Assembly: GCA_963922205.1 (NCBI GenBank)
Contig: CAWUHX010000034.1
Span: 1,302,001 to 1,366,000, forward strand
Origin: Romanomermis culicivorax
Taxonomy: Eukaryota; Nematoda; Enoplea; Mermithida; Mermithidae
DNA length: 64,000 nt
Reading direction: 5' to 3'
Both the position numbers and the translations under genes were made by a program. The notes under the pieces are model-generated. The model saw only the letters and a program-made list of their open reading frames with translations. It searched no databases and had not been told where the DNA came from. Each line of letters opens with the position of its first letter. Positions within the stretch are counted from its first letter, which is position 1. Shown one piece after another: positions 1 through 64,000 of this stretch.

Positions 1-993
1 TGCCAATTAGGTATAGTGGTTTGAGTGGTGTCATGTAGGAAAGTATACATACCACACACTGTTGTTTTCAGCACGACATCTTTAGCTAAATGGCTAAAAC
101 AACTAAAATTTTTTTAGCTAAAGGCTAAAATTTTTATTTCGCTCAAACGTGATACACTGATTGTTTTTTAAATATTAAACAGGTTATGTAAGGTGTTTTC
201 AAGAGTTATGTTATCACTTCAGGAACAAAACAAATATTTTTGTTTGAAATTTTGAAATGCTGATAACAAGCTAACTTTTTATAGACTCGTTAGTTAGCTC
301 TTACTGTAACAATTACTTCTAGATGCCTACTAAAATTAAATTCTGTAAATGATTAGGTAAATTCAGTTCATTTAGTTGTAATTTTTTGCAGGTTTTTTGT
401 AATTGTTTTGACTCTGATAATATCCTATCTGTATACAGGGAGTCCACCACTATTCCATAATGAAATTCCCTGACTTTTTTAGGTTTTTTCCAGAATTTTT
501 TCCCAATTTCCAGGTATTTATTGATTTTGTTTCACATACGAGTGCTTTCAATAAAAATGAAATGAGCATTTACAACGTTTATTCGCTAAGCACATAATGT
601 CAATAGGATGACTATATAAATTTCTTCAACTCTGCAATTTGCAAATCAATAGCATTTTTTTCTGACATCACAGTTTCTTCTAGATGACGTTTCTTATGCT
701 GCAATTTTTTGACTTCTAACTCAGCGTTTTTCGGTTTTCTTTTTGTTGCTTTGATTCAACTTTCCCATTAATATGTGTTTGGTAGACATATAAAATATAA
801 ACACAGTTAATGTGTGTACTTGGACAATGGCTTGACAAGAGGCTTCATCAAATTATTTAAAAAACATATCTGCCTGTGAAGTGATTATTTTGTTTGTGTG
901 TTAATTTTATTTTTATCATTGAATTTTTTGTAACATTTTCGTAGAAGAAACTTTTTATAGCCTCGATTTAGTAGTGTTTCGATTAATTATCAG
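1..993. other. Non-coding AT-rich sequence
   Basis: I see no gene here. The stretch is AT-rich, has short runs related to TTTTTTAGCC/TTTAGCTAAA that also occur near 2.25 kb and 6.77 kb, and carries no open frame with recognisable similarity. It is best read as old decayed repeat DNA. Confidence 0.6.
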
Positions 994-2001
994 CACCATT
1001 TTTTTCCTCGAAGATTTTTTCCACATGAGAACCGGACCCAAAATTTTTTTCCTCGTTTTTAAAAATGTTTACAATGTGGCTAGGGATGCTTTTTTATGCA
1101 TTTTAGGGGCATACCCAAGCATTTTATTGTATTTGTAGTCAGAAACCTGCAAAAATGAGGAAGAAATTGAGAAAATTCTGGTTATGTTAGTCAAAAAGAG
1201 CTCATGAAGACTATATTGGTGAATGGTGTTCAATAGGAGCGGATAAAGCAAGTTAACGATAGACTTCTCATGAATTTATCTCTTATCAACATTTCTGTGA
1301 TTCTGATTAGAATCATGTAATTTTAATTAGTTCTTGGTCCGGCATGCAGCTCCCGAAAATTTTTTGGATTTTTACTCTCTAAAATCCTGGAAAATGAACC
1401 TTCATAACATTGGGGAATAAATTAAAATCAGAGGGATGAAGTGTAATTTGCTCCCCATTCTGGCCCAGAGCGCGGGAAAAATTTTTGGGTTTTTATATTC
1501 TAGAATGCTGAAAAATAAATCTCTCCAACAGATAATTCGTGAACAAAAGTTTTAAAATCGCAGTCTATAAAGATGTCTTCAATTTCCACTTTCCATAAAT
1601 GCAAAAGTTTAGATTGCAAAAATTTAAAAAATTCCAATCATCCAGAGAAAAAATTGAGAGAATTGATGAAAAATCTTTCTTTTCGGCGACATAATTGACT
1701 GTAAACGATTAGAAAATGAAACGAGCTAGCTTGATTGATGGAAACTGTTGAGCATTAATTAGTAAGTCGAAGTAGATATGCTAACGGTATTGCCTGATAG
1801 AATATAAATATCATTATACCCATGACTGGCATGAAGCGCCGGAAAATTTTGAGATTTTCACCTTTTAAAGTCCACCAAAATGCATCTTTTCGGTTTAGAG
1901 TTCCCCAAAATTTTTTCCACAATGAGAACCATACCCAAAATTTTTTCTCTCATTCCGAAATTTTTTTTTTCAAGAGACCTAATTTGAGGAAAAAAACAGT
2001 G
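994..2001 (-). mobile_element. hAT-like MITE, family R1 (copy 1)
   Basis: This is the reverse-strand copy of a non-autonomous element also present at about 12.7-13.5 kb and 22,551-24,069. Its ends are inverted: the left end reads CACCATTTTTTTCCTCG followed by a TTTTTTCCACATGAGAACC block, and the right end reads ...GAGGAAAAAAACAGTG. The interior matches the other copies nearly throughout, including the block around 1,560-1,860 with CCACCAAAATGCATCTTTTC. It encodes no transposase. I could not find a target duplication at this copy, although the copy at 22.5 kb has a perfect 8-bp one. Assignment to the hAT superfamily is by analogy with that copy. Confidence 0.75.
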
Positions 2002-2319
2002 AATATTTTTCTGATATTCTGAAATTTCCTGACTTTTCCAAGTTTTCCAGGTGCATTCTGAAATTCCCTGACTTTTCCTGGTTTTCCAGGTTTTCCAGGT
2101 ATGGTGGACACCCTGTATATATTCATTTTTTTCATTTTTTAGCATGTCTAAGTCAATTAAAAATTTTTTCAAACTGGTCGATTCAGCTGATTTGCCAGAA
2201 TTGTCTCAAAACAGTACAATTTTTGCGAACAGAGTACTCGAATTTTTTTTAGCCATTTGTCTAAAACCTCTAAAAATTTTTTAGCCAAACCAAAATTTTT
2301 TTAGCCAAAATAATCCATT
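2002..2319. other. Decayed repeat sequence upstream of element A
   Basis: The stretch holds repeated short pieces resembling TTTTCCAGGTTTTCCAGG and TTTTTTAGCCA, with no recognisable gene. It may contain the remains of upstream sequence of retroelement A, but no LTR, gag or protease active site could be recognised. Confidence 0.4.
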
Positions 2320-2650
2320 TTGCTGAAAAAAACACTGATACCACATGGAACTGATGTGCTTATTAGGGCAAGATTGTGGGAACGATCTTCGAACACAGAT
2401 CTGAATTGTGTGGTCATAGAAGGAAATAAAGACAAAAAGAAATTTAGACTTGATAGCACACTGGTTGGTGGTAATAGGGAAGACTTTGTTCTGATGATTT
2501 TGAATAATAGGGGTTCTGGATGCCAATTGCAACCTAATCAGGTTGTAGGCTACTGTAACTCAATATTACAAGAAAATTCGGGAGTATCAGAAGTACAAAG
2601 TACAAGTTGTGGGATATTTAGTGTTGAGGATAATTTTAATAATACATGTA
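2320..2650 (+). pseudogene. pol: Element A: protease-to-RT linker of Ty3/gypsy pol
   Basis: An open frame of about 110 codons resembles the spacer between protease and reverse transcriptase of Ty3/gypsy polyproteins, with a series of short beta-like hydrophobic strands and an asparagine-rich stretch (for example VLMILNNRGSGCQL). The protease catalytic DTG is not seen. The frame is broken at the insertion at 2,651 and the downstream RT part resumes at 3,484 on the same strand. Identification rests mainly on position just ahead of RT and is inference. Confidence 0.5.
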
Positions 2651-3476
2651 ATTGGGGGGAAGTGCTATGGGAACCCCCCAGAAATTGTCGACCATATGGC
2701 TAGCAATTGGGCAACCCCCCCAGGATTTTCCAATCCTATGGCTAGCCATATGGTAGCCCTAGGGACCCATACATGTAATTGGGGGGGGGGGAAGTGCTAT
2801 GGGAACCCCCCCCCCAGAAATCGTCGACCATATGGCTAGCCATTGGGCGACCCCCCCCCCCCAGGATTTTCCAATCCTATGGCTAGCCATATGGTAGCCC
2901 TAGGAACCCCCATAGTTTTAGTCGGAAAAATACTGAAAAATGTCATTTTTTTCATGAAAAATGTCAATTTTCTCGGCGCTTCGCGCCATAAGTACATATT
3001 TTATCATTTTTTAGACAAAAATTACTACTTTTTAAACAGTTTTTCGGACATTTTTCATTAAAAAAATAGAATTTTTTTCCTTCAGGGACCCCTCCCCCCA
3101 AAATTTTGGGAATTACTGACCCCCAGCCCCAAAAAAGTGCTCCAACCCCCCCCAGACCTCGGAGCTCCGTTACATGTATGTAGGGACCCCCATAGTTTTA
3201 GCTGGAAAATAACTGAAAAATGTCATTTTTCCATGAAAAATGTCAATTTTTGAACAAAAAATGGTCAAAAACGTCCATTTTCTTGGCACTTCGCGCCATA
3301 AGTACATATTTTATCATTTTTTAGACAAAAATTACTACTTTTTAAACCGTTTTTCGGACATTTTTCATGGAAAAAATCGAATTTATTTCCTCCAGGGACC
3401 CTCCCCCAAAATTTTGGGAATTACTGACCCCGGCCCCAAAAAAGTGCTCCAACCCCCCCAGACCTCTGAGCTCGGT
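2651..3476. mobile_element. 826-bp repeat-rich insertion in element A pol
   Basis: The insert is flanked on both sides by the octamer TACATGTA (2,643-2,650 and 3,477-3,484), which is the expected target duplication. Inside are two tandem modules: a G/C-tract unit of about 130 bp present twice (about 2,643-2,770 and 2,771-2,905; each with GGAAGTGCTATGGGAACCCC and TATGGCTAGCCATATGG), then a unit of about 290 bp present twice (about 2,905-3,180 and 3,184-3,476; each with GGACCCCCATAGTTTTAG and the GGCGCTTCGCGCC hairpin or a variant of it). No coding capacity is evident. Confidence 0.7.
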
Positions 3477-3483
3477 TACATGT

Positions 3484-4520
3484 ATGATTTTATTTCCACT
3501 CCCAGAATGCCCGTGCATGATGTATTGGCATTTAGGGAAGGGCTATATAAAATGATCTCCAAGGCTGATATCGATGAGGAATTAAAGGAAAAAGCTGTAG
3601 CAAATTTGTCTAAATACAGAGATGTTTTCAGCTTACCCAATGATCACTTAACTACAACAGCGTATCTTACGTGCAAAATTGACACTGGTAATGCAATGCC
3701 AGTGGCAAAACATTAGTACAGAGCTCCCATTAACCAAAGATCACGGATTAGTGCTCAAGTCCAAGACATGTTAGATAAAGGAGTTATTGAACCCAGCCAG
3801 TCACCACCCGCTGCTCCACTTTTCCTAGTTGGGAAAAAGGATGGTATCGCGAGACCAGTTGTTGACTTCAGAGGTATAAATGAAGTTACTAAAGATGATA
3901 GGTATCCTATACCTAGAATGGATGATTACTTGGATTGCCTAGGTAATGCCAAACTTTATACCACCTTGGATCTAAAGTCTGGATATTGGCAGGTCCCACT
4001 TGAGGAGAGTAGCAAGGAGAAAACTGCATTTATATGTCAGGAAGGCTTATATCAGTTTAAAGTTATGCCTTTCCGACTTAAAAATGCACCTGCAGAGTTT
4101 CAGAGAATGATGGAGAGAGTTTTGCATATTCTAGTCTGGAAATCTGTTTGGTTTACATAGATGACATCATTGTATTCTCCAAGACTTTTGAGGAACATTT
4201 GGAGAATTTAGAGTTGGTCTTGCAAGCTCTTCGGAAAGCAAAGCTAACACCTAAACCGGAGAAGTGCAAATTTCTTCCAAAAAGTGTTCATTTTTTTGGA
4301 CACATACTGGACAAAAATAGAATCTCACCAGATCCGAAAATAGTGAAGGTTATTACGGAAATCGAATTTCCCAATAGCGTTAAGCGTATGCAATGATTTT
4401 TGGGGATACTGCAATGGTGTAAGAAATTTATCCCAAACCTTGCAAGTCTTGCTGAACCCTTGTATAAACTTACCAATACAGGAAAGAAGAAGTTCTGAGC
4501 TACAGAGGAACATGGCTGAG
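3484..4520 (+). pseudogene. pol: Element A: Ty3/gypsy reverse transcriptase (decayed)
   Basis: Reverse transcriptase copies the RNA genome of an LTR retrotransposon in its particle. The hallmarks are visible in order: the N-terminal entry segment (LSKYRDVFSLPNDHL), the thumb-adjacent GVIEPSQSP, the palm motif VGKKDGIARPVVDFRGIN, LYTTLDLKSGYWQVPL with the first catalytic aspartate, and YIDDIIVFS at about 4,151-4,177 with an intact DD pair. Stops lie at about 3,715, 4,158 (other frame) and 4,395, and a frame change occurs near 4,150, so no full-length protein can be made. The closest class is Ty3/gypsy (Metaviridae). LTRs for this element could not be located. Confidence 0.9.
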
Positions 4521-5070
4521 TGTTTGAAGAACTGAAAAAAGCACTCACCTCAGTGCCATTTCTACAGTGTCCTGTTTTGGATGGAACCACTGAGTTTGTT
4601 CTCCAAACAGATGCCAGTGGAACCGCACTAGAGCAGTACTTTATCAGAAGACTAAAGATGACCAATGGGTAATAGCCCATAGCAGCGGAATCCTTAATGA
4701 AGACGAAAGGAAGTGGTGCGCTACAGAGGAGAATGCCTAGTGGTCATCTATGGTCTAAAAGTTTACCCGCACTATTTGGGCAAAAAGTATTGATCACAAC
4801 TGATCATAAACCACTTTTATCAATGAAAGTTTATACTCAAACCAATGATAAATTGAAAAGATGGTATTCCATTATAAATCAATTTAATCATAGATTGGAA
4901 TATGTGCCTGGTAGAAAAAATGCAATGGCTGATTTCCTCTCAAGGAAGGATGAACCCGAAGATGCTAAGGACAAGGAACCACCAAAATGGGAGTATGTCT
5001 TCAAAATTCAATTTTGTAATTTTGGAACTCAAACCAATGAAATTGAGAGCCAAGAATTGGTACACAACAA
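4521..5070 (+). pseudogene. pol: Element A: RNase H domain of Ty3/gypsy pol
   Basis: Follows RT directly in the same polyprotein. The visible segments are the post-RT tether ending in VLQTDASG (first acidic residue, about 4,600), the ITTDHKPLLSM core with its aspartate (about 4,794-4,830), and the typical end segment LEYVPGRKNAMADFLSR (about 4,896-4,945). RNase H degrades the RNA strand of the RNA-DNA hybrid during reverse transcription. The frame has stops near 4,500 and 4,670, so it is inactive. Confidence 0.85.
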
Positions 5071-6662
5071 TTTCAGAGGATAAGGGACAAAGAAATTGAA
5101 AGTAGAGACAAAAAATTGTCCCCGAGCAGACCAAGGAATTGAGGGATATCCAGGAATTGACAGTACAAAAAGAGAATATTGCACCAACTACCAAAGATAC
5201 ATTGCAGGTCAGAGATGAAGTGCAGATGCTTATGGTAGTTGATGCAGTCACAACTAGAAGACAAGCAAAACTTCAGGATCAGAGTGCAGCAAATCAAGAA
5301 CCAGGTACATCTGTATTAATTGATCCTGAAAATATTGCTTGGCTTTTCCCGAATAGACAAAACGAATTTGAAGAAGTGAAGGAAGGAGAAGGTGATGGAA
5401 AAAATGATGATGATAAGGTCAATTATCCAATTGATTTAAAAGTTATAGCTCAATTGCAAAAAGAAGACACTAATCTTACCCCAATTTGGGAAAGATTAGG
5501 GGTCAAAAGCACTATGAAGTATCATAGTGGATTCTATGAGGATAACAGAGTTCTTTATAGGGAAACTGAGGGATGTGGCCATGATCAGATTATGGCCCCA
5601 AGTTCCCTCACAGATGGCATTCTTCACCAATATCATGGAGCTGTTATAATGACACACCAAGGGTTCAAAAGAACTCTGAGTGTTGTCAAACAGCAGTTCT
5701 GGAGGCCTGGCATTGAAAACCATGTCAGAAATTTGTTGAAATTTTGCCCCGTCTGCCAAGTAGCTACTTGCGGTAAAAGCTCCATATCTCCATTGATACC
5801 CATTATACCAGAGGGTCCCTTCGATATTGTGTCTGTGGACATAGTAGGGACTGCTCCCTTGAGGTAACATCGCCTGTATGTCATTGTCTTTTAGGATTAT
5901 TTCACTAAATAGGTTGAAGCTATACTGATTCCTGATCAGACGGCAGAAACCATAGTGGATGCATTCCTAGAGCATGTGATATTTAGGCATAGTATCCCAA
6001 GAAAGCTTCCAGATGATAATGGATCTGGATTTAATTCAGATCTTATGAAAGCAGTCTGTGAACTGTTAGAGTGCAGAAACATTTTCACAACGGCATAATA
6101 CCCACAGGGTAATGGTATGGCTGAGAGATTTAACCAAACTCTAATAAAGCAGCTGCGGAAGGTTGTAATTGAGAATAACAATAAATGGCCACTGTACCTC
6201 AGCGCAGTGGTATTTGCATATAATGCCACACCCCACGCAGTAACGAAATGCTCCCCATTTTCACTGCTGCAGGGGCATGAAGCAAATTTTGGTATCAATT
6301 TCACTGCTGTCCTTAGAATAGTCATGCCTAATGACTATGAGGCTTTTAATTATGTTTTGGCTACCCATCTTACAAATTTGTATGAAAGTATCACCAAAAA
6401 CATATAAAAAGCCGCTAAGGACAGCAAGATATATTTAGATAACAAAATTAAGACTTCTGGTTTTAAAAACCAAGATTGGGTTCTGTTGAAAGTTGACAGA
6501 CAGAAAAAACTGGGGTTACCTTCAAAGGGACCATATATCATCATTGATGACAAAAGATTGAAGGAAAATGTACTCACAATAGTGCATTGGAATAACCTGC
6601 TCAAAAAGCAGGTCGTATCGGCAAGTAGGCTAAAACACTTTCGATCTGAAGGTACCAGATAG
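5071..6662 (+). pseudogene. pol: Element A: integrase of Ty3/gypsy pol
   Basis: Integrase inserts the cDNA copy into the genome. The zinc-binding HHCC module is seen at about 5,620-5,765 (HQYHGA, then HQGFKRTL, then CPVCQV). The catalytic core follows, with a first aspartate in VSVDIVG (about 5,832), a second in DDNGSGF (about 6,015) and the glutamate in GMAERFNQTL (about 6,115). A C-terminal KGPYIIID segment near 6,525 matches the GPY/F region usual for Ty3/gypsy. Stops at about 5,865 and 6,098 show decay. The frame ends near 6,662 and no env-like frame follows immediately. Confidence 0.9.
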
Positions 6663-7676
6663 TCTTGACACAAAAAGTCGCAGGTCTTTCGGGACACTCC
6701 AGTTACTGTAACTAAAAATCTGGCAGAGACTGAAGATCATCCAGTCGTTATTTCTGTGTCAAAAAATTTTTAGCCGAAAATGACATATGCATGTATTTTA
6801 TGTGAATAAAATTTTTATTTTTTGTTATTTAACTGATATATATTTGTTTAATACCTTCTTTAAACTTGCGTAGCGAAGAGTCAAATTTTCAGAATAATAT
6901 TGTTAATTTGTACACCCGATGCTAAAAATTTTAGTTTACATTTTGGGGAGGTTTAGGACCAAATTTCATTCTTATTTTCAAAAGTCGTGTTTTCCTAGTG
7001 CTCCGCGTCACACAAAATTTTCGGAACAAAATTTTTCGTCCAACCCAAGGACTCGAAAAATATTTTTTGTAATTTCCTATATTGTATTAATATTGAAGTA
7101 ATGATAAATGTTCTTTAACATTTTGTTTACTTTAGAAAATACAACCCGAAATTAAATTTCCAAAAAATTTTGTTGAATTCTCGATGTCGAAATTAGGCGT
7201 CATGCCATTTGCCTGCACGCGAATCACGTAAAGGATGGCCAACCACAAGGCTGCCAAAATAATTGTTATTTTTTGAGTCAGAGAAGGTTTTATTTAATTA
7301 TTTCTTGGTAAGTTGGACCAATTTGCCCATTTAGGTGTCTTAGGAATGATTTCTTCTCCCTCAATTTTCTGAATGGGCCAACCAAGGGGAAAACGAGTTT
7401 GAAGAAAAGTTTCTAAAAATGTTAGGATAGGTGAAAAGAAAACACCTAATGGATTCATGGCCCTAAAAAGCCAAAATCTGATGGATTTTACCTTCAATCT
7501 GATTCTGAAGCATTTATTTTTGGTATTCATTAAAGCCCCTGGTTTACTTAATTTATTTCTTGATTAATTAAAACTTTAATTCATTATTTGATGACTATTT
7601 AATTTTAGTACTGAGGTGTGAAGTTATCGCTAGGGTAAGTGGTAAATTGACAGCGGCTGATGTCGAGAAGCAAGAG
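6663..7676. other. No recognisable gene between element A and the unknown coding region
   Basis: The sequence after integrase may include the 3' untranslated part of element A, but I found no TG...CA-bounded repeat of it inside the window. Short reverse frames around 7,294-7,530 show no similarity I recognise. A variant of the GC hairpin (AGTGCTCCGCGTC) lies near 7,000. Confidence 0.45.
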
Positions 7677-7729
7677 GTGGTGCAAATGTGAGGTTCCTGA
7701 AAAATTGGTGTAGCATTTGCGTTAACCAC
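7677..7729 (+). repeat. 53-bp hairpin micro-element, copy 1
   Basis: A 49-nt core here (7,682-7,730) is identical to the reverse complement of 62,646-62,694. The ends are complementary: GTGGTGCAAATG at the left and CATTTGCGTTAACCAC at the right, so the unit can fold into a hairpin. It may be a very small MITE or a mobile structured RNA sequence. No function can be inferred from sequence alone. Confidence 0.6.
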
Positions 7730-7860
7730 TGGGCCTGCTTACTTTATGACTTTGACACCTAATCTTTCTAATTAATTTATTCTTTCCCCATGCTAAATCT
7801 TTTTTCCCAATTTGGTGCCAGTCAATTTGGATTATTTAATTGGTGGTAGTGGCCTAATGC

Positions 7861-9104
7861 TTGATTTTTAAAGGGTCAAGGGGCAAATTATTTTTGATTT
7901 TTAGACTATATCATCAAACGTCTGGTCTGCCTTGGCGAAATCGAACAATGGATTGCTGGCGCCATGGGATATTGGCTGCAACGACCCATGGAACTAGAAT
8001 GGGTCTATCGTGTCAACATCGAGCCAATCCCGAAACAATTGGCGACAAGCCAGTTTCAGGGGTTAGGCATGTTGGATTTGACGTGGAAAAGGTCAAGAAG
8101 GCCGAGTTATGTGTTATACCTTATAAGGTAGCGATTCCGAACCCCAAAGGGAAAGAGTTCGCCAGGCTGGTGTCATTCATGCATATAGATGGTTCCAGCT
8201 TTGTTATCCACCTTATAACATTGAAGCCACAGGAATATCATCTCTTGATTTCATTCCTTTCAATGGTGGATTGTTTCTTGGTCAGCCTCAAAGTTGTGGA
8301 CAATCTAGTCCCTATTTTGAACATCTATGGATCCAGGTCAGAGGCCTCGGCTCATGATGAGACAAAAGTCATACAAGCTCGTATACTCCAAGGGTTTGGA
8401 GAATACTGGGATTGTGAGATTTGCATCAGAATGATGATGGGGCCCATGGCCAATCACACTGGTGATTTAGGGTTGTGTCCTGAAATCCTTGGACTAAAAG
8501 GGCTTTTCACCAAATTTAACTTGGCTGATGTCAGCAAATATCAATGTGACTTCAGTGACAAAAAAGTTGGAGAAAAGTTCTTGGCTTCCAATATTCAGGT
8601 ACTGAAATTGTGTATGCTGGCTTGGATGCCTATTAATCAATTGCCATATTTTTGGGGTTTTTCCACTACCGATTCTGTGGCGAATTTAGTGGGGTTAGGG
8701 AAATGTACCCCCTTGATATTTTGTCGCCGGCCCAAGTGAAAACCTTGGCTTTCTGCTTTTATATGGTCTATTCTCAAGACCTAACGGGGTTCGAGGATAG
8801 AAACTTTGTAGAAGAGAAAGACATCGTAAAAAGGCAGTTATTCAAGGTATACCACATGACGCAGCAAGAAGTAATGGCCAGGTGGGCTACACAATTTCAG
8901 GCTGACCTGCCAGCGTATTTGTGTCCTGTGGATATTAAAAATCTGGCTAAAGCTTTGGACCACACTTTACTGTCTGGGATTTATCCCAAGGCGCTAAAAG
9001 CTGGCCCTAGGAAAAAGAAATTAAATCAGTGGGAGGATTTAAGTGATTCAGATAATATGGATACAATGGATCAACAGGTCAATAGGACAAAGGAGGTGAT
9101 TAAC
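7861..9104 (+). pseudogene. Unknown large coding region, part 1 (decayed)
   Basis: Two overlapping long frames (7,861-8,739 and 8,652-9,119) read as ordinary globular protein with balanced composition, which suggests a true ancestral coding sequence with frameshifts near 8,060 and 8,690. I do not recognise the family; there is no DDE, RT, protease or zinc-knuckle signature. The C-terminal stretch is acidic and polar (WEDLSDSDNMDTMDQQ). The frame is cut at 9,104 by a hAT insertion, and the same reading resumes at 11,588, since the codons on either side of the 8-bp duplication are continuous. It could be a gag-like or structural gene of a retroelement or virus; that is a guess. Confidence 0.5.
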
Positions 9105-11587
9105 CAGGGTTTTTTTTGACCTACGAGTCACAAGCCAAGTGGCTTGTTGACCTAAAACTTTACAAGCCATTCCAAATTTTTACAAGCCAATTTTATAATA
9201 TCAGTATATGTGAATAAATTCCAATGCTACAGTACCGGACAAATTCGTTGCAGCACCAGTAATCTTTTGGTGAATGTCTTGGCGATTTACTGGGTTTTTA
9301 CTGGTAGAAATTTCGAGATGAAATAGTGGATTACTGGTGCTTTACTAGTTGATAAGCTTGGCGACCATTACGCATTACTGGTAACATACTTCAATAAAAT
9401 ACACGCATACTTTTTATACGCAAGTAATCAATACAATGTCCGTAGTTTTGGCCTTCATTCTGCTTTGCGTTTTTCCCCTTAAAAAAATACGGACGTCCGC
9501 CATCCTCATGAATATTAATGAATCGAAAATCATTTAGTTTTCTCGCCTAAAAGTTGTGTAACGAAAAAAGACCAGAAAGAAGGAATGGGCTTTTATTGTG
9601 ACTGTTTTAGCCACTGAGCATTTCAGCTACTGGGAAAGGTGAACATTGAGCAGGCTGTGTTCAGGCAAATGACAGTCCATGTGAAGAGTTTTTTTGACAA
9701 ATTATTTTATAGTTCCTTATGCTTATGGCTCCTTTTGAGAACAATTGCGAAAGCCATTTTTAGCTTTCATCAAAGAGACGATTATAGGTGTGCATTAAAG
9801 TTTGAAGCATACTGAGATGTTATCTATTTTTAAATGTAGAAAAACCATAATTCTTTCTAGTTTTCAACCCGAATTCTCCAAATAAATATACTTAAAGGTT
9901 GATGTTCTATCATGTTCATGTGTATAAACCATAGCGATATTTAATTTCTGATGTGTGTCTCGATTTGACCAGAACCACATTTCATCGACTGAGACTGATA
10001 CAGTCTTTGTTTATGGAAGTTTTCTGTAACTTCAGGCATCAATACTATTTTAGTTATTATTTTTCATGTTAAGTGTAAACAAATCAGTTCAAGTAATACG
10101 GTAATAGTAGAATTAAAAATGTACATTTTGGTTGCTTTTGGAGAAGTTACCAATTCAAAATAAAAACGGATAAATACAAATAAATGAGTGGTGGATAAAT
10201 CAAGACATAGATGAAAACACCACATTGATGCATGCAGTGTCAGTTTAATTTCACTAAAATTGTACAGTAGCTTTAATGCTAAGTGGCAGAACGCCCACAA
10301 TCAAACGCCATTTCTCCTTTTTGCTTCACTTATATCCATGAGGATGGCGGACGCCCATATTTTTGTGAAGGAGAAAAACGAAAAGCAGATAGAAGGCTAA
10401 AATTACGGACATTGTATTGATTACTTGCATATAAATAGTATGCGTACGTATTTTATTGAAGTATGTTACCAGTAATCCACTAGTAATGCGTCATGGTCGC
10501 CAAACTTTTCAACTAGTAAAGCACCAGTAATCCACTATCTCATCTCGAAATTTTTCACCAGTAAAGACCCAGTATATCGCCAAGACATTCACCAAGAGAT
10601 TACTGGTGCTGCAACGAATTTGTCCCGTACTGTAGGTTATTTTTTAAAGAAATGTATATATTGAGCATCACGGCAATCGATCAAAAAAGAGATGTCATTC
10701 AACATTTATTCAATAACATTTTAGAGCCGTTAATTCATTAAAATTCAGGCAACATTTGAAATTTTTGTGTTTGATCGAAGTCTAATCTGCAAGCGTTGTG
10801 GAAAATATTTTCCAGCAAACTATCCAAGAACATAATGACTTTGAATTACATGAGAAATCGAAGGTCAAGTCCTCTATGACGACAAGTGAGAGTTCAAAAA
10901 AGGTATTGATCTTTCCTGCCTGAAACGCTGGAAAATTTTTTTGGGTATTCACATCCTGTGATGCTGGAAAATCAATTTTCCAATCACTTATTTGAAGAAT
11001 CAGCTTCGGATTTTTTGTTCAAAAGTCGTAATTTCTGGAATTTTATGTTTGAAAAACTTTAAAACCATTAATTTATTCACACACTCTCATGAACTTGGCC
11101 GAAAAGATATGAGTAAAGAGTAGAAATTTCCGAAAACTACTTCCATGAAGCTTTTGGATTGATTTTACATTAAGAAAGGAATAATCGCTTCAAAAAGTTT
11201 ACAGACTTGACATATTTATCTTCCTCAAAAAATATGTCAAGGGAAAAATGTGAATCTTCATTAAATATCAAGATGAAACATTGAAGATTACCAATTAAAA
11301 CGTGAGATAATATGTTTAAGATGATTAAAACCATTAAAGATTAAATGATAAATGAAGGTAGACATGTTAGAAGCAGCGCCTGAGCTTGGAAATAAATAAA
11401 AATGCATAAAATTTCGAGATTATGGCCTTCTAAAATGCACCAAAATGCATCTTTTCTGTATCCGATATGATCAAACACATGACCCAAAAAATTCTGACAA
11501 GCCATTTTGGCTTGTTGGACTAAAATTCTACAAGCCATTTTGTCGGTCCAACAAGCCATGGCTTGTAAAATGCTAAAAAAAACTATG
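9105..11587 (+). mobile_element. Non-autonomous hAT element hAT-1 (2.48 kb with nested insert)
   Basis: Perfect 8-bp target duplication TGATTAAC lies at 9,097-9,104 and 11,588-11,595. The termini are CAGGGTTTTTTTTGACC and, inverted, CATAGTTTTTTTTAGC; both sub-terminal regions carry repeated CAAGCC/GGCTTG words. CAGGG-type ends with an 8-bp duplication are characteristic of the hAT superfamily. There is no transposase frame. A second copy in reverse orientation lies at 20,132-21,243 and lacks the nested insert at 9,230-10,632. The element interrupts the unknown coding region. Confidence 0.85.
9230..10632. mobile_element. Long-TIR mariner-like non-autonomous element nested in hAT-1
   Basis: The element begins CAGTACCGGACAAATTCGTT and ends with the inverted counterpart (CAGTACGGGACAAATTCGTT), flanked by TA on both sides (9,228-9,229 and 10,633-10,634). 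The inverted repeats run for close to 300 bp (about 9,230-9,515 against 10,335-10,632). The paralogous hAT-1 copy at 21,119-21,120 shows the uninterrupted TA, giving a true empty site. TA duplication places it with Tc1/mariner-type transposons. Only small, unrecognised frames lie inside. Confidence 0.85.
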
Positions 11588-12660
11588 TGATTAACCGACT
11601 GCATACAGAAATGTTGCAAGGGGTTTTATTTTTCAAACTAACCGATCTAGTAGATGTAGTATGGTATATCACGGCAGGTCTTGCCATGAATAAAACTCCT
11701 CGACAGGACTGGTTGAAGCAGCTGCAATTGTTTCAACTTGGAACGGCTGCTACAAACCAGTGGAAATCTACACTGGTATGGCTAAGCATGACAGAGATCA
11801 TTGGATGGCGGACTTGAGGAATTATGAGCATGTTACGGACTCAACAAAGTTTTCTGCATTGGAGAAGGCATGCAACTTAATTCCTCTACCATTCTTTGTT
11901 TTCTGGCCTCATGGCTGTGCGGAGTACGATTACATACTGAGGGAATTATTGAATTATAATTTTCTCAAATCCTACTCAAAGGAGTGCAGAGTTGATCAAA
12001 AAGATGGCATAGAAGACTGATGATAGGGTTTTACAGAATTTTAGCATAGCAGCATCCTTACCCCCAATGGAACCCGAATGTGCTGTAAAAGACCAACAGT
12101 TGCTTTTTTGACATAAGGTTCTACTATGCAGAATTCAGAGCTAAAACCCCATCGCTGTGATATGGCCTGGCACCAGACACACCTACTCTCCAATGGGTCA
12201 AATTAGATGTAAGCCGGCTGACTATCTGACGTATACATATGAATTTCCTGAAAAGTGTTTTTACTGGAGGCCTCTGCTGACGGAATTACTTATGGTTATC
12301 CATACTTATGGTAACAAAACCAAACAATCTGATTTCAGGATGAAATCTGATATACTTGACTGAGATGATGAACCTACAGTTCAGTCAGGTCAAGTGGATG
12401 AGGATGTCATAGAATTAGAGAGTGAGGAAGAGGTAGATTCCATGCTCCTGGGAGAGGAAAGCTGCAAGCAGGTCAACAATGAAGACACATTATTGTATAT
12501 TTGGATTGCTGACCCAAAGCAGCCGAATCAGCGATGACAGCATCTTCTGTCATGCAGCTGCAACTGCAACCACAAGTTGTGACACAACTGCAGACAGAAA
12601 TGTTGCCACTGCTGCCAGGCTTACCTATGCCACAAGCAGGGCCATGCACAAGGATAGGTG
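11588..12660 (+). pseudogene. Unknown large coding region, part 2 (decayed)
   Basis: This is the continuation of the coding region interrupted at 9,104. Frames at 11,588-11,817 and 11,760-12,020 overlap in a way that implies a frameshift near 11,790; a further piece at 12,157-12,363 is followed by a very acidic stretch (about 12,360-12,460, rich in GAA/GAG/GAT codons) and a glutamine- and threonine-rich run to about 12,640. I do not recognise a domain. The same strand and the shared insertion history tie it to parts 1 and 3. Confidence 0.45.
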
Positions 12661-12696
12661 GGGGGGGGGGGGCGGCCGCCCCTTCATTGAGGCAGT

Positions 12697-13498
12697 AACT
12701 CTAAACTGAAAAGATCTGTTTGGTGGACTTTAAAAGGTCAAAATCTCAAAATTTTCTGGCGCATCGCACCGGTAATTATTACAATATTCTATCAGGCGCG
12801 GCTGTTAGCATATCTACTTTGACTCACTAATTAGTGCTCAACAGTTTCTATCAATCAAGTTAGCTCATTTCATTTTCTAATCGTTTACAGTCAATTATGT
12901 CACCCAAAATAAAGATTTTTCATCAGGTCTCTCAATTTCTTCTCTCAATGATTGGAATTTTTTAAAGGTTTGCAATCTGAACTTTTGCATTTATTGAAGG
13001 TGGAAATTGAAGACATTACTCTAGAACCCGATTTCAAAACATCTGTTGGAAAGATTCATTTTTCAGCATTTTAGAATACAAAAACCTGAAAATTTTTCCG
13101 GCGCTGCGCACCGGAATGGGAAGCAAATTACTCTTCATCACTCTGATTTTAATTTATTTCCCAACATTATGAAGGTTCATTTTCCAGCATTTTAGAAAGT
13201 GAAAATCAAAAAATTTTTCCAGTGCTCTGCGCCGGACCATTCCATAGAACATCAATATATTCTTCATGAGCTCATTTTGACTAACATAACCAGAATTTTC
13301 TCTATTTTTTTCTTCATTTTTGCAGGTTTCTGACTACAAATACAACAAAATGCTTGGGTATGCTCCTAAAATGCATGAAAAAGCATCTGTAGCTACATTA
13401 TAAGTGTTTTTAAAAATGTGGAAAATTGTTGGAAAATAAGGAAAAAAATTTTGGGTCCAGTTCTCATGTGGAAAAAATCTTTGAGGAAAAAAAACAGT
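12697..13498 (+). mobile_element. hAT-like MITE, family R1 (copy 2, 5' end altered)
   Basis: The interior matches R1 at 994-2001 (inverted) and 22,551-24,069. The right end GAGGAAAAAAAACAGTG is preserved at 13,498. The left end is not the expected CACYGTTTTTTCC; instead a G13-type tract and CGGCCGCCCC precede it. ATGCACA occurs on both sides (about 12,643 and 13,499), possibly the remains of a target duplication. It separates parts 2 and 3 of the unknown coding region. Three GC-hairpin modules lie at 12,758, 13,100 and 13,220. Confidence 0.65.
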
Positions 13499-13599
13499 GA
13501 TGCACACAGTATATCTGCGTAAGATAAACATTTTCTGGGGCTATTCAGTGAAAAAATCTAGTCCGCCCCCCCCCCCCCTGATGAAAAAATCCTGCGCAT

Positions 13600-15204
13600 G
13601 GCCATGGCCACAGGTGATACAAGCATCTACTACGAATGCAAGTCAGTACTTGTCCAGCATAGAAAGTCAGGCTCATGCACAAGAAATTTCGATTGTTAGT
13701 CAATACTCAATATTAGTCAATTTAGTCAACATTAGTCAATACATGGATACTGAAGGTGTGAAAAAGAAAGAGGAAAATCAGACAGCTGGGACACCTATCC
13801 ATACTGTGGTGGAAACACCACAAGAGTTAGCGGCCCCGCTGGCTGAACAAGTTAAGGAAATTCAAGTTTTGGCCTTGACCTGGGATGCAGAAGGTGTTCC
13901 CATATTATATACTGCTGAGGCTATAAAAAATATGAAAGAAAAAAGATTAAATGACAGGCGAATTTTTGTTAACTTGAGAAAGAAACGAAAAACAAAAGCC
14001 CGTCAGGAGAAGAAAAAGATAGAAAAGGCAATCGCGCAGCCTGCAAAGGTCATGCAGCCAAAACCTGCCAAAACTTCTGCTCCAGCTTCAGTAATGGTAT
14101 TTGTGACCACCCTATCTTCAACTAATCCTATGTCGCAGACTGCCTCTACAGATATTTTATCTACAGCCACAAGTCAGTCCATGCAATTTCTGTCACAGGC
14201 TACAGACACCTCTGCTTCCAGAAGGTGTCAGCCTAAGGTGCAGGGAGCGCCTAGCAAGCCACAGGTTGCAGGACAAAAAGTTCAAATCTTTAAACTGGAA
14301 AAAATAAAGCCATTAACTCTGGTTACAGTTGACACAAATTAACAAACACCAAGAATGATGGTGGAATTATTCCAGGATGTATTGTTGGATTTTTAGCAAG
14401 TTACCAAGGATAAAAGTAGAGCCAGAAGTCCAATTTCTTTTGCTACACCAGAATTGGCTAATTATTTCCGTAATAAGCAGTTTGAAGATCCAGAGATTTG
14501 GCTGATGGTCAATAAAGTGGTGAGGACTATGTATATACAAACTGTATTAGCCACAGTTTGATGTCCAAGGAGGATTTTTGTAGGACTCACGAAATATTCT
14601 AGAGCCACTATGGGATAGGATCATTCCTGAAATTGTTCTTGAATGGCTCACGGAATATTGAGCGAGTGTTGTATCTGCAGCAGTCAGATATTTGTGTTTG
14701 ATGATATTCCTTATGCTTGACTATGCACCACTTACAGCTGAGCAGATCGGTAAATGATCAGTCTGGGCCAAAGTGTTCGCAAATGTCATGCTGTTACAGG
14801 AATATCCGAGTGCCACTGCTTCAGATATTTTTAAGACGGTGATGTATAATTACAGTCAGCAAGCGGCAGAGATGGATGTCAAAAGGTCAGGTAGCCCAAG
14901 TATTCAGACTGCTGCTAAATTTAGCAAAGTTCAGAACAATGAGGGACAGACCTTTCAGGCACCCGGACTCACAAGCAGTCAAACTGGTGGTCAAGGAGCC
15001 ACAGTTGATGCAACTAACCAGGTCTTCACTGGCCAGAGTACTGGCACTGGGCAAGCCTCCAGAACTGTTCCAAAACAACAGCAACCTATACAGCATCCAC
15101 AGGGTGCTAGGGGAGCTCGTGGAGGACATGGAAGGGGTGTCCAACCAGGCCAGTTTCATTTTAACAATCTGAACAGGGGTAGAGCTAGTTATGTTGGTGG
15201 CTGA
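13600..15204 (+). pseudogene. Unknown large coding region, part 3 (decayed, glycine/arginine-rich end)
   Basis: A frame open from about 13,600 to 14,342 contains a lysine/arginine helix (RKKRKTKARQEKKKIEK, about 13,975-14,025) followed by low-complexity serine/threonine/alanine sequence. After stops, a more compact segment (about 14,350-14,850) reads like a helical domain, and 14,773-15,204 ends in GARGARGGHGRG and NNLNRGRASY, an RG-rich tail of a kind often used to bind nucleic acid. A basic-helix plus RG-rich tail would fit a capsid- or nucleocapsid-like protein, but no known family is recognised. Stops at about 14,340, 14,393, 14,560 and 14,755 show decay. Confidence 0.45.
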
Positions 15205-16200
15205 GGTATATACCGAGGACAACACCCTTGTGGTGCATTCTGAGGTTGCGGAGGCCATCAACAAGGCCAGCAGCAAGGCGGCAGGCAACAACAGTAATTT
15301 TAGCCACAAAGACTTTGGTCTAAAATCCTCCCATCTTGATTCACATTCCATTTATTCAAAAAATACAAAAAACATAAAAACATAATAAAATCACAAAAAT
15401 CCAAAAACATTATAAAATACAAAAATATTATTTTAACTTTTGGTTGTGTTGTTGCATTCAAAATCTCGTTTTTTGGCTCAAGCTCATTGCTTGAGTCCAC
15501 AATTTTGGTTCAAATTATTTCACTTATTTTTGCATTTATTATTTTTTTCCCTGATTTGATTCTCATCCTTTTGCCTCATAAAATTTTTTCTTGTCATTAT
15601 TTTTGTGCCTTGTAACTTTCATTTTCTTGTCATTTGTGCCATGTATTTTAAAATTTTGCTCAATAGTTTCACCCTACGAGTTTTGTAAATACTTGTTCAT
15701 CATGTAGTATTTTATTTTTTTGTACCAAAAAACGATGGCGAACCAAACGAGTGAGAAGGGGACGAAAGTAGCTGATTACTGTAGGGATTGGGACGCTGCT
15801 ACCAAAGACACCATATCACTCGATGGGATGAGATGATCAATTGTGGAGGAAGGTACCTAGGAGCCTCAAGGCACACTGGCGAAGCCAGGGTAGGTCAAGC
15901 CGGCGCAGAGTCGTCAATCCATTAGATGCTGGATCAGTGATTGATCGTGCTGCGGCATCTCAGTGGACAGACCTGGGTAACCTTGTAAAACACTTAACCT
16001 TGGAGGTTGTCATGACTAATACACCCTTTGGGGTCAGGTCATGATGATTATGACCTGTACACCCTTCGGGGTCGGATCATCTTTTATGGAGTTGGGATTC
16101 AGTAGTAGGTCACACCCTAAAAAATAAAATTCCTGCTCATGGTTTCCTCCTTCACCTCCTGTTGGTCAGTTTCAAGGCCCGAGGGATGTTGGGGATGTAC
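15205..16200 (+). other. Non-coding tail of the unknown element; possible polypurine tract
   Basis: Sequence after part 3 contains A-rich repeats (about 15,355-15,440) and no long recognised frame. GAGGGATGTTGGGGATG at about 16,181-16,197 resembles a polypurine tract followed by the TG start of an LTR, which would suit a retroelement ending here. I could not find a second copy of that putative LTR, so this is weak. Confidence 0.3.
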
Positions 16201-17128
16201 TTACAGTAGCATTAATCCCACATCTATGGAAAATTTTTTTTAGCTAGGTGCCGAACAAGTTATTTAGCCTTTTGATTTTTCCCCTAAAACAAAGGAAATT
16301 TAGTTTGACAAGTCTGGAACTGACACAAAGTAAATGAAATACAAGCGGATAAACTTTTAATCATTTTTTTATACGAAACTAAGCGAATTTATCAATTTTA
16401 GGGAGAGCAACTAAAAATGTATCTGTGCAGCCAAATTTTTCCCAAGTTGCACATTGCAACCTGACTTTTACAACAATAACTCTGAGGATTGATTTGAATA
16501 ATGACTGATCTAATATGTGAGCCTTATTATTCTGTGTTTGATTAAGAATGTATTCAAAATGATTGATCTGTTAGTGGGCTTCTACTGTGATTTGGAAGTG
16601 TTTTTAAATAAATTTGTTGAAAAAAGCACCGTTTCTATACTCCCACATTCGTTTACAAACTTTTCAGTTTTGGCTTGTTGAAATTTAGAACGACCTGTAA
16701 AATTCTGACAACAGGAGCCAATTGGCCTGTCGAGAAAAAATGAAAAAACCCTGGTTCCAATTAGCACAAAGGGCCAAAAAGAATTTGTGCCAATGGCACA
16801 AAAAAAATTTTCACCCTAAAAACATACTGAAAACCTTTACAAAGTTCTGTGCCAAAAATTTGATAAAAACATAGCTAAAGATATTTCCACTGAACTAATT
16901 TGCATAAAAGCCATACCTATTTTATTTTATCTAGCCAAGTCAGTGGAATAAGAAAAACTGATCAGGAAAACAGTTTACATGATTTGGAAAAAAATCGAAT
17001 TCTGCGAGCATTTAGATATTACCAAGTAGAATTTGTCAGAAAGTTTATATATTTCTTTAACATTCAGCTAAGAATTGCTTCTTAACAACGATGTAGAGAT
17101 TAGATAAAGGATGTAAATAAGTCGTGTC
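16201..17128. other. No gene seen; decayed repeats
   Basis: AT-rich sequence with a piece (about 16,740-16,830) built on TTTGTGCCAATGGCACAAA that is related to 19,850-19,950. Small frames show no similarity I recognise. Confidence 0.5.
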
Positions 17129-18019
17129 TATTGTTTTTCCCCTGAGGCCTTTTCCCTAGGAGGGGAAAGACGTCAAAATTTTTCTCCCCACTTTCTAGAA
17201 GTTGTATTTTGCTTAGAAATGCTCATAGATGCTTTATTTAATTGTTTTCGTGCTTCTTCAAGCCTTCTGGTGTTTTTAAAGCCGTGAATTCATCACAATT
17301 GAGCAAAAAATGAAATTTTCGAGTTTGAAGTCCAATGTACAAGCATAGTGGAAAAAATTTTTCAGCAAACTGTCCAAGAGCATAATGACTTTGAATTACA
17401 CGATAAATCGATGGTTGTGTCTTCTATGATGACAAGTGAGTGCCTAAAAAAGATATTGATCTAAATTTTAATTTTAAATAATTAAAATTTTAATTAAATC
17501 TAAATTTTAAATCTAAATAGATAAATTTTTGTGTTGACGATGTCGGAAAATCAATTTTCCAAACATTTATTTCAATAATTAGATTAGAATTTTGAGTTCA
17601 AAAGTTATAATTTCTAGAATTTTATTTGAAAAAATTTAAAACCAGTAATTTGTTTGCAAACTCTCATGAACTTGGTAGAAGAGATATGAGTAACGAAGGA
17701 GAAATTTCAGAAAACTACTTCCATGAAGCTTTTGAACCGATTTCACGTTAAAAAAGAAATAATCGCTTCAAAAAGCTTACAAACTCTCTCAAAAACGGTG
17801 TCAAGGAAAAAATGCACATCTTCATTAAATATCATGCTGAAATATTGAAGATTACCAATTAAAACATGAGATAATACGTTTAAGATAATGAAATCTATTA
17901 CAGACTAAGTGGCGCCAAGATGCATCTTTTCTGTATCCGATCCCCAAATATTTCTTCCCCAAATAGGGAAAGAGCCCAAAATTTTTCCCCCAAAAAAGCA
18001 TGATTTGGAAAAAACAGTG
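17129..18019 (+). mobile_element. hAT-like MITE, family R2 (copy 1)
   Basis: Ends read TATTGTTTTTCCCC at the left and AAAAAACAGTG at the right. The body matches R2 at 55,540-58,110 (inverted, perfect 8-bp duplication) and 52,013-53,497, and also the interior of hAT-1 at 10,650-11,450. No target duplication is readable here. It lies directly upstream of a LINE fragment. Confidence 0.65.
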
Positions 18020-18099
18020 ATTGTGTTGCATAAATTTTTGATTGGAAAATTGTGGCAAGTGTCAATTTTTCTGTTCAAATCAAACACCAAAAATAAAAA

Positions 18100-18480
18100 T
18101 TTCGGTTCCCAAAAGAAAAAGACTTTTTGGATATAAAGATTCAAGCTATAAGGAGCGCCTCAACAAATCTGGCCTTGATGACCTTGCATTTAGACGTATG
18201 TGTATCGACCTATCTTATATGTTCTTAATTTTGAAATTTAAAGTTATTCCACCTGACTTATTTTTCACTTTGAGTCCATTCAATTATCGTGCGTCTAACT
18301 TATTTAAATTGTATAGATCGAAATATAACTCTAACCCTTTAAAACATGATTTTTGCTCACAAAATATTGATGTTTGGAATTCCCTACCCAATGATATCAT
18401 TTGTTCGAACAATATGCCCTGTTTTCGGTCTAAATTGAGTCATTTTTTAAAGCTCAATTTGCACATGCTTCTGTCACGTC
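18100..18480 (+). pseudogene. LINE (non-LTR) reverse transcriptase C-terminal end
   Basis: The peptide matches the conserved region just after the RT palm of CR1/jockey/RTE-type LINEs: a YKERLNKSGLDDLAFRR segment, then DLSYMFLILKFKV, a basic NYRASNLFKLYRSKYN stretch, and the diagnostic VWNSLPNDI near the end. This region is found at the 3' end of ORF2 in many LINEs. The 5' part of the element is absent (5' truncation is normal for LINEs). The 3' untranslated end is split off by hAT-2 and continues at 19,515. Confidence 0.8.
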
Positions 18481-19514
18481 CAGGCCCGTAACTAGGAATT
18501 TTTTTCAGGGGGGGGGGGGGAATCACCAAAATGTTTTGACTTACTCAAAATTCGGCGAATGGAGGTCGCGCAGCGACCAACCAGTAGGCTGAGGGGTCCA
18601 GGGTGGCGCGCTTAAGCGCCCCCTGGTGGGGTCTGGGGCGAAGCCCCAGAAAAAATCAATTTTTAGCACTGTTAGTGCTCGAAAAATTTCTTGAAACGCT
18701 ATATTTAAAATACATAATTGAGAAAACTCAAGATCAAAATTTATTGGCACTAAACAACTAATAAAATCTATTCAAAATTAATGAAGTGCTATTCTTCATT
18801 TTCTGAATTCAAAATTATAATTCATTGCGCATCAAAATTTATTGTTTGAATTGAACTAACCTGCTGATGATGCTACTGAAAGGTCTGCTGGCGTCGACGA
18901 TTCTGTAGAAGCGGTAGTTGATGCTAGTGTCACAACTGGATTAATATTTAAATAAATTTTAACTCATTAGAACGATGATACAATTTTATTCTAACTAACC
19001 TGTTGATTCTGAAGGTTTTTGAGAATCATTCACAGCACTAGATTCATGTGAAGAAGCTGAATTTGATGTACACATTGACCTTTGTTGTTTAAATTTGAAG
19101 ATGTGAAATAGCTAGTGATACGCTTCATATAGTATTAGATTCAAAGGTTGAAACAATCCCGAAAAAATTTTCATGAACTTCAACCCCTACTAAACATCCA
19201 ATGCAAATTATAAAATACGTACAGCAAGAAAAAGCGTAATATTATGTAGGAAACAGCGAAATGAAAGTCAATCAATATTCCACAAACGCATTATACTGTT
19301 AGACATGCAAATTTTATTATAAAATATAATATTTGTACCTTTAACCCTTCATTTTTATGATTCAATAAAGGAATAGAAAAAAATTCACAGGTGTCAAGAG
19401 TAGTCACTTGTTCACATACATGCGCTCGATCAGATTTGCTAAAAAATTTTTTCGGATTTCATTTCAGGGGGGGGGGGAATTCCCGCCATTCCCCCCCCCC
19501 TAGTTACAGGCCTG
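18481..19514. mobile_element. Non-autonomous hAT element hAT-2 inside the LINE
   Basis: Perfect 8-bp duplication GTCACGTC flanks the element (18,473-18,480 and 19,515-19,522). Termini are CAGGCCCGTAACTAGG and, inverted, CAGGCCTGTAACTAGG. Sub-terminal G runs at the left and C runs at the right mirror each other. No transposase frame is seen. CAGGC-type ends plus an 8-bp duplication support the hAT superfamily. Confidence 0.9.
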
Positions 19515-19575
19515 GTCACGTCCATGAGCTTTTTCTATACTAGTCGTATTTACTCTTATTCGCATTTAATAAATT

Positions 19576-19627
<52 letters not shown>

Positions 19628-19640
19628 TCAATCCCACTGA
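19515..19640 (+). repeat. LINE 3' end with (TTTC)n tail
   Basis: Continuation of the LINE after the hAT-2 insertion; CATGAGCTTTTTCTATACTAG and AATAAA precede a (TTTC)n run at about 19,574-19,629 that serves as the short-repeat tail common in some LINE clades. Confidence 0.65.
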
Positions 19641-20131
19641 ATGAACATATAAAGTTAACAACATCTTATTCATTCACCAGTCATCAAAGTGTGTTGTGAT
19701 AATAAAAACATACTATCGAAATGGAATTCACTTGCGTTTGAGACAAATAAAAGTAGTCAGTATACTATAATCATTGACAGAAAATTTTGCATTTTCAGTC
19801 CCCAAAATGACTAAAAATCATGGAAATTAAGCCTTATGTAGATCAGTCAAAAAATTTGTGCCAATTGGAACAAATGCTCAAAAATTTTTGTGCCATTCCA
19901 AATTTTTTGTGCCAAAAACCATGTTTTGGCACAAAAAACACTGGACAAATAAAAGTAATAAATATTACACTTACTGACTCGGCATGAAGCACTGCGAAAA
20001 TTTTGAGTTTTCAGTAGAGCTTCACACCCGGTACCCCAATTACCCGGGTACAAAATGAAAACCATTACCCGGGAACTTTGGGTACCCATTTTGTATCACG
20101 TATAATATGTAGACTTGAAAGTAGAGGTGTA
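19641..20131. other. No gene seen; decayed repeat with TTTGTGCC words
   Basis: The 19,850-19,945 stretch repeats TTTGTGCCAAWW and ends ..TTTTGGCACAAAAAACACTGG, which looks like a hAT-type terminus remnant. Around 20,025-20,095 palindromic pieces built on ACCCGGGT/GGTACC occur. No coding sequence is supported. Confidence 0.45.
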
Positions 20132-21243
20132 TGCATAAATTTTTTAGCCTTTTACAAGCCATGGCTTGTTGGACTGACAAAATGGCTTGTAGAATTTTAG
20201 TCCAACAAGCAAAAATGGCTTGTCAGAATTTTTTGAGTCATGTGTTTGATCATATCGGATACAGAAAAGATGCATTTTGGTGCATTTTAGAAGGTCCTAA
20301 TCACAAAATTTTCCCGCGCTTTGCGCCGGTTATAACTTGAATAAGCATTATTATTTATTTCCTAGCTCAGGCGCTGCTTCTAACATGTCTACCTTCATTT
20401 ATCATTTAATCTTTAATAGTTTTAATCATCCTAAACGTATTATCACATGTTTTAATTGGTAATCTTCAATATTTCATCTTGATATTTAATGAAGATTCAC
20501 ATTTTTCCCTTGACACATTTTTTGAGAAAGATCAATACGTCAAGTCTGTAAACTTTTTGAAGTGATTATTCCTTTCTCAACGTATAATCAATCCAAAAGC
20601 TTCATGGAAGTAGTTTTCGGAAACTTCTACTCTTCTTGCTCATATCTATTTGGCCAAGTTCATTAGAGTGTGTTAATAAATTGATGATTTTAAAATTTTT
20701 CAAACATGAAATTCCAGGAATTACGACCTTTGAACAGAAAATTCAAAACTAATTTTTCAAACAAGTGGTTAGAAAATTGATTTTCCAGTATCGCAGAATG
20801 TCAATACCCAAAAAAATTTTCCAGCGTTTCAGGCAGGAAAGATTAATAGCTTTTTTGGGCTCTCACTTGTCATCATGGACGACTTAACCGTCGATTTCTC
20901 ATGTAATTCAAAGTCATTATGTTCTTGGATAGTTTGCTGGAAAATTTTTTCCACAACGCTTGCAGATTAGACTTCGATCAAACACAAAAATTTCAAATGT
21001 TTCCTGAATTTTAATGAATTAACGGCTCTAAAATGTTATTGAATAAATGTTGAATGACATCTCTTTTTTTATTCGATTGCCGTGGTGCTCAATATATACA
21101 TTTCTTTAAAAAATAACCTAGCATTGGAATTTATTCACGTATACTGATATTATGAAATTGGCTTGCAAAAATTTGGAATGGCTTGTAAAATTTAAGGTCA
21201 ACAAGCCACTTGGCTTGTGACTCGTAGGTCAAAAAAACCCCTG
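20132..21243 (-). mobile_element. hAT-1 copy 2 (empty-site form)
   Basis: Reverse-orientation copy of the element at 9,105-11,587. Near-perfect 8-bp duplication: GAGGTGTA (20,124-20,131) and GAGGTGTG (21,244-21,251). The ends again carry GGCTTGTTGGAC/CAAGCC words. The mariner-like insert of copy 1 is absent, with the empty TA at 21,119-21,120. Small reverse frames inside are not real genes. Confidence 0.85.
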
Positions 21244-21251
21244 GAGGTGTG

Positions 21252-21709
21252 CAAATTTTGCTTTGTCTCGTCAATAACATTGAGCTATCATGATGTGATG
21301 TGTAGTATTTTGCAGCGTAGGTGCGTCGATGATGTGTATCAATCATCATCTCTAGCATTATATTCGCAATATACCTACCTATGCAGCCTATTGTATACAA
21401 CAACACAACCACTGTTTCAACACAAGTGTTGAAAAAAATTATGTAGTAGGGACTACGGAGTGTGTGTAATGCATCATTCTATTTTCACAGTGTATCTGTC
21501 TAATATTATATATGTACATTAACATTACAACTCATTTTAACATGTACCTGGGTATACACGGGTACATGTTAAAACCCTCCGGGCGCAGCTGCTGTACCCT
21601 AAGCCTAAACTTGAGGAAAATTTTAAAGGAAAAATAAATGTCTACTCACTAGTCACAGAAATCAAAGGTCAAAGTTAACAAACAACTCATAAACAATAAT
21701 TAGGCTGTG
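21252..21709. other. No gene seen
   Basis: Contains a fragment (about 21,590-21,660; CTGTACCCTAAGCCTAA ... TCTACTCACT) that matches the inverted-repeat arms of the foldback element at 54,344-55,146. No recognisable gene. Confidence 0.5.
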
Positions 21710-21905
21710 CATACCTGTAAGACCTCCGACCAGTTGGGGGAGGGGTGTAAATCCGAAATTTTTTTTTTGGGGGGGGTAGAAAAAAGTCGAAATTTCCCCC
21801 CAAAAAAGCTAAAGAATATACACTTTTTTGCACATTTTTTAAATTTTTTCCAAACTGGGGGGGGAGGGTTAGGTGATGTTGGGCACATGATTGGCCAAGT
21901 AAGGG
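21710..21905 (+). mobile_element. G-tract MITE (CATACCTGTA family), 3'-truncated copy
   Basis: Starts CATACCTGTAAGACCTCCG and follows the family interior with long G runs and AAAAGTCGAAATTTCC, ending within GGCCAAGT before the expected right terminus. No duplication can be read because the right end is missing. Confidence 0.75.
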
Positions 21906-22550
21906 CGGAAAATTTCCGGAAGATATTCCCAGGAACCTTTTGAATTGATTTTACGTTAGCAAAGAAATAATCGCATCAAAAAGCGTAGAGACTTGACGTA
22001 TTGATCTTTCTCAAAAGGAAAAAATGCGAATCTTCATTAAATATCATGATAAAATATTGAAGATTACCAATTAAAACATGGCATAATACGTTTAAGATGA
22101 TGAAAACTAATATAGATTAAGTGATAAATGAAGGTAGACATGATAAAAGTCGCGCCTGAGCTACTTAATAAATAATAATGATCATTAAGGTTATAACCGA
22201 CGCGAAGCGCCGCAAAATTTTGAGATTCGGACCTCCTTAAATGTACCAAAATGCATCTTTTCAATATAAAAACCCCAAATTGTTCTTCCACATTTGTGGA
22301 AAGACCCCAAAAATTTTTTCCACATTCCAGATTTTTTTCCACATTATAGTGCAAATGTGGAAAAAACAGTGAGGCCGGGAACCCACTTATAAAATTAAGC
22401 TCAAATTTTTCTGGCCCCGGCACAAAGAACTCCTAAAATGCACCAAAATGCATCTTTCCAATATGAAAACACCAAATTTTTCTTCCACATTTGTGAAGAG
22501 ACCTCAAAAAATTTTTCCACATTATTACAGATTTTTTTCCTCATTATAGT
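21906..22550. repeat. Fragments of R-family MITEs including an unoccupied insertion site
   Basis: Two successive partial copies related to R1/R2 lie here, each with a CCAAAATGCATCTTTYC block and TTCCACATTTGTG blocks; the first ends ..GGAAAAAACAGTG near 22,371. At 22,343-22,350 ATTATAGT is present once, in the same context in which the R1 copy at 22,551 is inserted in the neighbouring repeat, so this is its paralogous empty site. Confidence 0.65.
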
Positions 22551-22700
22551 CACCGTTTTTTCCTCAAATGGGGTCTTTTGAGGAAAAAAATTTCGAAATG
22601 AGGAAAAAAAATTTTGGGTATGGTTCTCATTGTGGAAAAAATTTTAGGGAACTCTAAACCGAAAAGATGCGTTTTGGTGGACTTTAAAAGGTCAAAATCT

Positions 22701-22736
22701 CCCCCCCCCCAACTGGTCGGAGGTCTTACAGGTATG
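22701..22736 (-). mobile_element. G-tract MITE terminal fragment
   Basis: Only the CATACCTGTAAGACCTCCG end (inverted) and a C10 run remain, inside R1 copy 3. The rest is deleted. Confidence 0.7.
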
Positions 22737-23024
22737 GGTATAATTATAACTATATTCTACGGGGGCGGCCGTTAGCATATCTACTTCGACTTTCTAATTA
22801 ATGCTCAACAGTTTCTATCAATCAAGCTAGCTCGTTTCATTTTCTAATCGTTTACAGTCAATTATGTCGCCGAAAAGAGAGATTTTTTATCAATTCTCTC
22901 AATTTTTTCTCTCGATAATTGGAATTTTTTAAACGTTTGCAATCTGAACTTTTGCGTTTATCGTAAGTGGAAATTGAAGACATCATTCTAGACTGCGATT
23001 TTAAAACTTTTCTTCACGAATTAT

Positions 23025-23239
23025 CATACCTGTACTTGGGGGGGTTGGGGGGGGACCCCCCCCCAACTCGGCCAACCCTATACCCAAAATCATTTCCCCC
23101 CCCCCCAACCCCCCCCCCCCCAGTTTGGAAAAAAAAATTTTTTTTTCAAAAAAGTGTATGTTTTTTGGCCTTTTTTGGGAAAAATTTCGACTTTTTCCTA
23201 CCCCCCCCCCCCCAACTGGTCGGAGGTCTTACAGGTATG
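23025..23239 (-). mobile_element. G-tract MITE (CATACCTGTA family), full copy
   Basis: Perfect 8-bp target duplication CGAATTAT at 23,017-23,024 and 23,240-23,247. Inverted termini are CATACCTGTA at both ends. The interior alternates long C runs with AT blocks. Length 215 bp, no coding capacity. The 8-bp duplication indicates mobilisation by a hAT-type transposase. Confidence 0.9.
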
Positions 23240-23615
23240 CGAATTATCTGTTAGAGAGATTTATTTTTCAGCGTTTAGAATATAAAAACCCGAAAATTTT
23301 TCCGTCGCTACGCGCCGGAACGGGGAGCAAATTACACTTCATCATCTGATTTTAATTTATTTCCCAACGTTATGAACGTTCATTTTCCAGCGTTTTAGAA
23401 AGTGAAAATTCAAAAATTTTTCAAAAGAACTAAATAAAATTAGATGATTCTAATCGGAATCACAGAAATGTTGATAGCGGATAAATTAATGAGAACTCTA
23501 TCGTTAACTTGCTTTATCCGCTCCTATATAACACCAACATATTCTTCATGAGCTCTTTTTGACTAACATAACCAGAATTTTCGCAATTTTTTCCTCATTT
23601 TTACAGGTTTCTGAC

Positions 23616-23884
23616 CATACCTGTAAGACCTCCGACCAGTTGGGGGGGGGGGGGTAAATCCGAAATTTTGGGGGGGGGAGTAGGAAAAAGTCGAAATTTT
23701 TCCCAAAAAAGGCCAAAAAACATACACTTTTTGACAAATTTTTCTAATTTTTTCCCAACTGGGGGGGGGGGGTTGGGGGGGGTTGGGTTGGGGGGGGGGG
23801 AAATCATTTTGGGTACTGGGTTGGCCAAGTTGTGGGGGGGGGGTCCCCTCCCAACCGGCAACCCCCCCCCCAAGTACAGGTATG
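23616..23884 (+). mobile_element. G-tract MITE (CATACCTGTA family), full copy
   Basis: Perfect 8-bp duplication TTTCTGAC at 23,608-23,615 and 23,885-23,892, with CATACCTGTA termini. Four or more G runs of 7 to 12 bases are present on the + strand. Inserted into R1 copy 3. Confidence 0.9.
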
Positions 23885-24097
23885 TTTCTGACTACATATA
23901 CAACAAAATGGTTGGGTATGCTGTATGCACCTAAAAATGCATAAAAAAGCATCCGTAGCCAGCCACATTATGAACGTTTTTAAAAATGAGGAAAATTTTT
24001 GGAAAATGAGGAAAAAAATTTTGGGTCCGGTTCTCATGTGGAAAAAATCTTCGAGGAAAAAAAACGGTGATTATAGTGCAAATGCGGAAAAAACAGT

Positions 24098-24496
24098 GGT
24101 GCTTGTTAATGTTTTTTCCAGAAAATGCTCACAGTAAACTCGCTTTCCTGACGACGTTACGCTAAAAGCAACAACCTGATTGTAAAACATCAATTACATT
24201 TTATAGACAATTCTTTTTAAATTAGTATGAAACAATCTATAAAATCCCATCCCGTACTCCACATCTTTTACGGCCTTTAAAAGTTCTAAAAGGAGGATGA
24301 AGAAAGCCGAAAAAGTCATTTGGAACTTTTTCCGATGACCTTTCGATATAGAATGCCGCAGAATTTTTTTATTTCTGTATGTACTGCCCAACACATTGTG
24401 TTAAAATTACAAAAAAAAGCTTGCCGTTTTGAGAGCTGTAGAGATTCTCACTGCTCTGTCATTCAAATATGTTGAAGCTAAATAAATTTCTAACTA
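24098..24496. other. No gene seen
   Basis: AT-rich sequence after the end of the outer R-family repeat (..AAAAAACAGTG at 24,097). The short reverse frame at 24,194-24,394 shows no similarity I recognise. Confidence 0.45.
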
Positions 24497-24560
24497 TAGT
24501 CTGTTTTTTTTCAAATGAGCCTCGGCGAAGAGAAAGATTTTCAGGCATATGAACAGACTA
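24497..24560. mobile_element. 64-bp MITE with TAGTCTG termini
   Basis: Inverted termini TAGTCTGTTTTT / CAGACTA flanked by TA on both sides (24,495-24,496; 24,561-24,562). It shares its terminus with the 245-bp MITE at 60,407-60,651. TA duplication suggests Tc1/mariner mobilisation. Confidence 0.7.
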
Positions 24561-24598
24561 TAATAAAGTTCTGAAAAAATAGAAGTCGTATTTACCTA

Positions 24599-24648
24599 TA
24601 GTCTGTTTTCTATGAAATGCTTCCAAATATAAAAGTGACACAAATCAG
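24599..24648 (+). mobile_element. Left half of a TAGTCTG MITE, cut by the element B LTR
   Basis: The 50 bp match the first 50 bp of the MITE at 60,407 (TAGTCTGTTTT.. TGCTTCCAAATA ..GTGACACAAATCA) and stop exactly at the TG of the LTR at 24,649. The retroelement therefore inserted into a pre-existing MITE. Confidence 0.7.
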
Positions 24649-25496
24649 TGTAACGCCCAGATGCAGCAGTATCTCAGCTCTCCGCCTAGGCTCTAGAATA
24701 CTTTTTCTTGGTAGGGAAAACGAGCTCCTCAATGATCCAATATGCAGGAAGTAATAGGAAACCAACAACAACAACTACGATAACGATTTCCAAACTCTCA
24801 AATACACGAATTTTCCCGATGAATACACGATTATTTCCCGAAGAACATGTGACTATGAATACAATTTATACCAGAATAAATGGTAACAACGACTGACTTT
24901 TTCATCATGCTTTGCTTCTTTTATACCACTTCTCTAAGCCACGCCTTTACGTCATGGTAGGCCCGCTTCTGTAATTTGTTTTCGGGCCAATTGCTGCTTC
25001 TCTTTACACGCTTCTGTTTACTGTATGATTTATTACCACGCCTTCATGTTTTAGTTTATCCTATGCTTAATTTCCACGCCTACTAATTATTATGTACACT
25101 TCTCCAATGTGATGACGGCTACTGTTCAACTTGAGACTCGCGTCTGGGTTGGGGTTTTTGCATTTTATTACATGGCAGGTGTTTTTAAGACATTGGGGGG
25201 ATACTGTATTTCTTGGGAATGTGCATCTTCAAGTGACTCGAGTGGGTTATAGAAGCGGTGCCAACGTGTGAAATTATTGTGCCATGATTCCTAATGGGGT
25301 TACTAATGGATTTTGGTGTTGGAATGCTCAAAAACAAAGTACTTATACAATACTTGAAAAAAATGTACGGGAGCATCAACAAGACGGAAAACCAGACACA
25401 CTTGAAAATACGTCACGAGAATGAAATTATATACAGTAATATGATCTACATTTTATACATTATGAATTTACACTAATTCTTATCACTTATCTTACA
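24649..25496 (-). repeat. Element B: 3' LTR
   Basis: Bounded by TGTAACGCCC at the left and TCTTACA at the right, giving a TGTAA...TTACA inverted terminal pair, 848 bp. A polypurine tract (on the minus strand) abuts its inner edge, the position required for the 3' LTR of a minus-strand element. On the minus strand a TATAAAATG sequence occurs about 40 bp inside, a plausible TATA box. No second LTR copy is in the window because the element is truncated upstream. Confidence 0.8.
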
Positions 25497-25509
25497 TTTC
25501 CCTCCTTCC
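25497..25509 (-). promoter_or_regulatory. Element B: polypurine tract
   Basis: On the minus strand GGAAGGAGGGAAA lies immediately before the LTR. Such tracts resist RNase H and prime plus-strand DNA synthesis. It overlaps the last codons of the integrase frame. Confidence 0.75.
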
Positions 25510-26760
25510 AAAGTTGAACATCCTCGTTCCAGGGAAATTCGATGAATGGAGGTTTGTCAGACAAGTAAGGCATCTTGGGTGATGAAGAGGAATAGTCTTT
25601 TTTTTGAAAAGTAGGGTGCAGCCAGGAGAAAAATAGGGTGCAATTTTTTTTTTGAAAATAGGGTGCAATTATCAGTGGATGCTCAATTGTGACATTAGGA
25701 TACACGAATCGAATTACTTTGTAGGGGCCATTGTGATGGGGCAAAAATTTGGGTGTTAAACCCTGCTTGCAGGAATGATTTTAGTATAGAACTAGATCAT
25801 CTGGCTTGTAGTTGATTTCATGGGTATTCTTGTTGTATTGAGACGTGTATTGGTTCTGCGCTTTTTGTAAACTTTTCTGAACTGTGGACAGAGCGTCTGT
25901 GAAATGGGATTTAACTTGAAGTGCATAGTCATCAATATCTATCATATAGGAGGTTAGAATGAAATTGAGTGCTGCGTCAGATGGTAAGTTTGGTTCTCGG
26001 GCATGTAAGAGTTCAAATGGGGGGTAGCAGGTGCTATCATTCTTGTGAATATTGATGGAAAAAACTGCTAACAGTAGATAATCGTCCCAATCAGTATGTT
26101 TGGTATTAACGTACATACATATGCATGCAGCCAGGGTTTGGTTGCAGCGTTTCACTTCCCCATTGGCAATGGGGTGATGTGGTTTTATGTGAACTTTTCG
26201 GGTATTACATACTCCCGTGATTCGCATGAATAGGTCAGAGACAAAATCTGATCCAGGATCACAGAGTACGACTTTCGGGGAACCATGCCGCCGGTGGCAT
26301 ACTGGTTACAAATAGATGGGTGATAGTGGCTGCCCTAATGTTGGGGGTTGGAAAAGCTTCCACGTACTTTGTGAAATAGTGAATGAAAACAACAATGAAA
26401 CGGTTTCCATTCATAGTTTGTGGCAATGGGCCGATGCAATCAATACCTACTCTGTGAAATGGTCCGGTGACTTGAATAGGGACAAGACTGGCATGTACTT
26501 TGTGATTTAAAATTTTGTTGATTTGGCATGTGTGACAAGTTTTGCAGTATTCATATACATCTGTGTTCTTTTTGGGCCAAAAATATTTTTGCCGCAGGGG
26601 GTGCAATTTTTCAGGTGAAGCAAAATGAGCCGCGAACTTTCTGTCATGATGGGATGCAATAACACTATGAATTTTTGAGTTTGGGATATATAATTTTGGT
26701 TCATGGACAATAATGCGATAGAGGATGTTGTTTTGTAATGCAAATTTCATCAGGGTTGGT
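25510..26760 (-). pseudogene. pol: Element B: integrase
   Basis: In minus-strand order: zinc-binding HHCC module at about 26,650-26,510 (SHHDRKFAAHF, then CKTCHTCQ), catalytic core with GIDCIGPLP (about 26,430) and the glutamate in NGEVKRCNQTL (about 26,150), then a GPYKVI segment of the GPY/F region (about 25,735). A frameshift near 26,260 splits the core, and other breaks occur near 25,750. The domain order after RNase H is the Ty3/gypsy order. Inactive as it stands. Confidence 0.9.
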
Positions 26761-27420
26761 GGGTGTCTTTGGATGATTTTGGTAAGTATTGCTTGTGTCA
26801 TTGCATTATAATTTTGCAAAGTTTTTCTGTTCTTCTTTCTGCTCAGAAGCTTCAGCATCCAGAATGGCATTGATAATGGATATCTCAGGTCTTGTTTCAA
26901 GTTGCTTGATATCAAAAGAGGATTTTGCCGTGTCGGAGGGGAAATGAGAAATAGCATCAGCATTCCCATTGGCAGTACCTTTCTTGGGACGAATATCGAG
27001 TTGAAACCTAGAAAAAGCCAACCCCCAACATGCAATTCTGGGGGAGGGGTTTTCCTTTTGCAGGACCGCCTGGATAGCAGTATGATCCATGTGAATAATG
27101 ACATGTTGTTGAAAAAGATATAGCCGAAAATGTTTAATGAACTCTACTACGGCAAGGGTTTCTAATTCTGTTATAGGATAGTTGCGTTCTGCAGGTTTTA
27201 ATGCATGACTCCCGAAGGCCATGGGGCGGTCAAGACCTTTGTCATCAAGTTGACTTAGGACTGCACCAATTCCGAGCTTTGATGCAACTGTTTGCAAGAT
27301 AAAGGGTTTGTTAAAATCAGGGTGTTGCAAGACTGGAGCATGGATTAGCGAAGCTTTGAGTTTATCAAATGCATTCTGTTGCTCAGGACCCCATGAAAAT
27401 TCGGAATTCTTCTTTAGTAA
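26761..27420 (-). pseudogene. pol: Element B: RNase H
   Basis: The frame at 27,330-26,806 shows the tether and RNase H fold: HPDFNKPFILQTVAS (the usual acidic residue of TDAS is replaced by valine), IGAVLSQLDDKG, ELETLAVVEFIKHFR, HMDHTAIQAVLQ and GNADAISHFP. The loss of the first acidic residue suggests inactivity. Sequence is closely parallel to the RNase H of element C. Confidence 0.9.
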
Positions 27421-28260
27421 TGCTGTAAGTGGACTAGAGATTTGAGAGCAATTGGGAATGAATCGTCAATAATAAGAGGGTAAGCCTAGAAATGATTTCA
27501 CTTCTTTTGAGGTTTTTGGTGTGGGGATGTCAATAACGGATTTCACTTTGTTTGGATCTGGGGAAATACCCTGTTGTGAGATAACGTGGCCTAAATATTT
27601 GACTTGAGGTTGGCAAAATTTGCATTTCTGTATGTTGAGCTTTAATCTTGCTGTGGCAAAACGGCTGAGGATAATGTCTAGGCGCTTTATCATTTAAGCA
27701 TGTGATTCCACAAAAACTGATACATCATTGAGGTAAATGAGCCCTGTATTCCATTGTAGCCCGGAAAGTATAACATCCATTAAGTGTTGAACTGTCAGGG
27801 GGCGTTTGTGAGGCCAAATGGAAGGATATTAAATTGGTGTTAACCTGCCGAGCAGTTAAAGGCAGTTTTTTTCTCTGTGATTTTCTGCAATGAGGATCGA
27901 ATAATATACATTGGATTGGTCAAGTGAGGTGAAGTATTTCATCCCACCCAGGGTGTCTAGGATTTCATCGATTCGAGATAATAGGTATGTGTCCTTCTTT
28001 GTTACCTTATTCAGGCCTCTAAAATCGATGCATAAGAGATGCCTACCATCTTTTTTTGGAACAAGAACTGTTTTGGTACACCAAGGGGAATTGCTCCAAC
28101 TAATTACACCAGCTTTCTCAAGTTGTTCAATCTCTGCTTTGATGATTTGTTTTTCTTTTGGGAATGTTCGAAAAAGTGGTCTGCGGACAGGTTTGCAATC
28201 ATTCCTATTGATGCTGTGGGAGACAAGTGTCGTGTGATCCACATCCATTTTTGAGTTAGC
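27421..28260 (-). pseudogene. pol: Element B: reverse transcriptase with YLND active site
   Basis: The Ty3/gypsy RT is recognisable from the entry segment (KPVRRPLFRTFPKEK, about 28,190) through VPKKDGRHLLCIDFRGLN and YFTSLDQSNVYYSI to the LKLNIQKCKF and VKYLGHVIS segments (about 27,650-27,580). The catalytic box reads IYLNDVSVF at about 27,745-27,720: the first aspartate of the YxDD pair is asparagine, which should abolish polymerase activity. A stop follows shortly after it, at about 27,695, and there is a break near 27,850. Confidence 0.9.
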
Positions 28261-28702
28261 CTATTGGGTGGGGTATTTAGATAAGAATCGTATTAGTTCG
28301 TTCTTTTCTGTTTCAGTCAGGTCACTTTAGGTCAAATTGACATTTTCTTTTAACCATGTGAAAGTATCAAAGCGGCCATGTGTGTTTTAAGCAGAAAAAT
28401 GAGGTTGAGTGGATGAGTTTTCTTTCAGCAGGAAACACGAAACAGAGCAGATGCATGTGCAAGGATAGAGGATTTGAGGAGTGCCACAGATGTTTAAAAC
28501 AGAAATGCGGATACAACTATTTTGATTTTGGGGAATGCAAGCGGTGAAAGGAACTTCAGAATTTTGTCTTTCTTTGGGGGTAAATTCGACGGTCAACATG
28601 CAAGTATATTTGGTTGAAGGGTACAGTGAATTCAGTAATAGTGTAGGATGGTAGTTCCAATTTTTTATCCAAATAGGTTCCACCCAGAGTCCACAGAGGG
28701 CT
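28261..28702 (-). pseudogene. pol: Element B: protease-to-RT linker
   Basis: A frame at 28,683-28,387 connects the protease to the RT. It resembles the linker of element C by position and by beta-rich composition rather than by a firm motif. A stop and a frame change separate it from RT. Confidence 0.55.
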
Positions 28703-30235
28703 TTATTCTAAGCCTTCGCAATTGAGTATCACGTTGCCAAACTTGACCTGTGATTTTTGATTATTTATGGTATATTCAGAAAATCGGCTAAGGAAATTTT
28801 TTCCAAAGGATTTTTTCCAATTTTTCCCATCTGCTGTACACTCTTTCTGGACATGTACCATTATTGTTTCTTGTATGGATTGTTCATTTATGGTTACAAA
28901 AGTTGTGCCTATGAAATGGATAGGTTGATTGTCGGCCGCTTTTTCTTGTACGAGTGGGGGTTTCATGTCTAGTTGTAGAATTTCTGCAACACGGGAGTCA
29001 ATCAAGGAATAAACTACACCACTATCAATCATACCTTTTGTGAATAATTTGCCATTCAATGTAAGGGGAATATGGGGGGTATGTTTCTCGGGTATGGCTG
29101 GTTGTGGATTCTTTGACATAGGTGGGTCTACATTATTTATCACTATCAGTTCGATTGCAGGGGTTCTTGGTGTATTCACATCAACAATGACGTATTTCTG
29201 TTGAGATTGAGCTCCACAATGGTTTGCTAATTCCAGGACGGCATGACCAAATGAGGGAGGGATAGTGTTGGATAATCGCCCATTGTGCAACGGCAATTCG
29301 TATGCATTTTTATTAGTTATGTGATGCCTAAGGCATTTGAATTGTTTTCGAAAGAAAAGTAGAGAATGGAAAACACCTGCTATAACAACAATGATAACAG
29401 CTAGGTTGATGAGGATTTGCAAAGGGACTTTTAGTAAATTGTTTAACCCATCAGTTAGACTTTGTGTTGTGCCCATTATTGAGTGTTCCATGCCTTGACT
29501 GGCACTGGACAGTGTATTGCTGATTGCTTGACCACAGCCCGATATCATGCTGTAAAGTGTATCCGAATTCAGTGACGTTTGGGCAGTGTAATTAATGAGT
29601 TTCTTAACGATTCCCTCGAGGGTATGTGTTTTGTACATATATTGTTTCAAGAAGATTAAGTTTGTAGGAATTGTTGCGAATTGATCATAAAAAATTGGTG
29701 GTGTATTAAAGTGGAAAAACGAAAAATTTTGGTTCCAAATGATTTCCAAGGGGAGATCTGTTACATGTGGGGATCCTGTTTCACTGAACCAAATTGTATT
29801 TTGTTTGTAAAGGGCAACATGCATGTGGTTACAGTCGTCAGTTTGGGCGAAAGGGGTTAAATTGTTTCCACCAGGGTTTGAGAACACGATTTCATTTCCC
29901 ACAATAACAGGTAAGAGCTTGTAGCATATTCCATTGACTTTGTGATTATAGAAGACTTTTGATGCATTGACTGGCTTACAAGACCAAATGGTGAGGGCGT
30001 CTCCTGTGAATTCCGCAATTATGTCAGTTCTTTGCAAAAATTCCCAGGCCCCAAGGGTTGCATTGAGACATAGGATCTGCCAGACTAGGTCAAGATGCCT
30101 TTGAGCTTACCGACATAGTTCATTCCAATCGTTTTTAAAATTTTGGATTTTGAATTCTAGAATTTTGTCAGTTAGATAATTTAGTTTTGCAGTGATGGGT
30201 AAAGTAAACAGTGGTACAGTAAACAGTACTTTTTC
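28703..30235 (-). pseudogene. Element B: envelope-like glycoprotein fused to retropepsin
   Basis: One frame of about 444 codons (30,037-28,703), with homologous sequence further upstream to 30,235 broken by a stop at about 30,108. Residues 1-200 look like the C-terminal half of a viral-type ectodomain: paired cysteines, a CYKLLPV motif (residues 38-44), N-glycosylation sites, and a helical run (about 120-200) before a transmembrane segment (about 206-229, ILINLAVIIVVIAGVFHSLL). A polar tail leads to an aspartic protease domain: MIDSGVVYSLID (residues 336-347; DSG instead of DTG) and the FGKNFL segment (411-416) matching the second conserved retropepsin block. RT, RNase H and integrase follow downstream. 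The ORF has no ATG at its 5' end. The CYKLLPV-type pattern reminds me of glycoproteins of chuvirus-like negative-strand viruses; that link is inference. Confidence 0.75.
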
Positions 30236-30866
30236 CCAATCGGATTGAGTCCAGTCTCCATATTTCTTAGCGAATTCAAGCCGTTTTTTCCTATTTTTTG
30301 GCTAATGAACGGCTTTTTGGCAGCAATCAGAGTAGGAAATCCAAGCTTTTTGAGCCGTCTACTGATTGTTGATCTATGAACCAAAGTTCCTCCACCAACA
30401 GAAAGTTCATCTCGTAATGTGGACAGAGATTTTCGACGATTTTCCTCAACTAAATGAACCAAGCATCTATTGTCTCTACTGGTCATTTTCCAGGGTCTTC
30501 CACTTCGCTTACTGTCGGTAAATGTGCAGGTAGAGTTAAACTTTTGTAAAGCGTTACGAACTGCCTGTCTGGGCACAGATAATTGACGTGAAATTTCTTT
30601 TTTCGAAAGTTTTCTAATTGTAAATAGTGATACAATCATTGAACGCTTAGTTTGCAACAAGCTCTTTCATTGACCGATTAATTTACCACGTGCATAAAGA
30701 AACAACCTGAAACGTTTAAATGAAGAAGAGAGCGAACGAAAAAGACCGCAAATGAAAAACACTTGGTTTACAATGACAGATTTTTGTTTTATTTACAATT
30801 TTAATTCGTAATTTGACAAAAATGGCAAATTTGCAGGGGTGGCCTAAACTTTTGCACCTGACTGTA
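30236..30866 (-). mobile_element. Tc1-type transposon fragment (transposase N-terminus)
   Basis: The frame starting at 30,660 is the paired-type helix-turn-helix half of a Tc1 transposase: SKKEISRQLSVPRQAVRNAL, then KRSGRPWKMT, then LVHRSTISRRLKKLGF, and the start of the catalytic domain. Its 5' inverted terminus (TACAGTCAGGTGCAAAAG on the minus strand) ends at the TA at 30,865-30,866. The catalytic two-thirds and the other terminus are missing; the frame runs directly into the envelope-like sequence of element B at about 30,235, so the junction arose by deletion or recombination. Confidence 0.85.
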
Positions 30867-32037
30867 TTTCTTTTTGTTTATCCAATCTGAACGTTTGTTT
30901 GCCATTTTTCCTGCATCACATTAATGACATATGTAGAATGATTAATTAGCATTTTTGTATCAACACGTGCAGACACTTTTTTCTCGGCTTATTTCAACTC
31001 TTTTTGACAAACAGCATAAAAAGTGTTAGAGAGTAAGAATTTTTTTGTATACCTGGATAAAGATGTATTCTGCAGGTTATGAATATTTGGCTACAGTCAC
31101 ATCTGTTATGGGAGTTTGGGGAAGTCTTGACCTCAGCAGATTCTTGCTGACCCCTCCATTCACCAGCATTGACCAAGTAGATTATGAAGGAAAATGAGAA
31201 AAGAAAGAAGAAAAAGACGTCATAAAAATAAAAATTATGCAGGATTTTTCAGAACAAAGTATACTTGATTCCAAAGGGTAATATTAACTTTAACAAGGGC
31301 TGACCAAGCGCATCATAGATTCGCATATTTGACTATATTGGAAGAAATTGCTGCTTGGATGTTAGAAAACCTTTCTTTTGAACTCCTTGAATGGTCGAAA
31401 TATGATTTGTTGTTTATGTATATGCACTGTTTTCGAATCATATAGCCCTATCAAATGTGCCCCCCATCTTTAGAAATTTTTCCAAATAAAAAAGTGACAC
31501 AAAGTATGCTCATAAATTTCCAGTCCTGTATGATATATTGTTTATCTGCAAATCATGAAATCTGAAATACTACTACTTTCACTTTCATTATCTAGAACCA
31601 TTTCAAGAAGAACACGCTAAGCATCAACTTTGATTTTTGATTATCAAGCAATATTTCATTTATAACATCTGTACAATCAGCTGAAAAAAGATGCAATAGA
31701 AAAAATGATATTTTTGAATCCTGATAATCAAGATACATTATACTTGTCCTATGGATATCATTTACTCTAGCATTAATATACTTATGAACATGCGCCACAT
31801 AGTCCTGTCAATTTCATATCTTGTTGGCAGGTTTTAAAGTTTGTACATTGTGTCACAATTTACTGTATCCACTCATGTATATCAGCGAAACATAGTCTGT
31901 ATAGCCACAGCTTTAGTTTTTTGTTCTTTGAGAAGTTTACAGTGAACCAGTTTTTAAGGCTTAGATCTAGAAGCTTTATAGCATGCATTTCATTTTCTGA
32001 AAGTGACATCCTATGTCTCTATACTAACCTTGACATG
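30867..32037. other. No gene seen; MITE remnant
   Basis: About 31,485-31,615 matches the interior of the TAGTCTG MITE (GTGACACAAA, CTGAAATACTACT, CTTTCATTAT) with an internal deletion. The rest of the stretch, up to the LTR of element C, shows no recognisable gene; short frames have no similarity. Confidence 0.5.
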
Positions 32038-33258
32038 TGTCACATCAAGTGGAAAAGTGGTCACTTGTTGAGTGGGGTTTACATCCATATCATGTTGATA
32101 GACAACATGATCCTATCACCATAAATGACAGGCTGCAACCCTGTTAGGAGACTTTTCCTGCTTGTTGGGAACCTAACCCGGCTAGTACTGACTATGGGAG
32201 ATTCCCATAGGTACTCTGATGTTGCTCAGAGGGTACTGCTGTAGAATAATGGACAATGCCACCAGTTTAGGAGTGACAATCCCAGGGTCCTGCTCAGTGT
32301 GAACTGGACAAGGTCATCCCTGAAATGACCCAAACTCTGGGACCTGATTATGAACCGGACAGTCCCTTCTTAGCCCAAACCCGAAAGGAAAGAGCCCTAC
32401 TTATCTGGGGAAAACTGATTCAGGAAGGCTTCCCCAAAATATACCCACAACAACAATGATCCCCTTAGAAGACTCACCTAGTCCTGCTTCTCAACAGTTC
32501 GACGAAGGGCACAGGGTCCGTGGTTGGTGATTTGGTTAATGAACAGGTGGGGGTTCTGACTCGGTTCTCATGAAGGCAAATGATGGAGGCGGGGAGCAAC
32601 TCTCTTTATTCCACGTGTATATGGGTGGTGACCTGGCACAAGGTAGGCAATGGGTGGCTTGTATGCAAATTGGGTGTCAATCACAGTGAAGAATAGGAAT
32701 ATTCAAATTTATTATACTGGATGCAGGGGTGAACCCAGGAAATGAGCTAAAAACTAAAGAAACATGTTGGCTACAGCACCAGCCTGGGCGGAGTTTTTGA
32801 TGCCCAAGCTAACTTCTGCAGCTAGATGCAATGCAGAAGATGCCTATGAGTACATAGACATTTTTTTGTTTGCATGCATTTAGCATTGAGGGGACTGTCA
32901 GTGCCTATGCTAAGCATACAAATGTCTTTAGCTAAACTTCTTAGCTATTCATTTTTGCATAACAAAAAGGACACTGATTTAGGTGATAAGAGGTGCATGG
33001 AATGCACTTAAAATAGCCATGTGCCCATGAAGCACGTTTTGGCCGAAGTTTTAGCTAAAGGGCATACTGTAGCCCATGTGCATAAAAAGAAACAAAATGG
33101 ACAAAAATACAATAAAATGAAACATAAAAATGCATGTGCGAAAACAATAAATGAAATGAACATAAAGTAAAGGGTTGTAAAACAAAAAGAGACAGAAAAA
33201 ATAAAGTATCAGCATGATGAGAATCACATGACATTGGAGAATTGAGTGGCACATGACA
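32038..33258 (-). repeat. Element C: 3' LTR
   Basis: About 1.2 kb, begins TGTCACATCA and ends CACATGACA on the + strand. It aligns along its whole length, at roughly 90 percent by eye, with 44,941-46,211, which is longer by a few small indels (for example near 45,620 and 45,705). TG...CA ends and complementary tips (TGTCA/TGACA) are as expected for LTRs. Confidence 0.9.
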
Positions 33259-33489
33259 AGGCGTTCCTTCAAAAAAGGGCATACTCATGCTTGCTGTGGT
33301 GAGGGGTTACGTGGCATGTCCATGGTGGTTGGTCATTCCTGGTGGTCAGAAAGTCCATTAGATTGTTGGCAGGTGGATCCTCCTCCAGTTGCGGATCTTT
33401 TGACAGTATGTCAAAAGATCCACAAAAGATCTTCAAAAAAAAACGATGTCCTCTTCAGCAAGTGGGGACAATGAAAAGAAGAGCCTCCT

Positions 33490-34611
33490 GATTTAGTGGT
33501 GAGGGACCTCTGCATCAAGATGTGGGTCAATCAAATTTGGTGTAAAGTCCCAGCTTATTGGAGGAAACAACAAGGGTGCCGAATCCACTGCCTGTGAAGT
33601 CAGAGTTGTATCCTCTGCTTGGCTCAGTAGATCAGGGGACACGTAGGGTCGAAGCTGGTTGACATGTACTGTGTCTTTCTGATCTATCTGGAGATGAAGT
33701 GAGACATTGGAATATGCCACACCTGTAACAAGATAGGGCCAATCATAAATGACATCTCATGCTTTGCAGTTTTAGGACCCTGCATAGGCCTCCTGTGATT
33801 TCTCAATTGGACTCTGGATCAAGGTCAAGGCATTGGTGAAATGCCATTTGACCTCAATATCATATGAGGAAATGTTGACAATATGGGCCAAAAGGTTAAA
33901 TGAGAGTGCAGCATCAACAGGCAGCATGGGCATGCGACCATACATGAGTTCAAAGGGGGAGTACCCTTTTGACTCATTCATGCTGATGTTGACAGCAAAC
34001 ACAGCATGTACTATGTTTTCATCAAAATCGATATGTCATTGGTGAACATATATACGTAACCATGTAGCTAGCATCTGATTAGCTCCTTCCACTCCACTAT
34101 TGGTCATTTGATGATAGGGGGTGGAGTGCATTTTCTTCGTTGAACAGATGGCAGTGATTTCAGTCATCAGTTTTGATGTGAAATTGGTGCCACAATCAGA
34201 CTGAAGAATCTGCAGTGCCCCGTGCTTTGCATGACAAAAAGTTGGGTAATGGTTTGCGCAGTAATATCTGGAGTAGCCCAAGCCTTGACCCATTTCATAA
34301 AGTAGTCAATGAAGACAATGATGAAACAGTTGCCAGCTTCACTAGTGGTCATAGATCAAGATGACATCATGATGTGCCCGTATTAGCCAAGATGACATCA
34401 TGATGTGCCCATATTATGGTAGTAACCATGGATTTAGAAATGACAATCTTGTTGGACTCCTCTGTCCATTTCTGAAGGACATTATTTAATAGATGGTAGC
34501 CATCAAGATCATTCTGATTGCCCAAGGGAGTGATCTAAGAACGGGGGCTAGTTCTGGATCATCAAGTTGAGCTGCAAGAAGGTCTAGGAGCTGGGCACCT
34601 ACAGATATCCC
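33490..34611 (-). pseudogene. pol: Element C: integrase (zinc module missing)
   Basis: Catalytic-core pieces in order: FIIVFIDYFMKWVKAWATPDITA (starts about 34,335), the second aspartate segment LQSDCGTNF (about 34,200), the glutamate region NSGVEGANQMLATW (about 34,100), and NISMNESKGYSPFELMYGRMP (about 33,995). The typical end, VHVNQLRPYVSP, is at about 33,660. The HHCC zinc module expected upstream is not seen; instead there is a short direct duplication (about 34,345-34,425). Frameshifts near 34,040 and 34,290. Confidence 0.85.
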
Positions 34612-35160
34612 TCAGGCCGGGTGCTCTGCACCAGCCGTGATCATCATCATATGTCCCTCAGGTCTGTAGAGTGTAGTATCATTAATACTCTGACCAGTGA
34701 GAAAAGTCAGATCTGGCAGGTGTGATAATGCTTCAGCATTACCATTAGATGGACCTTTTTGCAGCTGAATTGTCAGTTGGAATTCAGCAAGCATGAGTCC
34801 CCATCTTGTGATCCGAGCAGAGGGCTTCTCCAACACTGCTTTGACTACTGTATGGTCAGTCTGAACGACAACCTCCTGTCGAAAGAGGTAGGGCCAAAAG
34901 TGCTTGATGAATTGGACAACAGCGAGAGTTTCCAACTCCCTATTGGAGTAATTTTTCTCAGCCACTGTTAACCCTCCACTGGCGTACATGAAAGAATGGT
35001 CATGTTTGTCTTCATCTGACTGGCTCAAAACTGCTCCTATCCTGGAAATACTTGCATCCTTCTGGAGAGTGAAGGGTTTCATAAAGTCCCAATAGTACAG
35101 AATAGGAGGGTTGGTTAGCAATTGTCGGAGTTCCTTAAACGCCTCCTGCTGAGGTTTTTA
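34612..35160 (-). pseudogene. pol: Element C: RNase H
   Basis: Frame 35,121-34,612 reads as a gypsy-type RNase H: PFTLQKDASISRIGAVLSQ (acidic residue kept), NRELETLAVVQFIKHFWPYL, VQTDHTVVKAVLEKP, QKGPSNGNAEALSHLP. It runs parallel to the element B domain throughout, showing a shared origin. Confidence 0.9.
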
Positions 35161-36100
35161 CCACTGGAAAGTGATTTCCTTTCATAAGAGCTTGGTGAGT
35201 GGCTCCCTGAGCTGGGCACAACCAGGTATGAAACGCCTATAGTAAGACATGAGGCCAAGGAAAGACTTGATGCCTTTGTGGTTCTGTGGAATGGGTAGAT
35301 TTAGGAGGGCAGCCAGTTTGATTTTATTGAGTTCAAAGCTGCTCTGTGAGATGCGGTAGCCTAGATCTCTACCTCAGAGTATGAGAATTTGCATTACTCA
35401 ATCTGAGCTTCATTCCACCCTAGGGAACCCGAGAGAACACATCTGCCAGGTGCTCAAGCATTTGGGTGTGAGAGTGACTCAACACCAATATGTAATCCAG
35501 ATAGGTCAGAATTATTCACCATTGGATTCCTGTAAGGAGTAGGTCCATGAGGCCTTAGAACATCCCAGGTGTGTTGCACAGACCAAACAGCAGATAGTTG
35601 AACTCGTAAAGTCCAATGGGCGTATTGAATGCCATCTTCTCTTTATCTGCCTCAGCAATCACTATTGACCAGTAGGCTTTAGCCTGATCAAGGGTAGTGA
35701 AGTATTTCATACCCATGAGTGTGTGGAGGATGTCATGGATCCATGGGAGAGGGTAGACATCCTTTTTCATGACCTTGTTAAGATGGCAAAAATCGACACA
35801 CATACAGTGTGAACTATTTTTCTTTTGCACTAGGATGGTATTACTGGCCCATGGTGACATGCTCAGCTGGATAATACCTTTCTCTTGGAGTGCCTTGACC
35901 TTCTGCATGATGAGATTTTTTCCTTAGGTGAGGACCAATAAGGAAAATTGCATACTGGGTGGGCATCATCCATGCTGATCATGTGCTGAACCACATCAGT
36001 GGAACCTGTGTCCTTTTCATCAAGAGCATAGAGGTTTGTGTATTCATCCAGTAGGTCAAGCAATGCTGCCAGTTCCCGAGGGGAGACATTTGGTGAGATT
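35161..36100 (-). pseudogene. pol: Element C: reverse transcriptase with YLDY active site
   Basis: RT begins near LLDEYTNLYALDEKDTG (about 36,060) and continues through VQKKNSSHCMCVDFCHLN, YFTTLDQAKAYWSIVI and FNYLLFGLCNTPGMF (about 35,560). The catalytic box reads TYLDYILVLS at about 35,505-35,475: the second aspartate of YxDD is tyrosine, so polymerase activity is lost. Stops at about 35,550 and 35,410 and frameshifts near 35,880 confirm decay. Confidence 0.9.
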
Positions 36101-36399
36101 TCAGCATTTTCTTCGACCCATTTATGGTTGAGGATGTTGTCTGATGCGACTGGTGATCCCTGTGAGGGCCCACAATGCATCTGTACATCACCAATGGTCA
36201 TGTGCAGGTAGAGAACCACAGAGTGTGTATTTGGGTCAACTACTTGTAGTGGTATGGAACTGTTGGTCACAGTACTCACACTACCGGCAAAATATATGTT
36301 TCGGTGAGATCCCATGGGGTACTTTCGGATTAAAGCAACCTCAGGTAGTTTCATATAGATTGGATGTACAAGGACAGTGAATCATGTCAGCAAGCGAGG

Positions 36400-36860
36400 T
36401 TCAAGAACCACTAGATCCTCCAGGGGCAAGGCGCCACAGGCAGAAGTGGGGGTTGTGGATGAGACCATCACATGGGATTTTACTCTCCTTGAACTGGAGA
36501 AACGAATTCTCCCAGTTCAAGCTCACACAAATGAACTGTCTGAGGAAGTTTGCTCCGAAGACCAGCTCAGCTGAACAATTCCCCTGTATCTGGACCTGGA
36601 TCCATTCAGAGACATCAGCTACTGTGACCATGATGTAGGCTGCACTTAGCAGTTGGATCGGGACCTGTTTGCTGCTATGGGGCGAGTCCTAGTCTGTGTG
36701 TGCATCAAGTTGGGCAGCTTGGCCACTAACTTGTGGTCCACGAGTGACAAAACAGCTCCTGTGTCAACCAGTGCCTTGGCTTCTACCCAGTTGTTCAGGA
36801 GAACTTTAATATGGGGTGTCCCCATATCATTGGGGTAGAAGACTGATACCATATGACTTG
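36400..36860 (-). pseudogene. Element C: retropepsin domain B
   Basis: Aspartic protease of retroviral type. NWVEAKALVDTGAVLSLVD at about 36,790-36,735 holds the catalytic DTG, and the second conserved block LVFGANFLRQF lies at about 36,560-36,530 in a neighbouring frame. In position and sequence it corresponds to the protease of element B, and the RT linker and RT follow. Broken by a frameshift near 36,640. Confidence 0.8.
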
Positions 36861-36862
36861 GA

Positions 36863-37790
36863 TCAGATGTGGTGGCACCCAGAGTGTGCTCTGTTGGATG
36901 GAATCACTTTGGAATCTGCAACCTGGTGCAATGGAGTAGACTTACAAGAGCATAGCTGATGGTTGGATCTGGGGAAGCTGGGACTATCTTGGACCATGAG
37001 GACATGGTCAGGGCGATTCCTGGGGCTTTGTGTACCCCCTAGTGACTCAATCTCTGTGTCTGACAATAGTGGCGTTCTCATACCATGTGATGCTGGGGCA
37101 TCTGAGTCACTTACCTCCCAGAACTGGTTCTTCTCTAGCATAACTGGAGAGGTTCCAGGTGAGGGTGGCAGGCAACTGGACCTTTGAATGATCAATGATA
37201 GATGACTTGCATGCCTGGAAGAGGTCCAGTATCCTCTGGTTGACCCAGGTGATGAGGTGAGGGAGGATGCACCTGAGGGTGGCCTAGAGATGGATGAAGC
37301 CTGTGACCTGGATGGTGACCTGGACCATTGGGAGGTCCTTGATAGTGAACCTGTATTCTCCCACAAGGGTTCAATCTGGCTGATCTCTGGTGATGTCAGC
37401 AGGAGGGGCAGTTCTACCACATCCAACTGACAAACAATACATTGGTAGTCAAACATCTTGAACTGTTCAAGGAAGTTCAGTCCAAGGATTAGGTCAACTG
37501 GTGCCCAGAAGGGAGATGTTGTCTTGCACACACAAAGGTGGACATTGATGCATGTGTTCAGTTGATGATCAGCAGGCAACTTGATTTCATACTGTCCCGA
37601 GAAGAGGGTATGAATAGCCTTCCCATTGGTGCTCATCAATGGGAAGACATCCTGGTGCTGCTGGAATGCCATAGCTGCTCGTGGGCTAAGGCCTAGTGAA
37701 GATGCTGGCTAACGAGAGTCTCTGGGCAACCAGTGTCAAGGAAAATAGGAGTTTCCTTGGGATTCAACAGGACATCGAAGCATGGAGTGA
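36863..37790 (-). pseudogene. Element C: extra retropepsin domain A plus serine/proline-rich linker
   Basis: A second protease-like domain lies between the envelope-like gene and domain B. A FLDTGCPETLVSQHL segment at about 37,743-37,700 gives the DTG and flanking strand; about 90 residues later VDLILGLNFLEQFKMFDYQ (about 37,500-37,445) is a textbook ILG block. A stop and frame change lie between them near 37,690. The frame continues to 36,863 as a serine/proline/arginine-rich linker. Spacing of DTG to ILG is normal for retropepsins. Element B has no counterpart here, so this looks like a gained or retained second protease. Confidence 0.7.
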
Positions 37791-37953
37791 TTCATTCATA
37801 CTGCGATGGCATCTCCTTTTGCACGTAGTGAAAACTGACCCAGCAGTGGGCTTTGTGGAGAAGTCCCATTGGGGACAAATGGCTAACAAACTGGACCTGT
37901 TTGCTCCTCAGGCGATAGCTGAGGTAGTAAAATACACCCAGATAGGCTAGGTA

Positions 37954-39260
37954 TCAGATACCAACCAACATCAGAGGTTTAAAGATCAACTCAACCAGTC
38001 TGCTCAGAACAGCATGCAATCCCTGAACGATTTTATGTTGTTGACCAGTAATCAAATGGTTTGCTGCCAAACTGACACCTTCCAAGGAGGCCTTGATGTC
38101 ACTTCCTACCCCTGCAAAAGCTGGGTAGATAGCATCTGGTTGCAGGGGTAGACCAGCAGTAAAATTTACCAGCTGGTTTAAAACTGTCTCAACTTGCTCA
38201 GTCTTGTAAATGTACTGTTTAAAGAAGGCAAAGTTTGAAGAGGTCATTGCCAACTGGTCATGAAACAGCGCCAGAGCATCAAAGTGAGTGACGTTAAAGC
38301 ACTGCTTCCAGAAGAGTTCCAGTGGGATGTGGCTCACATGGACCTTGCCAAACTCAGTAAACCAATCCAAGTGATTTCAGAAAATCCCTGTAAAGTGGTG
38401 ATCACATAGCACTATTCGGCTAGATTTAATGAGATCTGGGCCAATGGGGGTGGTGAAAAAAAAGGTACCCCCAACCTGCACAGGTAGATACTTGTAGCAG
38501 ACATTTCCCACCCAGTATGAGTGGTAGACGTAGGTGGCCTTGACTTTTGACACGGCCATATCATCAGTGCATCACCTGTGAATTCCGCCCACAGGTCATT
38601 CTGCTAGAAGAATGCCCGGGCACCGAGGCTAGGGTCAAAGTGAAGCAAGTCAGATCAAGGTTGACCTGAGAGCAGAGCTCAAGCCATCTGAACTGTAAAC
38701 CATTGATTTCTGACTCCTTCATCTGCTGAGCAAGATAGTTCAGTTTGACATTGACAGGATGGGGATGTGAGTCCTTTACCAATCAGAACATGTTTTGGGT
38801 CAAATTATATCTCCCGTCGATGCATAGGAGAAGACCCTGCACTGTCCAGACTGTTGTGGAATGTAGTTCTGGGCACAGTCAGAAGAGGTGGGAGTTTCCT
38901 GGGATCTTGAGGGCAACCTGAAGATCATCAATGATGATGTGGTTCCCTGACATAGATGCAGTATACTTTCCCTTGTGGAGATAATGACACCACTCTGTAA
39001 AGTTTTGAGCAGGCCAGACAATGACACCTTCTAGGGTAGTGCACTGACCCACAGTGAGACTGCATCAACCTACATCTCCTAATGTACTTAGGGCTGTAGT
39101 GCCATCCCACAAAGCAATTTGTCCCTCTTCTATGAGAAGGTTAGTCACTGTCTTGCAGACATCAGTGCAGCACCATTCATACATCACTTCCAATGTTTGG
39201 TTCGTGCTATGAAAGCCAGGGCGGTTACCAATGAGCCTTTGTGAGCCAAACATCTTAGTG
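37954..39260 (-). pseudogene. Element C: envelope-like glycoprotein
   Basis: Several frames on the minus strand together parallel the element B envelope-like region. From 39,253 down: an N-terminal ectodomain part with several cysteines (CCTDVC, about 39,170; WCHYLHKGKY, about 38,980), a central part shared with element B (VKLNYL, about 38,750; AEFTGDAL, about 38,590), a CYKYLPV motif (about 38,500), and the helical run FFKQYIYKTEQVETVLNQLVNFTAG (about 38,220-38,150) before a hydrophobic anchor (about 37,990-37,960). Stops and frame changes near 38,800, 38,630 and 38,375 disable it. It is positioned downstream of gag and upstream of the proteases. Confidence 0.7.
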
Positions 39261-40930
39261 TGATGTGCAAGCCTGCAAGCCGCTGGGGCTAGGTGCTGAG
39301 TGGTGATGATGTCTGCAGTGATGTCACTAGAACCGAAGAAACCAGTGTTGGTCTAGACTCTACAGTTGCACAATTTGCATTTTCACGCTGTTGTTGTAAT
39401 GGGGTCAGAACTAGAAACATATACTGTAACATTCATGCATCGTGGACTCCATGAAGAATTCAGAGGTTTACACTCTACTCTCTGAGGTAACTCGAGTGGG
39501 TGTCAGCTTCTTGGAAGACCACAAAATTGATACTGAGGTGCAGGTGCTGCAGAACTCATCCCTAGAAACAGTGATGTTACTACAGTCAATTTTATTATGT
39601 AAAACAACTTTACGAACGCAATTTGAAGGTGTTCACAAATGTTTACAAATCAAGCCAGGTGGGCCTGTTCAAATCTCCTCTTTGTTGCTCTCGGACGATA
39701 TCGGCTCCTCTCCAGAGTAGTTGATGACCAAACGGCATGATGGGTGAATCTCTCGGAGAATATCAATCTTCTGCCACCATGGAGCAGTTACAGAGGTGAA
39801 TGGGGACTCGTCAATAATGCTGACATCATCATTGACTAGATGTAGGGCTTCGACAATGGCCATGTTTTCAAGGATGGCTGACTCAGTCATGGCAGCCAGA
39901 GGTGAGCTTTGGGGGTTGCCAGCAATGTTGCAGCCCTTGATGTCATGGTTGCAGGAGGCATGGCAGTGACAGCAAGTGCTTCTGTTGGTGGTGTAGCAGA
40001 AACAGTGAATGTTTCTGCCAGTGGTCGAGGGGCAACAAGCAGGCAAGGGGATCGGGCTGACCTGGTCCATAGTGCGGTGGATGGCATCAACCCCTGGCAA
40101 GGATGACTTCCCATCCAACAAGAACTTCTGGACCGGTGAGGCCTGGATAGTCCCATTGGCCATGAACTCAAGTGCCTGTCAGGTGACATTAGGTTGTAAG
40201 AGTCGCAGCAACAGGGTTACTGTGAGCATGATGTTGGCGGCCATGAGTACTTCAACTTGGGCTGCTTTGTTGAGCAACACCCATGAAGGGTGTGGATATT
40301 TTTTGGCCAGATTGACTGACCCAACCGCCAGCATTGTGTCTTTGACTGGTGATGCATCTGTAAATGAGAAATCATTAAAATCGTGGACTTAGGTGGATTT
40401 CTGGTTTCCAAATCTGGATCACCGGAAGAAGAAGGTAGTGTACCTGTCAGATTCATCAACTTGATCTCATGGGTGACTTCCATTGCTGAGTCTGTTGGAA
40501 TCCCGGGTGGTGGTCCTTGGGCGACGATGCGGGCCGATGGTGCCAGTGAGGTCGCAGCAGTGGCTGGAGAGGAGTTGACAGTCACCAATTTCTTGGGATT
40601 CAGTATGACCCAGCACATTAGCATAGCCAACAAATGGCAGTTCTGTTAACAGGTTCCTGATGACCAGTGTCGCGTATCGTGGCAGTGGAGGTGGTAGGCA
40701 GACATAGATGTTGGTGCCGGTGCCAGAGCCCCTGGAAATGCTGAAAACTGATTACGCAGATGGGATAACACTGTTGTGAAGGATCTGCCAGGTGTTCAGC
40801 AAGTGCGGTAGAGATTGTCGATAGCCCCAATTGCATTGTTATGGTGTAGGGGCTGTGGATATTGGTTTCCCATCCCATTAGGACAGTGATAAGGATTCAA
40901 TTGATTATACACATTTGACCTCTGGGAAGA
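39261..40930 (-). other. Element C: unassigned region between gag and envelope-like gene
   Basis: Minus-strand frames at 40,878-40,618, 40,633-40,217 and 40,163-39,669 are serine/threonine/proline-rich and broken. They may be the C-terminal part of gag or a separate small product. No domain is recognised. Plus-strand frames in the same place are antisense shadows. Confidence 0.4.
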
Positions 40931-42000
40931 TTAATCTGAATTATGATAGTTATTCTCACCTGGATTTGTCGCACTGCACTCCAGACAGGCGGTGGATTGA
41001 TGACAATGTTGGCAGGGCCTATCACATCGATTCATGGTGTGGGCATGCATATGACAAAAGTAACAGGGACCACCATTGGCCGGGTTGTGATTGGGGATGG
41101 TGCCAGTGAAATGCTGGGCCCAGCAATCAGCATGGCTGTGTATGCAAAGTCCATGAAAGGAGCATGTTTGAAGGTGTGCTCCCAACAGGCGCTGGCTGAT
41201 GGGTTGGACTTGCATCAATGGTTGGAAAGACGGCATTAGTGGTTTTGGAGCAGGTGAATGTTGTTTGGCCCTGAGCTTCGCAATGTGGGCCGTGAGCCGG
41301 GCCATCCCCTCCCCTACTGCTGTAAGTGGTGAATCTCATCGACTAAGGCTGATGATGATGGCTGAGCAATGCCCGAGCAACCATTGGCCTGATGATTCCA
41401 CATATCCGGATTGAATCTGGTCATTTTATGTTCTGAAGAGAAAACAGCATTAGATGGAGCAGTGTACCAAATCCCTGAGGACAGGCTTTAACCCTCTTAG
41501 GAAGGTAGGTTTAATGATGGAGTCTGACATCCATCCCCAGATTTGGATACACTACCTTAGATAATCTCTTGAGGTGCTCAAGGTAGACTGTTGCTGATTC
41601 AGTCAGCTTCTGCAGGTGATCTTCGATCAGCCCCTGAGGCAGATCTGAGTCACGCCCTACTGGAAAGTCTTTCTGTAGAAAAGCCATAAACTAGTCGTAG
41701 CAGGTACGTTGTGGAGTACTACTCCTAAAGTCCTGGTAGGAGGCAAGAGCAGGACCCATAAGGCACAACTCCAGAAATGTGATTTTATATGAGTAGTCCA
41801 TTTTGTTTACACCCTATACACTCGATCTGTGATGGGAGATCAGTCTCTGACTTCATATCCGAGAATTTGTTCTTCCGTAGGATGGCTAGAACTGACTTTC
41901 TTGCTTGTAAAGCAATTTTATTGAATTGAATAGAGAGAGGCTCACTGGTTTGTACAGACTGGGTAAGGAACAATGAGGTGTCTCTGTTGTGTGAAAGAAA
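40931..42000 (-). pseudogene. gag: Element C: gag (capsid and zinc-knuckle nucleocapsid)
   Basis: The nucleocapsid frame (41,305-40,931) contains a [14 protein letters not shown] motif common in LTR-retrotransposon gag, then a canonical CX2CX4HX4C knuckle [14 protein letters not shown], directly followed by a CQHC...CLEC cysteine cluster. Upstream (about 41,790-41,500) a capsid-type helical region is recognisable, for example VYLEHLKRLSKVVYPNLG (about 41,590-41,535), with several stops. Gag forms the particle and packages the RNA. Finding gag right of the envelope-like gene on this strand fixes the element order. Confidence 0.75.
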
Positions 42001-43722
42001 TGTAAGTGTTACTTTTTTAAATTCAGGGCAAACGAGTGCGTGAATTCTGTTGTCCTTTATGTGATGGCTTTTGGGGCATGAATGGCTTGTTATACTTTGA
42101 TTACTTGAAGACTAGTGACCATAATATAGAGCTAGAGTGGGAACAAGGTTGTAGCACTCCAAAACCCAGCAAAGTTGCATCAGATTGACACAGAAGGCGA
42201 TTTATCTGGTCACATGTGATAAGTATAGGCATAACCTGATATGTGGGAACTGATTCCAACCAAGAAGAATGTGAAATCCGGGCCTGGACCCATCAATTGG
42301 AAGAGACAAAGAGAATGAATGAGAGAAAGAAAAAGAAATGGCGCTTTCCCAGCCAGAAATGAAGTGACTCATAAAGATGGAAAAACCCACTCAGAAGGGA
42401 TATTGCTCTGGAGGTTTACTGTAGGTACTAATTTACAGACCTTGGGGCAAGGCGTACTCGTGGCCGACAAGATCCTACTCACAGGAGTAGCTTGTGAAGT
42501 AGCATAAAGTGTTGAGGAGGTGGACAACATAAAGTGAACTTAAATGGGAGCAATAAATAGGGACAAAACTAATTTACAACCCTAGTTATGCAAAGGGGTA
42601 GCACAGTTATGCAACAGGCCTTGCTTGCCAGGAGCGATTTTGATCTCTGTACAGTGAGATGGACTGTACAGAAGGTTCCTTGGTGGACAACACTCCCTTA
42701 CACTTTACAGCTGTGTTTGAAATGGGAGCTCACATTTTGAACAGAATGGACACTCTCGAGGAGTTTTATATACAGCTGGTGGCCGGGATGCAACTGAGAT
42801 GCAATGAGGCTCACAGGTCACACAGTGAGGGAAGAGCATGGTGTACCAAATGTGCTATTCTGACATACTCAGTCAGCAAAGAGGAGTGGGGGTCCTTGGC
42901 CCAACTGTTCCTAAGTGATAAACAGGGACGGGACTCGCCCAGCTTTCTCCGGATGTTTTTAAGGTGGACTCAAAACATCTAAGGGATCATGGGTACAAGG
43001 CCTCCCTAGTTGACTTTTGTCAGTGAGTGTAAATTACTGAGGCGAACCCAGTTTCTGTTGAGGCGTACTCAATACCTTTGCTGAGGCAGACTCAAGCAGT
43101 GCTTACTATATTACATGACTAAAAGGGTTGACCACAGAGGCAGACTCTGGTTCAAGGGTGACTCTAGCGCAGACGTTGTTAAGCCAGCTGACCAAGGCGT
43201 TGAAGTGAAAGAAAATAAGACAGGGAATTTTCTACACTCTAGGCCCAACTGGAGGCTATGTCGCAGTTCCTCAGGAACCACTATGGCAGGGACACTAAAG
43301 AAGATCTATGAATGACAGCTTGGAGGGATGAAAGAAATGTGAGAAATTAGATAAGAAATTTACAAGAAGGCTGCTAAACCCTTGCGGACGTCAGACATAG
43401 GCAGTACTGACTGCAAATGCCTAACATTCACATGGGTGACACAAAAAACCTAGCTGAGGCTGAGTGTAACTTGTTCAAACCTGCAGTTAAAGCTTGAAGG
43501 CAAGCTCGTGCTGATCAATGTTGTAGCTTCCCAGCGGATCAACCAATAAGTATCACGGGCTGAGAGCATCTTGGGTGGTGTATGCATGTTGACTGATATT
43601 TCCCAGGCATCAGTTCCACACATACATATCCCTTTATGAGAATCACAGGTGATAAGGCTACGCCCCAATGATCACCTACTACTCAAGTGTGAAACTCGAA
43701 AGGCTGACAGTAACCCAGTGCT
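42001..43722 (-). other. Element C: 5' leader, distal part
   Basis: Lies between the start of gag and the tandem array. It contains short repeated GAGGCRNACTCA words at about 43,035-43,145 and a first isolated GACGTCAG at 43,387. No gene is supported; short frames on both strands are not conserved looking. Confidence 0.45.
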
Positions 43723-44470
43723 GACGTCAAAAGGTAGGGGCATAAACCAACACAAGACTTTGGTGCCAACAGTAGGCCCCTGGGATATGAGTACCCTAGT
43801 GACATGTCAGAGTTGCAGACGCCAAGGGTAAGGGCCTAAGGCCAGTGAACCTCGGCAGCAACATGTAATGCTGCTCTTTCAGATATCAGAAATAGGGTTG
43901 CCTAACCTCAATTCCTGCTGCAGAGACATGAAACATTGTCATTGCGGATGTCAGCTATAGGGCCCTAAAGCCAACTATCTAGCTATGATAACACGTGGTG
44001 TTGTCATTGCTGACGTCACAATTGGAGCTGAAAGTCCACTACCCTGCATCAATGACATGAGATGCGGTTGTTGCAGACATCAGATGTGGGATCTGTGAGA
44101 CCTACACATTCCGAAACAGTAACACCTTGCATCACTATTGCTGATGTCACAGATGGGGTTCGGCAAACACCGATCCTTCTGCAACAATGTAAGCTTCAGC
44201 TGTTGCAGATGTCAGGGGTAAGTACCGCATGAGCACCAACCCAAAATGACAACATGTAATGTTGTTATTCTTGAGGTCAGGAATAGAACCTGTAAGGCCA
44301 CTAACCCCTTAAAGCAACAGCAGGTGAAGCAGCTATTGCAGATGTCAGTGGTTGCATCCGTGAGGCTAACCACTTAACAACAACAACTCATAATACTATT
44401 GTTGCTGACGTTGAGGGTTATGACTTGTAAAGTCATGACCCTGATGCAACAACCCCAAAACAGAAGGAGA
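43723..44470 (-). repeat. Element C: 65-bp tandem array with CRE-like cores in the leader
   Basis: A GAYGTCA-type core (TTGCWGAYGTCA in context) recurs at 43,723, 43,818, 43,882, 43,947, 44,012, 44,076, 44,143, 44,208, 44,273, 44,341 and 44,407. From 43,818 on the spacing is 64 to 68 bp. Each unit also carries a GGGNNCNTNAAGGCC-like block and a GCAACAACATG-like block. Two units keep the full palindrome TGACGTCA, the site bound by CREB/ATF-type factors. The position, in the untranslated leader between primer-binding site and gag, is the one occupied by the Su(Hw) insulator repeats in Drosophila gypsy. Confidence 0.8.
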
Positions 44471-44922
44471 AAGACCTTACAGTAAGTGAAAATGAGAGAA
44501 GAGAAACTTATGCAAGGATGTCAGACTGTGATGATAGTGTAAAAAAACGGATTTGTTTCAGTCACACTGACCATACAGATGACAGGAAGGAACAGAACAA
44601 AAGGAGAAAGAAAAAAAAGAGAGTATTTACACATGTAAATCAATTTTGATCACTCCTAAGGGCGATTCTGGCTTACAGTAATTAGACTGGATTTGAGGGA
44701 TGTTACTAGCTCGATTTGGTGATATTTTAGAAATAAGGGCATTTTCCAGCTTAATAGGCAGTGTAACCTGAACTAAAGGAGGTTTCCAACTTATTGGACA
44801 GCTAGTACTCGATTTTAAGGGGGTCTGTCTGATTTAAAATGGGATTTGAGCTGCCTTGGGGGGTGGTTCCAACCCAATGGTGAGTATTTTGGACTTAAGG
44901 GTCAGCTGCTAGACTTAAGATC
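44471..44922 (-). other. Element C: 5' leader, proximal part
   Basis: Non-coding leader between the tandem array and the primer-binding site. Degenerate repeats of TTTCCAGCTTAWT and related words occur (about 44,735-44,930). No gene. Confidence 0.5.
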
Positions 44923-44940
44923 AAATTTCCAGCCTCACCA
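44923..44940 (-). promoter_or_regulatory. Element C: primer-binding site
   Basis: On the minus strand TGGTGAGGCTGGAAATTT begins directly after the 5' LTR. The TGG start complementary to a tRNA CCA end and the zero spacing are as expected for a first-strand primer site. I could not assign the tRNA. Confidence 0.6.
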
Positions 44941-46211
44941 TGTCACATCACGTAGCAAAGTGGTCACTCATACCATATCATGTTGATAGACAACGTGATC
45001 TTATCACCATAAATGACAGGCTGGAGCCCCATTAGGAGACTTTTCCTGCTTGTTGGGAACCTAACCAGGCTAGTACTGGCTATGGAAGATTCCCATAAGT
45101 ACTCTCATGTTGCTCAGAGGGTACTGCTGTAGAATAATGGACAGCACCACCAGTTTAGGAGTGACAATCCCAAGATCCTGCTCATTGTGAATGGGGATGA
45201 GGTCATCTGTGAAATGGCCCAAACTCTGGGACCTGATTCTTAACTAGACAGTCCCTTCTCAGCCTCAATCTGAAAGGAAAAAGCCCTACTTGTCTGGGGA
45301 AAACCGACTCAGAAAGGGTTCCCCAAAATATACCCACAACAACAATAATCCCCTGAGAAGACTCACCTAGTCCTGCTTCTCAACAGTTTGACAAAGGGTG
45401 ATGAGGTCCCTGGTTGGTGATTTGGTTGATGAACGGGTGGGGGTTCTGAATTCCAACTCAGTTCTCAACTGAAGGCAAATGATGGAGGCTGGGGGGGCAA
45501 CTCTCTTTATTCGACAAGTATATGGGTGGTGACTTGGCACAAGGTAGGCGATGGGTGGCCTGTATGCAAATTGGGCGGCAAGCACAGTGAAAGATAGGAA
45601 TATTCAAATTTATTAAAATAATAAAGGCGGCAGACGCAGGAGCTATAAAATGAACCGGATGCAGGGGTGAACCCAGGAAATGAGCAAAAAACTAAAGAAA
45701 CATGTCCTTTTAAGGACTTTGTTGGCTACAGCACCAGCCTGAGTGAAGTTTTCGAAGCCCAAGCTTACTTCTGCAGCTAGATGTGATGCAGAAGATGCCT
45801 ATGAGCACATAGACATTTTTTCGTTTGCATGCATTTAGCACTGAGGCCCTGCAGTGCCTATTCTAAGCAAAGGAACGTCTTTAGCTAAACGTCTTAGCTA
45901 ATCGTCTTTGGGTAACAAAAACGATGCTAGTTTAGGTGATAAGAGGTGCACTGAATGCACCTAAAATAGCCATGTGCCCGTGAAGCATGTTTTGGCAGAA
46001 GTTTTATCTAAAGGGTGTACTGTTGCCTGCATGCATAAAAAAAAACAAAATAAACCAAAATACAATAAAACGAAACATAAAAATGCATGTGCAAAAACAA
46101 TAATTAAAATGAACATAGAGTAAAAGATTGCAAAACAAAAAGTGACAGAAAAAATAAAGTATCAGCATGATGAGAATCACATGACATTGGAGAACTGGGC
46201 AGCACGTGAAA
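44941..46211 (-). repeat. Element C: 5' LTR
   Basis: Homologous along its length to 32,038-33,258 and starting with the same TGTCACATCA. The outer tip (about 46,204-46,211, ACGTGAAA) is slightly altered compared with ACATGACA in the other LTR. No convincing target duplication is readable between 32,037 and 46,212, consistent with an old insertion. Confidence 0.9.
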
Positions 46212-47043
46212 TGTAACGTTAGTCACCAGGTGGTAGCAGTGCGCTACCACTTACTGCACAGCCCTGCATCACCTGAGTGAGCGCAGCATGCCCGTCTTAA
46301 ATATTCAGGTTTTGGACCGTGACTTGTGTGTGAAACATCAAGTCTACGGATTCAGAAGAAAACGCACAATGGCAGCGTATGTGCATCATGACACATGGAT
46401 GAAGTGGGATGATCTGAATGACCTCTGCGTAGTTACTCACATGACATTTCAATCAAAAATCACGCAAGTGGTGGTTAAAAGGTATCAATGATCAACACTG
46501 AACAACTACTAAATCTGCTGAGCGAAATTGTTTTCAATTGGGCTTGGTTTGGGATATTATGTGATTAATGATATTTCCTTCTATCAAAACAAGAGCTGAA
46601 TATTGTTAATGATGTAGGAACATGCCTAAGTGATAGATCTGAAAATGATAATTTTGAATAGTTCGACATGCTGAGTATCCACAAAAAAGTCAAAATTCCC
46701 ATAGATACAGTCCTAAAGTTGGGAATTTTTGCTTTTAAGATTTTTTAGTCTGTATACGTGTTTCGAGATGTCACAGCCCAGACAATGTGCATGTGTGGTC
46801 ATTTCACTCAGAATTTTCAGTGTATACATCATTGATTGCAATTCCAAAAATAAGTTCTATTGCCGACGTCCGCCTTGATCATTAAATGCTGATGATCGAT
46901 TTTCACACAAATTTTTTTTATGATTGTTAACCATACTTGTTTCGACATCCAGTGGTAAAAAAGGTAGTGCACCTATTTTTGTAATAAACTGATCAACAGA
47001 TTTGTTGAACTGTCAAAGAATTTTTGTAATTTTGGTAGGTTAA
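46212..47043. other. No recognisable gene
   Basis: A plus-strand frame at 46,288-46,491 is short and shows no similarity I recognise. The remainder is non-coding, up to the TAA-flanked inverted-repeat element. Confidence 0.45.
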
Positions 47044-47085
47044 AGGCGGAATGTCACTTCATGCTTCCCGCATCATGCTACAGTA

Positions 47086-47262
47086 GGTTCTAGGACAATT
47101 TGCCCCCCACAATTCGCCTCCAGCTATTCGCCCCCATTGCAGTTCACCCCCGAACAATTCACCCCCAATACAATTCGCCCCTGAACAATTCGCCCCCTGC
47201 AATTCGCCCCCAGTAATTCGCCCCCCAGTAATTCGTCCCCAGTAATTCGCCCCTGGTTGTTA
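47086..47262. repeat. MULE left terminal array
   Basis: About ten degenerate units of the type ACAATTCGCCCCCAGTA fill the left terminus. They are inverted relative to the array at 50,576-50,809, so the TIR is itself a tandem repeat. Confidence 0.8.
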
Positions 47263-47544
47263 TAGATTTCCAGACATTTTCCCCATTAGGTAAGCATTTT
47301 ATTTAAAGCATAAAGGAGATGAAAAGATGATTTTCTTTCCACTACACTCTAAAGCTGAATGTGTATATCTAAAAATGTAAGAAAGTAAAAAATCAATCAA
47401 TACTACTTTATGATAGATCACAAAAATAGTCAAAATTCAAAATTATGAGCAACCCCAGGTAAATAATCAATCGTGTTGCGGTTGTCATAATCAAGTGCAA
47501 AACGATTTAAGCGAGTGGCAATGGCAGCGTAACGCTTATGTCTC

Positions 47545-47958
47545 CTAGGAGGTGGATGATGCAGCAAGCATTTGAATGATTTCATAATTATGCATAGCTT
47601 GCTGCTTCTTTAAAACATTGATGAATCGGAAAATGTTGGGAAACTGACTGCCGCATGTTGTTTGAAAGCCCCTATGCCAACCTTCAATATTATTATTCAT
47701 ACGATTTTCATTACTAATCGTTCGATTGAACATATTCCAAAGCACAATAGGAAAATTTGGAGGGCGCCTCTGTCTTAGACCACAACGACCAATATAAGTA
47801 TCTTCGAAGTAGTCTGCAATTGGCTGAGCTTGAGCAGGAAAATCTGGATGTTCAACTAGCTGATCAAAAGATTGTTCGACATCGTTTGGTCGCACAAATG
47901 CCAATGCAGGTATCATACACACCCAAATTGCAAATTCATGTGATTGTTGATATTCTAG
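47545..47958 (-). pseudogene. MULE transposase, C-terminal part
   Basis: The protein reads from EYQQSHEFAIWVCMIPALAFVR through DYFEDTYIGRC, the RRPPNFPIVLWNMF segment and NNNIEGWHRGFQTTCG, which are the conserved C-terminal stretches of FLYWCH/MULE transposases. A TTTTTCAG acceptor-like sequence (minus strand, near 47,960) immediately precedes it. The matching upstream half ends at about 49,323. An intron is likely, but the reading phase across a GTAACA donor does not join cleanly, so disruption is also possible. Confidence 0.8.
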
Positions 47959-48099
47959 CTGAAAAACACTTTATGTCATTTATGTCAAATGAAACCATGT
48001 ATACATAGGGTTGCTATGCTTGTTGGCCGATCAAAATAATCCACAATTACATTTAATCACCTATGTAATTTTCAACTAAAATTCAATTGGCAACTAAAA

Positions 48100-48346
<247 letters not shown>

Positions 48347-48787
48347 CAGTTATTCATTTTTTATCTTTAGTTTTTTATTCCTTCTCATATTACCCAAAAT
48401 TTAATTTTCAGGTTCTCTCCTTGACTTTCACTTCGCCCTGTTTCCTCGGTTTCCTTTTTCATTTTTCCACATTTTCTCTTTTGTTTTCCTTTCTGGTTTG
48501 ATACATATTTTCTTTTTCCAGCTTCGTTTCTTGCATTTTTTATCAGAATCTGTGGAGAGAAATTTAGAATATTTCAAAGTATGGCACTTATTCTATGTGT
48601 GACTTTATTGTGCCCTTTACTATTTTTTAATTAAAACTTTGCAGTTTATCAGAAAAGAAATAAAGCAGATGGAACAGAAAATAAATATAAAGAAAAAAGA
48701 AGTAAATGAAAATGAGGGAAAAAAGAAAAAAAATCATAAACAATACTGAAGAAAAAATTAAATAAGATAGAAAAAAGAGAAAAAAGT
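48347..48787. other. No gene; pyrimidine/purine-rich spacer within the MULE
   Basis: TTTTC-rich then GAAAA-rich sequence with no recognisable coding content. Confidence 0.6.
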
Positions 48788-49227
48788 GTCACGTAATGGG
48801 TAAGCGCGTTGCCATCGTAACCATCGCCAAACACTGTTCGAAAAATAATGCTCGACCGGGATTCAAACTCGGGTCTCTGTGACTATAGTGCAGCGTTCTT
48901 CCGATTGAACTACCGAGCCAGTGTTGGGATTGTTACGAAGGGGTGATGTACGGTCGTGCGACACGTGACATTCCCCCCTTGAAAGAAAGACGACCTCATC
49001 CGTTGAAGATGCAGGTTCTGCGGCCCACCAATGTGGGACCAATCCAAGCCTCCCCATGTCACGTAATGGGTAAACGCATTGCTATCGTAACCATCGCCAA
49101 ACACTGTTCGAAAAATAATGCTCAACCGGGATTCCAACTCAGGTCTCTGTGACTATAGTGCAGCGTTCTTCCGATTGAACTACCGAGCCAGTGTTGGGAT
49201 TGTTACGAAGGGGTGATGTACGGAGAA
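48788..49227 (-). repeat. tRNA-derived SINE-like unit, tandemly duplicated
   Basis: Two copies about 270 bp apart (starting at 48,788 and 49,058) share a 165-bp segment. On the minus strand each contains a 69-nt tRNA-like stretch (48,918-48,850 and 49,188-49,120) with box-A-like TAGTTCAATCGGAAGA, box-B-like GTTTGAATCCC and pairing GCTCG/CGAGC ends. The anticodon arm is poorly paired, so this is a tRNA-derived repeat and not a working tRNA gene. Confidence 0.65.
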
Positions 49228-49322
49228 AAGTAAACAAAAAAAGGAACAAAAAATAGAAAAAAACAAATGCAAATAGAAGAACATGAGTGACTCACAATAC
49301 CGATTATGATATCCATGTTACA

Positions 49323-50275
49323 GATTGAAATTCTGTGTAAACTCGTCAGGGTATTTAGGCCATCAGACTAAGATTTTGTATGATTATTGGGGTAAGTAAG
49401 CCTTCATTTTGAACTTGACGCCATACATTTGGTGTCAAGTGGAAAAAACAACCAGTCACTTCAATTCCACAGAACTCCTGCTCGAACCCTTGTATTGCCG
49501 CAATTTGAAAATCAACTATTAATTTTCGAGGATTCAGTCCGGGTTCCAAATGCTTCAATTCTTGCAAAAATTTAATGTAAGTTGCTCTCGTTTTGTTAGG
49601 AAGAAGAGCATATGCAACATTAAAAATTTTGCCAAATTCAGCATGCACTGTATATAACTGTCCAAATAAATTGGGCACAGTACTGAATGTACCATCAGCA
49701 GACCATTGGTCACTACGAGAAAGCAAATTAAGATTACTGCGTGTTGAAAAAATAAGAATATGTTGCGGAGGAAATAATTGATCAGAATCATATAATAGAA
49801 ATCACTCGACCATTCCATCAATTATGATTTCCTGGTACTCTTGGGGAATTACCAAGGCACCCACATCAACTGGCAATGGAGGCACTCCATTCTGGTTTTG
49901 AATACATCGCCGAATAGATCGCTTTAAACTGTCTTTTCGTGGTAACATTACCGCAACATTTTGGTGAATCTCATCAACTGCAGTCGCCACAATGGTTTGT
50001 GGCTGCTCTCAGGTATTGGCTGCCGTATCGCGAATTCCTTGAACAACTTGTAGAGCTTGAGGTCGTGCAGCTTGGGCGGCATGATCATGCAATGAAACGA
50101 TTCGGGAAACATTTGGTAAATTTCCAGCAGTCCAAACACGACCTTTACATTGACCGCACTTTTCACATACCCGAATGGTATTTTCACCATCCGCAGTTCT
50201 TTTTGATTCAACACAAATGTGATTTTCATGAACAAGTTTGTCATGACCTTTTTCAGATTTAATGAAGAAACTCAT
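49323..50275 (-). pseudogene. MULE transposase, N-terminal FLYWCH finger and MULE catalytic core
   Basis: Starting near 50,275: a FLYWCH-type zinc finger (KLVHENHICVESKR, then VCEKCGQCKGR, then HDHAAQ), a spacer segment (RSIRRCIQNQNG, about 49,920), and the MULE domain (SRSDQWSADGTFSTVP, YTVHAEFGKIFNVAYALLP, KLIVDFQIAAIQGFEQEF, TGCFFHLTPNVWRQVQ; 49,726-49,390) with its DDE-type acidic residues in ADGTF and VDFQ. The end (KYPDEFTQNFNL, about 49,330) abuts the spacer with the microsatellite. Frame changes near 50,010 and 49,800 suggest small introns or decay. Confidence 0.85.
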
Positions 50276-50575
50276 TTTTCCAATACAAAACAGAGTGAAT
50301 CAAAATGTACTGACTGTGAGTAAAAATGGATTATATTCACAGAAAATTTGGGAAGAATTTGTTTGTGGACCTATCTTTAACATTGCTGTAGGTCTTTTTC
50401 TTCTTGTATGTTATACTTGCACTCTGCATGGAAAACTCATGAATATTAAACAGGCTATTTGGGCTGGGAAAAAGCTCTAATGGATGTGTAGAAATGCATA
50501 TTACATAACTGCATAACAGCCTGGTGGAATTATTTTTAAATTTGAATTTTTTAAAAATAAAAAACAGCGATTTAC

Positions 50576-50809
50576 CAGAGACGAATTACTGGGGGCGAAT
50601 TACGGGAGGTGCATTGTATTGGGGGCGAACTGCAGTGGGGGCGAATTACTGGAGATGAGTTGTTGGGGGTGAATTATGGGGGGGGGGCAAATTGTGTTGG
50701 GGGCGAATTGTCTGGGGGCGAACTGCAGTGGGGGCGAATTACTGGGGGTGAATTGTGGGGGGGGCGAATTGTTGGGGGTGAATTACTGGGGGCGAATTGT
50801 CTGTATCCC
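50576..50809. repeat. MULE right terminal array
   Basis: About fourteen degenerate units of the type GGGGGCGAATTACTG, the inverted counterpart of the left array. Several units vary by GTGAATTG and by longer G runs. Confidence 0.8.
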
Positions 50810-51942
50810 GCTACAGTAAAAAGAAAAAATCGACCAATCAAAATCGAGTGTGAACCGCTCGCCCGCTTTTGAAGTGACATATACCAAGCGGGCAGACCGC
50901 GAGCGGTGTCGCACGTGACGACCGAAATCCCTGCTAGCAATCCTACCGTAGTTTTTCACGCGCCCGCTAGTATAGAAATTTTTCTATCCTAGCGGGCCCC
51001 GCTCGCACCGAATGGTTAATTTTAAACCGTTTTCATCATGGTTTTGCAAAATTATTGTTTATTCGGCGATTTTAATCGAATTTATTGCTAAAAAAAATCT
51101 TCCTGACGAGTTTAAATCAACAATTGGTAAAAAAAGTGCAGAATTTCTTAAATTCCGATTTTTGATCAATTTTCAACCAATTTTTGTGCTTGGCTACTAT
51201 TTCTGTCTGGGTTTTTTCGAGCAGAGCAGCCAAATTTTTCCTGAGAGCCACTGTTTTTTCCCGCCGGCCTTTTCCCAACTGGGGGAAAGGGGAGTGTTTT
51301 TTTAGCACGGACAATTGTGCCATGTGGGACAAGAGCCTTAATTAAATAACAAATCATGAAATATGTGTTGGAAAGATTTATCTTACAACATTCTAATCTA
51401 AGGTATCAAAACCCAAAAAAAGAAGAATGATTCCCATTGAATCTATGACTCTTCATTTTGGCTAAGCACAAATACATAGGTTTTCCTTGCTTTGGCTTTT
51501 TGCAACTACTATTAATTTCGATATATTCTTATCATAATCTGACTCAAGTCGACAATCTTCGTTTTTTCTTCCTTTTTCGTAAATTACTGATTGAATTACA
51601 AAAGCTCAAAAATGCATAAATAAAGGGCACCATGGCATTTTAAGCAAAAAATGGCATGTATAGAATAGCGGAAAAAATTTTGATCGCGTTCACCAAATGG
51701 TGAAAGGTCTACGTGAAAAAACATTGGCGAGCAACACCGCCGAAATTCCGATTGAAATTTTTACAGTAAGCTTTAAAAATTACTAGCAGCGGCCACTTGC
51801 CCGCTCGGTTCTAAACTAGCATGCTAGCGGTCATCATGCATGGTGTTGCCCACCGCATGAAGTGACACTCCGCCTTAAAACTGTTCTTGATTAAAATAAT
51901 CATTTGTAATAATCAAGCAAAACTCCTCGAATGGTCGAAATA

Positions 51943-52012
51943 TGAATTTGGGTACATGTTTGGCCAAGTTAATGGGTCCCCCCAACCCCCCCCCCCCCCA
52001 AGTACAGGTATG
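51943..52012 (-). mobile_element. G-tract MITE terminal fragment
   Basis: Only the GGCCAAGTT..CCCC..AAGTACAGGTATG end of the CATACCTGTA family is left. It adjoins the R2 copy at 52,013. Confidence 0.7.
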
Positions 52013-53497
52013 TTTTGGTGCATTTTAGATGGTCATAATCTCAAATTTTTCTGGCGCTTCGCGCCGATTATAAGTTTAATAATCATTATTATGCATTACT
52101 TAGCTCAGGCGCGGCTTTTAGCATGTCCACATTCATTTATCATTTAATTTATTATAGTTTTCATCATCATAAACGTATTATCTCATGTTTTAATTGGTAA
52201 TCTTCATGATATTTAAGGAAGATTCACATTTTTTCCTTTTGAGAAAGATCAATATGTCAAGTCTCTTTGCTTTTTACGATTAATATTATTTCTTTGCTAA
52301 CGTAAAATCAATTCAAAAGCTTCATGGAAATGTAAGGTTTATCAATGTTTGGGTCAATGGAAAATACAGGTTACTGTAGCTGAATAACCTGCAGATCGGA
52401 CTAAATACTAAAATGTTCTTAATTTATTCTTTCTTCTTTAGAATCGTCAATGGAAAACGAAAACGTCAAGGGGCAAACCGCAGCGGCAACGATCAAGAAA
52501 ACGCCAAGGTAAGTTAAAAGGAAAATCGTAGTCTCGCAACGAAAATATATTTCTTTCCAGGTTCCAAAGGTCGCAAAAGCCGGACGGAAAAGACGACGTT
52601 TTACCAGCGACCATACGACGAAATTGGGAGCAGAGAAGAAAAGCAGGTAAGCCAAATTTATTAGGAAAGAAATGAAGTAATTTTAACATACAAAACAAGC
52701 ATATTTATATAAATAATAAGACATAAAAAATGACATAAAAACTAGGCATTGACGTCATAAAGTCACATAATATTAGATCATAATCTAAGTAGGCGTAATC
52801 ATAAAAAGAGTTGCATGACTTAGGGCGAAAATCTTGACGCAGTGTCTACAGTAGGATCAGATAACGTAGGTTTGCCTGTTGTGTGTGTGAATGGGGGAGA
52901 GTCGCTGTTTACTGTAAGTTTCTTAATTATCGATCAGTTTGTAGCGCTCTCACAGAAATATCTTTCGGAAATTTATATTCTTCTTACTCATAGTTTACAA
53001 ATAAATTATACTGGGTTTAAAATTTTTCAAGTAAAATTCTAGAAATTACGACTTTTGAACACAAAATTCAAATCTAATTCTTGAAATAAATGCTTGGAAA
53101 ATTGATTTTCCAGCATCGCAGAATGTCAATACCCAAAAATTTTTTCTGGCGCTGTGGGCCGGAAAGATTAACATCTCTTTTGGGTTCTCACTTGTCATCA
53201 TAGAGGACTTAACCATTGATTTCTAATGTAATTCAAAGTCATTATGCTTTTGGATAGTTTGCTTGAAAGTTTGTTGCAATGCTTGTAGATTAGACTTTGA
53301 ACTCGAAAATTTCAATTTTTTCCTCAATTTTAATGAATTAATGGGTCTAAAAACACCAGAAGACTTGAAAAGGCTCAAAAACACCTAAATAAAGCGTTTG
53401 TGAGCATTTTTAAGCGAAAAAAAGACTTCCGGAAAATGGGGGGAAAAATTTTGACCACTTTCCCCATTTGGGAAAAGGCCCCGGGGAAAAAAACAAT
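52013..53497 (-). mobile_element. hAT-like MITE, family R2 (copy 2), interrupted
   Basis: Reverse-orientation R2, ending GGGGAAAAAAACAATG at 53,497. It is split by about 630 bp (about 52,330-52,965) that contains two small exon-like pieces; the word GAAAT is repeated at both edges of that block (..CATGGAAAT / ACAGAAATATC..). GC-hairpin modules lie at 52,053 and 53,148. Confidence 0.7.
52442..52646 (+). CDS. Two exon-like segments with a 52-bp intron
   Basis: A pyrimidine tract ending TTCTTTAG precedes 52,442. Segment 1 (52,442-52,508) ends at GTAAGTT; after 52 bp with ..TTTCTTTCCAG, segment 2 (52,561-52,646) ends at GTAAGCC. The two together are 153 nt and stay open in two frames: one gives a lysine/arginine-rich peptide with GKPQRQRSRKRQ and KGRKSRTEKTTFY, the other a more neutral peptide with KGQTAAATIKKTP. 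GC content is clearly above the surroundings. I do not recognise the gene. A partial gene or one captured by a mobile element is possible. Confidence 0.5.
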
Positions 53498-53498
53498 G

Positions 53499-53693
53499 AG
53501 GTAAAGTAGAGCGACTTTGATCAGGGGCGAATTTAATCAGAGCATGGCGTTTGATAACTGCTTGAGATGAACAGGTCATTTTTGCTGTGTAGACAACCTC
53601 ATATCAGGGGTTGTCTACACAGCAAAAATGAACTGCTGATCTCAAATAGTTATCAAATGCCATGCCCTGATCAAAGTCACCCCCACTTTACCT
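53499..53693. repeat. 195-bp near-perfect palindrome (foldback MITE)
   Basis: Arms of about 90 bp face each other around a loop at about 53,600 (TCATATCAGGGG). The outer tips are AGGTAAAGT / ACTTTACCT, and TTTTTGCTGTGTAGACAACC faces its complement across the loop. No clear target duplication. Confidence 0.85.
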
Positions 53694-54343
53694 TAGCGGC
53701 TTTTGTCTATCTATACAAGTGTTGTCAAATGCCAAGCTAAGGGGTTTTTCCCAAATCTAGGGGTTTTTCGGCGGGGCTGAGGTTTTTCTAAGGGTTTTTT
53801 TTGTTTTAGGGGTTTTTTATTTTTATTTTTGAGGTTTTGGGGGTTTTCAGGCTTGTTTGAATTTTGCTGCACTTGGCTTTTTCAAAAATCACTGATTATA
53901 GGTATTTCAAGGGTGCTGAAACCGAATATGATAATCTTTTGTCTCATAATTGTGTATTTCTTTGTGCCTAACTGGCAGAAAAAAATTTTTCCTCAAAAAA
54001 TTCTTTTCATTTTTTTTTGTGTCATAAGGGTAATTTGATGCTGCTGATCACGACTATGTTATTCTTTTCGGCTAAATTTTATAAGCGGGTTTCCAGCCTT
54101 GAGCCTAATTACTGTATATGAGTTGTTTGTTAATTTTGAGCATGGTTTTCGACTGGTTCAAATTCTGCAGTGTATTTTGCCATAAGATTCCCATATTACT
54201 ATTTTCAGACTTTTATATATATTATGCAAATTTTCAGACCATGTTCAAAATATTACCCTTTATTGTCGAAAGTCAAACGAATTTGGAAATCTGATTTGAG
54301 TTTAGTATTTTAATAATTTCGATTTTCATCGATTTTTGTGATA
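53694..54343. other. No gene seen
   Basis: G/T-rich sequence (AGGGGTTTTT words, about 53,738-53,850) and AT-rich sequence with no recognised coding content. Confidence 0.5.
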
Positions 54344-55146
54344 AGTGAGTAGACATATATTTTTTCTTCAAAATTTTCCTTAGGCTTAGGCTTAGGGTAC
54401 AGCAGCTGCACCCGAAGGGCACACCGCTGTTGAGGCTCTCCCAAATGAAGTTGTTAGATAAAATAGTATCAAGGGTCTTAAAGGAATATAGTGTTTATAC
54501 TTTCTGGTGAAATGGGGTAGTGGTAAACGCAAATTCAGACAAATCCAGGAAGATATGGAGCATATTCGCAATCTCCAATTAGAAATATAATTTTCAGTGT
54601 TTGCGATATTTTATGAGTTTACACTGACTTTTTTTACTTACAAATTATTGTAATCATCAGCATCAGTTACAAATTATTGTGATCAGTAGCATCAGTTACC
54701 ATGTAAAAATAAAAAATTGATGAAAAAACAAAAATTATAAAATCGCAATATCTCTAGTAGTTTCACGGGAATTTTTTTTACAAGTCGGTTCCCTTCTCAA
54801 ATGTGGTTCAAACTAGCATATTCGGACTCCTCATGATGCCAGCTATCCAGATCAAGTGGAAAATCCAGCTGCTGCTCGTCGCATCCAGAAACTCATTTGC
54901 ATAAAATCTGCACACATGTCACATTCTCCTTGTAATTACAGAAATAATCCTACCTACTCCAAGAATCGGACCTGGTCCACCAGCCTATCGACTTAATGCA
55001 CTTACCACTACACAATTTCACCACGAAGTATCAACACTATATTCCTTTAAGACATTCGATACTATTTTAATGAACAACCTCATGCCTCAACGCTGCTGTA
55101 CCCTAAGCCTAAGCCTAAGGAAAATATTAAAGACAGTCTACTCACT
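54344..55146. mobile_element. Foldback element with ~200-bp inverted arms
   Basis: AGTGAGTAGAC at 54,344 is matched by GTCTACTCACT ending at 55,146. The arms (about 54,344-54,560 and 54,950-55,146) pair over most of their length, including the TTAGGCTTAGGCTTAGGG stretch (about 54,383-54,400) and its complement near 55,105. A solo arm occurs at about 21,590-21,660. No coding capacity. Confidence 0.75.
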
Positions 55147-55539
55147 AATCCAATTTTTTGGCCATTCTTTGAGGTACTTCCATGGTTTAAACCGTCGTCC
55201 AAACAATTGAATAATGACGTCGACAATAATTTCGTTTATTACCAGCTGACCACAATTGACAGCTGGTCATCAATCAATCAACAGTACACATGTCAAATAA
55301 ATACTGCTCCCTCCAACTGCATCATATAAACGTGCTCTCCAATTTCACACTTCATCACACGATCCTCTTACTTTGAATTTACACTCCTACAAATCCACAT
55401 CGTTCGCATCATTGTCTTCCAATTATCAGCCTGCATGTTTATACTAAATTATTATTTATGATGAAACGAATACGATTACTGTATCTTATTATAACGGCAC
55501 ATTTTCCCATCGATTTATCGCGCAAAATGTCCACCCGAT
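55147..55539. other. No gene seen
   Basis: Non-coding sequence between the foldback element and the R2 copy; no similarity recognised. Confidence 0.5.
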
Positions 55540-55802
55540 CACTGTTTTTTTCCCCCAAATCGTGCTTTTCGGAGAAAAAAATTCGGTAAAGGGAAAATGA
55601 TCTATAATAGTTTTCATCATCTTGAACGTATTATCTCATGTTTTCATTGGTAATCTTCAATATTTTATCATGATATTTAATGAAGATTCGCATTTTTTCC
55701 TTTTGAGAAAGATCAATACGTCAAGTCTCTAAGCTTTTTGATGCAATTATTTCTTTTCTAATGTAAAATCAATTTAAATGCTTCATGGAAATATCTTTCG
55801 GA

Positions 55803-56298
55803 CATACCTGTAAGACCTCCGACCAGTTGGGGGGGGGGGGAAATCCGAAACTTTGGGGGGGGGGGGAGTAGGAAAAAGTCGAAATTTTTCCCAAAAAAGG
55901 CCAAAAATCATACACTTTTTGGCAAATTTTTTTAATTTTTTCCCAACTGGAGGGGGGGGGGTTGGTGGGTAAATGATTTTGGGTACTGGGTTGGCCAAGT
56001 TGGGGGGTCCCCATACCTGTAAGACCTCCGACCAGTTGGGGGGGGGGGGGGGTAAATCCGAAATTTTTGGGGGGGGAGGGTAGGAAAAAGTCGAAATTTT
56101 TCCCAAAAAAGGCCAAAAATCATACACTTTTTAGCAATTTTTTTAATTTTTCCCCAACTGGGGGGGGGGGGGGGGGGTTTGGGGGGGAAATGATTTTGGG
56201 TACTGGGTTGGCCAAGTTGGTAGGGGTCCCCCCCCAACCACCCTCCCAAGTACAGGTATGGGCGTCCCCCCCCCCAACCCCCCCTAAGTACAGGTATG
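55803..56298 (+). mobile_element. G-tract MITE (CATACCTGTA family), outer copy of a self-nest
   Basis: Perfect 8-bp duplication CTTTCGGA at 55,795-55,802 and 56,299-56,306, with CATACCTGTA termini. It is interrupted by another family member at 56,012. Confidence 0.9.
56012..56260 (+). mobile_element. G-tract MITE (CATACCTGTA family), inner copy of a self-nest
   Basis: Near-perfect 8-bp duplication GGGGTCCC / GGCGTCCC (56,004-56,011; 56,261-56,268). Full-length, 249 bp, both CATACCTGTA ends present. Confidence 0.85.
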
Positions 56299-57174
56299 CT
56301 TTCGGAAATTTATACTCTGCTTACTCATATATTTTCGACCAAGTATGAGAGTTTACAAATAAATTATACTGGTTTTAAAATTTTTCAAGTAAAATTCTAG
56401 AAATTACGACTTTTGAACACAAAATTCAAATCTACTTCTTGAAATAAACGTTCGGAAAATTGATTTTCCAGCGTTGCAGAATATCAATACCCGAAAATTT
56501 TTCCGGCGCTTCGCGCTGGAAGGATTAACATCCCTTTTAGGTTCTCACTTGTCATCATAGAGGACTTGACCATCGATTTCTCATGTAATTCAAAGTTATT
56601 ATGCTTTTGGATAGTTTGCTTGAAAGTTTGTTCCAATGCTTGTGGATTAAACTTTGAACTCGAAAATTTCAATTTTTTCCTCAATTTTAATGAATTAACG
56701 GGTCTAAAAACACCAGAATGCTTGAAAAAGCTCAAAAACACGTAAACAAAGCGTCTGTGAGCATTTTTAAGCGAAAACAACGACTTCGGGACAGGGTTGG
56801 CAAAAACCCAGTTTTTGAAATCTTCATTTTTGGGTTTTTTGGGTTTTTGGGTGGGTTTTTCTGGGTTTTTGGTGGGTTTTTCCAGGGTTTTTGTTCCAGT
56901 TTTGTACTAATGAATGATCATTTTACTTAAAATATATATGAGAATGTTATTTTTAACGTATAAAGTGTATTAAATTGCTGAACAGTGTTCAAGACTGACT
57001 ATACATTTGATTGTAACATATTTACACGAGTCACGCAACTGCACATTGCACAACGATTTTATCGATTTGGCTCATTAAAACGATTAGCTGTTTATTGAAT
57101 TTTTTATTGCATGATCTAAACACTAAAAATTGAAATGTCACTTTAAAAAAATTGAAAATTACGGAAATCAAATT

Positions 57175-57336
57175 TCACGCTTCGGCTTCGCTCACTTCAT
57201 CAGATTCACAGTCACGGGAACTTTCTAGCAGCCCAAAGTTTGTCTTAACGAATACCAGTTTGCGCACTGTTTCCGTCGACAATTGATTTCGCAGCTTGGA
57301 ATGTATGAAGCCAAAGGTAGAGAAGTTTCTTTCCGT
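57175..57336 (-). pseudogene. hAT transposase C-terminal dimerisation domain
   Basis: Minus-strand translation gives TERNFSTFGFIHSKLRNQLS, then RKLVFVKTNF, then an acidic end with a TGA stop at 57,177-57,175. The ERNFS..IHSK.RN.L pattern is the conserved hAT C-terminal dimerisation motif. Upstream zinc finger and catalytic parts are absent. The long phenylalanine-rich frame covering the A-tract block is in another phase and is not real. Confidence 0.88.
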
Positions 57337-57344
57337 ATCTGAAA

Positions 57345-57900
57345 ATTTTCAGAAAAAAAATAAAAAAAAACAAAAAACAGCGAACCAGAAACAAAAAAAG
57401 AAAGAAAAAAATGAAAACATAAAAAAATACAATACAGAAAACAACAAAAAACAAAAAACTAACAGAAAAAAAATCAAAAAAAGAGAAAAAACAACGAATC
57501 AGAAACAAAAAAAGAAAGAAAAACAAAAACCTTAAAAAGCAATACAAAAAAATTTTAAAAAACAAAAAACAACGAACCAGAAACAAAAAAAGAAAGAAAA
57601 AAATGAAAACATAAAAAAATTCAATACAGAAAACAACAAAAAACAAAAAAAGAAAAGAAAAACAAAAAACAAACAGAAAAAAAATCAAAAAAAAGAAAAA
57701 ACAACGAACCAGAAACAAAAAAGGAAAGAAAAACAAAAACCTTAAAAAACAATACAATACAGAAAACAACAAAAAACAAAAAAAGATAAACAAAAAACAA
57801 ACAGAAAAAAATTTTTTAATGAAAAAAATAAAACGAAAACAAAAAATTTTAGGAAACATAAAAAAAATTTAAAATATAAAAAAAGTTTAAAATTTAAAAA
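57345..57900. repeat. A-rich tandem block inside hAT-3
   Basis: Repeats of AACGAACCAGAAACAAAAAAAG, GAAAGAAAAAAATGAAAAC and similar words, in two or three larger units of about 180-190 bp. This appears to be expanded low-complexity sequence that replaced most of the transposase gene. Confidence 0.75.
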
Positions 57901-58150
57901 AAAACTAAAAACTAAATTCTTTTTCTGAAAACAATACTATCTGAAAATTTAAAAGAATTGAGAAAAACCCAAAAACCCAAATTTTGTCAAGAAAATGCAC
58001 CCAGAAAAACCCAAAAACCCAGGTCTTGCCAACCCTGCTTCGGGAAAATGGGGAAAAAATTTTGATCCCTTTCCCCATTTGGGGAAGAGGCCCGGGGGAA
58101 AAAAACAGTGCACCCGATTCGCCTCGATTTCTGCCCCGCCCCCAAGCTAC

Positions 58151-58366
58151 CATACCTGTACTTGGGGGGTTGGGGGGGACCCCCCCCCAACTTGGCCAAC
58201 CCAGTACACAAAATCATTTACCCCCCCAACCCCCCCCCAGTTAGGAAAAAATTAAAAAAATTTGCCAAAAAGTGTATGTTTTTTTGGCCTTTTTTGGGAA
58301 AAATTTCGACTTTTTTCTACCCCCCCCCCCCCCCCCCCCCAACTGGTTGGAAGTCTTACAGGTATG
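58151..58366 (-). mobile_element. G-tract MITE (CATACCTGTA family), full copy
   Basis: Perfect 8-bp duplication CAAGCTAC at 58,143-58,150 and 58,367-58,374, CATACCTGTA ends, C runs up to about 20 bases. Confidence 0.9.
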
Positions 58367-58548
58367 CAAGCTACCAGCATCCACGGCGGGACCTAAAAAC
58401 TATTCAAGCATCATTTGAAACCCTTGGGTCTTCGGCCGGGGACCCACTTGTAAAATTTAGCCGTTTCACGATTTGGGTGAAAGGAATAACATATTCGTGA
58501 TCAGCAGCATAGAATCACCCTATTGACATGAAAAAATGAAAAAAAATT

Positions 58549-58648
58549 NNNNNNNNNNNNNNNNNNNNNNNNNNNNNNNNNNNNNNNNNNNNNNNNNNNN
58601 NNNNNNNNNNNNNNNNNNNNNNNNNNNNNNNNNNNNNNNNNNNNNNNN
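58549..58648. other. Assembly gap (100 N)
   Basis: Exactly 100 N, the conventional placeholder for a gap of unknown size. Confidence 1.
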
Positions 58649-58673
58649 AGCAGTGGTATCAACGCAGAGTACT
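58649..58673 (+). other. SMART cDNA primer/adaptor contamination
   Basis: The bases directly after the gap, AGCAGTGGTATCAACGCAGA followed by GTACT, match the widely used SMART template-switch/CDS primer sequence and are not genomic. They show that a read or contig derived from amplified cDNA was built into the scaffold at this edge. Confidence 0.93.
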
Positions 58674-60310
58674 AAGACGAAAAATTTTTTTTCCACATGT
58701 GGAAAAAAAATTTGACCCCTTTCCACATTTGCGAAAAAAAGTTCGTGGAAAAAAAACAGTGCCCTGAAATCCTGGGTCCGCGGTTTTAACTGTCAATTTT
58801 AAATTCGATATTATGCCTCATATTTACTGTATTAACCTGTTTAACTTGCACGAAGGCAGTACCATGTTCGTCGTCTACAAAAAATCGCCATCTTAATACG
58901 TGCATAATCTTGAAAATTATGCTTCTTGGCATATTCTTTTCTATTTCCATGAATAAACGATTGAAGTACTGTTTCTATTCTCTTACCAGAGTTTCTCTCA
59001 ACCTTGTATTATACGATATCGATTCTAACTTGGTATCCAAATTTGTACACATCTATTATAATTAAACATATTGTCCATCATCATCTTGATTTTTGTTGTT
59101 CTGTTCATTTTACTGATCATCTAAACTTTGATTTTTATGCTCATACCTGAACTGTCAAACAGTATTAGTTGAAATGACAAACTCCGTTATTAAATCAAAT
59201 TTTGACTTTACGAATTCTAATATTTGACTACTTTATGTCCTACTCGACCATTCACAATATCAGATTTCTGAAAATTACTTTATACATTCCTATGGGGTAC
59301 CTGACCTTATCTGTTTCTACCAGTACCTATTATATATTACATTAGCAGTGCCTGTAAACTATGTGACCTTATGCATGCCCTATCAGTACGACTGATGTTA
59401 CCTTAGCTAGGCTTAGGTATTACGTGACTTTATCCATGACTTGCTATGACAATGTTTGTGAAATCTAAATTTTCGCATTACATTATTTGACCTTAAAGGA
59501 TTGTTATAAATGTCAAATCGACCTTATTGTGTATATTTGAGCATAACTATCTATTAATAATCAAAAAAGGAACGCAAACCATGAAATTCAAGTCTTATCA
59601 GTTCTTATCTATGACCACTTTATGTCTTACATTACCAGTACATAATTTTTAGATCATCTGTCTGCTAGTATCACTTATGTGATACCTAACTGATGCTTAT
59701 GTATTACATTACCTTATCTGGTTCCTTAGGAGTAGACTATCAGTACCCTTCACCCTGGGAAGTTTCGTGGTTGCCTAAATAGAAACATTCTCGGCTATCC
59801 CTAAGTTTGAAAATTCGATTTTTGGCATTTTTTAGTGTTCTTGCTAAGCAAGCGATATTTCAGGATTGGATTGATCCTATTTGATCAATGAATATCCATT
59901 TTACAGAGGACAGAATAACCTCTCTTCTGATGTAATATTTACACTAAATAATTGCATATTAAACATTTTCATAGAGCTTAAATTGTTGGAAGTGAGCCGT
60001 GGAAACTGGAAAAATGTTGAGTATTGGCACTCTCGAGCACCTTCCTATCGGGCCATATAGCTTGCGTTCTTACTTTATTGGTGAAGTTTCCATCAAGACT
60101 TTTGTTTCGTTTGGAGAGCTACACAGCTCTGATGAAGGATCACTGCATCTTACGGGTGGCTCTGTCTACCCCCTGCGATGCATTTATTACCTGTAGGATT
60201 ATCAAATAACTAACGGACTTTAGTATGATGTACTAATCGTTTCACAAACGAACATTTTACAATGTTGCGGAATTTCATCTATTTATTCTTTAGTTCATAC
60301 ATTCCTACAC
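58674..60310. other. Non-coding sequence
   Basis: Starts with an R-family terminus (..CCACATGTGGAAAAAAAA..ACAGTG, to about 58,761). Beyond that, AT-rich sequence with loosely repeated TTACNTTANNTGAC words (about 59,290-59,720). Two small overlapping plus frames at 59,999-60,209 show no similarity I recognise. Confidence 0.5.
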
Positions 60311-60790
60311 TAGTTTATTAGAAAATGCCCCGATGGGGCAGAAAAAGAAAGAATATACTTGCTTGGATGCTTGGATAGTTGCCAGGCTAGAAAAAGGAGT
60401 GAACTATAGTCTGTTTTTTATAAAATGCTTCCAAATAGAAAAGTGACACAAATCACTACTATCGTCAAAATCGTTTACATAAAATTCTTTTTGTAAAATT
60501 TTTCACTCGAAAAATTGCTAAAGGTTAGGTCAGTATGCTGACAAATTTTCAGTCCTACATGGTATCTTGTTTGTCAGAAAACCGAAAAAATCTGAAATAC
60601 TACTTGCTTTCCACTTTCATTATTTAAAAGCATTTTAAGAAAAACGGACTATAGATTTTTGAGAACTTGGGTTAAAGTTGAAAAAAATTCACTTTCGTTT
60701 ATTTCATTCTTTCTCAAAAAAAAATTTTCCGTTTCTGTGAAAAAATATATTCTGCAGCATCGTGCATTTTGTCCCTCCCTTAGCATCAAC
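60311..60790 (+). repeat. Inverted repeat, left arm (contains a MITE)
   Basis: Matches the reverse complement of about 61,770-61,990: TTTATTAGAAAATGCCCCGA, then GGATAGTTGCC, then ATTTTTGAGAACTT and TTCACTTTCGTT. The left arm is interrupted by the TAGTCTG MITE at 60,407-60,651, absent from the right arm. Confidence 0.8.
60407..60651. mobile_element. 245-bp MITE with TAGTCTG termini
   Basis: Inverted termini TAGTCTGTTTTTT / AAAAACGGACTA flanked by TA on both sides (60,405-60,406; 60,652-60,653). The inverted partner at about 61,882 gives the empty site with a single TA. Other copies or pieces: 24,497-24,560, 24,599-24,648, 31,485-31,615 and 63,765-63,922. TA duplication suggests Tc1/mariner mobilisation. 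Confidence 0.88.
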
Positions 60791-61769
60791 TACAGTAACA
60801 TTTTTCTATATGAAAATTATATGCACATGACTCCAAATATGAAGAAATGGTAAACCAACAGCATTCTAACCCCCGAGCGATTCAAAACTCCTGCCCCTCA
60901 CACTAGCTGAAAAATAGTGGGAGAAGCATATTATAATCATTTTCAGAACTATAAAGAAACCTGAGGTTGGTTGCACTAACCCAACATGAAGATAATCTCA
61001 ACATCGGGATTAAATTGCTGATCCAGAGTTTGAGCTAATCGCAATGTCCAAATTATTTTCTTCCAGTGCACAAACAATACTCAGTTTAGGATTAACTAAT
61101 ACCGAAGTTTAAGTTCGAGTATGGGAACTGCACAAATTTTTATATTTATTCGCTTAAGGGATAAGGAATTTATGCGAAAATGTTAGTGATATCCGACAAC
61201 TCAAGCTGGGGATAATCTCGACATTTGAGATCAAACCGAGTCGCCTTTTTGTTCGAGATTATCTTGAGATCGAGCTGAGGCCCCTTCAGTGCAACTGGGC
61301 CTTGATTACAGTTATTGGGCACCCATCTGCAAATGGGAGAACAAGGTAAAGCATACAAAAATGCTCATGGTTCAGCCATGCCTATATATTAGGGGCATGC
61401 GCCAAATCCCATACCCGGTTCTCCCTCAGTGTACTCGCAGTCCACGGCAACAGTACAACTTTTTTGAAAGCAGGACGGGAGCGACAGGGATGGGTGAAAT
61501 TGCTTCCCATCTGCAATCCTGCAAAAACCACTCTTTCTGTAAATTTCAGTTTAAATCCAAAAACTGTCAATGGTGCTGTTTTGTTAAATGAGGGAGAACA
61601 TGGGGGTACAAACTACTCCAAATGTTTTGAAACGGGAAAGTTTGTTATGAAAAAAAAATTTGGTCGGCTTTTTTTGAATTTGTTGTCTCAAAAAACGCCA
61701 AGAACCACGACCCACCCATAAACCCCCCTCAAAATTTTGAAATGCACATGTTTGATTGGGAAGTGTGGT
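60791..61769. other. Non-coding sequence between the inverted arms
   Basis: No recognised gene. Words like GAGATTATC/GATAATCTC recur in both orientations near 60,990-61,270. The plus frames at 61,289-61,721 show no similarity I recognise. Confidence 0.45.
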
Positions 61770-61990
61770 GATGCACTCAGCTGCGGAATATACTTTTTCA
61801 CAGACACGGAAATTTTTTTTTGAGAAAGAATGAAAATTCAATATAACGAAAGTGAATTTTTTTCAACTTCAACCTAAGTTCTCAAAAATCTAGTTCACTC
61901 TTTTTTTTAGCTAGGCAACTATCCAAGCAAGTATAGTCTTTCTTTTTCTGCTCCATCGGGGCATTTTCTAATAAACTGGTCCACTTTTTT
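61770..61990 (-). repeat. Inverted repeat, right arm (empty MITE site)
   Basis: Inverted counterpart of 60,311-60,790. It reads through the TA at which the MITE sits in the left arm without interruption. Confidence 0.8.
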
Positions 61991-62164
61991 TTAGTGGGCC
62001 TCAACCATAGATGAAAACCTTCATAGAAGCACATTGAAGTTTTAAATTTGATCATCTCTACATCAAATAAAAAATAAAAACAATCTTGAAACAACGAATT
62101 CTCACTTTCGGTAAAAGTAAAAGATGTGTAAACCGCACAGAACTTAAAACACGTTGTCAGTATA

Positions 62165-62860
62165 GTGTAAAGTGAACCTTTCCATTGAATTCCCCATGAT
62201 CAAGAACCCCCCATTCCTAAAAACCACAGAAATACCTTTGTCTTTACACGGAACAATTTTTTGTGTGAAGTAACTGTGTCCATTGAATTTTCCATGGTTA
62301 GAAACCTCTTCCACCAAAAATCGCAGAAATACATTTGTTTACACTCAATATAATTTTGTGTGTAAAGTGATTCCCCAAGTCGAAAACCCATTTGACAAAA
62401 AGATCACAAAAATACGCTTATTTACACCCGAGATAACTTTTTTGTGTAAAGTGAACGCGTCTATCGAATTCCCAATGGTCGGAAACCTCTTACTCCAAAA
62501 ATTCGCGGGAGTACCTTCATTTACCTTGATGATGATTTTTTGTGTAAAGTGACCGCATCCATTGAATTCCGCGTGGTGGAAAATTCCTTCCCCAGAAAAA
62601 TCACGAAAATACGCTTGGTGACACTAGGAATAATTTTTTGTGTTAAGTGGTTAACGCAAATGCTACACCAATTTTTCAGGAACCTCACATTTGCGCCACG
62701 TGCAAAATGACCGCATCCATTGAATTTTCGGTGGTACAAAACCCCTTGCCCCAAATAATCACGAAAATGCGCTTGTTTACACCCGAGATAACTTTTTGTG
62801 TAAAGTGACCACGTCCATTGAATTCCCCATGATCGAAAACCCAAGTGCCCCAAAAATCCT
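62165..62860 (+). repeat. Satellite-like array, ~98-bp units
   Basis: Seven units start with GTGTAAAGTGACCGCATCC or a variant, at about 62,165, 62,264, 62,360, 62,444, 62,542, 62,640 and 62,797. Each continues with CATTGAATTCCCCATGGTCG-like and AATCACRAAAATACGCTTG-like words and ends GATAACTTTTTTGT. Units are diverged. The sixth is lengthened by the 53-bp micro-element. Confidence 0.85.
62647..62699 (-). repeat. 53-bp hairpin micro-element, copy 2 (inside the satellite)
   Basis: Ends GTGGTTAACGCAAATG and CATTTGCGCCAC can pair. The 49-nt core is identical to 7,682-7,730 in reverse orientation. Neighbouring satellite units lack it, and GTGTTAA / GTGCAAA on its two sides looks like a degenerate target duplication. 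Confidence 0.65.
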
Positions 62861-63356
62861 AATAAGGCTACCAGTTCAATTGAAACTGCAAAAAATTCTG
62901 CCACCGTATGCTGCAAAAAATTATTTTTTTGAAGCCGTAGGTTTATATAACAGAATTGCCGAATTTTGCGGTTTCCGGGACTTTGGGCCACCATATACTT
63001 AAATTGAGGCCATATTTTTAAAAAATAAAAATCGCATTTGAGATTGCACCCCGAAGATGCTTGGCCGAAGTATGGAGCTTGGATATGGTACACCCATTGC
63101 TGGGCATGGTGGGACTGGGTGGCCTCAAAAAGTGCGTTTTTTGCATGTCTTTGGGGCCCTACCGAACACCACTTGAAGATAGAGGCGAATTGACAAAAGG
63201 CACCTCATAGTTTGCCCCTATGCCCGAAATTATGAAAAAAACCGAAGGTTCTAGCTCTTACCGTTTTTGCTCTAGAGGCGGGGCATGAAATTTGGGGACC
63301 ATGTATATTTATTATAGGTTGACGCTACCGCGCCACCTATGATTAGCTGTGAGATG
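62861..63356. other. No gene seen
   Basis: Non-coding sequence with no feature I can support beyond the preceding satellite. Confidence 0.5.
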
Positions 63357-63360
63357 TTAA

Positions 63361-63520
63361 GGGCCAACTATACTTCGCCGTACAGTGCCGTGCGGCACGT
63401 ATGTATAACAGCTACTTATCATTTTCATTCACTTATTATCATTTACCACCAAACGGTATGGAGTATAGCAGCCACTCATCAGGCGCCGTTCGGCACCGTG
63501 CGGCGAAGTATAGTTGGCCC
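63361..63520. mobile_element. 160-bp MITE flanked by TTAA
   Basis: Inverted ends GGGCCAACTATACTTCGCCG at both sides, flanked by TTAA (63,357-63,360; 63,521-63,524). TTAA duplications are the signature of piggyBac-type transposition. No coding capacity. Confidence 0.85.
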
Positions 63521-63764
63521 TTAACATCGTCGTCGTCAGGCACGGTTTCAGGAGCTGTAGAGATTTGCACACTCAAAAAATGTGGCCCGAAGTCCAGATA
63601 AATTTCCATTGAGTTAGATTTGACCGTTGCTGAACGGAGTGCTCACTTCAAATGAAAAATCGAAAACTTTGAAAATTTTCATTACATTTCAGAAATCGTG
63701 TGATGTTTGAAATCCGTAACATGAAAACGTTGAAAGGTGCATTCAAATGCCTCTTGCTGTGTTG

Positions 63765-63922
63765 GAAAATTTTTCACTCGAAAAATTTCTAAAAATTAGG
63801 TCAGTATGCTTGCAAATTTCCAGTTCTACATAATATTTCGTTTGTCAGAAAATCGCAAAAATCTGAAATACTACTTGCTTTCCACTTTCATTATTTAAAA
63901 GCATTTTAAGAAAAACAGACTA
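63765..63922. mobile_element. TAGTCTG MITE, left-truncated copy
   Basis: Matches the right two-thirds of the MITE at 60,407-60,651 and ends AAAAACAGACTA followed by TA. The left end is missing. Confidence 0.7.
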
Positions 63923-64000
63923 TAGCTACAGAGATGAAGACAAAAATTCTGTGGCATCCTATGGGAAAGCGCCCAAGTAAGCCTCCAAGTGACTTTTTCC

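What the first reader, a model, noticed from the sequence alone, without database searches (positions are those of the whole stretch)
28703..39260. Two related retroelements carry an envelope-like gene upstream of protease-RT, not after integrase
In element C the minus-strand order is LTR, primer site, gag zinc knuckles (41.3-40.9 kb), envelope-like gene (39.3-37.95 kb), proteases, RT, RNase H, integrase, LTR. Element B, diverged in sequence, keeps the same order from envelope-like gene (30.2-29.3 kb) through integrase and 3' LTR. Shared features include CYKLLPV/CYKYLPV, AEFTGDAL and a helical run before a membrane anchor. In retroviruses, errantiviruses and other env-bearing LTR elements that I know of, env follows integrase. 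Two independent copies with the same unusual order argue for a lineage and against a chance rearrangement. Both copies are decayed.
Basis: partly seen in the sequence, partly recalled or inferred. Interest (0 to 1): 0.87.

Follow-up and report, generated by a model that had tools for sequence, protein, structure and literature searches.

The report
Envelope protein inside a retroelement polyprotein
A mosquito-parasitic nematode carries many virus-like jumping genes whose envelope (cell-fusion) protein is built into the middle of one long protein, between the capsid part and the copying enzymes, instead of following them as the standard description has it.

Summary
The window very probably comes from the mermithid nematode Romanomermis culicivorax (assembly size and scaffold count match). 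Elements B and C are decayed members of two Ty3/gypsy-type families in which a class III-like fusion glycoprotein (GP) lies between Gag and protease-RT-RNase H-integrase. In less decayed copies GP is not a separate gene: it is in frame inside one polyprotein (about 2,486 aa in B-type, 3,092-3,100 aa in C-type). In 8 of 9 B-type copies that frame ends 27-40 nt before the 3' LTR, so no env fits after integrase. Copies are young: LTR pairs 98.9-100% identical, 4-bp target duplications in 8 of 8 readable cases. GP is under purifying selection (piN/piS 0.088; RT 0.039). Two metagenomic proteins from unknown hosts show GP-protease-RT in one chain and join B and C in one RT clade (100/99). My reading: an internal signal segment and a TM helix thread the chain twice through the ER membrane, leaving Gag and Pol cytosolic and GP outside; protease then separates them. 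Architecture and selection are shown; topology, processing and infectivity are inferred. One closely relevant paper (Chary and Hayashi 2025) could not be read.

The parts
24649..25496 (-). Element B 3' LTR (TGTAAG...CGTTACA)
   Evidence: Read by eye; termini resemble B-type LTRs TGTAACG...CGTTACA. No blastn match to the B-type LTR body, so assigned by termini, PPT and position.
25497..25509 (-). Element B polypurine tract GGAAGGAGGGAAA
   Evidence: the same string precedes the 3' LTR in the B-type copies
25568..26840 (-). Element B integrase (H2C2 zinc finger, core, GPY motif)
   Evidence: PF17921 E 1e-14; tblastn 62-65% identity to B-type; NGPY in a ORF (the GPY/F label is recalled)
26764..28708 (-). 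Element B reverse transcriptase and RNase H
   Evidence: PF17919/PF17917; tblastn 68-73%; RVT_1 on the broken ORF below its cut-off
28709..29179 (-). Element B aspartic protease, same frame as GP
   Evidence: tblastn 74%; ORF 28703-30106 is continuous with GP
29273..30199 (-). Element B class III-like fusion glycoprotein, C-terminal part
   Evidence: PF24664 E 2.2e-11; tblastn 77-80%
29354..29422 (-). Element B GP transmembrane helix (approximate)
   Evidence: same residues as the TM of B-type copies; hydrophobic run in the ORF
32085..33198 (-). Element C 3' LTR
   Evidence: direct repeats D1-D5; 86-88% identical to the 5' LTR
33643..34986 (-). Element C RNase H end and integrase, decayed
   Evidence: tblastn 38-68%
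34984..36453 (-). Element C PR-RT linker, RT and RNase H, decayed
   Evidence: PF00078 E 7e-7, at its cut-off; tblastn 30-54%
36461..36819 (-). Element C protease (LVDTGA at 36771), counterpart of the B protease
   Evidence: tblastn 31-48%; motif
37439..37743 (-). Element C extra protease-like piece between GP and PR (FLDTGC at 37743)
   Evidence: motif; in open frame in C-type copies; no Pfam hit
37927..39610 (-). Element C fusion glycoprotein, decayed
   Evidence: tblastn with B-type GP 34-54% and with C-type GP 80-82%
40931..41335 (-). Element C Gag zinc-knuckle region (CX2CX4HX4C)
   Evidence: ORF; in the same long frame as GP in C-type copies; motif read by eye, no Pfam hit
44973..46151 (-). 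Element C 5' LTR

Best explanation
B and C belong to a lineage of Ty3/gypsy-type retroelements that took up a class III viral fusion glycoprotein between Gag and protease and kept it in frame, giving one polyprotein Gag - signal segment - GP ectodomain - TM - protease - RT - RNase H - integrase. Proposed working (inferred): the Gag linker stays in the cytosol, the internal hydrophobic segment targets the chain to the ER, the ectodomain is glycosylated in the lumen, and the TM helix brings Pol back to the cytosol. Two membrane crossings leave both Gag and Pol on the capsid side, so the odd order is topologically sound. The protease next to the TM releases Gag and Pol during budding, leaving GP on the particle as the entry fusogen. 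Capsid, envelope and enzymes would thus be delivered in one chain with no need for splicing or frameshifting.
For: Shown. One frame: of 91 scored B-type matches 48 lie in frames of 2,480 aa or more; of 150 matches to the C protease-like piece 62, and of 150 to C GP 23, lie in frames of 3,042 aa or more (counted). In the C33 copy zinc knuckles, GP, protease-like piece and RT follow in that order on one strand, in phase, in one 3,100-aa frame. Ends: of 9 B-type copies with an LTR pair, 8 have the frame ending 27-40 nt before the 3' LTR and 8 have it open from the first Met into GP. Gag: Retrotrans_gag and three zinc knuckles over cut-off, Ty3_capsid below it. GP: PF24664 over cut-off in 8 GP sequences; BDV_G over cut-off in one (P0006), gB and rhabdovirus profiles below theirs; of 10 PDB profile hits eight are named glycoprotein B and one ORF8, E 0.002-0.034. 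Signal segment hydrophobic in 26 of 29 copies, TM in 29 of 29; 10 sequons in 602 aa of GP, 5 in 650 aa of PR-RT. Selection: piN/piS GP 0.088, PR 0.063, RT 0.039; GP half outside the selecting query 0.084. Recent movement. Other hosts: P0008, P0052. RT clade 100/99.
Against: No transcript, protein or particle data. The charge difference around the two membrane segments is weak in B-type. The structure model was unusable (mean pLDDT 35). The piece with the GP N-terminal half alone (L002:1-1500) and two decayed C fragments gave no Pfam hit. A 1:1:1 Gag:GP:Pol ratio is unusual, so spliced or shortened products may exist and were not tested. GP in P0009 is inferred only from a TM before PR; P0010 and P0014 are too short to show GP, and with them scored as lacking it the tree needs 3 label changes, not 1.
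Confidence: 0.8

Rival explanations
1. The GP region is an unrelated later insertion (an endogenised RNA-virus glycoprotein) that happens to sit in each element.
For: Chuvirus-type glycoprotein insertions outside elements are reported in many arthropods (PMC10084718 passages). GP and RT identities between B, C, P0008 and P0052 do not rank alike (the pair lowest in GP, 37%, is among the highest in RT, 61%), so shared history of GP and RT is not proven pair by pair.
Against: Same position and frame in two families only 44% alike in GP, and in two metagenomic single chains; strong purifying selection on GP.
Confidence: 0.03
2. GP is carried in the long frame but is expressed from a spliced or internally started RNA, and a second spliced RNA joins Gag to Pol without GP; the full polyprotein is a minor product.
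For: Spliced env messages are the rule in retroviruses and errantiviruses (recalled); a 1:1:1 ratio would be unusual.
Against: No frame break, and the signal segment is contiguous with Gag. GP-less copies were not sought and no RNA was examined, so this is open.
Confidence: 0.25
3. The GP no longer serves infection but acts inside the cell, for example as a membrane anchor for assembly or for superinfection control.
For: No infectivity data; Gag linked to a membrane protein would by itself direct assembly to membranes.
Against: Both halves of the ectodomain are under purifying selection, including the part that aligns to gB, and it is rich in sequons and cysteines, as expected if fusion is retained.
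Confidence: 0.12
4. Assembly or rearrangement artefact.
For: Some matches lie in regularly spaced arrays (C180; C17).
Against: Open copies on many different contigs, 8 of 8 readable ones with their own 4-bp duplication; independent metagenomic proteins.
Confidence: 0.01

Closest known systems
Metaviridae / Errantivirus (Ty3/gypsy with env)
   Same: LTRs TG..CA, 4-bp TSD, Gag with CCHC knuckles, PR-RT-RNase H-IN, GPY motif; type III fusion glycoproteins on some gypsy elements are mentioned in PMC13172572 (passages)
   Different: The ICTV profile says Env, where present, is encoded downstream of integrase (PMC7879559, whole text); here GP lies between Gag and PR in one frame
Atlas virus (hookworm Belpaoviridae)
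   Same: Nematode element with one long polyprotein that includes Env (2,828 aa; PMC9094657 passages)
   Different: BEL type, order Gag-Pol-Env, class II phlebovirus-like Gc; here Ty3/gypsy type, Gag-GP-Pol, class III-like
Anakin (BEL/Pao with chuvirus glycoprotein, mosquitoes)
   Same: LTR element with a chuvirus-type glycoprotein (PMC7642597 passages)
   Different: Pao RT. The passages I saw say Gly is downstream of the polyprotein for Roo, Tas and Cer-7; they do not state its place in Anakin
MDG1-group elements with sORF2
   Same: LTR elements coding a membrane protein for cell-to-cell spread (PMC11952523 passages, abstract included)
   Different: A short FAST-like protein in its own small ORF, not a class III glycoprotein in the polyprotein

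Membership tests
Metaviridae (Ty3/gypsy) | LTR-flanked, short target-site duplication | tested here: met
   LTR pairs in 9 of 10 copies; 4-bp TSD in 8 of 8 readable
Metaviridae (Ty3/gypsy) | PR-RT-RNase H-IN order | tested here: met
Metaviridae (Ty3/gypsy) | Retrotransposon capsid and CCHC knuckle | tested here: met
   Retrotrans_gag over cut-off (25.4 vs 24.1 bits), three knuckles; Ty3_capsid E 4e-4, below its cut-off
Metaviridae (Ty3/gypsy) | Env, where present, downstream of integrase (PMC7879559) | tested here: not met
   GP before PR; frame ends 27-40 nt before the 3' LTR in 8 of 9, and earlier in the ninth
Errantivirus | RT inside the errantivirus clade | not tested
   No named errantivirus RT was at hand; the tree holds search hits and window or genome pieces only
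Class III fusion proteins (Monjiviricetes_fusion / gB / G) | Profile similarity over the curated cut-off | tested here: met
   PF24664 37.6-67.2 bits against cut-off 27 in 8 GP sequences; two decayed C fragments and the N-half piece L002:1-1500 no hit
Class III fusion proteins (Monjiviricetes_fusion / gB / G) | Class III fold | tested here: inconclusive
   Model mean pLDDT 35, not searched; profile hits to gB E 0.002-0.034
Anakin | BEL/Pao reverse transcriptase | tested here: inconclusive
   RNase H, H2C2 and RT profiles and the pol relatives look Ty3/gypsy type, but no Pao RT was compared directly
Atlas-type nematode belpaovirus | Gag-Pol-Env order | tested here: not met

The most novel reading that the evidence does not exclude
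An undescribed lineage of Ty3/gypsy retroviruses, spread over several animal hosts, makes its envelope glycoprotein as the middle part of one doubly membrane-crossing Gag-Env-Pol chain. It is still infectious, and the Romanomermis copies reflect ongoing or very recent germline invasion.
Probability: 0.5. Interest if true: 0.88.

Novelty: new variant of a known kind. Interest (0 to 1): 0.76.

Why it matters
The family description places env after integrase; an envelope kept in frame between Gag and protease is a different solution to the problem of making capsid, envelope and enzymes. It poses clear questions: membrane topology of a Gag-Env-Pol chain, stoichiometry without frameshift or splicing, and how protease is kept from acting too early when it sits beside the membrane. 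R. culicivorax has many young copies, so it can be studied in a living host. The metagenomic relatives suggest a broader group, and it adds a Ty3/gypsy case to the repeated capture of class III fusogens.

Tried and rejected
Later-insertion and artefact readings were rejected (see rivals). The Troyka paper (PMC12440569; [quoted passage not shown] The Spuma_A9PTase hit before RT, first taken as a sign of a second protease, also appears in P0046 and P0043 outside the clade, so it seems to mark the PR-RT linker. A profile search found no new GP relatives (the same three); no confirmed relative came from viral contigs (8 pattern matches) or genome contigs (67), and there was no single-sequence PDB hit. 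The structure model was too poor to search. A first selection run used loci that were not all in one orientation and kept 11 of 29; it is replaced. I first took GP and RT identities to move together; one search does not bear that out. A tRNA primer was not identified.

No listed title or abstract start, and no passage I read, describes a Gag-Env-Pol order; most listed papers were not opened, among them the one hit that holds the phrase 'between gag and pol' (a plant Sirevirus paper). Chary and Hayashi, on envelope-carrying retrotransposons of metazoans, is known to me only from citations and mentions in PMC13172572 and PMC12992720 and from vague recall; it may bear on novelty.
Full report
Where it is. 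The window is G000:C34:1302001-1366000 in a 359,112,060-base, 595-contig genome. Those figures equal the R. culicivorax v2 assembly (359.1 Mb, 595 scaffolds; PMC10879605, passages including Table 1). A match of size and count is not proof, but one of the three GP relatives found is an R. culicivorax protein (P0004), and a COI-like stretch on one contig looks nematode-like to me (recalled judgement).

What is in the window. Both elements run on the minus strand. With pieces of less decayed copies as tblastn queries, element B reads GP, PR, RT, RNase H, IN, and then a 3' LTR; element C reads GP, PR, RT, RNase H, IN between LTRs 86-88% identical. B's GP and PR lie in a single 467-codon frame. B stops at about 30.2 kb beside a Tc1-like transposase fragment; its Gag and 5' LTR were not found. 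No B-type Gag similarity was found in C either; C's Gag is recognised by a zinc-knuckle ORF whose counterparts lie in the long frames of C-type copies.

Copies elsewhere in the genome. The B-type query (GP plus PR) gave 91 scored matches of 3,946 candidates; the 90 besides the window copy are 76-77% identical to it, and 48 of 91 lie in frames of at least 2,480 aa. The C GP query gave 150 scored of 2,661 candidates, 23 in frames of 3,042 aa or more; the C protease-like query 150 of 1,043, 62 in such frames (counts). The zinc-knuckle query gave 150 of 1,064 and the C RT query 150 of 6,170. These lists are capped, so they are lower bounds, and many rows sit in shorter, broken frames. In the C33 copy zinc knuckles (1048919), GP (1051976), protease-like piece (1052684) and RT (1054466) follow on the plus strand, differ by multiples of three and share a 3,100-aa frame. 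Of 24 plus-strand copies that I compared between the GP and RT lists, RT starts exactly 2,490 nt after the GP match in 18 and 2,447-2,493 nt after it in the other 6. A PF24664 search gave 68 scored of 2,320 candidates, all 68 over the cut-off, and none in the tool's 14 control genomes.

Anatomy of B-type copies. Ten were fetched in two halves. Nine have an LTR pair (one, L043/L044, only over 301 nt; the tenth, L031/L032, none); identities are 98.9-100%. LTR ends are TGTAACG..CGTTACA, with 4-bp duplications in 8 of 8 readable cases by eye. The frame is open into GP from the first Met at about codon 81 after the LTR in 8 of 9; L049 has a stop in Gag. It ends 27-40 nt before the 3' LTR in 8 of 9; L038 has an earlier stop 502 nt before it. 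So nothing the size of an env gene fits after IN. Gag has retrotransposon-capsid similarity and three CCHC knuckles. It is followed by a proline-rich basic linker, a hydrophobic segment, a cysteine-rich ectodomain, a TM helix, and a protease active-site motif 105 residues on.

What the glycoprotein is. PF24664 (Monjiviricetes fusion glycoprotein) passes its cut-off in eight GP sequences: window B, L002, L054, P0004, P0005, P0006, P0008, P0052. No hit came from two decayed C fragments or from the piece L002:1-1500 with the GP N-terminal half. Bornavirus G passes its cut-off in P0006 only; herpesvirus gB and the rhabdovirus fusion domain match below theirs; all are class III as recalled. A profile of six sequences against the PDB gave ten hits at E up to 10: eight named glycoprotein B and one ORF8 at E 0.0022-0.034, and one ribosomal protein at 0.39. 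The fold was not confirmed: the model has mean pLDDT 35.

Is it used? Among 29 B-type copies, piN/piS is 0.088 for GP (27 of 29 rows kept), 0.063 for PR (29), 0.039 for RT (26), 0.095 for the PR-RT linker (27) and 0.31 for the Gag-GP linker (21); rows over 12% different from L002 were dropped. The loci were picked by similarity over the GP C-half and PR, which could bias those parts down; the GP N-half, outside that stretch, is 0.084 (27 of 29, rows over 15% different dropped). The signal segment is looser (0.40) and the TM 0.16. Window B against L002 gives dN/dS 0.058 in the GP C-half although B is itself decayed; dS there is near saturation (2.1).

How far it reaches. The GP searches returned three proteins: one Romanomermis, one labelled as a gammaproteobacterial MAG (probably animal DNA misbinned; inference), one JGI. 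A search with the PR-to-IN piece gave 5,498 hits among the 7,960 candidates scored, of which the best 120 are listed. Two of these 120, both from JGI metagenomes, carry GP, PR and RT in one chain in that order: P0008 (GP 53-264, PR 469-557, RT 792-952, IN to 1412) and P0052 (GP 272-437, PR 635-726, RT 968-1128). P0009 has a TM at 37-55 just before PR. In an RT tree of 123 rows, B-type, C-type, P0008, P0009, P0052 and the truncated P0010 and P0014 form one group with support 100/99 on a stem of 0.84. The tool counted three changes of the GP label, two of them forced by well-supported branches, because P0010 and P0014, too short to show GP, were scored as lacking it. Inside the group the forks are mostly unresolved, and the C-type row fills only 37% of the columns. 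Between B, C, P0008 and P0052, GP identity is 37-44% and RT identity 56-61%: B and C are as far from each other as from the metagenomic elements, so the lineage is old. The values do not rank alike (P0008-P0052 is lowest in GP and among the highest in RT), and the GP tree is too weakly resolved to test shared history. One uptake before these lines split is the simplest reading, from the shared place and frame, but it is not proven by trees.

Mechanism. Shown: one frame, two hydrophobic segments bracketing an ectodomain rich in sequons (10 in 602 aa; 5 in 650 aa of PR-RT), PR directly after the second. Inferred: ER targeting by the internal segment, signal cleavage, Gag and Pol both cytosolic, PR processing at budding, GP-mediated entry. 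The charge pattern agrees with a cytosolic Pol side in P0052, P0008 and P0009 (+2, +4, +3 after the TM) but is weak in B-type (+1).

Known or new. The ICTV Metaviridae profile places Env downstream of integrase. A single polyprotein with Env exists in the hookworm Atlas virus, with Env last. Chuvirus-type glycoproteins exist on mosquito Pao elements. A 2023 survey found no clear capture by Gypsy elements and reports glycoprotein insertions in Nematoda flanked by simple repeats. [quoted passage not shown] I found no account of the Gag-Env-Pol order in ten full-text searches of open papers, going by titles, abstract starts and the passages read; subscription papers and the Chary and Hayashi study were not readable. 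Hence: new variant of a known kind.

Noticed in passing
P0046 (database protein), residues 1-330: In another Ty3/gypsy line, the RT-bearing protein starts with a basic stretch, a signal-like segment, a short ectodomain with several sequons, and a TM helix, in frame just before the protease motif at 310; it has a further TM-like stretch after integrase. It may be a second, independent membrane module before protease.
   Followed up: partly
window 37743 and 36771: Element C carries two protease active-site motifs, one directly after GP and one before RT; the piece after the first is in open frame in many C-type copies. Possibly a duplicated or tandem protease.
   Followed up: partly
window 30181-30666: Tc1/mariner-like transposase fragment (PF01498) lies where element B loses its 5' part.
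   Followed up: partly
window about 3237-6650: A Ty3/gypsy element on the plus strand without GP similarity (RT 38-40%, IN 29%); frames broken.
   Followed up: no
G000:C180, C17, C2: GP matches repeat at regular spacing (8,365; about 12,180; 8,401 bases); for the B-type spacings this is about one element minus one LTR, as expected of arrays that share LTRs.
   Followed up: no
L047: A second, 87.5% identical LTR-like stretch lies just upstream of the 5' LTR, so an older copy or solo LTR adjoins.
   Followed up: no
G000:C117:992573-993922: A cytochrome oxidase I-like stretch readable by the invertebrate mitochondrial code on a contig of nuclear size: nuclear mitochondrial insert or assembly join.
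   Followed up: no
window 47545-50300: ORF fragments that look like a MULE-type DNA transposon to me (not searched).
   Followed up: no
window 58520-58792: A run of unread bases inside an ORF listed with X.
   Followed up: no
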